Source of the DNA: Planctomycetales bacterium
GTDB taxonomy: Bacteria > Planctomycetota > Planctomycetia > Planctomycetales > Planctomycetaceae
Reading direction: 5' to 3'
DNA: 54,607 bases
NCBI GenBank assembly: GCA_026400835.1
Contig: JAPLOA010000053.1
Coordinates: forward strand, 1 to 54,607
This document shows, piece after piece, positions 1-54,607 of the stretch. Below the pieces are notes generated by a model. That model saw only the letters and a program-made list of their open reading frames with translations. It ran no database searches and was not told the DNA's origin. Within the stretch, counting starts at the first letter, position 1, and every line of letters starts with the position of its first letter. A program made the translations under genes and the position numbers.

Positions 1-117
1 TTTCACTTCGGGGGGAGGGGCATTCCGCGCTGACTCCGAAACTCCGACAAATCAAACCTCGCATTGAAAGGAACTCGTCAGCACTCGACGACGATGCGAC
101 GAGCGTGAATAATCCGG

Positions 118-182
118 GTTTAACGGCAAGCCGCAGGCGACTGCGACTCGTTACGCTTTCGGCTCCGGCTTGCCGTTAAACG
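118..182. repeat. Palindromic repeat (TTTAACGGCAAGCCG family)
   Basis: Perfect 15-bp inverted arms at 119-133 and 166-180 enclose a 32-base centre. One arm of the same family recurs at about 38104-38130, just upstream of the large WD40 gene. It is a dispersed, non-coding, REP-like element. Confidence 0.75.
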
Positions 183-265
183 AAAATGCGTTGTACGCGG
201 CTAAATCAACAGGCCGTTAGCGTCCGGTTCTCAAGCACCGGCTGGGCAGCTGTTCAAAATACAAG

Positions 266-302
266 AGGCCAGGCTTCAACATCGTTGAGTCCGGCCTTTT
301 CA
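266..302 (+). terminator. Probable intrinsic terminator
   Basis: AGGCC at 266-270 pairs with GGCCT at 293-297, an inner CTTCAAC pairs with GTTGAG around a 3-base loop, and TTTTC follows. The stem has internal mismatches. It would stop plus-strand transcription entering from the left edge and lies just past the convergent end of the LOG gene. Confidence 0.45.
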
Positions 303-319
303 TTTGCCCATGTACTTCG

Positions 320-865
320 CTATGCCGTTTTGCTCTGCAGCCATTTCATCATCGCAAGCGGATCTCGAAACTCGGTCACATGAGCACGGCACTTTGCTGA
401 CAGGAAGCCGGTGTTCATCATCGTGTCCATGAGCTGAATCAGGCCATCGTAGATGCCAAAAAGATTAAGCACTGCGATGGGCCGAGTGTGAAGATCCAGT
501 TGAGCCCACGTGACAGCTTCGAAGAATTCCTCCATCGTTCCGAAGCCGCCGGGCAATACGACGTAAATATCGGACAGTGAATGCATGAGAGCTTTGCGTT
601 CGTGCATATCCGCGGTGACTCGCATGTCCTGAACTGTGGCATGCATAAGTTCAACGCGAGCCAGATGGGTCGGGATGACTCCGGTGATTTGACCGTTCTT
701 TTCCAGCACAGCATCGGCGACTGCTCCCATGATGCCGGTGCTGCCTCCGCCATAGATCAGACGATGGCCGGAGTTCGCAAGATACTGCCCAAGAGCGTGC
801 GCCGCCTGAGCGTACTCCGGGCGATCTCCGGAACGCGAACCACAGAAGACGCAGATGTTGGCCAT
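320..865 (-). CDS. LOG family protein (putative cytokinin riboside 5'-monophosphate phosphoribohydrolase)
   Basis: This is a 181-residue Rossmann-fold protein of the TIGR00730/LOG family. Enzymes of the family remove ribose 5-phosphate from nucleoside monophosphates; the physiological substrate in bacteria is often unclear. Visible motifs are the N-terminal CVFCGS, the nucleotide-binding YGGGSTGIMG at residues 38-47 and the signature PGGFGTMEE at 105-113, with the conserved Arg-Lys of HERKAL just before it. The frame stays open 22 codons upstream to 931, but family proteins begin at MANICVFCGS, so the start at 865 is chosen. No signal peptide is present, so it is cytoplasmic. Length is usual for the family. 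No neighbour suggests a specific pathway. Confidence 0.9.
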   Translation of the reverse strand: MANICVFCGSRSGDRPEYAQAAHALGQYLANSGHRLIYGGGSTGIMGAVADAVLEKNGQITGVIPTHLARVELMHATVQDMRVTADMHERKALMHSLSDIYVVLPGGFGTMEEFFEAVTWAQLDLHTRPIAVLNLFGIYDGLIQLMDTMMNTGFLSAKCRAHVTEFRDPLAMMKWLQSKTA

Positions 866-948
866 GGTGATCGTCTTCGTATGAAAAAGTGAAGGCAAGT
901 GGGGGAATGGAGACCTTCGGTCAGAGAGCAAGGCTGCATACTTCGTTA

Positions 949-1189
949 TTTACCGCCCAGCCGGAGGCGCCGGCTTTTGTGCTGGCCGGCGCCTTTCTAA
1001 GTTGCGAGTCTGCAGCCATCACAACCCGAAACGTCAGTGAGGGATCGAGCTGTAGCGTTTTACGAGTGGTGCGGAAAATCCCTCGCTTACGCCTCGGGTT
1101 GTGATGATTCCCTTTATTCTCGTCCCGTTGATCTTCGGAAGTCTTATACATCGCAACTTCTAAGCCGGCGCCTCCGGCTGGGCGGTAAA
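949..1189. repeat. Nested palindromic repeats (one element inside another)
   Basis: Outer arms at 949-974 and 1164-1189 are reverse complements and match the intact 65-bp palindrome at 26883-26947. In the intact copy the centre is about 11 bases; here about 190 bases separate the arms. The extra DNA has its own inverted ends (TCTAAGTTGCGA near 995 and TCGCAACTT near 1152) and contains a third palindrome at 1018-1105 that begins ATCACAACCCGA and ends TCGGGTTGTGAT. It fills the space between the LOG gene and the sulfatase. Confidence 0.8.
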
Positions 1190-1198
1190 CGAGAACAC

Positions 1199-2584
1199 TC
1201 AAAGACCGACAGGCTGCTTACTCACCGACCAGGTGTCCTGCAGATGTTTTGCCAGCTTCTGTACAATCTCCGGATGGCTGGACGCCAGATTCTGCTTCTC
1301 ATGAGGATCCGCTTCCAGATCAAATAACTGCGGAGTTCGCTCATTCACCGAGTACACGAACGCATAGCGATCCGGTGGACTGTCATAGCTCAGAATCAGC
1401 TTCCATTTTCCTTCGATACACCAGCGATATTGAAGCGTGGCCTCGTGCTGATCCATATCGATAATGTCATGCGAAAAGCTTTCGCCACATATGAAGGTGC
1501 GATCTAAAGGAGTCTTGTCCTTCAGCAGCGGGAGCAGATTCACACCGGGTAAGTCCGCTGGAACATCCAGCCCTGTAGCCGCCAGTACAGTTGGAAACAC
1601 ATCGATCGTGCTGGCCAGTTCCGGATGATCTCCGGGATCAATCTGCCCGGGCCATGAAATCATGATTGGCGTGCGAATCCCGCCTTCGTAAACGGTCTGT
1701 TTTGATCTTGGAGCAAATCCATGATTCCATTCCGGCCCCAGTTTCATTTCCGGAGTCGCCTGGATCCAGCCGTTGTCGGTGACATAGACCACGATCGTGT
1801 TTTCAGTCAGCTTCTTTTCATCCAGATGATTCAACAGATCCCCGCACGTCTCATCAAAGAACTCACACATCGCGTAGTATTTTGCAAGTGCTTCCGGTCG
1901 TCCGGGCTTCTGGTATTTGGATAGCAATCGCTCCGGAGGATTATGCGGCGTGTGCGGCAACATCGGAGCATACCACAGAAAGAACGGCTTCTTTTCATCC
2001 GTCGCATGCTGGACAAAATCAAAGATCGGCTGCATTCCTTTACGACCAATCTCGAGCCCATCGTCGCCATGCCGTCCGCCTTTTTGAGGAAACCCGCGAG
2101 TCATCCCGTGAGTAAAACCGCCTCGCGAAAAATTTCCTTCCCACCACTTGCCCGACTGCATGCTGAGATAGCTCTTCCCGGCCAGCAGCTTCGGCAGCGT
2201 CGCTTGCTGATCAATCTTTGAAATCAGCTGTTCTCGCAACACTCCGTATTGACCATCGCTGAGGGACTTATCGGGCTTCGGATCATTGCCGGTGACGCCA
2301 TGTTGATGCGGATACTTCCCGGTAATCATCGATAATAGCGATGGGCGACAAAGCGGAACTGGCGTATAGCCTCGCTTAAACACGGCGCTGCGAGAAGCCA
2401 GGCGATCCAGATGAGGAGTCTTAACGTCAGGATGTCCCATCAGGCCATAATCGGTCCATGCCTGGTCATCGGACAGGATCATCACGATATTGGGGCCGGT
2501 CGGAGCTTCCTGAGCTCGCAGTCCTGGGATCGCCAGGAAAAGTCCGGAGACAAGCAGAAGGACAAACGTGCGCAAGTGGCTCAT
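1199..2584 (-). CDS. Sulfatase (arylsulfatase-type, secreted)
   Basis: This is a 461-residue protein of the alkaline phosphatase/sulfatase superfamily, expected to cleave sulfate esters, probably of algal or other sulfated polysaccharides. It has an N-terminal signal peptide (hydrophobic to about residue 22, cut near LRAQ), the metal-binding NIVMILSDDQ at about 32-41, and LCRPSLLSMITGKYPHQHG from about residue 78. The Cys of that motif (C79) is the residue normally converted to formylglycine, but the motif reads C-R-P-S-L where C-x-P-S-R is canonical. Later metal-site motifs include LWYAPMLPHTPH and YVTDNGW. The ATG at 2584 is preferred over the TTG three bases upstream and has AAGGTG ahead of it. 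No maturase gene lies nearby. Confidence 0.93.
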   Translation of the reverse strand: MSHLRTFVLLLVSGLFLAIPGLRAQEAPTGPNIVMILSDDQAWTDYGLMGHPDVKTPHLDRLASRSAVFKRGYTPVPLCRPSLLSMITGKYPHQHGVTGNDPKPDKSLSDGQYGVLREQLISKIDQQATLPKLLAGKSYLSMQSGKWWEGNFSRGGFTHGMTRGFPQKGGRHGDDGLEIGRKGMQPIFDFVQHATDEKKPFFLWYAPMLPHTPHNPPERLLSKYQKPGRPEALAKYYAMCEFFDETCGDLLNHLDEKKLTENTIVVYVTDNGWIQATPEMKLGPEWNHGFAPRSKQTVYEGGIRTPIMISWPGQIDPGDHPELASTIDVFPTVLAATGLDVPADLPGVNLLPLLKDKTPLDRTFICGESFSHDIIDMDQHEATLQYRWCIEGKWKLILSYDSPPDRYAFVYSVNERTPQLFDLEADPHEKQNLASSHPEIVQKLAKHLQDTWSVSKQPVGL

Positions 2585-3303
2585 CAAACACCTTCAGGAA
2601 TTTCAGCGGGCGGAGAACAGTCGGGAGATTCAAATTCTCCGACGTAGGTTCTGGAATGGGTTTACTCGCGAAGAAGCGAGCTTTGTCATGAGGACACGGT
2701 CCGGTCTGTCGAAGCTCCTGCCTGACAATTTAATGCAGAACAGAAGTCAACGCGAGCGTTGAGTTGTCTCGACTGGACAGCGGCCGATTGCCCCAGCTCC
2801 CTATCTCGCTCCGCCGAGATGAGCCTTTTGCGATCAGCGTGACATAGCCCGAACTGACTGCCATATTCAAGCAGCGTCCTTGCGATGTTATTGAGAATCG
2901 GCCCGGTGATGCCTCAACCACGAGCACCCGGCAATGTCTCGTCCAGATGAGCCTTAAACTGTGCATATGTCGCCGCCAAAGCCAACTGCCAATTTCAAAT
3001 ATGCAATTCGATGCACGATATCCGCCCAATTTGGTGGTCAACGTGCACACCTGTCGCGGCAAGCCACGAAGTTCTCCTCACTTGGGAGGGCGAGGCTCCC
3101 GCCGAGCCACTGCACTGCGGAAACGCACGGCTCGGCAGGAGCCTCGCCCTCCCGCAATTGCACTTCGTTGTGGGCTACCGAAATCCGCGACTGCACCCGC
3201 CTGGCTTGAAGTTGGACGGAATCTTTGCGTTTTGTCGGGAATCACATTACTCTATCGAATCCCGCCCGAAACCTTCCTTCCCATTTTCATCAGTGTGATC
3301 CTC
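2585..3303. other. Intergenic region
   Basis: This is the divergent region between the sulfatase and the cytochrome c/WD40 gene. Apart from the inverted repeat at 3084-3153 I see no gene. Open frames here lack domain features and signal peptides. The frame leading into 3304 stays open from 2947 but crosses the repeat and has no protein-like character. Confidence 0.5.
3084..3153. repeat. Palindromic repeat (GGGAGGGCGAGGCTCC family)
   Basis: Arms of 25 bp at 3084-3108 and 3129-3153 are reverse complements with one mismatch, around a 20-base centre. Such GAGGCTCC/GCCGAGCC palindromes are common dispersed elements in planctomycete genomes. It lies about 150 bp upstream of the WD40 gene start. 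Confidence 0.8.
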
Positions 3304-4752
3304 ATGAGAATCAGGCTGCCCATTGTTTTTGCTCTGAGTATGGCTGCTGGCTTTGTGCTTACGGCTGGTGGTGTTGAGTCTGCTCAGGCGGCTCCCCAGG
3401 ATGCCGCTGCAACTCAGAAGAAAATCAGCTATTACCGCACCGTTCGCCCGATTCTGCAGCGGCGATGTTCCGGGTGTCACTTTGATGGCAAACGGGAAGG
3501 CGGGCTGTCCGTCGTGGCCGTTACTGAGTTGCTAAAGGGTGGTGAAGCAGGCGCTTCGCTGACTGCTGGAAAGCCCGATGAGAGTCCTCTGATTCAACGC
3601 ATCTCCGGGGAGAAACCTGACATGCCGTTGAATAGCGAACCACTCACTGCCGAGCAGGTTTTGACTCTGCGTACGTGGATTGAACAAGGTGCCGAAGATG
3701 ACACTCCGGCTGATGTTGTTCAGGCGATCACCGCCGAGCATCCGCCGGTTTATTCGTCGCCGCCCGTTGTCACCTCGATGGATTATTCTCCCGACGGAAA
3801 GCTACTGGCCGTTTCGGGATATCACGAAGTTTTGGTTCACACTCTTGACGGAAGTGCGCCGCCGAAACGACTGGTCGGGCGATCTCAGCGAATTGAGTCC
3901 GTCGTCTTTTCCCCCAACGGGCAAGTTCTGGCTGTAGCCGGTGGCACGCCATCACTTTTTGGCGAAGTGCAACTCTGGAACGTGGCCGAAGGCAAGCTTC
4001 TGCATTCGATCATTCTTTCCTATGACACCATGTTCGGGTTGTCTTTCAATAATGATGGGACGCTGGTTGCCTTCGGTGGCGCGGATAATCGAGTGCGAGT
4101 CGCCAGGGTGGAAACTGCTGAAATCGTGATGCGAATGGATGCTCATTCGGATTGGGTTCAGGGTACCACGTTTTCTCTGAAGAACGATCACTTGATCAGT
4201 GTCAGTCGCGATCGTTCGATGAAGCTGGCGATCGTGGCCAGTGGTCAGTTTGTGGACAACATCACCAGCATTACCCCAGGAGCGCTCAAGGGCGGATTGG
4301 TGGATGTGCAGCGTCATCCAACTCAGGAAATGGTAATCTCCGTGGGGGCTGATGGGGAACCTCGCATGTACAAGATTTTTCGTGAGCAGGCTCGCCAGAT
4401 TGGCGACGACTTCAACCTCGTCCGAGCCTTTCAAAAGCTTCCGGGGCGATTGTGCGACGTGGATATTTCAACGTCCGGAAACAAGTTTATCGTGGGTTCC
4501 AGCACGGCGGTGGGCGGGGCGGCTCGCGTTTATCTGACTGAGGATCCCGCAAAGATTGTGGATATTCCGGGCCTGACATCCCCGGTGTTTGCGGTAAGTT
4601 TCCGGCCTGACGAACTTCAGGTTGCAGTTTCCGGTTTCGACGGCATGATCCGCCTGTGCAATGCAGAAACGGGGGCCGTTGAAAATACGCTCCCGGCCGC
4701 GCCGGTGACCCCGGCTACTCCGCCCGCTGCAACGCCTGCGGCCGGCGGTTAA
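3304..4752 (+). CDS. Secreted c-type cytochrome domain/WD40 repeat protein
   Basis: This is a 482-residue protein. A signal peptide (about residues 1-30, ending SAQAA) is followed by a planctomycete-type cytochrome c domain with the heme motif CSGCH at residues 55-59 and its usual C-terminal part (MPLNSEPLT, then LRTWIEQGA). The rest is WD40 repeats from about residue 155, recognisable by SPDGKLLAVSG, SPNGQVLAVAGG and similar blades, forming one propeller. The tail is Pro/Ala-rich. The start at 3304 is chosen because the signal peptide begins there; the upstream open frame lies in repeat DNA. It is probably transported and heme-loaded in the periplasm or equivalent compartment. The next gene encodes a PSD1 protein, the usual partner. 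Function of such pairs is not established. Confidence 0.88.
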   Translation: MRIRLPIVFALSMAAGFVLTAGGVESAQAAPQDAAATQKKISYYRTVRPILQRRCSGCHFDGKREGGLSVVAVTELLKGGEAGASLTAGKPDESPLIQRISGEKPDMPLNSEPLTAEQVLTLRTWIEQGAEDDTPADVVQAITAEHPPVYSSPPVVTSMDYSPDGKLLAVSGYHEVLVHTLDGSAPPKRLVGRSQRIESVVFSPNGQVLAVAGGTPSLFGEVQLWNVAEGKLLHSIILSYDTMFGLSFNNDGTLVAFGGADNRVRVARVETAEIVMRMDAHSDWVQGTTFSLKNDHLISVSRDRSMKLAIVASGQFVDNITSITPGALKGGLVDVQRHPTQEMVISVGADGEPRMYKIFREQARQIGDDFNLVRAFQKLPGRLCDVDISTSGNKFIVGSSTAVGGAARVYLTEDPAKIVDIPGLTSPVFAVSFRPDELQVAVSGFDGMIRLCNAETGAVENTLPAAPVTPATPPAATPAAGG

Positions 4753-4780
4753 GGATAGTGCCGAAATTGGGGTGCCTTGA

Positions 4781-4852
4781 TCACGACCCGTAGCGTTAAC
4801 AAGGGATCAGAGTTTCTGTACAAAATTCCTCACTGACGTTTCGGGTTGGGAT
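4781..4852. repeat. Degenerate palindromic repeat (CACAACCCG family)
   Basis: A diverged copy of the element seen at 1018-1105: TCACGACCCG at the left and TCGGGTTGGGA at the right, with AAGGGATC and ATTCCTCACTGACG inside. It lies between the WD40 gene and the PSD1 gene. Confidence 0.6.
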
Positions 4853-4960
4853 TCTAAGTCAGTGAAACAATCGAAGTTGATTTGAGACTGTGCCTTCTTC
4901 GTAACGGACTTGCGTGGGTCGGCAGAAGTATTTGTGGCTGATTAAAAAGAGACCATACTC

Positions 4961-7438
4961 ATGATCAAGATACCAAAAGCACTTCGCTCGGTCACATCGG
5001 CCTGCGGGATCGGACTTCTGTTGGCGTCGTCTGTGCTTGCTCAGGAGCAGCCAGCGCCGGAATCCACCGGGCCTGCTCGCACGTTTACTGCGATTGAAGT
5101 CTATCCGCCGGAGTTGACGCTGACATCGATACGAGATTCTCGCCGAGTTCTCGTGACGGGCGTGATGAGCGACGGGCAGCGGATTGATCTAAGTTCCAAG
5201 GCGACGGTTTCGACTCAGTCCCCGGTTTGTCAGGTTGACGCCAATGGCTTTGTGGCTCCTGTTGCTGCCGGTGAAGGGGTGATTACGGTTGAAGCCGAAG
5301 GACAGAAGGCAGAAGTCAAAGTTCATGTGACGTCGGCCGATCCTATGAATGTCGACTTCATCAGGGAAGTGAATCCGATCCTGAGCAAAGTTGGATGCAA
5401 CCAGGGAACCTGCCATGGATCTCAGGCTGGCAAGAATGGCTTTAAGTTGTCGCTTCGCGGATATGATTCGGTCTACGACTATCGAGTACTCGTGGACGAC
5501 ATTTCCGGCCGGAGGTTTAATCGTTCGGAGCCTTCTCAGAGCCTGATGTTGCTGAAGCCCACGCAGGGCGTGCCTCATGAAGGCGGATTTCTATTCGACG
5601 AAGAATCGCGCTACTACAAAGTTCTCGAGCAGTGGATTGCTGAAGGGTGCCAATACAAACCGGACGCGGCTCGCGTAACCGGAATTGAAGTCTACCCGCC
5701 GACACCACTGCTGCAGCTTCGTCATGATCAGCAACAGTTGATTGTGATTGCAAAGTATGCCGACGGGACGACTCGCGATGTGACGCGCGAAGCCGTCTTT
5801 GATGCGAGCAACTTCGAAGTCGCGACAGTCTCCAGGCAGGGCCTGATCACCGCCGTTCAGCGAGGCGAAGCGGCAGCTCTGGTGCGCTTCGAGGGCAATT
5901 ATGCGGCGGCACCGATTTCTATTCTGGGCAACCGTGATGGTTACGAATGGGTTCCTCAGCCGGAATACAATTACATCGATTCGCTGGTGAATGGGAAACT
6001 GCAGCGGATGAAAATCCTGCCGTCAGCCACTGCGGATGATGCGGAATTTCTTCGCAGAATTTCTCTGGACATAGCCGGAGTTCCGCCGACCAGCGAAGAG
6101 GTTTTGGCGTTCGTCGCGGATGCGACTGATCCCGTGGCGAAGCGAACTGCGATGATCGAGAAGCTGTTGTCCAGCCCGATGTATGTCGAACACTGGACAC
6201 TCAAGTGGAGCGACCTTCTGCTGAATCGCCGCAAAACGGTGACCGAGCGAGGAGTCTGGGCGTTCCGCAACTGGATTCGTCAATCAGTTGCCGCCAATAA
6301 GCCTTTCGATAAGTTCGCGAAAGAGCTGATCACGGCGAATGGGAGTGCCTATGAGAATCCTGCGGCGAATTACTTCCGGATTGCTCGCGAACCGAAGCTC
6401 GTCATGGAGAACATGACACAGGTGTTCCTGGGAACTCGCTTCAACTGCAATCAGTGCCACGACCATCCTTTCGAACGCTGGACACAGCGGCAGTACTATG
6501 AGCTGTCCGCCTATTTCGCTGACGTTGGGCGACGACCGCTGCCGGAAGGTGATGAGTTCATCTTCACCATGGCATCACCCACGGCCGTTGTGAATCCGGA
6601 CACCAATCAACCGGCTGATCCGAAGTTTCCGTTCGCTCATGCCGGAGCGGTCGATGCCGCCTCAACTCGTCGTGAGCAGCTGGCTCAGTGGCTGACGGCA
6701 AAAGAGAACCCTTACTTTGCCCGCAGTATCGTCAATCGGTACTGGAGCTACTTCTTCGGTCGAGGGATCATCGACCCTGTCGACGACATCCGCGCGGGAA
6801 ATCCTGCTTCGAACCCCGAACTGCTGGATGCGTTGACGAAGGATTTTGTGGACAGTGGATACGATCTCAAGAAGCTGGTTCGCACGATTTGTAATTCGGC
6901 GACATACCAGAGAAGTCTGGAAGCGGGGCAGTGGAACGAAGATGACACAATCAACTTCTCCCACGCATTGCCGCGACGACTCTCTGCAGAACAACTCTAT
7001 GACGCCATCATTCAGGCGACGGGTGCTCCGCGAGCATTGCCGGGGGTTCCCGCCGGATTCCGTGCTTCCGAGTTGCCGGATTCGGACGTCGAAGTGGCGT
7101 TTCTGGATATGTTCGGTCGTGCTCCTCGCGAATCACCATGTGAGTGCGAACGAACCAGCGACGTCAGCCTTGGCCAGACTTTGAACATGGTGAACGGGCC
7201 GACAATCGGTGATGCAATCGCTCATCCACAGGGAGTCATCGCAAAGACAGTCGCCGCTGGTGCGACGAACGAGAAGCTGATTGAGACGATCTATCTGTCA
7301 GCTCTGTCTCGTAAGCCATCGGCTGAGGAGTCAGCTCGAGCTGCTGAATATTTTGCGACCGCTGGCGAGCCAAAAGCGGCCGGTGAAGACCTGATGTGGG
7401 CTTTGATTAACAGCCCGGGATTCCTCTTCAATCGCTAA
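4961..7438 (+). CDS. DUF1549/DUF1553 (PSD1-type) protein with Ig-like domains
   Basis: This is an 825-residue secreted protein (signal peptide to about residue 27, ending SVLAQ). It carries two bacterial Ig-like (BIG2-like) segments, about residues 40-125 and 245-325. Between them lies a cytochrome c-like motif, CNQGTCHG at about 147-154, spaced CX4CH rather than CX2CH. DUF1549 (about 335-530) includes a second heme-like motif, CNQCHDHPF at 495-503, and DUF1553 (about 565-820) includes SIVNRYWSYFFGRG and a terminal SPGFLFNR. The domain order is that of the planctomycete PSD1 family, whose biochemical role is unknown. It follows the cytochrome/WD40 gene on the same strand with a 208-base spacer that holds a repeat, so co-transcription is possible but not certain. 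No DUF1501 gene follows. Confidence 0.9.
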   Translation: MIKIPKALRSVTSACGIGLLLASSVLAQEQPAPESTGPARTFTAIEVYPPELTLTSIRDSRRVLVTGVMSDGQRIDLSSKATVSTQSPVCQVDANGFVAPVAAGEGVITVEAEGQKAEVKVHVTSADPMNVDFIREVNPILSKVGCNQGTCHGSQAGKNGFKLSLRGYDSVYDYRVLVDDISGRRFNRSEPSQSLMLLKPTQGVPHEGGFLFDEESRYYKVLEQWIAEGCQYKPDAARVTGIEVYPPTPLLQLRHDQQQLIVIAKYADGTTRDVTREAVFDASNFEVATVSRQGLITAVQRGEAAALVRFEGNYAAAPISILGNRDGYEWVPQPEYNYIDSLVNGKLQRMKILPSATADDAEFLRRISLDIAGVPPTSEEVLAFVADATDPVAKRTAMIEKLLSSPMYVEHWTLKWSDLLLNRRKTVTERGVWAFRNWIRQSVAANKPFDKFAKELITANGSAYENPAANYFRIAREPKLVMENMTQVFLGTRFNCNQCHDHPFERWTQRQYYELSAYFADVGRRPLPEGDEFIFTMASPTAVVNPDTNQPADPKFPFAHAGAVDAASTRREQLAQWLTAKENPYFARSIVNRYWSYFFGRGIIDPVDDIRAGNPASNPELLDALTKDFVDSGYDLKKLVRTICNSATYQRSLEAGQWNEDDTINFSHALPRRLSAEQLYDAIIQATGAPRALPGVPAGFRASELPDSDVEVAFLDMFGRAPRESPCECERTSDVSLGQTLNMVNGPTIGDAIAHPQGVIAKTVAAGATNEKLIETIYLSALSRKPSAEESARAAEYFATAGEPKAAGEDLMWALINSPGFLFNR

Positions 7439-7493
7439 TCGCGATTTCAGTTCGCTTACTCATTGAGCCGGCTGAGAATTCGAGACAATAGAC

Positions 7494-7524
7494 AAAGAGC
7501 GACGCAGAAGTGCGTCGCTCTTTT
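7494..7524 (+). terminator. Intrinsic terminator
   Basis: A perfect 13-bp stem (7494-7506 with 7511-7523), a 4-base GAAG loop and T residues at the stem end. On the other strand the stem also ends in T residues, so it can serve both the PSD1 gene and the convergent SWIM gene. Confidence 0.85.
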
Positions 7525-7573
7525 CGTGCGCGGCCCAAAGTGTTTCGAGTCTGGTTTCCACAGCCAATCGGAA

Positions 7574-9250
7574 CTAGCGATGTGGCGATAGTTCCGCTGC
7601 GGCGTTGAGTTTCCAGGCTTGATTGCGTAACGCCTGAAGGTGACGACAGGGACCATTTCGGATCCCGGATTTAAAATGCCAACTGCACCGGCACTTTCCC
7701 TTCCGGACCATTCCATCGCTGTCGATCAGTAATTCGCAGGACTGATTCTCCACTTTGCCGGTAACAATCCATCCTCCTCGCGGAGCTGGAATCTGGGTCT
7801 CGACGTTTACGCCGCCGCCAATCGACATCCGTGCTGCTGCTTCGATTTCCGGATGCGCCGGGCCAAGTTCCCGATCTGACAAGGCCATGGGAAGTATCTG
7901 ACGCCAGCGGAAGAATCCTGCATGCAGGTCGTAGATGGCCTGACCTCGCAACGCCAGCTGGTTCATGATGGCCATGGATTCCACTGATGAAGTATTGAGT
8001 TCCGCGGACAAACGTTCCGGGGTGATGGATCGAAGCTGGCTCAGTCGTTCTGCTGCCGCCGACACTTTGGACAGGTCCGCGGCCGATGGTGGCAACAACA
8101 TCTGCACCGCGCTGCCGCGAGTCCAGTCGTTCGCTGTCCAGCCGCTCAAGCCAAGCGTCAGTCGCATAGTTCCCATCTGAACTACCCAAAAGCTGGGCAG
8201 GCCAGTCCCGGTCAAATAGACATCCACATGAGAAGCGATCGGCAGCAATCGCGCCAGACTCAGCAGCCGTCGTCGTCCCCAGATGCGAATTGGTTCCGTC
8301 GATGATCCCCGATAAGCTGGGCCGGCATTCTCAATCGGAACGTTCCATGGCTCAAGAACCAGTCGTGGAGCATGGCCATCCTGCAGCTCAAACCTGATGG
8401 CTCGTGGTCCGCTCTTCTCCCGATGACGCTTCAACCAGGCCAGCAGTGAATAGACGGCATCGATGCTAAGCGTCACCTTCTTCATCGGCAGAGCCATCGC
8501 GGCCTGGAGTTGCATGAATCCTCTCAGCCAGCCATCAGGAAGCGCGATCTTCTCTTCGTGGTAATCCGGACGGTCAGCCGTCTGAACGGTGAAGCCCTCG
8601 GGGTTGAGGCTAAATCGAGTTTCACGATAGGTTCGCAGCGACTGAAAGTTGTGATAGAGATCCCAGGAATAGTCCACATTCGTGGTTCCCGGTGCGGCGT
8701 GTTGAGTTCCGCTGAATCCCGACTCACGATCAACTGTCAGGCAGCCATAGCTGGACTCATCAGTTGAAAAACATTCAAAGAAAACGACATCTTCAGCCAC
8801 TGTGATGACGGGATCGTATGGCATCAGTCGACGCCACAGAGTCTTGTTCTCCTCACGAAGGCGAGTAGTCCACTGGCTGCGAGCCTGCCAGTATCGCGCC
8901 AACGCGGACTGATATTGTGTCTTCTGTTCGGCCGTTGCACGAGGAACGTTACCAGTTCTCACAGTTTCGCGAGCCGAATCCCGGGCCTGCTTTCGCAATG
9001 CCGATTCGCGGGCGACTTGCTGTTTCTTCCAGTCTTCGTATCCGGTCTTGTCGCGAGGAGTGAACGTCAGATCATTGATCACCACATCATGCAGCGCGCT
9101 GATGGCTTCTCGAAAGCGAATGGGATCGGCCAGACTGGCGTTGAAGTCGACCTTGTCGCGCGCCAGATTTGGTGCGAGGTCAAGAATTCGTTCTCCGCCG
9201 GACAGCAGCTTCAACTGACTGCGTCCTGCATAGTTCATGCTGACGTCCAC
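7574..9250 (-). CDS. SWIM zinc-finger domain protein
   Basis: This is a 558-residue cytoplasmic protein with no signal peptide. Near the C-terminus it carries a SWIM zinc finger of the form CxCx(12)CxH: C520, C522, C535 and H537. SWIM domains bind DNA or proteins in many contexts. The remaining 500 residues are not recognisable, apart from a charged, Arg-rich helical stretch near residues 70-140. The GTG at 9250 is taken as the start because GAGG sits 7 bases before it; an ATG at 9238 is the alternative. In other bacteria SWIM proteins can accompany MoxR/VWA ATPase genes, but none is next to this one. It shares the terminator region at 7494 with the convergent PSD1 gene. Confidence 0.75.
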   Translation of the reverse strand: MDVSMNYAGRSQLKLLSGGERILDLAPNLARDKVDFNASLADPIRFREAISALHDVVINDLTFTPRDKTGYEDWKKQQVARESALRKQARDSARETVRTGNVPRATAEQKTQYQSALARYWQARSQWTTRLREENKTLWRRLMPYDPVITVAEDVVFFECFSTDESSYGCLTVDRESGFSGTQHAAPGTTNVDYSWDLYHNFQSLRTYRETRFSLNPEGFTVQTADRPDYHEEKIALPDGWLRGFMQLQAAMALPMKKVTLSIDAVYSLLAWLKRHREKSGPRAIRFELQDGHAPRLVLEPWNVPIENAGPAYRGSSTEPIRIWGRRRLLSLARLLPIASHVDVYLTGTGLPSFWVVQMGTMRLTLGLSGWTANDWTRGSAVQMLLPPSAADLSKVSAAAERLSQLRSITPERLSAELNTSSVESMAIMNQLALRGQAIYDLHAGFFRWRQILPMALSDRELGPAHPEIEAAARMSIGGGVNVETQIPAPRGGWIVTGKVENQSCELLIDSDGMVRKGKCRCSWHFKSGIRNGPCRHLQALRNQAWKLNAAAELSPHR

Positions 9251-9431
9251 GGAGTCACCTCATCTATTTTCCGGCGATTCGAAGCAACAGAAAACGTGTA
9301 TATATAAGGTGTCGTCGTGGTGGATCAAGCCACATCCGGATTCGCAGACCACTCAGTGATCGTCTTCAGACTGCGTCAGTCAACGACGCGGAGTGCAAGT
9401 GAAGGGCGAATTTCGCGGGTATCAACGCAGA

Positions 9432-9478
9432 AACGGCGATGAATCAGGAAGTGATTCATCGCCGTTCTGTTGTTTTTC
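9432..9478. terminator. Strong stem-loop, possible terminator
   Basis: A 15-bp perfect stem (9432-9446 with 9452-9466), a 5-base loop, then a T-rich tail TTCTGTTGTTTTT on the plus strand. On the minus strand the stem is followed by only a short T run. No plus-strand gene is seen upstream, so it may end an antisense or small RNA, or close the 3' region of the cysteine-rich gene. Confidence 0.5.
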
Positions 9479-9481
9479 CAA

Positions 9482-9519
9482 CGGTTCCACCCTGTTGCTG
9501 ATCCATTCTGGTGGAACCG
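9482..9519. repeat. Inverted repeat
   Basis: CGGTTCCACC at 9482-9491 pairs perfectly with GGTGGAACCG at 9510-9519 around an 18-base centre. It is one of three stem-loops in the spacer downstream of the cysteine-rich gene. Confidence 0.6.
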
Positions 9520-9670
9520 CTGTTTCGGGTGTACATCCCGTTGAGCGTGTTCCCCAAGTGAGTTTCCTCACGATCCTCAGCATCGTCGGGGCGGAAGGCT
9601 GGGCTATTAACCGTGACTCAGGCTCATCTGCCGGCGTCCACTTGAACTCCTCAATCCGCACGATCGAAAC

Positions 9671-9731
9671 TTTCAGGGACGGTAGAGAGCGAATCACGAC
9701 GTTCGCTCTCTTTGACCGCCAGACTCTGAAA
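9671..9731. repeat. Two-tier stem-loop
   Basis: An inner perfect 10-bp stem (9684-9693 with 9702-9711) lies within an outer TTTCAG/CTGAAA stem (9671-9676 with 9726-9731). The shape resembles a structured RNA element, but no known class is recognised. Confidence 0.5.
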
Positions 9732-9771
9732 ATCACGTTGGCTAATCACCGCACCTTACGCCAACCTGATC

Positions 9772-10329
9772 TCAGTTACAGCCACCGCATGGAGCTGCAC
9801 AGGTTGGGTCAACTGCGACTGGTGCACAGCAAGAAGCTTCGACTGGAGCACAGCAGCTTGGCTCGCTGCAGCTGTTGCCGCAAGATGAACCGCAGCCCAG
9901 CTTAGGGAACTTCAGCTTAGGGAACTTCAGCTTTGGCAAGTGAAGCTTTGGCATCTTGAACTTAGGCATCTTGAAGCAAGAGTCGCCACAACCGTTTCCA
10001 CAACCGTCGTTGCAGCAGTCAGCTGGTGCACAGCAAGTCGCTTCAACTGGAGCACAACCAGTTCCGCAAGCGGCTGGAGCACAGCAGCTAGCTTCCACTG
10101 GAGCACAGCAAGTTGCTTCAACTGGAGCACAGCCATTGCCACAAGCAGCTGGAGCAGAGCAGCTGGCTTCAACTGGAGCACAGCATGAAGCTTCAACTGG
10201 AGCACAGCACGTTGGCTCAACGCTGCATCCGCAGCCGTGATTGCTCTTGAATACGCCGAACAGCCCAGCCTGAGCGCTGCTCGCCATTGAACACACTACC
10301 AGAGCCGCAAACAATTTCATCGCCTTCAT
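9772..10329 (-). CDS. Secreted cysteine-rich repeat protein
   Basis: This is a 185-residue protein with a clear signal peptide (21 residues, ending SSAQA). The mature part is almost wholly low-complexity. Units of the form CCAPVEA or GCAPVEA, plus CAPAACG variants, occupy residues about 32-105. They are followed by a basic block of PKxKxPKL units (about 115-145) and then two more CCAPVEA units. About 32 cysteines occur in about 164 mature residues. The ATG at 10329 is chosen because GGAG lies 8 bases before it and the signal peptide starts there. It could be a disulfide-linked envelope or surface protein, or a metal binder; neither is shown. Similar Cys-rich repeat proteins occur in planctomycetes. 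Confidence 0.82.
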   Translation of the reverse strand: MKAMKLFAALVVCSMASSAQAGLFGVFKSNHGCGCSVEPTCCAPVEASCCAPVEASCSAPAACGNGCAPVEATCCAPVEASCCAPAACGTGCAPVEATCCAPADCCNDGCGNGCGDSCFKMPKFKMPKLHLPKLKFPKLKFPKLGCGSSCGNSCSEPSCCAPVEASCCAPVAVDPTCAAPCGGCN

Positions 10330-10781
10330 CTCAATTCTCCTACACATCGTTCTTGCTGAGTGAGTCGGGGAAACACCTTGAATGCACACGCCGCATTCAG
10401 AATTTCTGGTGAGTCTTTGACTCGCTCTCTTGGGTAACACTGCCAATGTTTTCGGACTGCAAAGAATGGGCGGTCGAGGCAAAGCGCAACGATTGCCGGT
10501 CAGTCTACGTTCTGCGCCCGAATGTGACGGCTGTATCGATTATGCAGTTGGACGCCCCAGAACCGCAGTCGCGCTAGCCAGCGAAACTGGCATAACCCCT
10601 TTGTTTTCTGCAATCCGATCGCCAGTAGCAGCGGGGCCGGCAGAGTGAAGCCAGTCCGACGCTATGCCCGAATCGATTGGCAAAATGGCGCGGAGCGGGG
10701 TATGCTGTATAGAACTGAGCATGGGGGAAGGGAAGCCGACCATGGTGAATCGCCTCCCACAATTCCTGCCGCTGAACCTCA
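10330..10781. other. Intergenic divergent promoter region
   Basis: A 452-base spacer between the cysteine-rich gene (minus) and the cyclase gene (plus). I see no convincing gene, RNA or repeat. Promoters for both genes should lie here. Confidence 0.4.
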
Positions 10782-11984
10782 ATGCCCACAACTTCCCCAT
10801 CTGCAGAGCAACAGGCACGCGCCATCGCTGACGTTGATTTCACGGTTTCGTTTCGACATCGTCTGAGGTTCACGCACGATGTGCTTGGTGCTGATTCTGA
10901 AGTGCTGGTCCAATTGCTGGAGTCTTCGGAAGGCCGCATTCCGCGCGTTCAGTTCTGGCTGGATGAGCATGTCGGGAATGCCAATCCCGACCTGCGGCAG
11001 CGACTCCACTCCATTGCTCGACGCAACACTGACAAGTTTCAGGTGGTCGGGAATGTTCAAGTTGTTCCCGGTGGTGAAGCCGTCAAGAACGATGTGCATA
11101 TCCTGGAACGAATGCTGAAGGTGTTTCACGAAGCCGATCTGGATCGGCGAAGTTACGTCGTGGTTATTGGGGGCGGCGCGGTTTTGGATGCGGTAGGTTT
11201 TGCGGCCGCGATCGCTCATCGAGGCCTGCGGCTGATCCGTATTCCCACGACGACACTGGCTCAGGCTGATTCGGGGATTGGCGTCAAGAACAGCGTCAAT
11301 CTTTTTGAAAAGAAGAACTGGCTCGGGTCCTTCGCTGTTCCCTGGGGAGTGATAAACGATCGCTCGCTGCTGACAACACTCAGCGATCGCGACTTCCGCT
11401 GCGGGTTTTCCGAAGCCGTCAAAGTGTCACTTCTGAAGGATCCTGACTTCTTCGATCGAATCCTGAGCAATGCGGATTCGATTGTGGCTCGTGGTGATGC
11501 CTGCTGGTCCGTGATCCAGGATTCGGCCAACTGGCACTTGAAACACATCACGGCCGGCGGCGATCCCTTCGAGATGCTGGAAGCTCGACCATTGGATTTT
11601 GGGCACTGGTCCGCTCATAAACTGGAAGCCATGAGCCAGTTCGAGTTGCGGCATGGAGAAGCTGTGGCGATCGGTGTGGCAGTCGACACGGTCTATTCGA
11701 GTCTTGTTCATGGTCTTCCCGAATCTCAGACGGATCGGGTCCTGCAATCGCTGGAGCGACTTAAGCTGCTGAATGATCACCCCACGTTGAGGCGAACGGA
11801 CGAGCTTTTTCAGGGTTTGGAAGAGTTCCGTCAGCATCTTGGAGGACGACTGACCGTGACAATGCTCTCCGAGATTGGGCGGCCGATTGATGTTCATCAG
11901 GTCGACAGGGCTCGCATGAAAGAAGCGATTCAGGCCGTCGTTGACCGTGTGGGTTCGATTTCCGAGGGATCAGCCCGGCAATAA
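10782..11984 (+). CDS. 3-dehydroquinate synthase family protein, EboD-like
   Basis: This is a 400-residue sugar-phosphate cyclase. It has the NAD-binding [18 protein letters not shown] (about residues 126-143) and the three metal ligands expected of the AroB family: E211 in [10 protein letters not shown]275 in [10 protein letters not shown] and H291 in [10 protein letters not shown]. True AroB makes 3-dehydroquinate from DAHP in the shikimate pathway. The phrases [20 protein letters not shown] and [13 protein letters not shown] are closer to what I recall of EboD, the cyclase of the ebo cluster, than to housekeeping AroB. The length, about 400 against about 360, agrees with that. No other ebo gene is adjacent. 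The ATG at 10782 has no good Shine-Dalgarno site. The EboD label is an inference; membership of the cyclase family is secure. Confidence 0.82.
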
Positions 11985-12196
11985 CCGGCTCGAACGATCA
12001 AACGATCTTTTCTTCATCAAGGGTGGATTCCCGGACGGAACCCTGCTATTCTTCCCCGCTTCAAAGTCCCCGATTTCGCGCGTCGAAAGGATGTTTTGAC
12101 GTGTCCGGGATACATTTCTGATTCACATTGAGCCGTCGTTTTCCTGACGTCGTCGGAAAAGCGAAGGTTCTCCAGTCCGCGTGTTTGGCAGGAAAA

Positions 12197-12754
12197 ATGG
12201 CTAAGAGTCGTCTCTCAATGCGTCGCGAGGTTGAAGCTGCGGAAGCCGCAGAAGCTGAAACCGGCGTCAAGAAAAAGGCATCTCGCAAGACTTCTGAAGA
12301 GAAGGGCGAGGGTACCCCAAAGAAACGAGCCTCCAAGGCAGTCAAAGACGGGGCTCCAAAAAAGAAGAAAGCTGCAAAACCACGTACTCGCCGAGCCAAA
12401 GAAGCGATGCAGCGTCGCCGGCTGGTTTGGGTCGTTTACAGCAGCACGATGCGAGAAGAAGGCCGATTCCTGTTTCACGAAAAGGAAAAGGCTGACGAGT
12501 TGCTGGCAACTCTGCTTGGGCGGGGCAAGCGTCGCTACTTCATGCAACCGGTGAAAGAAGCATTGAATCCAGACGGCACTCCAATGATCAGTGTGGTCGT
12601 GCCTCCACCGGATGAAGATGTTGATGACGAAGTAAAGATCGATCCGGAGGTCGAAGTCGCTGAAGACATCGATATCGATGCAGATATTGAGATCGAAGAC
12701 GAGGTCGAAGAGGGCGAAACGGAAGAGGCTGAAGAAGCTGCTCCGGAACTCTAG
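12197..12754 (+). CDS. Charge-segregated Lys-rich/acidic protein of unknown function
   Basis: This is a 185-residue cytoplasmic protein not assigned to a named family. Residues about 15-75 are Lys/Ala/Arg-rich with KKK and PKKRA patches like a histone H1 tail. A compact middle (about 76-125: RRRLVWVVYSSTMREEGRF, then a helix and KRRYFMQPVKE) looks folded, and the last 50 residues are almost all Asp/Glu with Val/Ile. The ATG at 12197 is chosen over an upstream TTG at 12128; AGGA precedes it closely. The basic tail could bind nucleic acid, with the acidic tail as a counter-charge. Alternative roles cannot be excluded. A terminator follows at 12787. Confidence 0.7.
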   Translation: MAKSRLSMRREVEAAEAAEAETGVKKKASRKTSEEKGEGTPKKRASKAVKDGAPKKKKAAKPRTRRAKEAMQRRRLVWVVYSSTMREEGRFLFHEKEKADELLATLLGRGKRRYFMQPVKEALNPDGTPMISVVVPPPDEDVDDEVKIDPEVEVAEDIDIDADIEIEDEVEEGETEEAEEAAPEL

Positions 12755-12786
12755 TCCTTGTCTCTGACAACGATGAACAAATGAAC

Positions 12787-12821
12787 GAAGCCCGGGTTCT
12801 TCCAGGACACGGGCTTCTTTC
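12787..12821 (+). terminator. Intrinsic terminator
   Basis: GAAGCCCG (12787-12794) pairs perfectly with CGGGCTTC (12810-12817), followed by TTTCT. It separates the charge-segregated protein gene from the MfnB homologue, whose start is 9 bases further on. Confidence 0.7.
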
Positions 12822-12829
12822 TGTATTGC

Positions 12830-13690
12830 ATGCAATTTTCGACGTCACTCGCGAACAGGTGCTCAGTGTTCTCCGGGATTCCACGCCTGTTAGTTTCCGT
12901 TCGCAACGCAGATGAAGCCCTGATGGCCGCTCGTGGTGGGGCAGATATCATCGACGTCAAGGAGCCGTCCAAAGGCTCACTCGGTCGCGCATCGTTGGAG
13001 AATCTACTGGCGATCGCTGACGCACTGAAACAGCAGCAACAGCATGCTGATCGTGTGAGGACCGAGCCGGTTCCTCTGAGCGTTGCGTTGGGGGAAGTGC
13101 AGGAGTGGAGTGAGTCGTCATCGCTCTTTGGAGGCGACTTCCGTGGTGGATCAACGTCATTATCCAGTGATGCCAATGACGGGATTTGTCGTGCGATTTC
13201 AGAATTGCAACCCACCTACATGAAGCTTGGGCTATCGCAGATCGTGGCAGTGAGTCGGCAGGGCGTGGATCGCTGGCGGAACTCCTGGATCGATGTGCGT
13301 TGTCGTTTCTCCGGCAATCATGAATGGGTTGCGGTTGCATACGCAGATTACCAGCGAGCCGAGGCACCAACTCCGGATGATGTGCTTGAAGCGGCTCTCG
13401 AAACGAATTGCTCCGTCCTGCTGATTGACACTTTCGTCAAGGACGGAACCAATCTGCTCGACTGGTTGCCAGTAGAGGAAATCACCTCGCTGCGAAAAAC
13501 GACCGCTGCTCACGGCCTGCAGCTTGCCCTGGCGGGCCGCGTTACGCTGATGGATTTACCCTTGCTGTTGCCTCTGCAGCCTGACATCATCGCTGTCCGC
13601 GGAGCTGTTTGTGAGTCGGGTGAACGAACGGCGGAAGTAAGCGAGACGCTCGTCGCGGAGTTTATCGAACGGCTGGCGGCTGGTGGCTAG
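12830..13690 (+). CDS. mfnB: (5-formylfuran-3-yl)methyl phosphate synthase homologue (MfnB/DUF556)
   Basis: This is a 286-residue TIM-barrel-type protein of the MfnB (DUF556) family. In methanogens this enzyme condenses two glyceraldehyde 3-phosphate into the furan precursor of methanofuran. Bacteria with tetrahydromethanopterin-linked C1 transfer, including planctomycetes, carry homologues. The N-terminal pattern LLVSVRNADEALMAARGGAD leads to IDVKEPSKGSLG, with K44 at the expected catalytic position. A second Lys, K132, in YMKLGLSQ matches the other conserved lysine. The length exceeds the archaeal form (about 235) through an insert near residues 65-110. No other methanofuran or methanopterin gene is in the window. 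The start at 12830 is the first ATG; its N-terminal 18 residues are not conserved, so a later start is possible. Confidence 0.82.
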   Translation: MQFSTSLANRCSVFSGIPRLLVSVRNADEALMAARGGADIIDVKEPSKGSLGRASLENLLAIADALKQQQQHADRVRTEPVPLSVALGEVQEWSESSSLFGGDFRGGSTSLSSDANDGICRAISELQPTYMKLGLSQIVAVSRQGVDRWRNSWIDVRCRFSGNHEWVAVAYADYQRAEAPTPDDVLEAALETNCSVLLIDTFVKDGTNLLDWLPVEEITSLRKTTAAHGLQLALAGRVTLMDLPLLLPLQPDIIAVRGAVCESGERTAEVSETLVAEFIERLAAGG

Positions 13691-13960
13691 CCGCACTTAC
13701 AGCCCGGCCGAAGCCGACCGCCGAGTGGCACCCACTACGTGCCGGAACGTGACCAGATTGTTGGCAGGTGCTTTAAGTACTCAGCGTTTCAGGAAACGTG
13801 GTGGCTTCCGCTGTGAAGCTTGTTGACTTGGCCCCCGGGGTTCCGCCAGGGCACTCGGCCTGCCGGGTGAGTCGCAATAGCCGTCAGCCAACAGCGAAGG
13901 CCGTCGCCGTGGTGGTAAGCGTTGGGAGCATGCCGGGAAAGATACCAGCCGATGCCCCGA

Positions 13961-14305
13961 CTAATGGCGTTGCGGAGTTCCCTGGATCTCGCGTGCTCGG
14001 GCCATGGCTTCTTCGGCTTCGAAGATCTTTCCGCATCGCTGGTAAATCACGGACAATTGCGTGAAAGAGAAAGCATCCGTCGGTTCCAGTTCAGACACCT
14101 TCCTGGCGTGAAAGATGGCTTCGTCGAATCGCCCAAGCTTCTGCTGATGGACTCCCAGAGCCATGTGGGTCTGCACATGGTTTGGATCAATCGTCAGGAT
14201 GTTCTTCAATGCGTCCACGCAGCCTTCGAGGTTTCCTTCCGCCTTAAGCTTCATGGCCGCATCGTATAGTTTTCCGGGAGTCTGCTCGGACATAGGATTG
14301 CTCAT
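13961..14305 (-). CDS. Small TPR-repeat protein
   Basis: This is a 114-residue protein made of about three tetratricopeptide repeats: KLYDAAMKLKAEGNLEGC, then HMALGVHQQKLGRFDEAI, then QLSVIYQRCGKIFEAEEA. TPR proteins act as protein-binding scaffolds; the partner is unknown. No signal peptide or membrane segment is present. The frame is open 58 codons further upstream, but that part lacks TPR character and runs towards the divergent glycosyltransferase gene, so the ATG at 14305 (or the next at 14293) is preferred. Similar short TPR proteins are frequent in planctomycetes. Confidence 0.72.
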   Translation of the reverse strand: MSNPMSEQTPGKLYDAAMKLKAEGNLEGCVDALKNILTIDPNHVQTHMALGVHQQKLGRFDEAIFHARKVSELEPTDAFSFTQLSVIYQRCGKIFEAEEAMARAREIQGTPQRH

Positions 14306-14535
14306 TCGGTAAATGGTCAGCCGTGTGAAGTTCTTTGCGTCGTATGGTAAACCGGGATCCGGTGGACTCAACCAACCTACACCTGATTCCCACTTCAAAA
14401 TTCCGAACCGGAGCGTGGACGAATTCACTGATCGCCAATTTGCGAGGTAATCTCTGATGTGTGACTCGCCCAGGGGCATCGAACCCTTTACCTTGTGTAT
14501 TCACGCGCAAAAGCTGACCGATGGATTTTTTTTTG

Positions 14536-16590
14536 ATGACCCAGCCCACACCAAAGACTGAAATCGCTCTCGTTTCGGGATTCTTTGTGCTCGGTCTGCT
14601 GCTGCGATGCTGGCACCTGGATCGTGAATCGGTCGAGCACTTCGATGAGGGCATTTATGCGTCGGTGCTGTGGCACGATGGAATGGCTGGATCGCCCTAT
14701 CCGGCCCGTGAGTTCTATGCTCCACCGATGCTGTCGGGAATGATTGACTTCTTTCATGACGTTCCCGGGGTGAGTCGTTTTGCCCCGTTTCTGCCATCCC
14801 TGTTGTTCGGATCACTTTCGATCATTGTCTTCTGGCGATTGGCACGGGCGTGGTTCGGAGTGGCTGCTGGAATTTTTACGGCCTCCGTGGTGTCGATGAG
14901 CGACTTCCACATCATCTATTCGCGAATGGCACTGACGGACGTCACCTGCCTGTTTTGGCTTGCGGCATCGGTCTACCTCGGAACTGTCGCTATTGCAAAT
15001 TCCTCGTTTCGAACGGCTGTCTTCAGCGGAGTGGCCTGCGGGCTTGCCTGGTGGACCAAATATACAGGTTGGCTGCCATTGGCGATCATAACCAGCGGCA
15101 CGACCCTATGGTGGGTCTGGCGGGGGCGGAAAGTCATCAGCGCCATTCGAGTCTTTTCGATTCTGGCCACAATCATCGTCTCAGCGTTTGCAACTTTCGC
15201 CCCGTGGTTGTGGCGATTGCAGGCGGTCGGGGGATACGCGGCCGTGACAAGAAATCATGCTGGATATGCACGAGCGTTGTCCTGGGCGAGCATCGATGCG
15301 TGGACAAGTCATCTTGGGCAGCACCTTGCCAGTCAGTTTTGGCACGACGGAATGGCTGGCGCGATATCACTGGGAATCGGGATGTTGGCGGCTGCATGGT
15401 ATCGTTGGAGCCTGGCCGGTCGTTCCACGGGGAACGGGAACGCATGGAGCATCAATAAGGAAAAAGATACCGGAGAATCCGCCGCTGTTAGATTTCCGCC
15501 TCGCTGGCTGATGTTGCGCTTCGCGGTAGCATCAGTCGGAATGATGGTGTTTGCACTGAGAGTCTGGACGCCGCTGATGCTTTTCAGCCTGGCGTTGGGG
15601 GGCTTTGGGGGGATCTTCTTGTGGCCAGTTTTGGGGCGAGCGTGGCTGCGCCGAACAACCCGCGACCTGTCGCCCACATCAGAGGGCGCGTTGCCGTTGT
15701 CACGAGGCGACCTGTTGGCGGCTCCGATCATCGACCCGGCACTTGGCTACTGCACTACTTTGGCCTGGTTCTGCGGAATGCTGCTGGTGACGCCGCTTTA
15801 TCATCCCTATGCCCGACTTTTCTTTCCGCTACTGGCTTCAGTCTGGTTGGCTGCCGCTGGAGGAGTCAGTTGGTGGCTGGAATCGAACCTGAGTGTTGCC
15901 AGACATCCCGAATCGAGTACCCCGCAGGTGAATGCAGGCGGGACGTGGGGACAACGCCTGCTGCAGTCGTTGCTGATCGTTGCAGTGCTCACGGCCGTGC
16001 TACAGCGTGATGAGGCTGATGAGATTGTCGTCGTTTCTCCTGCGGAGCTGTTCCGTTCTGAGCTCTACAAGGATCGTACTTCGATCGATCGGGCGGCTCA
16101 GCAGCTTGCGGATGTCTGCGTGCTGAGTTCTCTTGGAGAATGGAAACCGTTTCGTCTGCCACTGTCGAACGGTGAGACGATCAGTCCAGGGAACGTTCTC
16201 GAATCGCGCGTCGCTACGACTCAGAATCGCGAGTTTACTATTGAAGAGCGTGCTCAGCAGAAATTGGTCGTTTACGGTTATGGCGAGCCGGCTCTGCTGC
16301 TTCATTTGGCGCAGTCTGGTCTGGCGGTTGGTCCCGTGAGTCATCTCAATCTTGCTGAGCCGGACGGAAGTTCGCCCGCGGTGCCGACGTTCCTTGTGAT
16401 CGGTCCCAACGCGAAACGGACGCCTGGCTTCTGGGAAGACTGGTTTCTGCAGGATCGCCATTTCGAACTCGTGACAGAAGTCCTTTATGAACCGGGCGAT
16501 GTCACACTGCTGGATTTGTTTACTCCGAAGTGGTTGTCCCTGCACCCTGAGGTATCAACGCAAGTCTTTGAGCTCTACCGAGTCCGCTGA
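14536..16590 (+). CDS. GT39-family membrane glycosyltransferase (ArnT/PMT-like)
   Basis: This is a 684-residue polytopic membrane protein with about ten hydrophobic segments in the first two thirds. It belongs to the dolichyl-phosphate-mannose protein mannosyltransferase/ArnT superfamily (PMT_2). The hallmark is the acidic pair in the first external loop, HFDEGIYASVLWHDG, with a conserved aromatic/Pro loop around PAREFYAPPMLSG. Family enzymes transfer sugars from polyprenyl phosphate donors onto lipids or proteins on the outer face of the membrane. The C-terminal 180 residues are soluble. The ATG at 14536 (MTQPTPK) is chosen; an ATG at 14521 is also in frame. It is divergent from the TPR gene. 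Donor and acceptor cannot be read from the sequence. Confidence 0.85.
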   Translation: MTQPTPKTEIALVSGFFVLGLLLRCWHLDRESVEHFDEGIYASVLWHDGMAGSPYPAREFYAPPMLSGMIDFFHDVPGVSRFAPFLPSLLFGSLSIIVFWRLARAWFGVAAGIFTASVVSMSDFHIIYSRMALTDVTCLFWLAASVYLGTVAIANSSFRTAVFSGVACGLAWWTKYTGWLPLAIITSGTTLWWVWRGRKVISAIRVFSILATIIVSAFATFAPWLWRLQAVGGYAAVTRNHAGYARALSWASIDAWTSHLGQHLASQFWHDGMAGAISLGIGMLAAAWYRWSLAGRSTGNGNAWSINKEKDTGESAAVRFPPRWLMLRFAVASVGMMVFALRVWTPLMLFSLALGGFGGIFLWPVLGRAWLRRTTRDLSPTSEGALPLSRGDLLAAPIIDPALGYCTTLAWFCGMLLVTPLYHPYARLFFPLLASVWLAAAGGVSWWLESNLSVARHPESSTPQVNAGGTWGQRLLQSLLIVAVLTAVLQRDEADEIVVVSPAELFRSELYKDRTSIDRAAQQLADVCVLSSLGEWKPFRLPLSNGETISPGNVLESRVATTQNREFTIEERAQQKLVVYGYGEPALLLHLAQSGLAVGPVSHLNLAEPDGSSPAVPTFLVIGPNAKRTPGFWEDWFLQDRHFELVTEVLYEPGDVTLLDLFTPKWLSLHPEVSTQVFELYRVR

Positions 16591-17394
16591 CTCAGGACGC
16601 TCTGATGCGGCGCTGATCTCGTCGTTTACCGCCAGGTCGCAGACACCTTAGATCCACGTCGCCTCCGTACTGGTTGGGCCCTTGTGAAAGAATGCTCGAT
16701 AGGGAGTTCGTCACCAGTCTTTGGGAGTAGCGGTCCCTCGGGACAGGTCCTTGACCTGACGACTCTCCAGAGACGACCAGCAGTGACTCAGGAAATCTGT
16801 TTCCACGGCAGTTTAGAAGCCTGCCCCACTCGGTGACCTGACCGGTTGATCGGAACTCCCCGTTCCAATGCGTTCTGAGGGTCAGTGAGACCCTTATGCT
16901 AGCTCGCTGGAAATCAATTGCAGCCCGTTTCGGTGGCCGATCAATTTGTGGGCATCTTATTTCCTGTCTGGGGTGATGGGTGTCTCGGGTGATGTTTCCG
17001 AAAGGCAACAGCCCTCGTCGCATTGACGCACTGACGGGCGATTCGCGTTACAGGAGAATTCCGGAAAAATAGCCCGCAGGCCTCGCCGAATCCGGGATTC
17101 TGCCAGAAAACGATTCCCCAGGATGAGACGGCGTGGTTTACTTGATCGGGTTTTACTTGACGGGTTCAGGTTGGCCCGGTTAGACCACGTACAGATGGCT
17201 AATAATTGAACCAACTCGTTGGTTCTGAAATCCCATCTGAAATTCGATTGGCTCGATTACTGAACCTCTTGGTTTTCGAGATTCTTCCTTCCTCACCTTC
17301 TTCCGACGATTGCCACTGTGACCTGACTCAGCCCTGAGTCATCAAGGTCATCCTTCCTCAGGCGAATCAGACGAAGACCTACGGAGAAGCCGCG
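16591..17394. other. Long intergenic region
   Basis: About 800 bases without a convincing gene. A 143-codon minus-strand open frame (16592-17023) is Arg-rich without any domain feature and is not accepted. The notable feature is an 18-bp palindrome at 17208-17225, about 170 bp before the next gene. Confidence 0.45.
17208..17225. promoter_or_regulatory. Palindrome, possible operator
   Basis: GAACCAAC-TC-GTTGGTTC: 8-bp perfect arms with a 2-base centre, typical of a dimeric regulator site. It lies 170 bp upstream of the PSD1/DUF1501 operon. No regulator gene is adjacent, so the role is a guess. Confidence 0.35.
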
Positions 17395-20292
17395 ATGATC
17401 GCGAGACTCCGATCTGCTGCCTCTGCAGCGTTCCATGTGGAACGCGGGATGATGGTTCGCCTTCTGCTCGCGTGGCTTGTGATCCCGGCCGCAGCACTCC
17501 ATGCGGATGAGCCGCTGAGAGAACTCATCAATCGCGAACTTGCTCCGCCTTCAGGAACCGCCTGGCCCAAAGCCAATGACGCCGAATTCCTGCGACGCGT
17601 TTCGCTGGATCTCAACGGCATGCCGCCGAGCGCGGATGAGGCTCGAGCATTCATCAACGATGCTGATCCGGCCAAGCGAGAGAAGCTGGTTGATCGACTT
17701 CTGGCATCGCCGCTTTACGCCCGGCATATTTCCACGACGCTCGACGTCATGCTCATGGAGCGTCGCGCGAACACTCACGTGCCGCAGGATCAGTGGCAGG
17801 CCTTCCTGCTGAAGTCTGTCCGCGACAACAAGCCATGGAACGTGCTGGCTCGCGAGATCATGACGGCCGACGGCGACACACCTGAAAACCGAGCCGCCGC
17901 GCGGTTCTATCTGGATCGAAACTCCGAACCCCACGTGATCACTCGCGACCTGGGTCGCATTTTCTTTGGTCGCGACATGCAGTGCAATCAGTGCCATGAT
18001 TCTCCGCTTGTTGCAGACTTCCTGCAGCGGGACTATCACGGTCTTCTGGCGATTGCCTCAGTGGGCTATGCCGTGACAAGGAAGGTCGCAGAGAAAGACG
18101 TGACCGTATTTGCCGAGCGTTCCCCGACTGATCTTTCTTTCGAATCCGTCTTCGAAAAAGGCAACATGCACCGCACGATCGCTCGCCTTCCCGGTGCTCC
18201 TTCTTTCACCGAACCCGTACTGTATCCCGGCGAAGATTACACGGTTGCTCCCGCCGATGGCGTGCGAGCTGTCCCGAAATTCAGTCGCCGAGCGATGATG
18301 GCAGAGCTGGCGACCAACGGGTCCAATCGGGCCTTCAACGAGAACATCGCTAATCGTCTTTGGGCCATGATGCTGGGTCGCGGTATCGTGCATCCGCTGG
18401 ACATGATCCATCCGGATAACCCGGCCGCCAGTCCCGCTTTGCTGACTCAGTTGGGTAGTCGCTTCGCTTCAATAAACTTCGACATGAAGATGTTCCTCCG
18501 TGAGATCGCCCTGAGTGATGTCTATCAACGACCGTTCGACCTCACACCGGACGCCGTTCCTTCACTCGCCGCTGCCAAGGCCGAGCATCTGCAGTTGGTG
18601 GCTCAGAAGGACTCGCTTGAGGTTCTTGCCCGAGACGCTGGTTCCGCATTCAGCGATGCCGACACCGCGTTTGCTGCCGCCGAGACCTCAATGCTTCCTG
18701 TCGCCGCTGAAGTTGACGGAGTGCGAACTCAGTACACTGAAGCGAAGAAGAAGGTCGACGAGGCACAGAAGGCTATCAATGATGCCACTACCGCCTTCAA
18801 TACGAAGAAGAGCTTCGCTGACACGCTTCAACAGGCCGCAGCTCCACTTCAGGCTGCTGCTGCATCTTTGCCGTCTGACACAGAGCTGGCTGCTTCGGCC
18901 GCTAAGCTGACCGAGAAAGCGAACGCGGTTTCAGCGGAGTTGCCTCCTCTCGAAAAGGCAGTCGCCGACAAGACAGCAGCAATGACGCCACTCAATGAAG
19001 CATTGGCCGCTTCGCGTACGACACTCGATGCCGCTGTCCAAAAGTTGCAGCCGCTTCAGGACGCTGTCAGAGTGGAAGAGGCAAAGGTTGTGGCGACTCG
19101 AGTCGTCATGCAGGAAGCTCAACAGAAGGCCGCGTCCGTGGCCAGTCGGATTGCCGTTCTGGAACGAGTTGGTTCAGCATCGGATCTGAACGCATCGCTC
19201 GCCAACTTAACTCAAACCACAGTCGCTGCAGAAGCGGCGATGACGACGGCGACTCAGCAGGTCGCTGAGTACATGCCGACCGTGGCCGCACGAACTGCTG
19301 CCATGGCAGAGGCCACGCAGTCAAAGGCCTCCGCCGAATCAGGAGTGAAGGTGATCGAGGAACAAATCACTCGCGATCGAGCTATCTCCAAAACTCTTGC
19401 CGAAGCGGCTGACGCTATGAAGCGTGCTCAGGCCGCGCTACCAGCTGATGAAGCATTGACGACGGGCCTCGCGACCATCAACACTAAGGTGACGAGATTA
19501 GAGTCACAGTTGAAGGCTGCTGAGACGACTCTGGTCGTTGCCAGTGAATTGTCGTCAGCCGCCGCCGAAGCAATGAAGACTGCAAAGTCCGCGATGGACG
19601 AAACCAACGCAGAGCTTGAGCGAAGACAGCAGGTCGCGTCTCTGGCAAGCACAACACTGGCCCAGTCAAAGGAGTCACTGCAGACGACGACTGTCTCCTT
19701 CGAAAAGGCCATGGACGCTGTTCCAACTGACCTCTCATCAACCTTTGCCTTGTCACAATTGAAGCCGCTCAGCCCTGAGCAAATGTGCTGGACCATCTTC
19801 AAAGTCACAACGGTCTATGATCGCTACGTCGCTCAGGAAGCAGCCGAACGCGAAAAGGCCAGCCCGCTCAGCGAACAGGAAAAACAGGATCCCGTCGTGC
19901 TTGCCGCCCGAGCCGCCGAGGTTGAGCAGTTGGCGTATGACAAACTCAAGGGAAACATTGCAAGCTACGTTCAGATCTATGGTGGAGCACCGGGACAGCC
20001 TCAGAATGATTTCTACGCAAGCCCCGACCAGGCTCTGTTCACAGCCAACGGCGGGGCGATCAACAGTTGGGTTGTTCCAGCCAGTGACAACGCGGCCGAG
20101 AGAATCGTGAAGACGATGGATGCGAAAGTCGCTGCCGAGGAACTCTACCTGGGCATTCTGACTCGCATGCCCACCGAACAGGAATCCGCCGAAGTCGCGT
20201 CATTCCTGGCCGCTCGGCCGGACCGAGCGAAAGCCGCGCAGGAACTTGTATGGGGCCTGATCAGCAGCGCGGAGTTTCGATTCAACAGATAA
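17395..20292 (+). CDS. DUF1549/DUF1553 protein with long internal coiled coil
   Basis: This is a 965-residue secreted protein. A signal peptide lies at about residues 19-37 (MMVRLLLAWLV to LHADE). DUF1549 follows (about 40-215), with the heme-like motif CNQCH at 197-201 and the start of a DUF1553 part (NENIANRLWAMMLGRGIVHP, about 315-335). Residues about 391-785 are an Ala/Lys/Glu-rich coiled coil that splits the DUF1553 domain. The second half of DUF1553 (LSPEQMCWTIFKVT, then LTRMPTEQE and a terminal SAEFRFNR) follows it. The usual N-terminal cytochrome c domain of PSD1 proteins is missing. The ATG at 17395 has GGAG 8 bases before it; an internal ATG at 17449 would give a shorter signal peptide. 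It is followed 77 bases on by DUF1501, so probably one operon. Confidence 0.87.
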   Translation: MIARLRSAASAAFHVERGMMVRLLLAWLVIPAAALHADEPLRELINRELAPPSGTAWPKANDAEFLRRVSLDLNGMPPSADEARAFINDADPAKREKLVDRLLASPLYARHISTTLDVMLMERRANTHVPQDQWQAFLLKSVRDNKPWNVLAREIMTADGDTPENRAAARFYLDRNSEPHVITRDLGRIFFGRDMQCNQCHDSPLVADFLQRDYHGLLAIASVGYAVTRKVAEKDVTVFAERSPTDLSFESVFEKGNMHRTIARLPGAPSFTEPVLYPGEDYTVAPADGVRAVPKFSRRAMMAELATNGSNRAFNENIANRLWAMMLGRGIVHPLDMIHPDNPAASPALLTQLGSRFASINFDMKMFLREIALSDVYQRPFDLTPDAVPSLAAAKAEHLQLVAQKDSLEVLARDAGSAFSDADTAFAAAETSMLPVAAEVDGVRTQYTEAKKKVDEAQKAINDATTAFNTKKSFADTLQQAAAPLQAAAASLPSDTELAASAAKLTEKANAVSAELPPLEKAVADKTAAMTPLNEALAASRTTLDAAVQKLQPLQDAVRVEEAKVVATRVVMQEAQQKAASVASRIAVLERVGSASDLNASLANLTQTTVAAEAAMTTATQQVAEYMPTVAARTAAMAEATQSKASAESGVKVIEEQITRDRAISKTLAEAADAMKRAQAALPADEALTTGLATINTKVTRLESQLKAAETTLVVASELSSAAAEAMKTAKSAMDETNAELERRQQVASLASTTLAQSKESLQTTTVSFEKAMDAVPTDLSSTFALSQLKPLSPEQMCWTIFKVTTVYDRYVAQEAAEREKASPLSEQEKQDPVVLAARAAEVEQLAYDKLKGNIASYVQIYGGAPGQPQNDFYASPDQALFTANGGAINSWVVPASDNAAERIVKTMDAKVAAEELYLGILTRMPTEQESAEVASFLAARPDRAKAAQELVWGLISSAEFRFNR

Positions 20293-20369
20293 TGGATTGT
20301 GTTGTGGACGATATGCCGCTCATTGTGTGAGCGGCCAGTTGATGGATTTTCTTTGGGAGCAGACCAGCC

Positions 20370-21659
20370 ATGAAACTCAATTACCCCTGCAACACCGTCG
20401 CACACGGATTGGCTCGCCGACAGTTCCTGGGAACTCTGGCCGCAGGTGCCGGAGCCATGGTCGGTGGACTCGGTGCTTTCACCTCGCAGGCGATGGCCGC
20501 ACATCTGAAGTCAGACCAGAAACGAATCGTCGTGTTCAATATGCACGGCGGTCTGAGTCAGCTTGAGAGCTGGGACCCAAAACCCGGCACCGAAACCGGT
20601 GGACCGTTCCTTGCGATTCCAACCTCCGTCCCGGGCATTCACATCAGCGAACTGTTGCCGCTCACGGCCATGCAGATGCATCATCTGTGTCTGGTGCGCG
20701 GCGTCAACACGTCCGAAGACGATCATGGCAAAGGCGCTTACTTGATGATGACCGGTCGGCGTCAGACCCCGGCTGGTGAGTTCCCTCAGATCGGTGCGGT
20801 CGCTTCAAAGACTTTGAATCCTCAGGACAGCTCGCTGCCTGGTCACATTCTGATTACTCCTGGCGGTGGTGGGGGACGTGGCAACGATTCGGCATGGCTG
20901 GGACCAAAGTACTCCAGCGTTCAACTAGGAAACGGCAATCCTCCACCGAACACCGTTCGACCGGATTCCATCACCGAGGACTCTGATAAGGCTCGCAACG
21001 ACTTCCGCCGTCAGGTCAGCGAACGATTCCTGAACCGTCGTCGCACGGCCGTGACCGAAGCGTTTACTTACTCTTTCGAGCAGGCTGAGAAGCTGATGAG
21101 TCAGCGCGATGTGTTTGACGTCTCGAAAGAACCTGCAAGTGAAATCGAACGCTACGGCAAGCACGATCTCGGACGACACTGCCTGCTGGCTCGACGCTTG
21201 CTGGAGAGCGGTGTGTCGTTCGTGCAGTTGTCGCATTCAAACTATGATACTCACAATGAGAACTTCAATTTCCACATCGAGCAACTCGGCGAATTCGACT
21301 TTGCCTTCTCTACGTTCGTCGCGGACCTCGCGCAACGCGGCATGCTGGACAGCACGTTGATTGTGGTACTCAGCGAGTTCGGACGCACGCCGAATGTGAA
21401 TCTGTACTACGGCCGTGATCACTGGTCGCGAGCGTGGTCCGTCTGCATGGCCGGAACCAAAGTTCCGCGCGGTCATGTGTTCGGGGCGACCAACGACAAG
21501 GGCACTGAAGTGATCGACAAGCAGGTCGACCACGGCAACCTGTTTCACACTTATCTGCAGGCGGTCGGAGTTGACTCAACGGGCAACTTCGACATCGACG
21601 GCCGGGAAATGCCAATCGCAGATCCAGCGTCTCGACCAATTGATGGATTTCTGGTGTGA
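20370..21659 (+). CDS. DUF1501 protein with Tat-like signal
   Basis: This is a 429-residue protein of the DUF1501 family, related in fold to sulfatases and alkaline phosphatases and abundant in planctomycetes, where it is paired with DUF1549/1553 proteins. Residues 16-45 form a twin-arginine-like signal (ARRQFLGTLAAGAGAM to QAMAAH), so it is probably exported folded. Family motifs visible are VVFNMHGGLSQLESWDPKP, RGVNTSEDDH, HLLARRLLESGVSF-like DLGRHCLLARRLLESG and VVLSEFGRTPN. The start at 20370 is preceded by GGGAG. It lies directly downstream of the coiled-coil PSD1 gene and probably acts with it. The enzymatic activity, if any, is unknown. Confidence 0.9.
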   Translation: MKLNYPCNTVAHGLARRQFLGTLAAGAGAMVGGLGAFTSQAMAAHLKSDQKRIVVFNMHGGLSQLESWDPKPGTETGGPFLAIPTSVPGIHISELLPLTAMQMHHLCLVRGVNTSEDDHGKGAYLMMTGRRQTPAGEFPQIGAVASKTLNPQDSSLPGHILITPGGGGGRGNDSAWLGPKYSSVQLGNGNPPPNTVRPDSITEDSDKARNDFRRQVSERFLNRRRTAVTEAFTYSFEQAEKLMSQRDVFDVSKEPASEIERYGKHDLGRHCLLARRLLESGVSFVQLSHSNYDTHNENFNFHIEQLGEFDFAFSTFVADLAQRGMLDSTLIVVLSEFGRTPNVNLYYGRDHWSRAWSVCMAGTKVPRGHVFGATNDKGTEVIDKQVDHGNLFHTYLQAVGVDSTGNFDIDGREMPIADPASRPIDGFLV

Positions 21660-21788
21660 CCCAATGAGACTCGGTATGAATCGAATTGCCGGGGTAATCC
21701 GTTAACCCCGAAGTCCCCCTCTTGATTCCCCGCGAAGATATCTCCTGAAGTTGCCAGACTGACAACGCTCCCAGCAAACTGCGATTGT

Positions 21789-21850
21789 CTTGGCGCCTTA
21801 GCGTCTTTGCGCGAAACTATTTCAAATCACGCGAAGGCGCGAAGGAACAG
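21789..21850. repeat. Possible palindromic repeat
   Basis: GGCGCCTTAGCGTCTTTGCG on the left mirrors CGCGAAGGCGCGAAGG on the right imperfectly. It resembles dispersed 'CTTCGCGCCTTTGCG' elements. It lies in the 288-base spacer between the convergent DUF1501 and transporter genes. Confidence 0.4.
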
Positions 21851-21947
21851 GGAACCGCAAGGCGACGAAAGCAGGTGAGCTCTGAAGGGCCACAATCTCC
21901 GTTATCGTCGCTCATTTCCAGCATCTGGTATCTCGCGGCTTGGCCAC

Positions 21948-22865
21948 TTACTTTCCCATTAACGCCACCAGCACCGAAGCCGTCAACAGCGCCGCACCGA
22001 AGAGACGCAGCAGCATGACTCGGGCGGAGTGATGAGATTCCTGGCCGCCAAAGAATCGAGCCAGCGCCCAGGCCAAAGCCACGGCCCAGAGTCCTCGCAG
22101 GGCATACACGATGTTGATCCGAGTCGCATCGCCGTAGGCTGACAAAGACCATGACATGCTCAGCGCATTGGCTGCCATCAGCAGAGTCCCAATCACGATA
22201 GGCTTCGTCGTGCCAAGCGATGCCAGACGAGAAGGACGGTCAGCCCAGGGCAACACTGCGCAGGAAAAGAGTCCGGTCGCTACGAACACGGTGGGCAAGA
22301 ACTTCGTCGCAAGAACTGCCGGGTTCGGTTGTCGAAAGACCCACGCCTGAAGTCCGACGTCGAACAGCGACATGCAGATCGCAGCTCCCAGCGCGAGCAC
22401 GATAGTAAGGACTGTTTTCTGGGGATTGTGGTGAGTGGACGCCTTGGGAACTCGAGTTCCCGATTGCACAAATCCGACTCCGACCGTCGCGAGAACCGCA
22501 CCGATCCAGACTCGGCCTGGAATCTCTTCGTTCGCCCAGGCCGACACCATCAGAGCAACCATGATGACCTTCACGCCGAAGATTGGCGTCGCCACCGATA
22601 CATCGCCGTGCTTGTAAGCCAGATAAGTCAGGACCTGACCGAGCACAAAAGAACCGGCTACCAAAGCCGCCTGCCACCAAACGGAGACGGGCAGAAATCG
22701 TCCGGTGAGGATCGCAAAGCTTCCCCAGGAAATCGCCAGCCAGAAGTTTGCCAGAAACGTGCCGGTCCACGGGCTGGATCCGCGAGCGATCGCGTTCTTG
22801 GCGTAGATCATCCCAATCACGAAGACGATGCTTGAGAACAGAGGAAACAGCAAATGCAGTGGCAC
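21948..22865 (-). CDS. EamA/DMT-family transporter
   Basis: This is a 305-residue integral membrane protein with about ten hydrophobic helices in two homologous halves, as in the drug/metabolite transporter (EamA) superfamily. Visible family features are AYKHGDVSVATPIFGVKVIM in the first half and the Gly/Ala-rich last helix. Members export small metabolites or take up sugars; the substrate cannot be inferred. The start is a GTG at 22865. No strong Shine-Dalgarno site precedes it, and an ATG at residue 19 is the alternative, though it would cut into the first helix. It is divergent from tgt, with 140 bases between. Confidence 0.8.
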   Translation of the reverse strand: MPLHLLFPLFSSIVFVIGMIYAKNAIARGSSPWTGTFLANFWLAISWGSFAILTGRFLPVSVWWQAALVAGSFVLGQVLTYLAYKHGDVSVATPIFGVKVIMVALMVSAWANEEIPGRVWIGAVLATVGVGFVQSGTRVPKASTHHNPQKTVLTIVLALGAAICMSLFDVGLQAWVFRQPNPAVLATKFLPTVFVATGLFSCAVLPWADRPSRLASLGTTKPIVIGTLLMAANALSMSWSLSAYGDATRINIVYALRGLWAVALAWALARFFGGQESHHSARVMLLRLFGAALLTASVLVALMGK

Positions 22866-23005
22866 GATCAGGCCTAAACGGAAAAAGTCGTGCGAAAACA
22901 GAAAGCTCGTGAACGGTTCTGCTTCGCTATGGTCCCCGCGAGAGTTACGCTACGCCGCGAATCGTACGACAGTTCCCCGTTCTTAACAGTCACTCTGCTT
23001 CTTCT

Positions 23006-24169
23006 ATGACGAATTCTCTCCCCGCCTGGACGCCCGGCGGCGGCCTGCATTACCAACTCCTGGCCACCAGCGGCCGCGCGCGGCGTGGTCGGTTTGTGAC
23101 CGCGCACGGTCAGGTCGAAACGCCATCGTTCATGCCTGTGGGAACTCAGGCAACGGTCAAGTGCGTTCTGCCCGATCAGGTCGCAGCCACCGGCGCGCAG
23201 GTTGTGCTTGCCAATACATACCACCTGGGGATCCTTGACCGAACGCAGATCGTCGAACGTCTCGGTGGTCTCCACACGATGATGAGATGGAACCAGACGA
23301 TTCTGACGGACTCGGGAGGATTTCAGGTCTTCAGTCTGCCCGAACGCAAGATCACCGAAGAGGGCGTGAGCTTTCAGTTTCGCTCGGGCAAGAAAGAAGG
23401 CGAGAGCACTCCGATGATGCTCTCCCCCGAAAGCGCCATGGACATCCAACGCAGACTCGGCGCCGATATCGTGATGGCTTTCGACGAATGTGTGGATCAT
23501 CGCATGCCGCCCAAGTACATGTCCGATTCACTGGACCGAACTTTTCGCTGGTTGAAACGATGCGCGGCCGCGCCGATTCAGGAGCATCAGCATCTGTTCG
23601 GAATCATTCAGGGCGGGATGGAGTTTGATCTGCGATCAAAGGCTGTGCGTCAGGTGACGTCGCTGAATCTTCCGGGGTATGCGATCGGTGGAGTTTCCGT
23701 CGGTGAAGGTCATGAAGCGATGGTTCGCATCGTGAAGCATACCGCGCCATTGATGCCGTCTGATCAGGTTCGCTATCTGATGGGAGTTGGGTTACCTGAA
23801 GACATCGTGGCAGCCGTGGAATGCGGCATGGATATTTTTGACTGCATCATCCCGACTCGCTACGCGCGAGAAGGCACCGTCTTTACCTGGGACGGTAAGA
23901 TGCGACTGCAGGACAAGACCTATCGCAAGGATCGTTACCCGATCGATACGGCCTGTGAGTGCGTCGCGTGTGCGGGTGGTTTCAGTCGAGCGTATCTGCG
24001 GCACCTTCTTTTCGCCGACGAACCGCTGTACGGAACCCTGGCAACACTTCACAACCTGCAATTCTATCAGGATCTGATGCGAGCAATCCGCCTGGCAATT
24101 GAAGAAGATCGCTTCACCAAATGGGCCGAAAGCTTCCGCGCGAAACACCTCAAAGGCCGCGCGATGTAG
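23006..24169 (+). CDS. tgt: tRNA-guanine transglycosylase (queuine tRNA-ribosyltransferase)
   Basis: This 387-residue enzyme exchanges guanine-34 of tRNA-Asn, -Asp, -His and -Tyr for preQ1 in queuosine synthesis. All key residues are visible: the general acid/base D102 in LTDSGGFQVFSL, the substrate loop GIIQGG, the nucleophile D279 in FDCIIPTRYAREG, and the zinc ligands C317, C319, C322 (CECVAC) and H349 (LHNLQFY). Length matches bacterial Tgt. Two of its substrates, tRNA-Asn(GTT) and tRNA-Tyr(GTA), are encoded 9 kb downstream in this window. No other queuosine gene is adjacent. The ATG at 23006 fits the family's N-terminus. Confidence 0.97.
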   Translation: MTNSLPAWTPGGGLHYQLLATSGRARRGRFVTAHGQVETPSFMPVGTQATVKCVLPDQVAATGAQVVLANTYHLGILDRTQIVERLGGLHTMMRWNQTILTDSGGFQVFSLPERKITEEGVSFQFRSGKKEGESTPMMLSPESAMDIQRRLGADIVMAFDECVDHRMPPKYMSDSLDRTFRWLKRCAAAPIQEHQHLFGIIQGGMEFDLRSKAVRQVTSLNLPGYAIGGVSVGEGHEAMVRIVKHTAPLMPSDQVRYLMGVGLPEDIVAAVECGMDIFDCIIPTRYAREGTVFTWDGKMRLQDKTYRKDRYPIDTACECVACAGGFSRAYLRHLLFADEPLYGTLATLHNLQFYQDLMRAIRLAIEEDRFTKWAESFRAKHLKGRAM

Positions 24170-24311
24170 AAGGCGTGTTCCCCAGATAAATTCCCATCAA
24201 GCATTACGATGTTATGCAGCGGTTTCCCCGTCAGCGCGGAGACCGCTTGAATTGGGGGCTGAGTTGAGCTGACTCAATGTGAGCGAGAACTCCAGGCTCG
24301 GTCGTGATTCG

Positions 24312-24719
24312 TTACTCGAATGGATTGATTAGCGATACTCCGGTATGTTGGAAGTCGCTCACGTTCCGTGTCACGATGGTCAACTGATGTTGGATCGCGG
24401 ATGCCGCAATCAGGCTGTCTTTCACTGGCATGGCTCGACCCTTCTTCTTGAGGCGAACAAGGAGTGCAGCCCATGCGGAAGCTGTGCCCGAATCCAGATC
24501 AATCACGCGTAGTCGCTTCATGCCTTCGGCAAACCAGTGTTCAAGCTCTTTGCGCTTGCGGGGAGAAATCGTCAGTCCAATTCCATATTCGATTTCACCA
24601 AGCACGATGGGGGTCACGGTCAGGTCTCTTTCGTGCTTTCGTAACCACTCCACAACCTTGGCAGAAGGCTCAGGTCGAGTAACTTCACTCAGCACATTCG
24701 CATCCACCAGGAACTTCAT
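24312..24719 (-). CDS. vapC: PIN-domain toxin (VapC/FitB-like)
   Basis: This 135-residue protein is a PIN-domain ribonuclease toxin. The acidic catalytic set is visible: D6 in FLVDANVLSEV, the Glu of VLGEIEYG (about residue 43), the Asp of VKDSLIAA (about 100) and the Asp of TRNVSDF (about 118). The phrase PVKDSLIAASAIQH is typical of FitB/VapC proteins. Its ATG overlaps the stop of the antitoxin gene in ATGA, so the two are translationally coupled. VapC toxins cut tRNA or rRNA; the target here is unknown. Confidence 0.92.
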   Translation of the reverse strand: MKFLVDANVLSEVTRPEPSAKVVEWLRKHERDLTVTPIVLGEIEYGIGLTISPRKRKELEHWFAEGMKRLRVIDLDSGTASAWAALLVRLKKKGRAMPVKDSLIAASAIQHQLTIVTRNVSDFQHTGVSLINPFE

Positions 24720-24946
24720 AAATCTTCAGTCGATTCGGAAGGCAGTGGCTGAAACCAGTCGCCTGACGGACAGGAGAGAAGCCAATCTACAACACCAGCA
24801 TTGTCCTCCAAAGGCTGTCGTTTCAGGAGGTATTGCCCTTCTTCAAGTCGTTCCAGTTGAAACTGCTGACCGGGCATGATGTGATCCTGCTCCCGCAATT
24901 CAGCCGGCAGTACGATTTGACCCTTGCTGGAAACCGTGGTTTTCAT
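24716..24946 (-). CDS. vapB: AbrB/MazE-type antitoxin (VapB-like)
   Basis: This 76-residue protein has an N-terminal SpoVT/AbrB swapped-hairpin DNA-binding domain (TTVSSKGQIVLPAELRE, residues 3-19). Its C-terminus (DWLLSCPSGDWFQPLP) should wrap the PIN toxin. It is the first gene of the pair, so it neutralises the toxin and represses the operon. The start at 24946 is fixed by the conserved MKTTVSSKGQ opening and by the palindrome that begins one base upstream. There is no Shine-Dalgarno site, so the message may be leaderless. Confidence 0.92.
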   Translation of the reverse strand: MKTTVSSKGQIVLPAELREQDHIMPGQQFQLERLEEGQYLLKRQPLEDNAGVVDWLLSCPSGDWFQPLPSESTEDL

Positions 24947-24947
24947 G

Positions 24948-24972
24948 CTTGGTAAGATACTGTCTTACCAAG
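24948..24972. promoter_or_regulatory. Operator palindrome of the toxin-antitoxin operon
   Basis: CTTGGTAAGA (24948-24957) and TCTTACCAAG (24963-24972) are perfect 10-bp arms around 5 bases. The palindrome abuts the antitoxin ATG (24944-24946) with one base between, leaving no room for a leader. Binding of the VapBC complex here would autoregulate the operon. Confidence 0.8.
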
Positions 24973-25027
24973 GCGGTGTCAACGCCCATGCGTTTTGGCG
25001 ATCATCGTAGAGCAGTTGCATATTTCG

Positions 25028-25169
25028 GTAGGTCCACCTTGCCGAAGAGGGTTTCGCGGCTGGCCGCGACCAGTGTGCACGCAGGTTATCGAAACTGGTT
25101 GAGTAGCCAACCAATTGCAAACTTGGTTCGCCTTTTCGGCGAAAGTCCTTTCCGGCAGAAAGGACCTAC
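25028..25169. repeat. MITE-like element with about 20-bp terminal inverted repeats
   Basis: The left end begins GTAGGTCC and reads through TTGCCGAA (25028-25046). The right end (25150-25169) is its imperfect reverse complement, ending GGACCTAC. The 142-bp body also holds smaller hairpins (GGCTGGCC; CCTTTTCGGCGAAAG). It has no coding capacity and lies between the toxin-antitoxin promoter and the end of the aldehyde dehydrogenase gene. Confidence 0.6.
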
Positions 25170-25179
25170 TGAATCAAAC

Positions 25180-26664
25180 CTACCTCGATCCCATTGCCAT
25201 CGTGACCGTCTTCAACTCCGTGTAGTTGGCCAGGCCAGCTTCTCCCAGTTCTCGACCGATGCCGCTCATCTTGAAACCACCAAACGGAGCAGCCGCGTCG
25301 AACACATCGTAGCAGTTGACCCACACCGTACCGGCTCGCAAATTATGAGCCATCTGGTGCGCCTTATGAACGTCGCGTGTCCAGACCGCTGCGGCCAATC
25401 CATAGCAGGTGTTGTTCGCTCGACGAGTCACCTCGGCGATGTCCTTGAACTTCAGGATACTCAGGACAGGCCCGAAGATTTCTTCGCGAGCAATATCCAT
25501 CTGGTCCTGGACGTCGGTAAACACTGTCGGCTGAATGAAGTAGCCACGATTGCCATAACGAGCACCACCCGTCTGGCAGTTTGCTCCCTGCGCCTGACCG
25601 CGATCGATGTAGCTCATGATCTTGTCGAACTGAGCCTGGTCGATCTGTGGCCCCTGTTGAGTTTCGGTGTCAAACGGATTCCCAAGCACTCGCTGGCTCG
25701 CGCGTTTGACGAGCTTTGCGACGAACTCGTCGTGAACCGATTCTTCCACAAACAGTCGACTTCCCGCGCAGCAACATTGTCCCTGATTGAAGAACAACCC
25801 GAACTCGGCACCGGCGACAGCGGCATCGAGATCAGCATCAGCGAAGACAATGTTGGGGCTCTTGCCGCCGAGTTCAAAAGTCAGCCGCTTCAGAGTCTCC
25901 GCGGCTTCTCGCATGATGATCTTTGCCGTACTGCCTTCGCCCGTGAAGGCAATCTTGTCCACCTGTGGATGCTTCACCAGTGATGCGCCAGCAGTTGGTC
26001 CGTAACCCGGAACGACGTTGATAACTCCGGGAGGGAAGCCGGCTTCCAGTGCCAGTTCAGCCAGACGCAGACAGCTCAGCGGAGTCTGCTCGGCGGGCTT
26101 CATGACGATCGTGTTTCCAGTTGCCAGAGCAGGGCCCCATTTCCACGCGACCATCAGCAGTGGAAAGTTCCATGGGATAATCTGTCCGCAAACACCAATC
26201 GGCTCGCGACGTGTGTAGCAGAAGTAGTCGCCGCGGATCGGTACAGTGTCGCCCTTGATCTTGTCGGCCCAGCCGGCATAGTATCGCAGGCAGTCGATTG
26301 CCAGCGGCAGGTCGGCAGCACGCGCATCATTGATGGGTTTGCCGTTGTCGAGCGACTCAAGTCCGGCGAGTTCATCGAGTTGTCGTTCTGCAAGGTCCGC
26401 CAGTTTGTTCATCAGGCGACCTCGCTCACGAGCATCCATGCGAGACCATGGCCCGGTCTCGAACGCAGCTCGCGCGGCATGCACGGCGAGATCGACGTCG
26501 GCCGCATCACCTTCCGCCACTTCGCAGATCACTTCTTCTGTCGCCGGATTGATGGTCGCAAATGTCTTGCCACTGACCGACGGACGAAACTCATCCCCGA
26601 TCAAAATCCCTGTCTGGCGAATTTTGGGGATCGTAAACTGACGAGGTTCCGTGACTGCAGACAT
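25180..26664 (-). CDS. NAD(P)-dependent aldehyde dehydrogenase
   Basis: This 494-residue enzyme of the ALDH1/2-like class oxidises aldehydes to acids. Motifs seen are the cofactor-binding [19 protein letters not shown] (about 163-181), the general base E264 in [12 protein letters not shown] and the nucleophilic Cys in [14 protein letters not shown] (C297-C299, the middle one expected to be catalytic). Near the end is [11 protein letters not shown]. The ATG at 26664 has AAGGAG 7 bases before it, which decides the start against the longer frame that opens at 26847. The substrate cannot be fixed; betaine aldehyde, acetaldehyde and others are possible. The upstream spacer holds a 65-bp palindrome. 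Confidence 0.95.
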
Positions 26665-26882
26665 GCGGATGCTCCTTAGAACAAGTGGGAGAAAAGTGCG
26701 TCGGTCAGGTGCGATGTTCGTGGCAAAAGGTTGTGGGCTGCTGATATCAATGGCAGAGACGCAACCACTCCTGGTTTCGCGCGAGGCGATTATGCCTTTG
26801 CGATTTGAGAAAAGCGAACGAACACAGGGGAGTGGTGCAAAAGCCATGGAGCCGCCGGGATGAACAAGCTGTTGATTTAATC

Positions 26883-26947
26883 GTTTACCGCCCAGCCGGA
26901 GGCGCCGGCATTTTATGCTGGCCGGCGCCTCCGGCTGGGCGGTAAAC
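26883..26947. repeat. Palindromic repeat (GTTTACCGCCCAGCCGG family), intact copy
   Basis: Perfect 27-bp arms at 26883-26909 and 26921-26947 surround an 11-base centre. The same arms occur at 949-974 and 1164-1189. It lies between the stop of the PSD1 gene and the upstream region of the aldehyde dehydrogenase gene. Confidence 0.85.
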
Positions 26948-27012
26948 AGAGCCCCGCAAGATGCGACTGAATCAACATTCTGGTAAACCCGGTGGCATAG
27001 TGATTGGGCGAG

Positions 27013-30000
27013 CTAATCGACGTAGGCAAACTCATTCGAATTGAATAGCACGACACTCAACGAAGCAATCGCGAGCTGCTCGGGTGTCATGGCCGGAGCA
27101 ACGGGTTCGCTCAATGAAGGCAACTGATATCGCTCAATCAAATAGTCCTGAATCAGCTCGCGATTTTCAGGGGACAATTGTTCATTAAACACCAGCACGC
27201 AGGCGATATCGCCTTTCCAGTATTCCCCGTTGATGTTGCCTTGTTGGCCGATGACCCAGGGCGTGTCCAGTCGCCTGGCGGGAATTGCACTTGGCTGTTC
27301 GATGACGGCTCGCTTCTGTTGATAAACCGCCGCGCCTTGTTGACCGTTGGTGGCTGTGATCAGAAACGGATTCTGACGGTCAAGGATTTCACCAATCCCG
27401 GACAAGGCATCGCTCAGTCGAATCGCGTTCTTGTTCGTCATGCCGACAAAGTACGAAGTCCCCGAATTGCCATCGCGACCGCTCCAGTTCGATATGAGCT
27501 CGCGATGACCGTCCGAAGCGTGGTCCGTGACTACAGCAAACACCGTCGATTCATCGCCGTCGATCAGTTTCCCCGCGACATGCAGAAAGTCGCTCGTGCC
27601 GTCGAATCGAAGCGCGGGAAGACCATTGATGGCGCTCTTCACCAGTAACGGTTGTTGTTCAATGATCTCCTGTGAAGCGTGATGCTTTGCGTGGCTCTGG
27701 TCGAGCCATCGCTTCACGCGTCCATCATTGTCGGTCTCGACTCCCGCCTTGGCATCCAGGTTGAGAGTCGCTATGTGCAGCAGTTTCTCGAGGCTTTGCT
27801 GATTTGCTGACTGCTCTGCTGCCACTGAAGCTGTTGGCGGTTCACGAAAACGCCGCAATTGATTCTCGATATGCGCCATCCCCAGATCCCGTTCCTGATC
27901 CGTCGGCACTCGACCAAGAATCTTCTCCCAAACTTGTCGAACGTTGCTCTCCGAAATTAGTTCTTCATTCTTGACGCAGGATATCGCAATGGCCGCGGCA
28001 CGCTTGTGAACGAATTCGTTATTCATCAACGTCAAAGCCTGAGGAGCGACGATCGTTACATCGCGCTGCCCGCAGGACATGGTGGATTCACACATATCAA
28101 ACGTCGTCATCATCGGTGGCAGCAGACTGCGTTGAGTAAAGATGTACAGACTTCGGCGATGCTGATCGGCTTCGGGCGATGCCGTCCAGGCTGATGTCTT
28201 TCGCGACAATCCTTCCAACGCATCCGCGCTGATGGTGGGGTAGAAGCTGGGGCCGCCGAGTGAGAGTTGCAGTTCCTGAGTCGCCGCCAGGAAGGCATCC
28301 CGCAAAGATTCTGCATCTTTGCGTCGTCGATTGGCTCGCCACAGAAAACGGTTGGCGGAATCCTTCTGGGAATAATCGTCCTGCCGCGGATGCAGCGATG
28401 ACTGCTGCCACGTTTGCGAGGTCAGAATCAGGCGATGAATATGCTTCAGACTCCAGCGATTCCGGATTAACTCGGACGCCAGCCAGTCCAGCAAGTCAGG
28501 ATGAGTCGGCTTGTCGCCAGTGTATCCAAAGTTGTTGGACGAACGAACGAGCCCATCGCCAAAGTGATGCTGCCAAATCCGGTTCACGATGACTCGAGCC
28601 GTCAATGGATTTTTCTCGCTGGCAATCCACTCCGCCAACTGGAGACGCAGGCCAGTGGAGCCAACAGATTCTGAGGCTATCGTGAATTCATGGAACTGAT
28701 CCGGAACAACAGTCAACGATCCGGCTGAAACAGGTTCCAGAGGCTGATTGCGTTCGCCGTTTCTCAGCTTGTGCAACGGAGCCGGACTCTTCGAAACGTC
28801 AGTCCAGCCGAGCACTTCGTGGTAACCCAGTTCGTCGCCTGAGACGCCACCGAGCAGTTCTCTTCCGCGAGGCTGGATCGGGCCGGGCCAAAAAGCCGCC
28901 GCCATCCGATAGTAGTCCGTCTGTGGAATCGGATCGAACTTGTGATCATGGCAACGAGCACACTTGGTGGTCATTCCAAGGAATGCTGATGACGTCGTGT
29001 GAACCAGATCTTCCAGTCGCTCATATTTATAGTCTTCCGCATCGTTGGGTTCGTCGTTCCACGTGCCGAGACACAAGAAGCCGGTTGCGATCACGGACTG
29101 TTCATTGCGATCGGGAAGCTCATCGCCCGCCAATTGCTCGCGCACGAATTGATCGTAAGGCATGTCACTGTTGAACGCGTTAACCACCCAGTCGCGATAC
29201 TTCCACGCGAATGGCTTGACCTGATCGCGTTCGTAACCACACGTCTCCGCGAACCGAACAACATCCAGCCAATGTCGAGCCCAGCGTTCCCCGAAATGCG
29301 GACTGGCCAGAAGCTGGTCTATCAGCTTTGTGGTGGTTTCCGCGTTCTGCGGGGTGTTCACGAAATCTTGTATCTCTTTCGCAGACGGAGGCAGTCCGGT
29401 TACGTCCCAATACAGCCGCTGAAGCAATGTGCGAGCATCAGCTTTCGGCGCTGCGGTGAGTCCCTGCTTACGAAGTTCGACGGCAATAAATCGGTCGATC
29501 GGGTGTGCATCGTTTGGCATGCCTTCCACAACAGGCGGCGTAAATTCTTTCAGAGGTTGAAACGACCACCAGTCGCGCCCGCCTCGAACATCCGTGGTCT
29601 GTTCGTAGAGATCGAGTTGGCGGTCGGCGGGAAATGTGGCACCATCAGCAGCCCAGCGTCGCAGGATCTCAATTTCTCTGTCCGGCAGCTTCTGGCTTTC
29701 GCCATGTTTCAGCGGTGGCATTTCTCCCGCGACGACTCGTTCGAGCAGTCGACTTTCTGCTGACTCCTTCGGCACCACCACAGCTCCGGAATCTCCGCCC
29801 TTGGCGAGATCCGACGCGGATTGCAAACTGAACCCGCCTGAAGGATTTGCCGACTGATGACATTCGAGACATCGTCGGATCAGAAGTGGAGCGACGTCTT
29901 TCTCAAATGACGGAGCGTCACCCGCCGCAACAGCTTCTGTGAAGTCAGCTGCAGCAACTATAGTGATCCAAAGGATCGCGAGCACCTTTCGGTAATACAC

Positions 30001-30051
30001 GAGTCTCTCCGCAGGGATGGCCAACGAATTCTGCCAGTCTATGCGGAGCAT
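27013..30051 (-). CDS. Cytochrome c/DUF1549/DUF1553 (PSD1) protein with LamG-like domain
   Basis: This is a 1012-residue secreted protein. After a hydrophobic signal (about 19-45) comes a planctomycete cytochrome c domain with CLECH at 61-65, then DUF1549 (about 180-385) with a second CARCHDHKFDPI motif, and DUF1553 with RVIVNRIWQHHFGDGLV. Residues about 755-975 form a LamG/concanavalin-like segment (LPALRFDGTSDFLHVAG, then YWKGDIACVLVFNEQLS) embedded near the C-terminus. The last residues return to the DUF1553 end (LFNSNEFAYVD). The ATG at 30051 is preferred over a TTG at 30123, but a GTG about 18 codons later would give a more normal signal peptide. No DUF1501 gene is next to it; trpE lies 90 bases upstream on the same strand. 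Confidence 0.85.
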   Translation of the reverse strand: MLRIDWQNSLAIPAERLVYYRKVLAILWITIVAAADFTEAVAAGDAPSFEKDVAPLLIRRCLECHQSANPSGGFSLQSASDLAKGGDSGAVVVPKESAESRLLERVVAGEMPPLKHGESQKLPDREIEILRRWAADGATFPADRQLDLYEQTTDVRGGRDWWSFQPLKEFTPPVVEGMPNDAHPIDRFIAVELRKQGLTAAPKADARTLLQRLYWDVTGLPPSAKEIQDFVNTPQNAETTTKLIDQLLASPHFGERWARHWLDVVRFAETCGYERDQVKPFAWKYRDWVVNAFNSDMPYDQFVREQLAGDELPDRNEQSVIATGFLCLGTWNDEPNDAEDYKYERLEDLVHTTSSAFLGMTTKCARCHDHKFDPIPQTDYYRMAAAFWPGPIQPRGRELLGGVSGDELGYHEVLGWTDVSKSPAPLHKLRNGERNQPLEPVSAGSLTVVPDQFHEFTIASESVGSTGLRLQLAEWIASEKNPLTARVIVNRIWQHHFGDGLVRSSNNFGYTGDKPTHPDLLDWLASELIRNRWSLKHIHRLILTSQTWQQSSLHPRQDDYSQKDSANRFLWRANRRRKDAESLRDAFLAATQELQLSLGGPSFYPTISADALEGLSRKTSAWTASPEADQHRRSLYIFTQRSLLPPMMTTFDMCESTMSCGQRDVTIVAPQALTLMNNEFVHKRAAAIAISCVKNEELISESNVRQVWEKILGRVPTDQERDLGMAHIENQLRRFREPPTASVAAEQSANQQSLEKLLHIATLNLDAKAGVETDNDGRVKRWLDQSHAKHHASQEIIEQQPLLVKSAINGLPALRFDGTSDFLHVAGKLIDGDESTVFAVVTDHASDGHRELISNWSGRDGNSGTSYFVGMTNKNAIRLSDALSGIGEILDRQNPFLITATNGQQGAAVYQQKRAVIEQPSAIPARRLDTPWVIGQQGNINGEYWKGDIACVLVFNEQLSPENRELIQDYLIERYQLPSLSEPVAPAMTPEQLAIASLSVVLFNSNEFAYVD

Positions 30052-30143
30052 GTTCGCGGATTCGGGGCGTTGGAACAACTCACCGGCGGCAGTGCTTGAA
30101 CGCGCTCCGGACGGCTCGTGCAAATAGACACGAAATGTCCACG

Positions 30144-31643
30144 TTACATCAACTGGGTTTCCGCGATATGAATGGCCTTCAACATCGCGCGGGCTTTGTT
30201 CTGGGTTTCCCTGTATTCCATCTCGGGAACACTGTCGGCCACGATCCCGGCTCCGGCCTGGATGTAGATCATGCCGTCCTTCATCACCAGAGTTCTAAGG
30301 GCAATGCAGGTGTCCATGTTGCCGGTGAAGTCGATGTAACCAACTGCTCCGCCGTAAGGACCTCGCTTTTGCGGTTCGACGGCGTCGATGATCTCCATCG
30401 CTCGTACTTTTGGCGCGCCGGAAACGGTACCGGCAGGAAGGCCTGCTCGTAAGGCTTCGATCGCCGAGAGTCCTTTTCGAAGCTGACCCGAGACATTCGA
30501 GGTGATGTGCATGACGTGACTGTAGCGTTCCACAACCATGGCGTCGGTGAGTTTCACTGAGCCGTATTCTGCGACTCGTCCCACATCGTTGCGAGCAAGG
30601 TCAATCAGCATAACATGCTCGGCCCGTTCTTTGGGATCCGCGAGCAGCTCTTCGGCGAGATCACGATCTTCCTGAGGCGTCTTGCCACGTGGGCGAGTTC
30701 CTGCGAGAGGTCGAATCGTGGTTTCTCCGTCCTCAACCCGCACCATGATTTCCGGCGAGCTGCCGACCAAATCGACTTCCGGCGTTCGCAGCAGAAACAT
30801 AAACGGGCTTGGGTTCACCATCCGCAGTGAACGGTAAACATCCAGCGGCTGAGCTTTGCTGGGGTACTCAAATCGTTGACTGATCACGACCTGAAAAATA
30901 TCGCCGGCCTTGATGAACTCCTTGCACTTAGCGATCGCATCATGAAACTGAGGCTGAGTAAAGTTGGAGCGAACCTCCGGAGTCGGTTCCACAGTCAGGT
31001 CGATATCAGTGAGTTGAACATCGCCAGTACTTATTGAAAGTTGCTGACAGATCACATCGAGTCGCCCTTCGGCCTTCGCGCGGGATTCATCGAGTTTGCC
31101 GTTCGCTGTATCTGCCAGCACGACGACCAGAACTACTTTGCGGATGTGGTCAAACACAACCATCGAACTGTAGAATGCGAACGTCATGTCCGGAAGATGG
31201 CGATCATCAGCAGGAACGTTCGGCAGATTCTCGGTGTAGCGGATGACATCATAGCCTGCGAAGCCGACGGCTCCGCCACAGAAGCGAGGCAGCGCTGGCA
31301 GCGTGGCCGCATGATACCTGGCGACTTCGGCGTCGAGCACTTTTAGTGGATCGTCACAGGAGAACTCGCGTTTCTCCACGCCGATGTGATCGATCGTAAT
31401 CTGTTTGCCGGTTGCCGAGAGAATCAGAAACGGATCACTGCCCGCAAAGCTATAGCGACCAACTCGCTCACCCCCAACGACGCTCTCAAACAGAAATGAC
31501 CACGGCCCGGTAGCGATTCGCTGGTAGGCTGTCACGGGGGTCAACGTGTCGGCCGTCAGTTGTCGGTAGACCGGAACAAACCGCGCGTGGCTGGCAAGCT
31601 TTTGAAATTCGGCGGATGTCGGCAGTGAGGTCGGTGACTTCAT
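30144..31643 (-). CDS. trpE: Anthranilate synthase component I
   Basis: This 499-residue enzyme makes anthranilate from chorismate, the first step of tryptophan synthesis, with a glutamine amidotransferase partner (TrpG) that is not in the window. The N-terminal feedback region is visible ([17 protein letters not shown], about 45-61). The chorismate-binding domain fills the rest, with [49 protein letters not shown] and [16 protein letters not shown]. The start at 31643 gives the usual length; the open frame upstream to 31790 overlaps the neighbouring gene and lacks conservation. No leader peptide or attenuator was seen. Confidence 0.95.
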
Positions 31644-31728
31644 GAAAATGCAATGTCCTGGAGATACGATCCGGAAGAGTTCCGGTACAGTGATTCTGTG
31701 CGCAGCCTCAATTTTTGCCGCTCGAAGA

Positions 31729-32184
31729 TTAGCCGTGCAAAGACAGTATTCTGACAGATTGCGAGATCTGTTCAAACACCGAGCGAACATCAGTCAGTTC
31801 ATGGTCCGTTCCCTGCCACCACGTCAGCAGACTCATGTCGGATGCTCGGACACTGCTCAACGCGACGCAGTTCAGCAGTTCGAAGCAGTAAAACTGGAGT
31901 TCTCGACAGACCGCCGGCATTGTTGCCAGAGTACCCTTGGTGATCTGAACTTCCGTGTCCTCGTACTCTTCCTGAAACGCTTCAACGCAGGAGGTCACGA
32001 CTTCTTCGGCTCGCGGACATTCACGCAGGATTCGGAGCGCCCAGAAGCATGCTCCGTCTGCGGATACGGTTAGCAGGACATCCTCGCCGTCGACTTCTTC
32101 CGTCAGTTCCCAGAAACCCGGGTAGTCAAACAGAACACCGTGTCCTTCATATCGCGTCAGACATTCTGACGAATCAATCGCCAT
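31729..32184 (-). CDS. Conserved small protein, function unknown
   Basis: This 151-residue protein has no signal peptide. Its layout ([36 protein letters not shown] near the start, a helix, then [17 protein letters not shown]) suggests a single alpha/beta domain reminiscent of the DcrB/PsbP-like fold, which is only an impression. It lies 85 bases upstream of trpE on the same strand and could be co-transcribed. The composition and strict frame support a real gene. ATG at 32184. Confidence 0.65.
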
Positions 32185-32420
32185 TGGTTACTCCAGCCAC
32201 TTTGCGGATTATCGCCGCGATCCCGTGAGGTCCTCAGTCAAGAGGGCATATTTCAATGGGTGAATCATAACCAGCGGGGGAGATCGCATCAAATTGACGT
32301 CGGAAAACCTGGAATTGAGTAAGCTCCAACTATTTTCTATTCAGTTCACGATGCGGGCGGCCTATTTTGGCGAGATGCGAAGTCACACACAGTCGTGGAA
32401 CGATTCAGTCGTGGAATAAG

Positions 32421-32506
32421 CGGAAGGCAAGGGATTCGAACCCTTATCTCCGGGTAGAGGCACGCATTAGCAATGCGGCCCAGCGAACCATATCTGGCTG
32501 CCTTCC
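32421..32506 (-). tRNA. tRNA-Ser(GCT)
   Basis: Acceptor GGAAGGC/GCCTTCC, anticodon loop TTGCTAA (anticodon at 32469-32471), long variable arm as in class II tRNAs, discriminator G. No encoded CCA. It is last in the array in transcription order. Confidence 0.9.
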
Positions 32507-32518
32507 GAGTGGTGTCAG

Positions 32519-32600
32519 TGCGTTGGGCAGGAATTGAACCTGCACAGCCGTCTGGCGGTTGCTTTACAGGCAACTGGGCTCACCTATGCCCGGCCAACGC
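32519..32600 (-). tRNA. tRNA-Tyr(GTA)
   Basis: Acceptor GCGTTGG/CCAACGC, anticodon stem GTTGC/GCAAC with loop CTGTAAA, long variable arm, discriminator A. No encoded CCA. The GTA anticodon makes it a Tgt substrate. Confidence 0.9.
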
Positions 32601-32614
32601 GAATTGTGCCATCT

Positions 32615-32666
32615 TGAGCCTGAGGCGCTAGCCGAATGTTCTTGCTCGGCTAGCGCCTCAGGCTCA
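32615..32666. repeat. Palindromic repeat (TGAGCCTGAGGCGCTAGCC family)
   Basis: Perfect 21-bp arms at 32615-32635 and 32646-32666 around 10 bases. It sits between the tRNA-Tyr and tRNA-Ala genes, inside the tRNA array. Confidence 0.85.
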
Positions 32667-32677
32667 TGAATACTTAA

Positions 32678-32748
32678 TGGACCGCCGCGGATTTGAACCG
32701 CGATCTTCCGGATGCAAACCGGATATCTTCCCATTGGACCAGCAGCCC
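32678..32748 (-). tRNA. tRNA-Ala(TGC)
   Basis: Anticodon stem TCCGG/CCGGA with loop TTTGCAT. The acceptor GGGCTGC/GCGGTCC contains the G3:U70 pair that defines alanine tRNA. The D-arm is short and weakly paired, total 71 bases, unlike the usual alanine tRNA. No encoded CCA. Confidence 0.85.
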
Positions 32749-32782
32749 GTGTTGAATAGATTTGAGATTTTGAATCTGTCAG

Positions 32783-32857
32783 TTGCGGGGGCAGGATTCG
32801 AACCTGCGGACTCGTGGTTCAAAGTCACGAATTTCTACCAACAGAAACTACCCCGCA
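32783..32857 (-). tRNA. tRNA-Gln(TTG)
   Basis: Acceptor TGCGGGG/CCCCGCA (U1:A72, as in many glutamine tRNAs), anticodon loop CTTTGAA. The innermost anticodon-stem pair is an A-C mismatch. No encoded CCA. Confidence 0.85.
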
Positions 32858-32891
32858 GTAAACAGCTGTCATCGGGGAGATGTCAGCTTGA

Positions 32892-32963
32892 AGTGTCTCG
32901 CGGGAATTGAACCCGCCTGTTCGGGGTGGAAGCCCGATGCCTTTGCCTCTCGGCCAGAGACAC
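32892..32963 (-). tRNA. tRNA-Gly(TCC)
   Basis: Acceptor GTGTCTC/GAGACAC, anticodon stem TCGGG/CCCGA with loop CTTCCAC, discriminator U as usual for bacterial glycine tRNA. No encoded CCA. Confidence 0.88.
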
Positions 32964-33023
32964 ATGTCATTCGTCATCAGCAATCAATCATGTCACGAGA
33001 TCGATTGCTGAGTTCGAAGTCAG

Positions 33024-33108
33024 CGGAAGGAGAGGGTGTTGAACCCTCAAGGCCTTGCAGCTCATCCGTTTTCAAGACGGTTGCCATCGCCAATTGGCTT
33101 GCCCTTCC
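33024..33108 (-). tRNA. tRNA-Ser(TGA)
   Basis: Acceptor GGAAGGG/TCCTTCC, anticodon loop CTTGAAA, long variable arm, discriminator G. It is the second serine isoacceptor of the array. No encoded CCA. Confidence 0.9.
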
Positions 33109-33157
33109 GAATGATTCTTCACGTGGTGCTCATTACGGCCGCGTAAAGAATGAATAA

Positions 33158-33230
33158 CTGCGGAGGCAGGATTCGAACCTGCATGCAACTCCTTAACAGG
33201 GAGGTGCCTTACCAGTTAGGCCACACCGCA
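33158..33230 (-). tRNA. tRNA-Asn(GTT)
   Basis: Anticodon stem CCTCC/GGAGT with loop CTGTTAA; U1:A72 and discriminator G fit asparagine tRNA. The acceptor TGCGGTG/CTCCGCA has a U-U mismatch at pair 6:67. Candidate Tgt substrate. No encoded CCA. Confidence 0.88.
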
Positions 33231-33306
33231 ATGTTGTCCAATGAAAATTACCGGATCAATTTCCATGGCTCACGATACAAGGTTTGCTGACTGTCGTATT
33301 GCTTTC

Positions 33307-33336
33307 ATCACAACCCGAAGCATCAGCGAGGGATCG
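33307..33336. repeat. Half palindromic repeat (CACAACCCG family)
   Basis: Matches the left half of the element at 1018-1105 (ATCACAACCCGA, then GCGAGGGATCG). The right half is absent. It lies in the gap that divides the tRNA array. Confidence 0.6.
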
Positions 33337-33385
33337 CCAGAACAAGTTGCGCGTTTTCAGGCCCGGAGGGTCGACAAATCCAATG

Positions 33386-33404
33386 CCGGTGGCGTGAGCC
33401 ACCG
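33386..33404. repeat. Short palindrome (CCGGTGGC family)
   Basis: CCGGTGGC and GCCACCGG are complementary arms around a 3-base GTGA-type centre. A sister copy in the opposite reading lies at 33649-33668. Both are in the gap of the tRNA array. Confidence 0.6.
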
Positions 33405-33582
33405 GTATGCGAACAAGAGGAATCTGAGGCCCGGAGAGGCTGTGATTTTTTCAAAACGGGACATTTTGGGGACGACCTTTTTGTCGTCTTGGCCATCAAT
33501 CGTCGATCCTGAGCGATCCTATCAGGTCGTTTTTTTGAGGCTGGGATGATAAATGGATCGTAGGTTGAAAAACTCACATTCT

Positions 33583-33668
33583 CGGAGGGCCGACACAAGG
33601 ACGGATGTGCCGGCCCTTCAGGCCTGAATCGCAGTGTTTTTCTAAAATCCGGTGGCTCACGCCACCGG
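33583..33668. repeat. Palindrome cluster
   Basis: A hairpin made of GAGGGCCGACAC and GTGCCGGCCCTTC (33583-33619) is followed by a CCGGTGGC/GCCACCGG palindrome (33649-33668). There is no coding capacity. Confidence 0.55.
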
Positions 33669-33716
33669 CAGAGGATGTGCCGGGCTTCCAGCCCTAACCG
33701 AAAAATGCAACTTCAG

Positions 33717-33795
33717 AAAACGTCAGCGAGGGATCACCAATTCAGTTAACAGGATCAGGATGCACAATCCCTCACTAACGCGTCGGGTTGTGATG
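33717..33795. repeat. Palindromic repeat (CACAACCCG family), left end truncated
   Basis: Contains CGTCAGCGAGGGATCA on the left and AATCCCTCACTAACGCG then TCGGGTTGTGAT on the right, as in the 1018-1105 element, but lacks the outer left end. It lies 30 bases from tRNA-Lys. Confidence 0.65.
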
Positions 33796-33825
33796 ACTGA
33801 CGACGGTGAGCGAATAACGAACAAT

Positions 33826-33897
33826 TGGGGTCGGACAGATTCGAACTGTCTCCATTCCGATTAAAAGTCGGACGTGCTGCCGTTACACCACAACCCC
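33826..33897 (-). tRNA. tRNA-Lys(TTT)
   Basis: Acceptor GGGGTTG/CGACCCC, anticodon stem TCCGA/TCGGA with loop CTTTTAA, T-arm GACAG/CTGTC, discriminator A. No encoded CCA. Confidence 0.9.
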
Positions 33898-33987
33898 GAA
33901 TGAGTTGTGGAGCCCGTTTCAATCGTGGACGAATTGCGAACATGAGATCACCTGTGAAGTAACAATGCTGAACGGGATAGATGTAAA

Positions 33988-34058
33988 TAGCTCGGGACGG
34001 AATTGAACCATCACCGCCGCCTTATCAGAGCGACATGCTGCCGATACACCACCGAGCT
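33988..34058 (-). tRNA. tRNA-Ile(GAT)
   Basis: Acceptor AGCTCGG/CCGAGCT, anticodon loop CTGATAA. The anticodon stem has G-U pairs at both ends, and total length is 71. It is not in an rRNA spacer, where bacterial tRNA-Ile(GAT) is normally found. No encoded CCA. Confidence 0.85.
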
Positions 34059-34073
34059 GTGATGGGGCACGAG

Positions 34074-34146
34074 TGACGCGTGTGGGATTCGAACCCAACC
34101 TGACCAGAGTGAAAGTCTGGTAACCTCACCAGAAGTCGAACGCGCC
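34074..34146 (-). tRNA. tRNA-Glu(TTC)
   Basis: Acceptor GGCGCGT/ACGCGTC, anticodon stem CCAGA/TCTGG with loop CTTTCAC. The outer T-stem pair is a U-C mismatch and the D-stem relies on G-U pairs. No encoded CCA. Confidence 0.85.
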
Positions 34147-34179
34147 GATGAGAACTGAATGGCACGAGCCGAATAGCAG

Positions 34180-34251
34180 TGGGGCAGATGGTGCTCGAAT
34201 CCATCTCCTCTGGTCTTCAGCCAGATGCTTTGCCGTCTAAGCTACTGCCCC
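34180..34251 (-). tRNA. tRNA-Phe(GAA)
   Basis: Acceptor GGGGCAG/CTGCCCC, anticodon stem TCTGG/CCAGA with loop CTGAAGA. The last T-stem pair is an A-A mismatch. It is first in the array in transcription order. No encoded CCA. Confidence 0.87.
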
Positions 34252-34282
34252 GCGTTTAGCTTCAGTGACGCACTCCGGGCAC

Positions 34283-34314
34283 AAAAAAAGCCCGGTGATT
34301 GTGACACCGGGCTT
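34283..34314 (-). terminator. Intrinsic terminator (minus strand)
   Basis: A perfect 10-bp stem, 34288-34297 with 34305-34314, 7-base loop; on the minus strand it runs into seven T residues. It lies between the amidohydrolase gene and the tRNA array, so the array needs its own promoter within about 30 bases or is reached by read-through. Confidence 0.85.
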
Positions 34315-34572
34315 CGAAAGGGATTCCGAACACGACCGAGAGTCACAGGCGCAAGTGCTGATTGGAAAAAGAATAGGCGGCAGCGACGCCATTCTGTTCC
34401 TGTTCAGCTTCTTGTCCTTTAAAACTCGATCGTGAAATCAACATGTAAGCACGAACATCCCTTTGAAAGTTGTCCTGCAGCGACAGGAGCAAATGTGTAA
34501 CACGGGGAAGACGCTGCTTTGTGTGAAATGGTTCGCGGTTTCTTGAAAAATCTTTTTTGTCTTCTTCGTAGT

Positions 34573-34671
34573 GCGGACTTCAGTCCGCTTTGCGCGCAGG
34601 GCTGTTGCTGGTGGGCTCGTTGGCTGAAGCCAACGCTACGACGAAAGAAGTTCGTTGGCTGAAGCCAACGC
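34573..34671. repeat. Palindromic words (GCGGACT and CGTTGGCT families)
   Basis: GCGGACT-TC-AGTCCGC at 34573-34588, then two identical 19-base copies of CGTTGGCTGAAGCCAACGC at 34618-34636 and 34653-34671. Each copy is itself palindromic. The rest of the spacer 34315-34742 shows no gene. Confidence 0.75.
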
Positions 34672-34742
34672 CAAAATTAATCCACGGAAGAAAGAGAATC
34701 GCGCCGTCGCCTGTGGATTGCCAATAAACGAATTAACGCTCA

Positions 34743-36341
34743 TTACTTTGCCGTCTTGCGGATTGATTTCCCGTTGAGCACTCCTGTCGCCTGACCGTCG
34801 TACACGGCAAACTTTCCGGCCACCAACACGTAGCGGATTCCCGATGGCGTCAGATAGGGCTGGTCAAAAGTGGCTCGGTCGCGAAACGTTGCCGGATCAA
34901 AGATCGCAATATCGGCGACGAGATCTTTCTTCAGGAGTCCTCGATCTTTCAACCCCATGATCTCAGCCGGTAACCCTGTCGCACTTCGAATCGCGGCCGC
35001 CAGAGAAAGGACGCCTTGCTCAATTGCATATCTGCCAATCTTGCGCGGGAAAGTGCCGAACGATCGTGGATGAGGCTGGCTGGACGTTGGCACCTTGGCT
35101 CCTCCGTCGCTGGCGGTTGCGACCCATGGCAGAGGCATCGCCATTTGCAGATCGTCTTCATGCATGCCGAAGTTGATGACTGAAGCGCCGCCGTTGCGTT
35201 CAATCTCCAATACCACATCAACAACCTCACGTTTCTGAGCGGTGGCGATGTCATCAATCGACTGCCCGATCCAGCTTCGATTCAGACTGCAGGAAGCAAG
35301 CTGAATGCGTGACGAAGCTTCCAGAGTCTTCGACACCTCGGCTCGAATGCGACTGGCGGTCTCGGCATCATTTAGTCGCTTCTTCAGTTCCTCGCGACCG
35401 CCTTCACGACACCACGCTGGCAGAAGCGTCGCCTCCAGAGAGGTACTCGAAGCCGTGTATGGATACTGATCGGCCGTCACTTTGATACCATCCTCGCGTG
35501 CCTTCTCAATCTGATCCACAGCCAGTCGCAGCGTACCCCAGTTAGTTTTACCAGTGGCTTTGAAGTGCGATACATGCACCGGCAGTCCAGCTTCTTTGCC
35601 GATGCGAATTGCTTCGAGAATACTTGGGATTAGTTCTGAGCCTTCGCTGCGAATATGACTTGCATAAATTCCGTGATGTTTTGCGACGACCTTCGCGATC
35701 TCAATGAGTTCCTCGGTCTCCGTCAGCGTTCCCGGGATATAAATCAGTCCGGTGGACATACCAAAGACACCATCCTGCATGGCCTTGTCGGCAAGCGATC
35801 GCATCTGATTCAGTTGCTCGTCGGTGGGCTTTCCTCCACTCTTGCCCATGACTTCACTGCGCAGACTTCCTTGCGGCAGTAGATGAGCAATATGAGTGCC
35901 GGCGCGTTGTTTGTCGATGGTGTCGAAATACTTTGCGGCATCCACCGGACCGCTACCACAGTTGCCGGTGACGACCGTCGTGCATCCCTGCAGCAGGTAA
36001 TTAATATTTGCACGAGTATCTCGGTCCAGGATCGGATCGTCACTATGGTTATGCAGATCAATAAAGCCCGGGCAGATCACAAGGCCTGAGCAGTCAATAC
36101 TGATATCCGCTTCGGGAGGCTTCTCGGGGCCAGCGATGACGATCATTCCCTCGCGGATCGCCACGTTGCCGATGACCGGTTCGGACCCATCGCCCGTATG
36201 AATGATCCCGTTCGTCAGCACGATGTCTGCTCGCACGCCATCAGAGGTGTCAGTTGTCGCTGGTGACTGTGCGATCAATGCTGGATTACTGAGCGGCCCA
36301 ATAAGAACGATCAGAAACGCGACGAAATGACGCACGACCAT
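34743..36341 (-). CDS. N-acyl-D-amino-acid deacylase family amidohydrolase (secreted)
   Basis: This 532-residue protein resembles D-aminoacylase, which removes acyl groups from N-acyl-D-amino acids. A signal peptide covers about residues 1-25. Metal-site residues are visible: H97 and H99 in IDLHNHSDD, C128 in TGNCGSGP, the His of IYASHIRSEG and the His of PVHVSHFKA. The catalytic Asp is probably that of WVATASDGG near residue 435. The ATG at 36341 is preceded by GGAG 8 bases upstream, which fixes the start against the open frame to 36446. Export fits a role in salvaging D-amino acid derivatives, for example from cell-wall material, but the substrate is not known. Confidence 0.9.
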   Translation of the reverse strand: MVVRHFVAFLIVLIGPLSNPALIAQSPATTDTSDGVRADIVLTNGIIHTGDGSEPVIGNVAIREGMIVIAGPEKPPEADISIDCSGLVICPGFIDLHNHSDDPILDRDTRANINYLLQGCTTVVTGNCGSGPVDAAKYFDTIDKQRAGTHIAHLLPQGSLRSEVMGKSGGKPTDEQLNQMRSLADKAMQDGVFGMSTGLIYIPGTLTETEELIEIAKVVAKHHGIYASHIRSEGSELIPSILEAIRIGKEAGLPVHVSHFKATGKTNWGTLRLAVDQIEKAREDGIKVTADQYPYTASSTSLEATLLPAWCREGGREELKKRLNDAETASRIRAEVSKTLEASSRIQLASCSLNRSWIGQSIDDIATAQKREVVDVVLEIERNGGASVINFGMHEDDLQMAMPLPWVATASDGGAKVPTSSQPHPRSFGTFPRKIGRYAIEQGVLSLAAAIRSATGLPAEIMGLKDRGLLKKDLVADIAIFDPATFRDRATFDQPYLTPSGIRYVLVAGKFAVYDGQATGVLNGKSIRKTAK

Positions 36342-36554
36342 GGGGACAACTCCAAGTGTTTGGCGATCCAAAGCGGTGGAGTCGGCAGCATAGACCGCGA
36401 GATCGATAATGAGAACTCTATGCACGAAACAACGTCGCATTGTCAAGGAGCAAAAACTGCCGATGCCGCCTTATCGTGGGCAGAAACGGCGGTTCGGTGA
36501 TCCAGCGGAGCTGCAGAATTTGCCGGACGAGGCGAAGCTTTGGGAGACAGGGGA

Positions 36555-36616
36555 GCCATGGAAAGAATTAACGCCTCCCACATCTCATGATTCCCGTCAA
36601 TTCCTATCACTCACAG
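36555..36616. repeat. Upstream flanking repeat of the four-helix-bundle gene
   Basis: Starts GCCATGGAAAGAAT and contains CATGATTCCCGTCAATTCC. The segment at 37389-37446, directly after the gene, aligns to it in the same orientation at roughly 75% identity by eye. Confidence 0.6.
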
Positions 36617-36699
36617 TTCTCAGACACCAGTCCGCTAATATGATGTTGTGAGGGTGTTACAATACGCAGGCCTGTAGTGCTATATTAGGTGATGGTTTA

Positions 36700-37386
36700 A
36701 TGTTGCTAAGTGCTGGCAACGGTCAGGGGATTGCTGTGAATAGTGACTCGCATGGGAATGATGGGAAGAAGGGGAGTGATGGGAGGCATACTTCACATTC
36801 TTCTCATGAATCTCATCAGCCTATTCAACGCCCCATCATCCCGCCTCGTGGCGACTATCAAAAACTGCTGTCCTTTCGAAAGGCTGAAGTTGTCTATGAC
36901 ATTACATTTCGCTTCGCACAGAAGTTCTTGTCAAAGGGTGACAGAACCGTTGATCAAATGATTCAGTCAGCACGATCGGGAAAGCAAAACATTCTTGAGG
37001 GCAGCAAGGCGGCCACGACTTCCAAAGAGACCGAGATCAAGCTGACGAATGTTGGCCGAGCCAGCCTGGAAGAACTACTGGCCGACTACCGTGACTATCT
37101 GCGAGTCCGAGATCATCAGGTATGGGACAAGGATTCGAGAGAGGCCCGCTACGTTCGTGATCTGGGCCGCCGGACTCCGCAGACCTTTGAGTTATATCGG
37201 GAGTTTGTCGAAACTCGCCCGGCGGATGTGATCGCCAATATTGCAATCTGTCTGATTCACCAGACCAATTATTTGCTGGATCAGCAATTGAAGACGCTGG
37301 AGAAAGAATTCATCGAACAAGGCGGCCTGCGCGAGCGGATGACCAAAGCCCGGTTGAACTATCGCAATCAGCAACCCAAGGGATAA
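36700..37386 (+). CDS. Four-helix-bundle protein (S23/Avd-related, 'suffix' subfamily)
   Basis: This is a 228-residue protein. Residues 1-50 are low-complexity and rich in His, Gly and Ser (HGNDGKKGSDGRHTSHSSHE). Residues about 51-195 match the four-helix-bundle family of 23S rRNA intervening-sequence proteins and the diversity-generating-retroelement accessory protein Avd: LLSFRKAEVVYDITFRFAQ, then MIQSARSGKQNILEG and VGRASLEELLADYRDYL. The Lys/Arg-rich surface suggests nucleic-acid binding. A tail (ERMTKARLNYRNQQPKG) ends the protein. No reverse transcriptase or variable-repeat target lies nearby. The gene is bounded by related repeats (36555-36616 and 37389-37446), and its own 5' end is written in the same purine-rich words, so the unit looks like a small element. 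ATG at 36700; an internal GTG is possible. Confidence 0.85.
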   Translation: MLLSAGNGQGIAVNSDSHGNDGKKGSDGRHTSHSSHESHQPIQRPIIPPRGDYQKLLSFRKAEVVYDITFRFAQKFLSKGDRTVDQMIQSARSGKQNILEGSKAATTSKETEIKLTNVGRASLEELLADYRDYLRVRDHQVWDKDSREARYVRDLGRRTPQTFELYREFVETRPADVIANIAICLIHQTNYLLDQQLKTLEKEFIEQGGLRERMTKARLNYRNQQPKG

Positions 37387-37388
37387 AG

Positions 37389-37446
37389 GCCATGGGAGGA
37401 ATGAAGCCAGCATCCCATGCTTCCCCTCAATTCCCATTCTTCCCAG
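37389..37446. repeat. Downstream flanking repeat of the four-helix-bundle gene
   Basis: Begins two bases after the stop with GCCATGGGAGGAAT and includes CCCATGCTTCCCCTCAATTC. It is the partner of 36555-36616. It is also partly complementary to the gene's own 5' coding tract (about 36750-36790), so the transcript ends could pair. Confidence 0.6.
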
Positions 37447-37467
37447 CCCAATTTCAATCCACAAACG

Positions 37468-37495
37468 AAAAAAGCCGCGAAATTCGCGGCTTTTT
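37468..37495. terminator. Bidirectional intrinsic terminator
   Basis: GCCGCGAA (37474-37481) and TTCGCGGC (37483-37490) form a perfect stem flanked by A6 on the left and T5 on the right. It serves the four-helix-bundle gene on the plus strand and tRNA-Val on the minus strand. Confidence 0.9.
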
Positions 37496-37526
37496 CCAGG
37501 ATTCGTCATCGTGCCTTTAAGGCCAA

Positions 37527-37600
37527 TGGGCGCTGAGGGACTCGAACCCCCGACCCCCTCGGTGTAAACGAGGTGCTCTAACCAACTGAGCTAAGCGCCC
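37527..37600 (-). tRNA. tRNA-Val(TAC)
   Basis: Acceptor GGGCGCT/AGCGCCC, D-arm TTAGCTCAGTTGG, anticodon stem CCTCG/CGAGG with loop TTTACAC, normal T-arm with TTCGAGT, discriminator A. All stems are well paired, in contrast to several tRNAs of the array 3 kb away. No encoded CCA. Confidence 0.95.
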
Positions 37601-38185
37601 GGTGTCTGCTTTTCAGACAGCCGGAAGTATCGACGGTTCGGGGGACGTTTTCAAGTCAGCCTGAAAAGTCGTCCAGAATCGTGCCAGTTTTGGTGATACG
37701 GTGCCGTCAAAATCCGCCAAATACGCAGCGACTGCTCAATCGGGGCGGGTTTCTCGGCGTTTGCTCAATCGTTGAATTCTGACTGAGCGCAGACTGTGGT
37801 TGGCTGCAGCCGTGCCGAATTTACGGCGACCCTCGGACTGCTGACAGGCTGTTGAATCAGTGGCTTTTCACAACCCGACACGTCAGTGAGGGATCAAAAT
37901 CGCCGCGTTTTCAAAAGCGATTCCTCGCTGACGCAAAGGGTTAAGATGAAATCCAACAGCGGCTAAGCCCAAAGTTGGTGGACGTTAGTTCGCTGTGAGG
38001 CTTGACTTCAGACCGGCTGGGAGTGTGCAATTTGTGGTGGAAGAATTCGCGGGACGCCGGTTCTTTGGTTAGTAGAGTTTCGACGGAGCCGACTTAAGTT
38101 CGCCGTCGCCTGCGGCTTGCCGTTAAACGAGTTTCAAAACAGACTGCTGGCAGCATTCGGTTTATGGTGCGGAGAATTTGACGTC
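37601..38185. other. Intergenic region upstream of the giant WD40 gene
   Basis: A 585-base spacer holding the palindromic repeat at 37868-37945 and a single repeat arm near 38104-38130. The promoters of tRNA-Val (minus) and of the large gene (plus) should lie here. No other gene is seen. Confidence 0.45.
37868..37945. repeat. Palindromic repeat (CACAACCCG family)
   Basis: CACAACCCGACACGTCAGTG on the left and TTCCTCGCTGACGCAAAGGG on the right, with a worn right end. It is the same family as at 1018-1105, 4781-4852, 33307 and 33717. Confidence 0.7.
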
Positions 38186-41100
38186 ATGCGAAAAATGATT
38201 GTGCTGCTGGGGATGCTGGTTGTTGGCTCGACGCACTCTGACTTAAGTCTGGCCGGGCCGCCGATTACGATTGAGACGATCCAGCGCGCGGAGCCGGTGA
38301 ACTTTGCGAAGGAGATTCTGCCGATCCTGCAGAAGAACTGTCTGGCCTGCCACTCGGCCGGTGAGAGACAGGGCGGCTTGATTCTGGAGTCTGCTCAGGG
38401 AATTCTCAAAGGAGGCGACACGGGAGTTGCTGCAGTTCCGGGGAAAGGCGTCGAGAGTTTACTGCTGAAGGTCGCGGCGCATCAGGTTGAACCCGTGATG
38501 CCGCCGGAAGGAAATGATGTCGCAGCGAGCAATCTGACTCCGAAAGAACTTGGATTGCTCAAGCTCTGGATTGATCAGGGAGCGATTGGCTCTGGCGGAA
38601 TCGATTCGTTGTCGCCAAAACAGATGAATCGCCTGCCGCGCAGATTGGTTGCGGTACAGAGCCTGGCGTTGACTCAGGATGGCCAGTACGTGGCGTTCAG
38701 TCGAGGCAACGAGATTCTGCTGCATCATGTTCCGACCGGTCAGTTGTTGACTCAACTGACGGACCCCGTGCTGGCAGATTCGTCCGGAGGAGCTCATCGG
38801 GATCTTGTGCAATCGTTGACTTTCAACGTTGACGGTGACTTGCTGGCGTCGGGCGGTTTTCGAGAAGTCAAGTTGTGGCGGCGACCAAAGGACGTGCAGA
38901 AGCTCAGCATCGCGGCTGGAGCTACCGCTTCGGTGATGGCGATCAGTCCGGATCGCAGTTTGATCGCTGCCAATGGACCGAACAACACGATTCAACTGCG
39001 ACGCACGGTCGATGGAGCCGCCGGGCCGGTGATGAGTGGTCACACCGATGTCGTGACGTCGTTGCGGTTCACCGAGGATGGAAGCAAATTGATTTCAGGA
39101 TCTCTGGATCAGTCGATTTGCGTCTGGAACGTTACTGACGGTGCGATGTTGGGCAAAATTGAAACGCCGACACCGATCAGTGTTGTTGAACTGGTCAGGA
39201 TGGCAGAGGCCACAGAACAGAACCCCGCACCGCGGTTCTGGATCGTCTCGGGCGGCGGTGATAATGTGATGAGGGTTTGGGAAATGCCGGCCGCGACGCA
39301 TCGCTCGCCGTCTTCCATCGCAAATCTGGAACGCACCATATCCAGTCGCGATACCCGTTTGCTGGCAATGCTGGACAATGTCGGGAACGTTCGCATCATT
39401 GCGGTGCAGCCGACACCGATGAATGTCGTCGAGAAAGACGTGGCCGCGTGGAAAGTTGAAGGAGGAATCTCCTCACTGGCGTTTGTCCGTCGCGCGGGGA
39501 CGGCCGAGCCGAATGCGGACAACCTGAAAGACAGCTACAACGTGCTGATTGGAACTCCTGATGGTTTCGTGCAGTTATGGAGTTTGGCTGAGCAGAAGAT
39601 GCTGAACGCGTGGAAGGCCGGTGGCTCGCCAATTCGATCCGTGTCCGGCAGCGTGGACGGGACCATGGCCGTTTCCGGTGCGGAGGACGGCTCGACGTAC
39701 TTGTGGAAGATGAATCAGCCCGCCGCGGTGCCTTTGGAAACATCCGCGGGAGAAACTTTTGCGGTGACAATCACAAGTCCATCTCGAAAACAGATCGCCA
39801 GCACGGGACTGAAAGACGGTCAGCCTGCGATCGTGATTCGCAGCACGGAGACCAACAAGATTACTCACGTGTTAACCGGACATGCGGGCTCGATCTTGTC
39901 ACTGGCCTTTTCAAACGATGATGCTCGACTTGTGTCGGGCGGAGATGACCGCACGCTGCGAATCTGGGACCTGCGGAACGCAGCGACGCCGGAACTGAAG
40001 AAGATCGAAGGGCTGGCGACCAATGTTACGGCAGTGGGAAGTAACGCTGATGGAAGTCAGATTCTGTCAGGCTTTGGGGATAACAGTCTTAAGCTGTTCA
40101 GCACAGCCGATGGAATGGTGTTGAAAGAGTTCGCTGGTCATTCGGCTGGCATTGTTGCGACGGGGTTCTGGAACAATCAGCCGTATTCGGTTAGTCTCGA
40201 TTCCACCGTTCGTTTCTGGAATGCCGCGGATGGGGCACAAACTCGCGCATTTAATCTGCCAACTCCACCGACGGCTGTTAATGTGTCCAATGATGGGCAG
40301 CGGATGGCATTTGGTGCCGCGGATAATCAGGTGCGGATTTATCAGACCGACAATGGCGGAGTGTTGCAAACTCTGCAAGGTTTTGCGGCGGCGGCGACAG
40401 GGCTCAACTTCTCTGTGGATGCTCAATTGCTGTCGGTCGTTAATGCTGATGGCCGAGTCTCAATCTTCAATGCCGCGACGGGGCGGCTTCGAGAAGCCTT
40501 TGTTGACTCCAAAGTGAAGTCGGCTTTGTTCAATGCCAATGCGGCGAGCGTTTTCGTTGCCCGAGCGGTGGATGGAATGACTGTTGAGCCGATGCGATTC
40601 ATGCAGCACCTCGACGGAAGCACGCAGCCGATTCGAGCAACGGCGTTTCATCCGAACAATCAAACGGTTTATGTGGCGGTCGCTGATGGCACTCTTCGAG
40701 GTCATTCTGTGCAAAATGGTCAGGCGACTTTTTCGACCAGTCACGGGGCGGCGATCAATGATCTGGCGATTTCCATGGACGGGCAGGTTCTGGCTACGGC
40801 CGGCGACAACAATGTGGTGAGGCTGTGGAACGCGTCCGGAGCGGCCGTCGCCCCGCAACAACTGGCCGGATTCAATGGGCCTGTTCGGCGAGTTGCCTTC
40901 TCTGCAGATGCCAGGCAGATTCTGGCCGTCGCCGATGGTAATAAGCCGACGGCTCAACTGCACGACTTGCCGACGGGAAACTTGTTGCAAAAATTCTCGG
41001 GTCATGTGGGAACTGCGGCAGGATGTGTGCTGTTTCCACCAGTGATGGATGCTGTTTCACAAGTCCCGGGAACGATGGCGCTGACGGCATCACCCGGCGG

Positions 41101-43066
41101 AATTTATCAGTGGAATGTCGCGCCATGGAAACAGATTGCAGGTCACAACGGAATCATCACTTCGCTGGTTCAAGTGCCGAAGACGGCTCGCCAGGTGTTC
41201 TCGGGAAGTCTCGACAACACGATTCGACGCTGGAACCTCGACAATGGTCAGGCCGTGCAGCAGTACAACCATGGTGGAGCGGTCCATGCGATCGCGGTGT
41301 CTCCGGAGGTCGATCGGATTGCTTCGGCCAGTGATAATCGCACGGCCAAGTTGTTCAACATCAACGGGCAACAGATCGCGGAACTCCGCAGTGATATCCG
41401 CCGAAAGATTGCTCTGACGCGAGCTCAACAGTTCGAAGCCGCCTCGAATACTCGTCTGAATGTCGCGAAGCAACAGGCTGATGTGGCGGAGAAAGATCTG
41501 CCAGTGAAGACGGCGGCGGAGAAAGCACTCGCCGACATGTTGGCGACAGCAACGGCCGACGTGCAGACGAAAAAGACGGCGATGGAAACAACGTTTAATG
41601 AGAAGACTGTGGCGGAGAAAGCTGCGATTGATGCATCCTCCGCCGCCAAGACCGCGATGACCGCAAAGACCATGGCTGAACAATCAGCGAAGGATGCTGC
41701 GGTGGCATTAACCGTGATTCAGGCGAGGCTGACACGGTTAACTCAGGCCTCGAACGCGGAGCCGTTGAATGAGAGTTTGAAACAAAAGGTCGGGGCAGCT
41801 CAGGCGGAAATGGAAGCGGCCACCACAAAGTCGACTCAAATGGCGGCGGCCGTGCAGGCCCCGACGGATGCAGCCACTCAGATGGCAACGCTGGCGAATG
41901 AAGCGGCAAAGAAACTGGAAACTGTCCAGAAACCTTACAACGACGCTGTCGCCGCATTGAAGACTGCCGAGGCTGCTCAGAAGCTGTTGTCGCAACAGCA
42001 GGCGTTGGCGGCGAAAGAACTGCAGGCGGCGACGGAGTTGGTTCCGATCCGAAAGGAAGCCGTGACTCGCGGGGAAGCGTTGCTGGCCGAAGCCAAAGTG
42101 GCTGTCGAAGCGGCGAATAAGTCGCTGCAGGAATCTGATCTGCCGCAGCGCAGCGTGGCGTTTTCTCCGGATGGCAGCGTGCTCGTGACGAGTGGTGACT
42201 TTGGAAGCGTGCACACGTGGGACGGCAAAACTGGTGGAGCCATCGGTTCATTCGCCGGGCACACGGGTCCGGTGAAGTCCGTGATGTTTCTGGATGACAA
42301 GACGCTGGCGTCGGCATCGGATGATCAGTCAATTCGAATCTGGGACGCAAATCCGGGCTGGATTCTGGAGCGGACGATTGGCAGTCAGGATGATTCAACC
42401 ACGATTGCTCATCGAGTCACCGCGGTGGACTTTTCAGCGGACTCTTCGCAGTTACTGGTTGCTGGCGGAATCCCTTCTCGACGAGGTGAGCTGCAGGTCT
42501 TCAACACCGTGGACGGAAGTCGCACGTTCTCTTTGCCACAGGCGCATGATGATGTGGTGTATGCGGCCCGATTTTCTCCGGACGGCAAGCGTATTGCGTC
42601 GGGCGGTGCAGACAAGTATCTCCGAACATTTGATGTCGCCAGTAGCCAGCAGATTCGACGTTTCGAGGGGCATACCAGTTATGTGCTGGGCGTGGCGTGG
42701 AAGCGAGACGGGCAACTGCTGGCCTCCGCCGGTGCTGATAACACGGTTAAAGTCTGGAATGCCGAGACTGGTGATCAGCAACGAACAATCGAAACGTTCC
42801 GACGTCATGTGACCGCTGTGCAGTTCATCGGTGAGACCGACAACATTGTGACCTCATGCGGTGATAAGCAGATGCGGATTCACAACGCTGCAAACGGTGG
42901 CCAGGTGAGAATTTTCAATACTCCGACTTCCTGGCTGCATACCGTCTCGGCAACCCCTGACAATGCTGTCGCGGCGGCTGGCGAGGCTGGCGGAAACGTG
43001 TACTTGTGGAACGGAAACAACGGGCAGCAGCTTAGAGTGCTCGGGGTGCAGGCGGCAGAGAAATGA
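38186..43066 (+). CDS. Giant secreted cytochrome c/WD40/coiled-coil/WD40 protein
   Basis: This is a 1626-residue protein. A signal peptide (about 1-24) is followed by a planctomycete cytochrome c domain with CLACH at 52-56 and LKLWIDQGAIG near 125-135. WD40 repeats fill about residues 145-1065, enough for about two propellers, with blades such as GHTDVVTSLRFTEDGSKLIS and VSGGDDRTLRIWDLR. Residues about 1068-1320 are an Ala/Lys/Glu-rich coiled coil. A further WD40 block with seven or so blades (SFAGHTGPVKSVMFLDD, FSPDGKRIASGGADK, VAWKRDGQLLASAGADNTV) ends the protein. The ATG at 38186 is preferred: GGAG lies 11 bases ahead, and the frame further upstream starts with a TTG inside a repeat. It is a larger version of the 3304-4752 protein. 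Function is unknown; a large envelope scaffold that binds heme is a reasonable reading. Confidence 0.88.
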   Translation: MRKMIVLLGMLVVGSTHSDLSLAGPPITIETIQRAEPVNFAKEILPILQKNCLACHSAGERQGGLILESAQGILKGGDTGVAAVPGKGVESLLLKVAAHQVEPVMPPEGNDVAASNLTPKELGLLKLWIDQGAIGSGGIDSLSPKQMNRLPRRLVAVQSLALTQDGQYVAFSRGNEILLHHVPTGQLLTQLTDPVLADSSGGAHRDLVQSLTFNVDGDLLASGGFREVKLWRRPKDVQKLSIAAGATASVMAISPDRSLIAANGPNNTIQLRRTVDGAAGPVMSGHTDVVTSLRFTEDGSKLISGSLDQSICVWNVTDGAMLGKIETPTPISVVELVRMAEATEQNPAPRFWIVSGGGDNVMRVWEMPAATHRSPSSIANLERTISSRDTRLLAMLDNVGNVRIIAVQPTPMNVVEKDVAAWKVEGGISSLAFVRRAGTAEPNADNLKDSYNVLIGTPDGFVQLWSLAEQKMLNAWKAGGSPIRSVSGSVDGTMAVSGAEDGSTYLWKMNQPAAVPLETSAGETFAVTITSPSRKQIASTGLKDGQPAIVIRSTETNKITHVLTGHAGSILSLAFSNDDARLVSGGDDRTLRIWDLRNAATPELKKIEGLATNVTAVGSNADGSQILSGFGDNSLKLFSTADGMVLKEFAGHSAGIVATGFWNNQPYSVSLDSTVRFWNAADGAQTRAFNLPTPPTAVNVSNDGQRMAFGAADNQVRIYQTDNGGVLQTLQGFAAAATGLNFSVDAQLLSVVNADGRVSIFNAATGRLREAFVDSKVKSALFNANAASVFVARAVDGMTVEPMRFMQHLDGSTQPIRATAFHPNNQTVYVAVADGTLRGHSVQNGQATFSTSHGAAINDLAISMDGQVLATAGDNNVVRLWNASGAAVAPQQLAGFNGPVRRVAFSADARQILAVADGNKPTAQLHDLPTGNLLQKFSGHVGTAAGCVLFPPVMDAVSQVPGTMALTASPGGIYQWNVAPWKQIAGHNGIITSLVQVPKTARQVFSGSLDNTIRRWNLDNGQAVQQYNHGGAVHAIAVSPEVDRIASASDNRTAKLFNINGQQIAELRSDIRRKIALTRAQQFEAASNTRLNVAKQQADVAEKDLPVKTAAEKALADMLATATADVQTKKTAMETTFNEKTVAEKAAIDASSAAKTAMTAKTMAEQSAKDAAVALTVIQARLTRLTQASNAEPLNESLKQKVGAAQAEMEAATTKSTQMAAAVQAPTDAATQMATLANEAAKKLETVQKPYNDAVAALKTAEAAQKLLSQQQALAAKELQAATELVPIRKEAVTRGEALLAEAKVAVEAANKSLQESDLPQRSVAFSPDGSVLVTSGDFGSVHTWDGKTGGAIGSFAGHTGPVKSVMFLDDKTLASASDDQSIRIWDANPGWILERTIGSQDDSTTIAHRVTAVDFSADSSQLLVAGGIPSRRGELQVFNTVDGSRTFSLPQAHDDVVYAARFSPDGKRIASGGADKYLRTFDVASSQQIRRFEGHTSYVLGVAWKRDGQLLASAGADNTVKVWNAETGDQQRTIETFRRHVTAVQFIGETDNIVTSCGDKQMRIHNAANGGQVRIFNTPTSWLHTVSATPDNAVAAAGEAGGNVYLWNGNNGQQLRVLGVQAAEK

Positions 43067-43591
43067 AGGCAATCTCTGGAGTGACACCAGACGCTATCGT
43101 GACGCGGCTGCTCGGTCGCCATATGTACGGGGCTCACAGAACTCTGTTGCCTGCAACGTGAACAATCAGAACTGAACGAAGCTCGGGATGTTTTCTGCGA
43201 TTCGCTGCGGAGCCGCGGCGTGCCGACAGCCCCTCGTCAGGCGATTAGCCGACGCAGAGATGGTGCGTTGAACTCTTCCGCTTTGTAGTTTTGGGCAGGC
43301 GAGTTTTCAGTCGTCAGTGTTCTGTTTTCGGAAGAACACAGAAAACCGAGCCCGTATGCGGAAACAATCACGGGCACTTGGGGCTGAGATCAGCCTTGCA
43401 GTGGCTGATTTGGTTGTCACCCGGCATCCGCGAGCATGCGGTGATTCGATTGTGACGATGGGGCCGAACATCACGGAATCCGGAGTGCCCCATGATGGAA
43501 TCGCAGCGGCGATTGTCACGAAGTCATCTCGAGACTGGCCGCTGCAGCGGTTCTTCAGGAGCAGTCAACTAAGTGCATGGAACCGGGCCTG
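43067..43591. other. Intergenic region between convergent genes
   Basis: A 525-base spacer between the giant WD40 gene and the DUF1501 gene. A weak hairpin (GTGTTCT at 43317-43323 with AGAACAC at 43333-43339) may act in termination. I see no gene; open frames here have no recognisable features. Confidence 0.4.
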
Positions 43592-45040
43592 TCAGCTCAA
43601 CACTTCGTTTACAACTCGCGCCGGCAGTACTCCTGTGAGTCGAAAATCGAGACCCTGAGTTCGCACGGTCAGTCTTTCGTGGGAAATTCCCAGTTGATGC
43701 AACAGGGTGGCATGGATATCCCGCACAGGCACGGCCTGATCGACCGGGCCAAATCCGAACTCATCCGTTTCGCCAAATGAGACGCCCGGCTTGAAGCCAC
43801 CGCCGGCAAACCACATCGTAAATGCATCGATGTGATGATTCCGGCCCGTGGATTCGCGGACTTCGCCCATTGGCGTTCGCCCAAACTCACCGCCCCAGAT
43901 CACGATGGTATCTTCCAGCAGCCCGCGTTGCTCCAGATCGCGAATCAGCGCCATGCAGGGTTGATCAATGTCACGGCTTACCGACGGCAGGTGCTCTTCG
44001 AGATTTTCTGTGGGTCCGCCGTGATGATCCCAGTTCGTATGATAAAGCTGCACGAACCGTACGCCGCGTTCGGCCAGTCTGCGAGCCAGCAGACAATTAC
44101 GGGCGAAGCTGGATTCCCCGGGATCTTTGATACCGTACAGATCCAGAGTCTCTTTGGTTTCCCCGGCCGTATCCATCAGTTCCGGCGCACTGGTCTGCAT
44201 TCGATAGGCCATCTCATAGGCGTTGATCCGTGTCGCGATCTCGCCATCACCGGTCAGAGCCAGTCGCTGAGCGTTCAGTTCCCGAACCGCTCGGAAGACA
44301 TCCTCCTGCTGCTCGGTCGTAACCAAGCTCGGTGTGGTCAGATTCAGAATCGGCTCCCCCTTGTTTCGCAACGGAACGCCCTGATAAGTCGTCGGCAGCA
44401 TCCCGCTGCTCCACAACACAGAACCTCCGCGCGGTCCGCGAGGTCCGCTTTGCAGCACGACGAAGCCTGGCAGGTCTGTGCTTTCACTGCCCAGCCCATA
44501 AGTCAGCCATGAACCCAGACTGGGCCGACCGAATTGTCCGCTGCCCGTGTTCATGAACAGCTTCGCCGGGGCGTGATTGAACAGATCAGTTTTGCAGGTT
44601 TTGATAAACGTCAGCTTGTCCACAATGCTGGCCGTGTGAGGCAAGACATCACTGACCCATGCACCACAGTCACCATGCTGTCGGAACTGCCGACGAGTTC
44701 CCAGCAGATTGGTTCGATGGCTGCTGTTCATGAAGGCAAACCGTTTGCCTTCCAGAAAACTCTGAGGCATCGGTTCGCCACTCAGCTTATTCAGCATGGG
44801 CTTGTAATCGAACATATCCAGCTGCGAGGGCCCGCCCGCCATAAACAGAAAAATCACTCGCTTCGCCCGCGCTGGAAACGGTGGTGCCTTCGCAGCCATC
44901 GCTCCTGACTGTTGCTCCGTCGCCGCAGCGGTGGACGATCCAGCCATCAGACTGGCCAGGGCCATCGAACCAACGCCCATGCCGCATTCGCCGAAAAAAT
45001 GACGGCGAGTTTGATTCTTCAGCTCATTCTCGGTCTGCAT
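43592..45040 (-). CDS. DUF1501 protein with Tat-like signal
   Basis: This 482-residue protein is a second DUF1501 member of the longer kind. A twin-arginine-like signal sits at residues 10-40 (QTRRHFFGECGMGVGSMA). Family motifs are IFLFMAGGPSQLDMFDYKP, FIKTCKTDLFNHAPAK, FARNCLLARRLAERGVRFVQ, HTNWDHHGG and IVIWGGEFGRTPMGE. It starts 16 bases after the PSD1 gene, and its Shine-Dalgarno site (GGAGGGTGAG) lies in that gap, so both are on one message. It is last in the minus-strand cluster that begins with DUF1559. The pair probably works together outside the cytoplasm; the reaction is unknown. Confidence 0.92.
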   Translation of the reverse strand: MQTENELKNQTRRHFFGECGMGVGSMALASLMAGSSTAAATEQQSGAMAAKAPPFPARAKRVIFLFMAGGPSQLDMFDYKPMLNKLSGEPMPQSFLEGKRFAFMNSSHRTNLLGTRRQFRQHGDCGAWVSDVLPHTASIVDKLTFIKTCKTDLFNHAPAKLFMNTGSGQFGRPSLGSWLTYGLGSESTDLPGFVVLQSGPRGPRGGSVLWSSGMLPTTYQGVPLRNKGEPILNLTTPSLVTTEQQEDVFRAVRELNAQRLALTGDGEIATRINAYEMAYRMQTSAPELMDTAGETKETLDLYGIKDPGESSFARNCLLARRLAERGVRFVQLYHTNWDHHGGPTENLEEHLPSVSRDIDQPCMALIRDLEQRGLLEDTIVIWGGEFGRTPMGEVRESTGRNHHIDAFTMWFAGGGFKPGVSFGETDEFGFGPVDQAVPVRDIHATLLHQLGISHERLTVRTQGLDFRLTGVLPARVVNEVLS

Positions 45041-45056
45041 GATCTCACCCTCCCAG

Positions 45057-47450
45057 TCACTCGCGTGTTACCGTTTCGTCCAGATTCAGCAACACTCTTG
45101 CTGCACTCAGACTGTCCAGCGTCTTCAAAACAGCAACCTCTTCCAAAGACGGAAGTCGACTCGTGCAGCGTCGGAACGCAGTCTCAAGCCCATCCTGCTG
45201 AATGATCTTTGCCAGAGCTTCCGCAAACTCAACAAACGCTGTGTCATTCATCAAAGCTAAAGCCTGAAGCGGTGTATTGCTGCGAACGCGACGAGTACAC
45301 GTGCTGTAGCCATCCGGCGCATCAAATACGCTCATAGAAGGAGGCGGCGTGGCACGATACACGAACGTATAAAATCCCCGCCGATAACGATCTTCGCCTG
45401 CACTGACTTTCCATTCCCGATTCGCCTGCCCCAGCGACATCACACCCTGAGGAATCGGCGGATACACGGGTGGACCACCCATCTTTCCGGACAGCAATCC
45501 GCTTGCGGATAAACTGACGTCACGAACAATCTCGGCGTCCAGTCGCAGCCGCCTCTGTCGCGCCAGCAGATAATTGTCCGGATCCTTTTCTGCAAGATCC
45601 GCACGCGCACGGGAACTCTGACGGTACGTTCCGGACATCACGATCTGCCGATGCAGTTGCTTCAGACTCCAGCCCTTCTCCATAAAGTCGACGGCCAGCC
45701 AGTCCAGCAGCTCGGGATGAGTCGGCATAGAGCCCTGCAGCCCGAAGTCGTTGTCTGTCTCCACAATTCCCCGACCGAAGTACTGCTGCCAAACTCGATT
45801 CACGATCACTCGGGCTGTCAGCGGATTCTCCGGAGACACGATCCAGCGAGCCAGATCAAGGCGATTGACAGAACCAGCGGACGCCTGCAGCGGAGGCAGG
45901 GCCGATGGAGTACCGCAGGAGACTTCGTCCGCTGGCCTCGTAAAGTCGCCCTGCGTAAAGACGGTCGATTTCCGGGGACTGGCCATTTCCTTCATCACCA
46001 AAGTCGTCACGCCCCCGGACAGTACACGCTCAATCTGCTGAGCTCGCGTAAAGGATTTCTGAAAAGCCTCATCCGAACCCCCCGGCCCCGCTGCGAACAA
46101 ATTTCTGCTCTGAACGGCGTTTCGTTTTGACTTATCGGTCTCCAGAATCTTGACGACGTCTTTCGATAGTCCACGCCGCTGGTCGTCAGTGAGCCCACTT
46201 TCCCACATCGCAAGCGATTCTGAAGACGCAGTGACCTGCTCATCCATGATCTGTTCGAGACTCTTCTTTTCTTTCGTCAGCGCTGAGGCATCGATTCCGG
46301 AATCGTAAACCGTCAGCGTCGGCTCGTCCTGATTGTTGAAGAACGCAAAGAGCTGGTAGTACTCCTTCTGCAAAATCGGATCAAACTTGTGATCATGGCA
46401 CTGAGCACATCCGATCGTGAGTCCCAGCCAGACCGTGCCCGTAGTGGCAACACGATCGAAGACGCTGTCGATTCGGAACTGCTCCGGATCAATACCGCCT
46501 TCCTGATTGATTTGAGTGTTGCGATGAAAGCCGGTCGCAATACGCTGATCATCGGTGGGTTCCGGCAACAGGTCGCCCGCCAGTTGTTCAATCGTAAACT
46601 GATCAAAAGGCATATCGCGATTCAGAGCATTCACAACCCAGTCACGGTACTTCCAGATCTGTCGCGGAGCATCGACCGAATAGCCATTGCTGTCCGCATA
46701 GCGCGCCTGATCCAGCCACCAGCGTCCCCAGCGTTCTCCGTGAGCCGGACTTCGCAGAAGCCGATCCACGACCTTTTCATAGGCCGCTTCGGCGTTCGAT
46801 TCCGAATCCGTAAGAAACTCTTCGACTTCTGAAATCGACGGCGGAAGACCCGTCAGGTCCAGACTGACTCGCCGCAGCAGCGTGATCCGATCGGCCTCCG
46901 GCGATGGCTGAAGATTTTTCTCTGACAGCAGCGTCTGAATGAACAGATCAATCGAGGTCTCAACAGATTCCACACTCTGCTGAATGTCTGTTCGATTTGG
47001 AGGTGACGCAGGCAGGTCAGCCTTAACCGGCTTCAGAAAGGCCCAGTGCTTTTCGTATTCGGCTCCCTGCTCAATCCACGAAGACAGAATGCGAATCTGT
47101 TCCTTCGTCAGCCGTTTACCAGTTCCTTCGGGAGGCATCATTTCGCCATGATCCGATGACAGGATCCGACGTATGAGCTCACTTTCTTCAGGACTGCCGG
47201 GCTTAATCGCCACCATGCCCGATTCGAGCTTCGCAGCGGCACCTTCCGGAGTATCGAGCCTGAGCCCCGCTTCGCGAGTGGCATGGTCAAAACCGTGACA
47301 GGCGAAGCAGTTCTCCGAAAGAATGGGTCGCACATCCCGGTTGTACAAAATCTCTTCCGCGCAGACAGTTGGCCCGCATGTCAGAAAAATCAGAGCGGCC
47401 ACCGCAGCAACTTGTGGTGGAGGGCAGAGCATCAGATCACTTCGCCACAT
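45057..47450 (-). CDS. Cytochrome c/DUF1549/DUF1553 (PSD1) protein
   Basis: This 797-residue secreted protein has the full PSD1 order: a signal peptide (about 10-31), a cytochrome c domain with CFACH at 48-52, DUF1549 (about 155-365) with CAQCHDHKFDPI, and DUF1553 (about 525-770) with ARVIVNRVWQQYFGRGIVET and a C-terminal ALMNDTAFVEFAEAL. It is shorter than many relatives (about 1000 or more) because the segment between DUF1549 and DUF1553 is compact and there is no LamG insert. The ATG at 47450 is used; an ATG at 47432 is equally possible. DUF1501 follows in the same operon. The message starts downstream of a 15-base tandem repeat. Confidence 0.92.
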   Translation of the reverse strand: MWRSDLMLCPPPQVAAVAALIFLTCGPTVCAEEILYNRDVRPILSENCFACHGFDHATREAGLRLDTPEGAAAKLESGMVAIKPGSPEESELIRRILSSDHGEMMPPEGTGKRLTKEQIRILSSWIEQGAEYEKHWAFLKPVKADLPASPPNRTDIQQSVESVETSIDLFIQTLLSEKNLQPSPEADRITLLRRVSLDLTGLPPSISEVEEFLTDSESNAEAAYEKVVDRLLRSPAHGERWGRWWLDQARYADSNGYSVDAPRQIWKYRDWVVNALNRDMPFDQFTIEQLAGDLLPEPTDDQRIATGFHRNTQINQEGGIDPEQFRIDSVFDRVATTGTVWLGLTIGCAQCHDHKFDPILQKEYYQLFAFFNNQDEPTLTVYDSGIDASALTKEKKSLEQIMDEQVTASSESLAMWESGLTDDQRRGLSKDVVKILETDKSKRNAVQSRNLFAAGPGGSDEAFQKSFTRAQQIERVLSGGVTTLVMKEMASPRKSTVFTQGDFTRPADEVSCGTPSALPPLQASAGSVNRLDLARWIVSPENPLTARVIVNRVWQQYFGRGIVETDNDFGLQGSMPTHPELLDWLAVDFMEKGWSLKQLHRQIVMSGTYRQSSRARADLAEKDPDNYLLARQRRLRLDAEIVRDVSLSASGLLSGKMGGPPVYPPIPQGVMSLGQANREWKVSAGEDRYRRGFYTFVYRATPPPSMSVFDAPDGYSTCTRRVRSNTPLQALALMNDTAFVEFAEALAKIIQQDGLETAFRRCTSRLPSLEEVAVLKTLDSLSAARVLLNLDETVTRE

Positions 47451-47520
47451 GGAACAACCCCATGAACGGTAACAGGGTTAACAGGAACATCACCGACACG
47501 CACAATGCCGGAAATGAACC

Positions 47521-47543
47521 GAGCCGGAACATTATTCCGGCTC
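47521..47543. repeat. Stem-loop between lipoprotein and PSD1 genes
   Basis: GAGCCGGAA (47521-47529) pairs with TTCCGGCTC (47535-47543), a perfect 9-bp stem with a 5-base loop. No T run follows on the minus strand, so it may be an mRNA stability or processing signal rather than a terminator. Confidence 0.5.
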
Positions 47544-47556
47544 AAGCCTCCGACTG

Positions 47557-47616
47557 ACAAACATCTGCGAGACAAACATCTGCAAGACAAACATCTGCGA
47601 GACAAACATCTGCAAG
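47557..47616. repeat. 15-base tandem repeat, four copies
   Basis: Four head-to-tail units of ACAAACATCTGC(G/A)AG. The variable base alternates G, A, G, A, implying a duplicated 30-base pair of units. It lies in the leader region of the PSD1/DUF1501 message. Confidence 0.85.
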
Positions 47617-47676
47617 ACATGAAAACGCCAAACTCAAATCTCACCGGCAGGAGATCCCGCGAATGAGATCCGGAAG

Positions 47677-48132
47677 CTACTTCAGCGGAATGTCACACAC
47701 GTTATCACCGGCAACAATCGTAAACTCCAGCCCGCTTGTAGCAGTCTGAGTGTACTTCTTGTCGAAGGTCTGTACGGGAGCAGCCTCGTTGCTGACTCCG
47801 GCAAGCATTTCATCCGCGCTGAGCGATTCGACATCGACGGTGCCCGGCGGTTCCACCAGCACTTTATACGTACCAATCGGAAGTCCATCAAACACCTTTC
47901 CCTCCCGATGCCATTCAATGGAATACTTTCCATCTTCTTTGGTAAATCCGAAGCCAGCATAACCTGTGTCCATCTTCATAAAGATGACCTTGGTTCCGGT
48001 GGCAATCTTCTCTCCATTCAGCGTAATCGTTCCGCTGATTTTTCCGATCTCACCAAAATCAGTTCCTCCACAGCCGGGCAGCGACGTCAGCAAAAGCAGA
48101 CACCCAACGAACGACACCATTCTGACAGACAT
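47677..48132 (-). CDS. Small lipoprotein with carboxypeptidase-regulatory-like (transthyretin-type) fold
   Basis: This 151-residue protein has a lipoprotein signal: a hydrophobic stretch then LTSLPGCGG, where Cys about 21 would be lipidated. The rest is one beta-sandwich of the CarboxypepD_reg-like type common in planctomycete lipoproteins: ISGTITLNGEKIATGTKVIF, then DGKYSIEW and VFDGLPIGTYKVLVEPP. Such domains usually bind carbohydrate or protein. The ATG at 48132 (MSVRMVS) is chosen because GGAAG precedes it; the frame opens three codons earlier with TTG. It sits between DUF1559 and PSD1 on the same strand, a typical planctomycete arrangement. Confidence 0.85.
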   Translation of the reverse strand: MSVRMVSFVGCLLLLTSLPGCGGTDFGEIGKISGTITLNGEKIATGTKVIFMKMDTGYAGFGFTKEDGKYSIEWHREGKVFDGLPIGTYKVLVEPPGTVDVESLSADEMLAGVSNEAAPVQTFDKKYTQTATSGLEFTIVAGDNVCDIPLK

Positions 48133-48291
48133 TTCTTCCAATCCCGTATCGATAAATTGTTTTCAAGGCACTGAAAAGACCTGAACCACGAACGGAAACA
48201 CGAGACGCGACACTCAAACTTTTTCAGTCCTGTATCGAGGGCTCGTGTTTTGTGGCCCAGCCTGCTTTCATCTGCACATCTTCAAAGAGCA

Positions 48292-49320
48292 CTAGTACTC
48301 ACCCATGACCCGACCGTCATCCCGTGTGGCGAGTTGCTTGAGCGTCTCAAGATGCATGTTGTTGGAGATGAATCGAACAGAACCATCGCTCAACAAGATC
48401 TGCACACCGCCTGTATGAAGTGAGCTCAGGGGATTGTTGGCTCCCTGGTTGCTTCCCATTCCCGGAAAAAGTTGATTCGCAAACGGTTCCTGATTTGGAC
48501 TGTAGCGAATGGAAACCATATTGAAGCAGCGTTCATCGTTCTGGGCCGTATTGCCAGGATTCAAATTCGGCACCACGCCACGATTACGAGTTCCCATCAG
48601 CCACCCATGAACCGTGCCCGATGGTGCCGGCCACGAAAAGGTACCATCCAGTCGTCGGAGCCGCCCCGACATTTCTCCAAGCTGCATTGTGTTGCTGGAT
48701 CCGTCCGTGCAGTCTCGAAGGTTCATTCCCTGATTGGCAATCATCATCCCGCCACCAGAGATCAGACCCAGAATTCCATCGTCGTAGACTCGAGTCTCTG
48801 TAAACGAAACGGGATCAATCGCTCCGGAAATTCCTGCGTAGTGGGCGAACGGATCACGACCGACAAAGGTCGGATCACTGATCGGACCCGCAGACGATGG
48901 GCAGCGAAAGAATGCCATCGGCCCCGCAGCAAGCACAACTGCCTGGTTGGCCGCACCCGCACTGCCGGCAACCTCATTGATATAGCCCGGCGAATTGCCG
49001 CTCAGCCGCAGCGACTGATACAGCGCGGCCTGCTCAACATACGGCAGCAACATGCAATAAAAGCTGGGGCCAAAGCTGGTGTTTCCCGTGCCCGATCGAG
49101 GCACTGAAGAATGCACAGCGCCCGGCGCGAACCGATTGAATACGTCATGATAATTGTGAAGCGCCAAACCGAGCTGCTTCAGATTATTCTTACACTGCGT
49201 CCGACGAGCCGCCTCGCGGGCCTGCTGGACCGCAGGTAACAGCAACGCGATCAGGATCGCAATGATCGCAATTACGACCAACAACTCAATGAGCGTGAAC
49301 CCACGCGAGCGTTTTTTCAT
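48292..49320 (-). CDS. DUF1559 pilin-like protein (type IV/type II prepilin N-terminus)
   Basis: This 342-residue member of the DUF1559 family has an N-terminal prepilin motif ([20 protein letters not shown], residues about 5-24) with the Gly-Phe cleavage site and Glu at +5. A DUF1559 domain follows ([18 protein letters not shown]; later [16 protein letters not shown] and [18 protein letters not shown]). These proteins are extremely numerous in planctomycetes and are processed and exported by a pseudopilin-type system; their exact role is unknown. GGAG lies 7 bases before the ATG at 49320. The open frame to 49446 upstream is not used. It is probably the first gene of the minus-strand cluster and is divergent from the sigma factor. 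Confidence 0.93.
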
Positions 49321-49353
49321 CATCTGGCTCCAAAAAATAAGCAAAATCACAAA

Positions 49354-49423
49354 GAGAAGGAGAATTCCGTACACTCTCTGGACTCTTCTCCTTCTCCAGT
49401 CAAAATTCCCCTGGGAATTTTTT
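49354..49423. repeat. Two stem-loops in the DUF1559/sigma intergenic region
   Basis: GAGAAGGAGAA (49354-49364) pairs with TTCTCCTTCTC (49386-49396), and AAAATTCCC (49402-49410) with GGGAATTTT (49413-49421), followed by TT. The first would lie in the DUF1559 5' leader; the second resembles a short terminator on either strand. Confidence 0.5.
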
Positions 49424-49446
49424 AATCTTCCCACTGGAATCTTCAT

Positions 49447-49769
49447 GATTTCTAAATGCCGGAGAACCCTGAACGCTTTGTGGCATTTCTCCGGGGAATT
49501 TTCGCTCGTCCGGGAGAGTATCTGGACATGTGCTTCCTGAACAAAGACGTGCGCCCAAGGGCAATCACTTTGCAGACAATGTGTCGTACCGGACGCTGCG
49601 GACGCTTTTGGCAGGCTGAGATCTTCAGCCAGAATGCCGAAACGCCTGCCGCGTTCCGCCAGAAAGTGCGTGCCATTGGCCAGGCATCCGACCGAATCCG
49701 TGAATGCCAGCCGACTAGTGATCCCCTGCGGTGTTTATCCCCGTTTCGAAACTCAGGAACGATTTCAAG
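49447..49769. other. Divergent promoter region
   Basis: A 323-base region between the DUF1559 gene and the sigma-factor gene. Overlapping open frames on both strands have no recognisable features. Promoters for both directions are expected here. Confidence 0.4.
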
Positions 49770-50294
49770 ATGGCCGATCCTGACAAAGAATTCGCGAGGC
49801 TTCTGACGATCCATGACCGCGAGCTGCGCCGTTACATTTCACTGTTTGTGTCGCGGCGGGACGACGTCGAAGAAGTCCTGCAGCAGACCGCGATCATGCT
49901 TTGGGAGAAATTTGCGGGGTACGATCCGCAGCGAGAGTTTCTTCCGTGGGCGATTCGGTTTGCCTACTTTGAAATACTCAACTTCCGCAAACAGATCGCT
50001 CGACGCCGCTTTCAGCACAGCGAAGAAACACTGCTCGCACTAGCCGAAACGCGGGATGATCTGGCCGAAGAGCTCAACCGCCGACGTCTGGCTCTGAAAC
50101 ATTGTCTCACAAAGCTGAATGCTCACGATCGTTCACTGTTGGAACGACGCTACAGCGATTCTTCCAGTGTTAAGTCGCTGGCCGAGGAGACCGGGCGAAC
50201 CGTGAAAGCACTTTATCGTCGACTGGATCGGCTGCGACAACTGATTTATGAATGTGTGGACAGCAGGATCGCTTCTGACGCGACACTCGAGTAA
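49770..50294 (+). CDS. ECF-like RNA polymerase sigma factor (planctomycete type)
   Basis: This 174-residue sigma-70 family protein has region 2 at about residues 10-80 (DDVEEVLQQTAIMLWEKF, then PWAIRFAYFEILNFRKQ, the -10 recognition part) and region 4 at about 110-160 (LERRYSDSSSVKSLAEETG, then KALYRRLDRLRQL, the -35 recognition helix). It lacks a sigma 1.1 or region 3, as ECF factors do. The ATG at 49770 (MADPDKEF) is preferred over an upstream GTG. The next gene, 21 bases on, encodes a FecR/LamG membrane protein, which in this phylum routinely follows such sigma factors. It probably controls the divergent DUF1559/PSD1/DUF1501 cluster, an inference from arrangement alone. Confidence 0.92.
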   Translation: MADPDKEFARLLTIHDRELRRYISLFVSRRDDVEEVLQQTAIMLWEKFAGYDPQREFLPWAIRFAYFEILNFRKQIARRRFQHSEETLLALAETRDDLAEELNRRRLALKHCLTKLNAHDRSLLERRYSDSSSVKSLAEETGRTVKALYRRLDRLRQLIYECVDSRIASDATLE

Positions 50295-50315
50295 CTTGTG
50301 AAATGGAGCTGACTA

Positions 50316-51968
50316 ATGCCTGAGCCATGGGTGCCGGATCCTGAAAGCGAGGATCTGATTCTGCGTCGCTTCGATGAACGACTGACAGAAGCTGAGTTTG
50401 CCGCCTTCGAACGGCGGCTGCGTTCTGACGCAGCGTTTCGACAGCATTATGTCCGAATGGCCGACCTTAATGCATGCCTCTACGATGAGCTCTCCGAAGT
50501 CCCCATGCGGCTCACGGCTGCGGAGGCCACGAGCCGAACCGCATGGACCTCTCGTACCATGATCTGGAGCTGTCTCGCCGCCACTGTGGCCGCGATCCTC
50601 GTAGCGATCTGGCCATCCGGAAGTCAGACAGATGTCGTTCCCGTCACAACTGCAGTCAACAGTGGTCCCTCGCCGAACGCTGCTCCATCGGGTGCTGATG
50701 AAGCGGGCACGCGTTTTCTTGCCGACGAAAGTGCAAATGCGCAGGATGCGGCTGTGCTGGTGATGACGGATGGGCAGACGGCAGGTCCTCTTGTGGCCGG
50801 GTTTCGCTTCAGACCAGGTATGCTGAAGCTGGACCGGGGATACATGCAGATTGAATTCATCAGCGGCGCTGTGGTCGGGCTGACGGGGCCAGCGGAGTTC
50901 CGAATAGAATCCAGCAGCGCGGCGACCATTTTCTCCGGTCAGGCGGCCGCAAATGTTCCCGAACGCGCGCGAGGATTTGTGCTGAATACGCCCAGCGCGG
51001 CGGTCGTCGATCTGGGCACTGAGTTCGCTGTGGAGATTGATAGTTCCGGCAATACAGAAGTGGAAGTGATCAGCGGGGAAGTGGAGCTCTCACTACTTGG
51101 CGATGACGGCAGCACGCTTCTCAGCGAACGTGTTAACGATCCCAGAGTCGTGCGTGTCGACAGGGATGAGCTGAAACTCACGGAGATGGGCCGGGTGTCC
51201 GAGCCAATGTCACAACTGCGTGCCATCCCGGAAACGCCTCTGACAGTATCAGACAAGTATGTTCAATCCGTCCTCGACTTTCGCCCACTCATTTATTGGC
51301 GTTTCGAACAATCAGACCAGAATCGAATTCGGAACGAAGTCAGCGATCAGTGGCATGCGATCGTGTATGCAGCCGAATCCGAACCTGAAGGGCTCCGCAT
51401 TGCCGAGGGCTGCGCACGATTCCGCCGAACGACCGCTTCGCGATTCTTTCGCACCGAAGAAAGCCTTCCGAATCTCAACGCCGGCGACTATTCCATCGAG
51501 CTGTGGATTCGACCGGATGACCTGTCACATTCCACGTGCCTGGGGATCTTTCCGGAAAGTGAACCGGACGCTCGCACTCATCTGAATGTGATCGAAATCG
51601 CCACAGAGACATTTCTGATCCATGAGCCAGGGGCCATCAGGTTTCTTCACCGGAATCCTCCGGAACAACAATGGAAGCTGGGAACCAATGCGTTCTCGAA
51701 AGGCATTTGCACGCCCCATCAGTGGCAGCATATTGTCGCCGTGAAACAGTCTGCCAGCATGGCCCTGTACTACAACGGCCAACTGGCCAGACGTGTGGAT
51801 CTCAGCGATGCGAATGGCCCCGGTTCTTATCGGCTTCTGGCTGGTCAGCTCAATCCAGCGTCCAACTGGCGACAGTACTCCGGTGCGATGGACGAAGTGG
51901 CCCTTTACCCGATGAGTCTCACGGAAGAACAAGTGGCGCTTCACTATCGACTTGTCGTTGAGAAGTAA
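50316..51968 (+). CDS. FecR-domain and LamG-domain membrane protein (putative sigma regulator)
   Basis: This 550-residue protein is built as an anti-sigma-like sensor. A cytoplasmic N-terminus (about 1-80: DLILRRFDERLTEAEFAAFE, the usual short helical region of planctomycete anti-sigma-like proteins) is followed by one membrane segment (about 82-100) and a FecR domain (about 150-280; LGTEFAVEIDSSGNTEVEVI). A LamG/concanavalin-like domain (about 370-545; YSIELWIRPDDLSHSTCLG, then QWQHIVAVKQS and a final MDEVALYPMSLTEEQ) closes it. GGAG lies 8 bases before the ATG. It should sense an external carbohydrate or protein and modulate the sigma factor upstream. Confidence 0.9.
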   Translation: MPEPWVPDPESEDLILRRFDERLTEAEFAAFERRLRSDAAFRQHYVRMADLNACLYDELSEVPMRLTAAEATSRTAWTSRTMIWSCLAATVAAILVAIWPSGSQTDVVPVTTAVNSGPSPNAAPSGADEAGTRFLADESANAQDAAVLVMTDGQTAGPLVAGFRFRPGMLKLDRGYMQIEFISGAVVGLTGPAEFRIESSSAATIFSGQAAANVPERARGFVLNTPSAAVVDLGTEFAVEIDSSGNTEVEVISGEVELSLLGDDGSTLLSERVNDPRVVRVDRDELKLTEMGRVSEPMSQLRAIPETPLTVSDKYVQSVLDFRPLIYWRFEQSDQNRIRNEVSDQWHAIVYAAESEPEGLRIAEGCARFRRTTASRFFRTEESLPNLNAGDYSIELWIRPDDLSHSTCLGIFPESEPDARTHLNVIEIATETFLIHEPGAIRFLHRNPPEQQWKLGTNAFSKGICTPHQWQHIVAVKQSASMALYYNGQLARRVDLSDANGPGSYRLLAGQLNPASNWRQYSGAMDEVALYPMSLTEEQVALHYRLVVEK

Positions 51969-52199
51969 TCCCGCATCTCCCAATCAAAGCACAGAGTGTT
52001 GTTAGAAGGCCGAAAAGGCCGTTCCGGAAAGCACTGATAGGATCCGACTTTGTAATGCTTCAACGTGGAGGAGGTTAAGTAGTTTTTTTCGGCTCATGGC
52101 ACCGTTCGCCGGGCCGCGGCAAGCGACATTGATTTCAAAGAACGCGAGATCCCCGAGTCCGCGTGGAACGGATTGTCATCCCACGAACTCCCAAACGCG

Positions 52200-52760
52200 T
52201 CACCACTTTACAATTCCTCGCATGACTTTGAGGCCGCCCAAAAGCGTTGAACCTCCATATTCCCCGGCCAAACGCAGGAGGGTTTTATGAAACCCGCAAT
52301 TCGGAAATGTGGATTCGACCTTGGCGATGGCCGATCCTGGTATTCCCTTGCGGCACCAACCTTGCGTTGCGTCTATCCAGTCGGCTTTGCGGCATGCCTC
52401 GATGACCTCCGCATGCATTCCTTTGTACTTGAACAGCTTGTGGTGCCAATGGATCGCGCCACGCAGGGCGTCAGGATCCAAGCCCCAGCCGTATTTTTCA
52501 TTGTCCCGGAGAGCGACAGCTTCTGAGGGCTCCAGATAAGCCAATTCCTTATCTGTCCAAAGTCCGATGTCGTGGTAAACGAACGCGGTTTCCACAATCT
52601 GCTCGTATTCAGCTGCGTTGCCCAGAAAGTGCATCGCGTATGTGACGCAACGGTACACATGGTTTCGATAGCCATCAAAGTCATGGCCAATCAGAGTCCG
52701 GTACGGTGCGAACAACTCTTCAACACGGGGACGCTCAATCTTGATGGTGATATCAAACAC
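52200..52760 (-). CDS. HD-domain protein
   Basis: This 186-residue protein has the HD phosphohydrolase pattern: first His at 34 (RNHVYRCVTY), the His-Asp pair at 63-64 (FVYHDIGLW), later His residues in IHWHHKLF and an Asp in RKADWIDAT. HD proteins hydrolyse phosphate esters of nucleotides or cyclic nucleotides. No signal peptide. The start is the GTG at 52760. The neighbours give no hint of substrate. Confidence 0.85.
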   Translation of the reverse strand: MFDITIKIERPRVEELFAPYRTLIGHDFDGYRNHVYRCVTYAMHFLGNAAEYEQIVETAFVYHDIGLWTDKELAYLEPSEAVALRDNEKYGWGLDPDALRGAIHWHHKLFKYKGMHAEVIEACRKADWIDATQGWCRKGIPGSAIAKVESTFPNCGFHKTLLRLAGEYGGSTLLGGLKVMRGIVKW

Positions 52761-52878
52761 GGTAAACCTGCTTTGTGGGCCAAAAAATCAGCTCTACTTG
52801 CGACTGGGATAACAGCGGCCTTCACCGGGCTGCGGCGAATGATTTGGTGAAGTGTAAACAATGCAGCTCGGGTGCATT

Positions 52879-53346
52879 TTATCGTAAGTTGGCTTCCCGA
52901 ATTCTACTACGAATCTTCTCCAGGTGTTGAGCCGTACCAGCATTGTGCGGAATCTGGAAAGCCTTGTCTAATAATGAACTGGCCCGATCAAGGTCTTTGG
53001 ACAGTGAAACAATTTCAGCCAAAGCAGCCGTAGCAACGCACCGATCATTCGAGGTACGTAGCTTCCCATCAACCGCTAGTTGCAGTTCACGTTCAGCAAC
53101 TGAGAGGTCCACCGGCTCTAAGGTAGCAAGAGCTCCGCGCAACCAGTGGAAATAGGCCCTGGACTGAGCGCTCAGAAGATTTGGGTACCTTATCGACTCC
53201 ACGAGTTTACGTGCAGTATCGAACTGGCCTCGCTGAAGAGCAAGGAAAGCGGGCCGGATGGGGCCGTAGCGAAAGTGCCCGAAGATGAGCAACGCTGCGC
53301 CGGTGAATGGAAGATAGGCAGAACGATCGCCACGGTTCAGCTCCAC
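52879..53346 (-). CDS. TPR-like membrane-anchored protein, possibly N-terminally truncated
   Basis: This 155-residue protein has one hydrophobic segment near residues 10-25 (AYLPFTGAALLIFGHF), then about three helical repeats of TPR type (LALQRGQFDTARKLVES, WLRGALATLEPVDLSVAE, SKDLDRASSLLDKAFQIP). The start is a GTG at 53346, with a stop codon about 13 codons upstream, so the gene cannot be longer from this frame unless a frameshift is present. Not recognised as a named family. Confidence 0.55.
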   Translation of the reverse strand: MELNRGDRSAYLPFTGAALLIFGHFRYGPIRPAFLALQRGQFDTARKLVESIRYPNLLSAQSRAYFHWLRGALATLEPVDLSVAERELQLAVDGKLRTSNDRCVATAALAEIVSLSKDLDRASSLLDKAFQIPHNAGTAQHLEKIRSRIREANLR

Positions 53347-53546
53347 GCAACCAGATATGACTGGCGCGAGTGTTTGTCCAAGTTAAAACTGGATGTTCGC
53401 CAGCTCCGGTGCAATGCATTTATATTCGATTATCGGTGCCGGCGAAGCGTCTGAGTGCGAATGCAGACTTCCGCGTTTCACTCGACAGTGCGTTGTTTCG
53501 AGTGTCTTCCAATCAACGTAAGCTTGATTCGTGAAAATGCCGCCGT

Positions 53547-53834
53547 CTAGCCAGAAAACGTGTCGTCGCTATCGTCTCCTCGAGCCTTTACCGCCTTGCG
53601 TTGACGGAGAACCGAACGGACAACAGCCCAGGAAATACTGATGAACATGACTAAAGCAATGGCGAGCCCCAGATGATTCACGGACACATTGAAATCAGGG
53701 AATCCGAACAGGGCATGACTGATTGCCATACCAACACCGACATAGAAGAGAATCCACAATCTATTTCCAAACGCAATGGCGCTGTCCAGGTCGCGAGCTA
53801 ACAGCTTCACTTCTCGAATTGCGTTATCGTTCAT
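53547..53834 (-). CDS. Small two-helix membrane protein
   Basis: This 95-residue protein has two hydrophobic helices (about 30-45 and 55-75: ILFYVGVGMAISHALFGF, then LGLAIALVMFISISWAVV) and a charged C-terminus (RQRKAVKARGDDSDD). The frame is open 19 codons upstream, but the only start there is TTG, so the ATG at 53834 is chosen. No family recognised. Confidence 0.6.
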   Translation of the reverse strand: MNDNAIREVKLLARDLDSAIAFGNRLWILFYVGVGMAISHALFGFPDFNVSVNHLGLAIALVMFISISWAVVRSVLRQRKAVKARGDDSDDTFSG

Positions 53835-53900
53835 TGCGGGGAGTCCAGCTTCAGGGTTCAGCGTACTGACACTGGAGTATAGCGTTTGCAATCACCGGTC

Positions 53901-53920
53901 ACCAACGCCCGGGCGTTGGT
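53901..53920. repeat. Perfect 20-bp palindrome
   Basis: ACCAACGCCC joined directly to GGGCGTTGGT. It lies about 65 bases upstream of the small two-helix gene and could be an operator or a repeat relic (GTTGGTAG copies lie nearby). The rest of 53835-54180 shows no gene. Confidence 0.5.
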
Positions 53921-54180
53921 AGTCCGCCGTTGGTGCTCTGGTTGACCGAGGACTTCGGCGTCGTTGCACGCAACGGGGCTGCTGAACGACGAACCACCAA
54001 TCGAAGCTTGCGTCCGGCCTGCCGAGACGGCGATGCTCGATTTGGATTGTCTTCGTATTCCGCTGCTCAGCCGAGTTGAAAGGCACCTGAATCGCAGTTT
54101 TCTTGTGACCAGACAAGATGCTGCTTTTGGAAGTCTGTGTCTCCATGGTTCTCGATTTCCTCGCCCGAGCAATCAAGAGC

Positions 54181-54363
54181 CTATTGCTTGCGACGAAGGA
54201 AGAACATGACGCCGCCGCCCAGCACGAATGCAGTGGCGCCATAGGCCGCCCATTTTGGCTGCCCGGTCATGAAACTACCGGGTAGAAAGTTAATACCCTG
54301 AAAGAACCAGATGGTTCCGAGCACCATCAGGATGACGGCCATGACACTTAAGAAATCGCGCAC
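54181..54363 (-). CDS. Small conserved membrane protein
   Basis: This 60-residue protein has two membrane segments (residues about 5-22 and 39-56) and a basic end (FFLRRKQ). Short proteins with this layout, a first helix then FFQGINFLPGSFM, are widespread in bacteria and of unknown function. The start is a GTG at 54363 with GGAG 6 bases ahead, which decides it against the internal ATG at 54342. Confidence 0.7.
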   Translation of the reverse strand: MRDFLSVMAVILMVLGTIWFFQGINFLPGSFMTGQPKWAAYGATAFVLGGGVMFFLRRKQ

Positions 54364-54394
54364 TGTGTACTCCGGCAGCGGACCAGCGATGGAT

Positions 54395-54439
54395 GATAAC
54401 GGGGCCAGCCATTTATAACGGGATAACGGGGCCAGCCAT
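54395..54439. repeat. Direct repeat
   Basis: Two exact 18-base copies of GATAACGGGGCCAGCCAT at 54395-54412 and 54422-54439, spaced by 27 bases. They lie upstream of the small membrane protein gene. Beyond them, up to the window end, no gene is supported. Confidence 0.75.
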
Positions 54440-54607
54440 CTATTGTTTATATTTCAGGCGAGCTAAGGGCATATTGACGGGATTTTCATTTCAGTGATGT
54501 GGCGGAAAACGCTCGGCGGGCGGAGGTGATGCTGATGGCTCGGTTGTGGCCTCTGGCTTCGGCGGATGCTTCCATTGATTTCGGGCGACCTACGCTCGAA
54601 CGGAACC

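What the first reader, a model, noticed from the sequence alone, without database searches (positions are those of the whole stretch)
32421..34251. Protein-free array of eleven tRNA genes, several with stem mismatches
Phe, Glu, Ile, Lys, Asn, Ser, Gly, Gln, Ala, Tyr and Ser lie on one strand over 1.8 kb with no protein gene. At least four have a non-pairing position (Gln anticodon stem, Asn acceptor, Glu and Phe T-stems), the Ile(GAT) is outside any rRNA spacer, and the lone tRNA-Val 3 kb away is perfectly paired. The pattern resembles the tRNA arrays of phages and mobile elements, which carry divergent duplicate tRNAs. It may be a relic or a working second tRNA set.
Basis: partly seen in the sequence, partly recalled or inferred. 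Interest (0 to 1): 0.75.

Follow-up and report, generated by a model that had tools for sequence, protein, structure and literature searches.

The report
Stress-switched spare set of tRNAs
This planctomycete bacterium keeps a conserved spare set of odd-looking tRNA genes behind what looks like a built-in switch that would turn them on when protein synthesis falters, so they are probably a working reserve rather than decayed leftovers.

Summary
In detail: eleven tRNA genes on the minus strand at 32420-34251, and all four named stem mismatches are real. The array is a short, mostly colinear remnant of a long tRNA array found across Planctomycetota, up to 42 tRNAs in one locus. It is not decaying freely: between two species at the same locus the ten shared tRNAs differ at 1.6% of sites, the spacers at 17.8%. 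The Phe mismatch recurs in 25 of 29 distinct array tRNA-Phe.

The new part lies upstream. A 33-codon leader ORF ends in a stop codon inside a strand able to pair with the 5' arm of an intrinsic terminator set before the first tRNA. The strict motif occurs twice in the genome, before each of its two arrays. This is the anatomy of a trp-type, ribosome-controlled attenuator: normal translation keeps the array off, failing translation turns it on. The second array also holds a divergent EF-Tu gene. Planctomycete 'degenerate tRNA gene clusters' are in print (PMC4807772, passages); my searches found no report of selection on them, this switch or the EF-Tu. Expression is untested.

The parts
34343..34444 (-). 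Leader ORF, 33 codons plus TGA: MLISRSSFKGQEAEQEQNGVAAAYSFSNQHLRL
   Evidence: counterparts before arrays of other genomes
34336..34346 (-). Antiterminator strand GTGACTCTCGG, holding the leader stop codon; 9 of 11 positions can pair with the terminator 5' arm
34287..34315 (-). Intrinsic terminator (11-pair stem, T-run) between leader ORF and first tRNA; 5' arm motif at 34301-34311
34179..34251 (-). tRNA-Phe(GAA), first gene of the array; T-stem 53-61 A.A
34073..34146 (-). tRNA-Glu(TTC); T-stem 49-65 T.C
33988..34058 (-). tRNA-Ile(GAT)
33826..33897 (-). tRNA-Lys(TTT)
33240..33826 (.). Gap holding a dispersed repeat family, not a tRNA gene
33157..33231 (-). tRNA-Asn(GTT); acceptor 6-67 and anticodon-stem 27-43 mismatches
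33023..33108 (-). tRNA-Ser(TGA); in the place of, and closest in L321 to, Ser(CGA) of the long arrays
32892..32963 (-). tRNA-Gly(TCC)
32782..32857 (-). tRNA-Gln(TTG); anticodon-stem 31-39 mismatch
32678..32748 (-). tRNA-Ala(TGC); keeps G3:U70; absent from the G015 array
32518..32600 (-). tRNA-Tyr(GTA)
32420..32506 (-). tRNA-Ser(GCT), last gene of the array

Best explanation
The eleven genes are a shrunken but selected remnant of a long, divergent, supernumerary tRNA array that is widespread in Planctomycetota. It is a reserve decoding set, switched by ribosome-mediated transcription attenuation. Proposed steps: (1) transcription starts upstream of a 33-codon leader ORF (start site not shown). 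(2) While translation is healthy, the ribosome runs to the leader stop codon, which lies inside the antiterminator strand, and hides that strand. (3) The terminator 34287-34315 then forms before the first tRNA and the array stays off. (4) When ribosomes stall or are missing, the strand is free, pairs with the terminator's 5' arm, the polymerase reads through, and array tRNAs are made. Shown by sequence: the tRNAs, their conservation, leader ORF, terminator, and the mutually exclusive pairing with some covariation. Inferred: transcription, the direction of the switch, tRNA charging and use.
For: Selection: 10 shared tRNAs differ from G015 at 12 of 762 sites, spacers at 76 of 428 (Fisher p 4e-24). 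Identity features kept: G3:U70 in 68 of 81 distinct array tRNA-Ala against 10 of 1227 other array tRNAs; discriminator base as in canonical tRNAs for 11 of 11 window tRNAs. Leader: 37 leaders picked by the terminator motif alone; terminator pairs in 98.5% of cells with compensatory changes at 3 pairs; antiterminator pairs in 85.7% of cells against 29.2-48.2% when slid, 285 of 296 cells in the first 8 pairs, with one compensatory pair (stop TGA to TAA matched by the terminator arm in 4 leaders). The frame ending at that stop is open for at least 34 codons in 37 of 37, against 7 and 8 of 37 in the other frames. Specificity: the strict motif hits the own genome twice, once before each array; 54 of 397 class genomes hit against 7 for the reversed pattern; 22 of 30 fetched hits lie 10-234 nt before array tRNAs.
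Against: No expression data. Codon-position test for leader coding is weak: 31 of 73 differences at third positions, p 0.065. The stop position was located with a score that favours TGA/TAA, so '37 of 37 stops' is partly built in. In 2 of 37 no start codon was found in the allowed range and 5 start with GTG or TTG. The one compensatory pair of the antiterminator may be a single event in one clade. Of 18 further leaders looked at separately, 11 show a helix with an overlapping stop and 7 do not. The free leader folds into the terminator state. Two of 30 motif hits with a T-run have no tRNA nearby. G004 has lost most of the array, so most of it is dispensable there. No promoter was recognised upstream.
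Confidence: 0.62

Rival explanations
1. Relic: a horizontally acquired tRNA cluster that is degenerating and dispensable, as PMC4807772 put it for planctomycete clusters.
For: Only 11 genes are left of an order that reaches 42 elsewhere; G015 lacks Ala and G004 keeps three tRNAs; scores are lower than for dispersed tRNAs; 6 of 11 have a non-pairing position; most anticodons are duplicated elsewhere.
Against: 1.6% tRNA against 17.8% spacer divergence, with Phe, Glu, Asn, Gly and Gln identical between G000 and G015; Phe mismatch recurrent in 25 of 29 distinct array Phe; identity features kept; leader kept in all three species at the locus.
Confidence: 0.2
2. Mobile-element cargo: the array is carried and kept by phages, plasmids or integrative elements to help their own translation.
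For: Array at this locus in 3 of 17 genus genomes where trpE was found, absent in 13 with at least 622 bases held upstream of the neighbouring ORF; the C6 contig has an integrase N-terminal fragment and a transposase-like ORF; 4 IMG/VR contigs carry the array tRNA-Ser motif; HNH endonuclease genes recur in arrays.
Against: The window flanks are trpE, a conserved 151-aa ORF and an amidohydrolase-like ORF, not phage genes; the locus is shared by three species and tRNAs are conserved there; similarity to phage and plasmid records is confined to single tRNAs, at most 5% of the query in the rows listed.
Confidence: 0.12
3. Sequestered use: array tRNAs feed a non-ribosomal or specialised task (for example through a dedicated EF-Tu) rather than general decoding.
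For: EF-Tu genes inside two arrays; recurrent T-stem mismatches; array Leu tRNAs lack a long variable arm in 164 of 196.
Against: Long arrays carry isoacceptors for all 20 amino acids, as expected for general decoding; EF-Tu is absent from most arrays (1 of the 93 loci, plus C6).
Confidence: 0.06

Closest known systems
Degenerate tRNA gene clusters of Planctomycetes (PMC4807772; passages seen)
   Same: Same phylum, clusters of divergent tRNAs, thought to be horizontally acquired; Ile(TAT) in them, as in our long arrays.
   Different: That paper calls them partially degraded and possibly dispensable; here selection, kept identity features and a leader switch are added.
trn operon of Anabaena sp. 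PCC 7120 (PMC10272220 passages; Santamaria-Gomez et al. 2021 not held, known here from its citation and recall)
   Same: Supernumerary tRNA array, silent in normal growth and induced by translation-targeting antibiotics.
   Different: There the control shown is the repressor TrcR at the promoter; the words attenuator, leader, terminator and EF-Tu do not occur in PMC10272220. Sequence relationship to the Anabaena array was not tested (record not held).
tRNA array units of Mycobacterium (PMC5966550 passages; plasmid array L147)
   Same: Dense arrays with HNH endonuclease genes nearby and short tRNA-Leu (77 and 78 nt); translation-factor genes reported in some.
   Different: Window tRNAs are no closer to this array (0.59-0.71) than to ordinary tRNAs, and the leader motif is absent from the fetched stretch.
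trp-type ribosome-mediated attenuators (recalled)
   Same: Leader ORF, terminator, and an alternative pairing whose strand overlaps the leader stop codon.
   Different: Controls tRNA genes instead of a biosynthetic operon, and the leader shows no run of one amino acid.

Membership tests
tRNA array unit (definition quoted in PMC5966550) | 20 or more tRNAs in one region | tested here: not met
   Window: 11. The second array on C6 has 21 by ARAGORN.
tRNA array unit (definition quoted in PMC5966550) | at least 2 tRNAs per kb | tested here: met
   11 in 1.83 kb; 21 in 3.56 kb on C6.
Supernumerary long array of the Anabaena kind | duplicates anticodons of a dispersed housekeeping set | tested here: met
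   9 of 11 in the assembly; the other two found in G015.
Supernumerary long array of the Anabaena kind | tRNAs not recent copies of the host's own tRNAs | tested here: met
   10 of 10 with an own comparator are closer to arrays of other families; Ile has none.
Supernumerary long array of the Anabaena kind | silent, induced by translation stress | not testable with these tools
   Needs RNA data; the leader anatomy predicts it.
Ribosome-mediated transcription attenuator | short leader ORF before the terminator | tested here: met
   Frame open 34 or more codons in 37 of 37; codon-position test inconclusive, p 0.065.
Ribosome-mediated transcription attenuator | mutually exclusive antiterminator and terminator pairings | tested here: met
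   7 of 18 further leaders did not show it.
Ribosome-mediated transcription attenuator | response of read-through to leader translation | not testable with these tools
   Needs a reporter or RNA-seq.
Phage tRNA cluster | lies among phage genes | tested here: not met
   Flanks are trpE, a 151-aa ORF and an amidohydrolase-like ORF; other window genes were not surveyed.

The most novel reading that the evidence does not exclude
Planctomycetota carry an inducible spare translation kit: a near-complete second tRNA set, in some lineages with its own EF-Tu, kept off by a leader peptide attenuator that reads the health of translation itself and releases the kit when the housekeeping tRNAs or ribosomes are disabled, for instance by tRNA-cleaving toxins or antibiotics.
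Probability: 0.4. Interest if true: 0.88.

Novelty: new variant of a known kind. Interest (0 to 1): 0.74.

Why it matters
Large supernumerary tRNA arrays are known from several phyla and usually read as mobile cargo or decay. A leader that couples array transcription to translation would give them a function and a switch that can be tested with one reporter, and would explain in RNA terms the kind of stress induction reported for Anabaena. It would also mean that gene annotation which flags such tRNAs as degenerate is misleading.

Tried and rejected
Sole-copy idea for Lys(TTT): the canonical gene seemed absent until a 33-base partial match and the sequence showed an interrupted gene. So the idea that the array had replaced an essential tRNA was dropped.

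Suppressor tRNA: ARAGORN's Stop(TTA) on C6 is by comparison with G001 a tRNA-Asn with an altered anticodon arm, not evidence for recoding.

EF-Tu switch I change as an array feature: the same residues occur in canonical planctomycete EF-Tu, so dropped. The T-stem contact residues, as I recall them, look unchanged.

EF-Tu as a general array gene: rejected; 2 of 13 second-copy EF-Tu genes examined lie in arrays.

tRNA counts over 99 genomes: scored candidates were capped at 44 a genome, so useless for prevalence.

T-box and boxA readings of the leader: no T-box hit in Rfam over 31500-38200; boxA considered from recall only.

Similarity with a larger array set mixed families; the clean repeat weakens it: for Ile the other-family arrays (0.67) do not beat G018 canonical (0.68).

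A note said 24 of 30 motif hits have a T-run; recounting the printed tails gives 21 with an uninterrupted run, 19 of them before array tRNAs; three more hits before arrays have a broken or no adjacent run.

Rows dropped: the 37-leader alignment left out repeated fetches of one locus, the reverse reading of one palindromic hairpin (L383), and leaders whose 3' arm missed my pattern (L079, L083, L272, L292, L332, L335); 18 others were looked at.
Full report
What is there. The window is the whole of contig C83 of a 7.58 Mb, 112-contig genome. ARAGORN places eleven tRNA genes at 32420-34251 on the minus strand and a lone tRNA-Val at 37527-37600. Against RF00005 nine of the eleven score 43.1-66.1 bits and the two tRNA-Ser are not listed; dispersed tRNAs of the same genome score 50.6-77.6 bits among the 64 hits (only 150 of 287 candidates were scored there).

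A second array in the same assembly. Contig C6 (15.4 kb) carries 21 tRNAs by ARAGORN and one more covariance hit at 5050-5120, with an EF-Tu gene of 391 aa between Val(GAC) and Ser(GCT). It meets the EF-Tu equivalog cut-off and is 65% identical to the canonical tuf on C84. The two arrays share only the anticodons GTA and GCT and together cover 19 amino acids, Cys missing. That C6 belongs to this organism rests on the binning and on near-identical array tRNAs in the same genus.

Redundancy. Eight of the eleven window anticodons have an ordinary dispersed gene. A ninth, Lys(TTT), is present as a canonical gene interrupted in the anticodon loop by roughly 300 nt, by my reading of the printed sequence, also in G015 and G004. 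Rfam matched no intron family there up to E 1. Canonical Ile(GAT) and Ala(TGC) are not in the assembly; relatives keep them, G018 and G001 just before 23S rRNA. G018, a complete genome of the same family, has 46 tRNAs covering all 20 amino acids without an array.

Where it sits and how it got there. trpE was found in 17 of 18 genus genomes. The array lies upstream of trpE and a 151-aa ORF in three: this genome, G015 and G004. In 13 others at least 622 bases upstream of that ORF are held and hold no tRNA; in G005 too little is held. So it was inserted before these three split, or lost in the rest. G015 keeps ten tRNAs, without Ala; G004 keeps Phe, Glu and Ser(GCT).

Selection. Aligned with G015, the ten shared tRNAs differ at 12 of 762 sites and the spacers at 76 of 428 (Fisher p 4e-24). 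Phe, Glu, Asn, Gly and Gln, four of them carriers of a mismatch or its neighbours, are identical; Ser(GCT) differs at 5 of 86. The Phe 53-61 position is non-pairing in 25 of 29 distinct array tRNA-Phe, the Glu 49-65 position in 16 of 42; the Asn acceptor pattern recurs in 4 of 41 and the Gln anticodon-stem mismatch in 1 of 34, so those two are lineage features. G3:U70, the alanine identity pair (recalled), is present in 68 of 81 distinct array tRNA-Ala and in 10 of 1227 other array tRNAs; the discriminator base of all 11 window tRNAs is the usual one of their canonical counterparts.

Relatives. With arrays of genomes in other families (102 tRNAs, 7 loci), 10 of 10 window tRNAs that have an own comparator are closer to those arrays (0.73-0.82) than to their own dispersed counterparts (0.55-0.74); Ile has no own comparator and scores 0.67, against 0.68 for G018 canonical. 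A pattern taken from the array tRNA-Ser(GCT) found 89 stretches in named genomes; of the 80 titles shown, 76 name planctomycete taxa, three say only 'bacterium' and one names another phylum. The pattern was made from planctomycete arrays, so this is not an even survey. Among the 93 loci, tRNA numbers run from 2 to 42. Against the order of the 42-tRNA locus L321, 10 of the 11 window genes are colinear if Ser(TGA) is taken as the Ser(CGA) gene, to which it is closer (0.87 against 0.71), and 0 of 200,000 random orders reach that; taken at face value it is 9 of 11, reached by 18 of 200,000. Array tRNA-Leu are mostly short, 164 of 196 at 80 nt or less.

The leader. In 32 of 38 arrays that have a tRNA-Phe and enough upstream sequence, by my reading of the printed hairpins, a terminator-like hairpin lies 8-126 nt before it on the same strand. 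The simple terminator scan alone does not exceed shuffles (4 found, 3.7 expected); the argument is the conserved sequence. Its 5' arm motif occurs 47 times in 1.84 Mb of fetched DNA against about 3.5 by chance; counting repeated fetches and reverse readings of palindromes, all but one (L331) are at array leaders. In 397 genomes of the class the strict hairpin pattern hits 54 genomes, 7 for the reversed control; in this genome it hits exactly twice, before each array. Of 30 hits fetched, 22 lie 10-234 nt before array tRNAs on the same strand; six others have neither T-run nor array behind them, and two have a T-run without a tRNA nearby.

The switch. Thirty-seven leaders chosen by the terminator motif alone were aligned. 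The terminator pairs in 98.5% of cells, with changes on both sides at three pairs. Upstream lies a strand, GTGACACYYGG, that can pair with the terminator's 5' arm: 85.7% of cells over 11 pairs, 285 of 296 in the first eight, against 29.2-48.2% when slid. The stop codon of an upstream frame sits in that strand. Where the stop is TAA instead of TGA (4 of 37), the terminator arm carries the matching change. The frame is open for at least 34 codons in 37 of 37, against 7 and 8 of 37 for the other two; 30 have an ATG in range, 5 a GTG or TTG, 2 none. Many peptides end in LRL or a variant. Codon-position bias between close pairs is weak (31 of 73 at position 3, p 0.065), so the peptide sequence itself may matter little. 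Of 18 further leaders, 11 show a helix overlapping a stop and 7 do not. Predicted energies for the window are -17.4 kcal/mol for the antiterminator segment and -19.4 for the terminator segment.

Mechanism. A ribosome that reaches the leader stop would cover the antiterminator strand, so the terminator forms and the array is off. A ribosome stalled further up, or no ribosome, leaves the strand free and the array is read. Without a run of one amino acid the leader would report general translation failure. This fits the reported induction of the Anabaena array by translation inhibitors (PMC10272220, passages), though control there is by a repressor. The sequence anatomy is shown; transcription, direction of control and use of the tRNAs are inferred.

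EF-Tu. Fourteen of 100 genomes (own included) have two hits to the array EF-Tu. Thirteen second-copy proteins separate from thirteen in canonical contexts in an unrooted tree (support 0.978), with the C6 and G064 array copies as sisters (0.998). Two of the thirteen lie inside arrays, both between Val(GAC) and Ser(GCT). Other genes met in arrays are HNH endonucleases, Band 7 proteins, 23S-IVP proteins and one RNA ligase.

Novelty. Planctomycete tRNA clusters are in print as degenerate and possibly dispensable (PMC4807772, passages). My paper searches showed no leader attenuator of a tRNA array, no EF-Tu in one and no selection test; two likely key papers are not held, so this is limited.

Noticed in passing
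L031 (G000:C6) 1652-5206: Second tRNA array of the same assembly: 21 tRNAs by ARAGORN, its own leader ORF (1021-1137) and terminator, and an EF-Tu gene at 3138-4313; integrase N-terminal fragment and transposase-like ORF on the contig.
   Followed up: partly
L260 (G000:C104) about 4260-4670, minus strand: Canonical tRNA-Lys(TTT) gene interrupted in the anticodon loop by roughly 300 nt; same in G015 and G004. No Rfam intron family matched up to E 1.
   Followed up: partly
L031 2031-2102: tRNA called Stop(TTA) by ARAGORN; by comparison with G001 a tRNA-Asn with an altered anticodon arm, not a suppressor.
   Followed up: partly
window 33240-33826: Repeat family with many copies in this genome and in G014, G015 and G004, sitting inside the array in both G000 and G015.
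   Followed up: no
L270 6972-7751: An RNA ligase (PF09414) gene embedded in a 34-tRNA planctomycete array, suggesting a link with tRNA repair.
   Followed up: no
L320 1320-1916, L304 3581-4840, L332 4654-5511, L321 4872-5663: Recurrent array-embedded or adjacent genes: HNH endonuclease (cluster in 17 loci), Band 7 proteins (cluster in 11 loci for the L304 type) and an unnamed family without a Pfam match (cluster in 9 loci).
   Followed up: partly
L093, L094 and second-copy EF-Tu loci: A second EF-Tu lineage in the class, mostly outside arrays and without tRNAs nearby.
   Followed up: partly
window 36700-37386: Weak 23S-IVP-like protein (below the Pfam cut-off) next to the lone tRNA-Val; the same family is embedded in several arrays.
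   Followed up: no
L355-L358 (IMG/VR contigs): Four contigs classed as viral carry the array tRNA-Ser motif and 7-32 tRNAs; whether they are truly viral was not examined.
   Followed up: no
L146 (Variovorax plasmid): Five tRNAs near a glutamate-tRNA ligase family gene and a peptidyl-tRNA hydrolase gene; its Glu gene is the best plasmid match of the window array.
   Followed up: no
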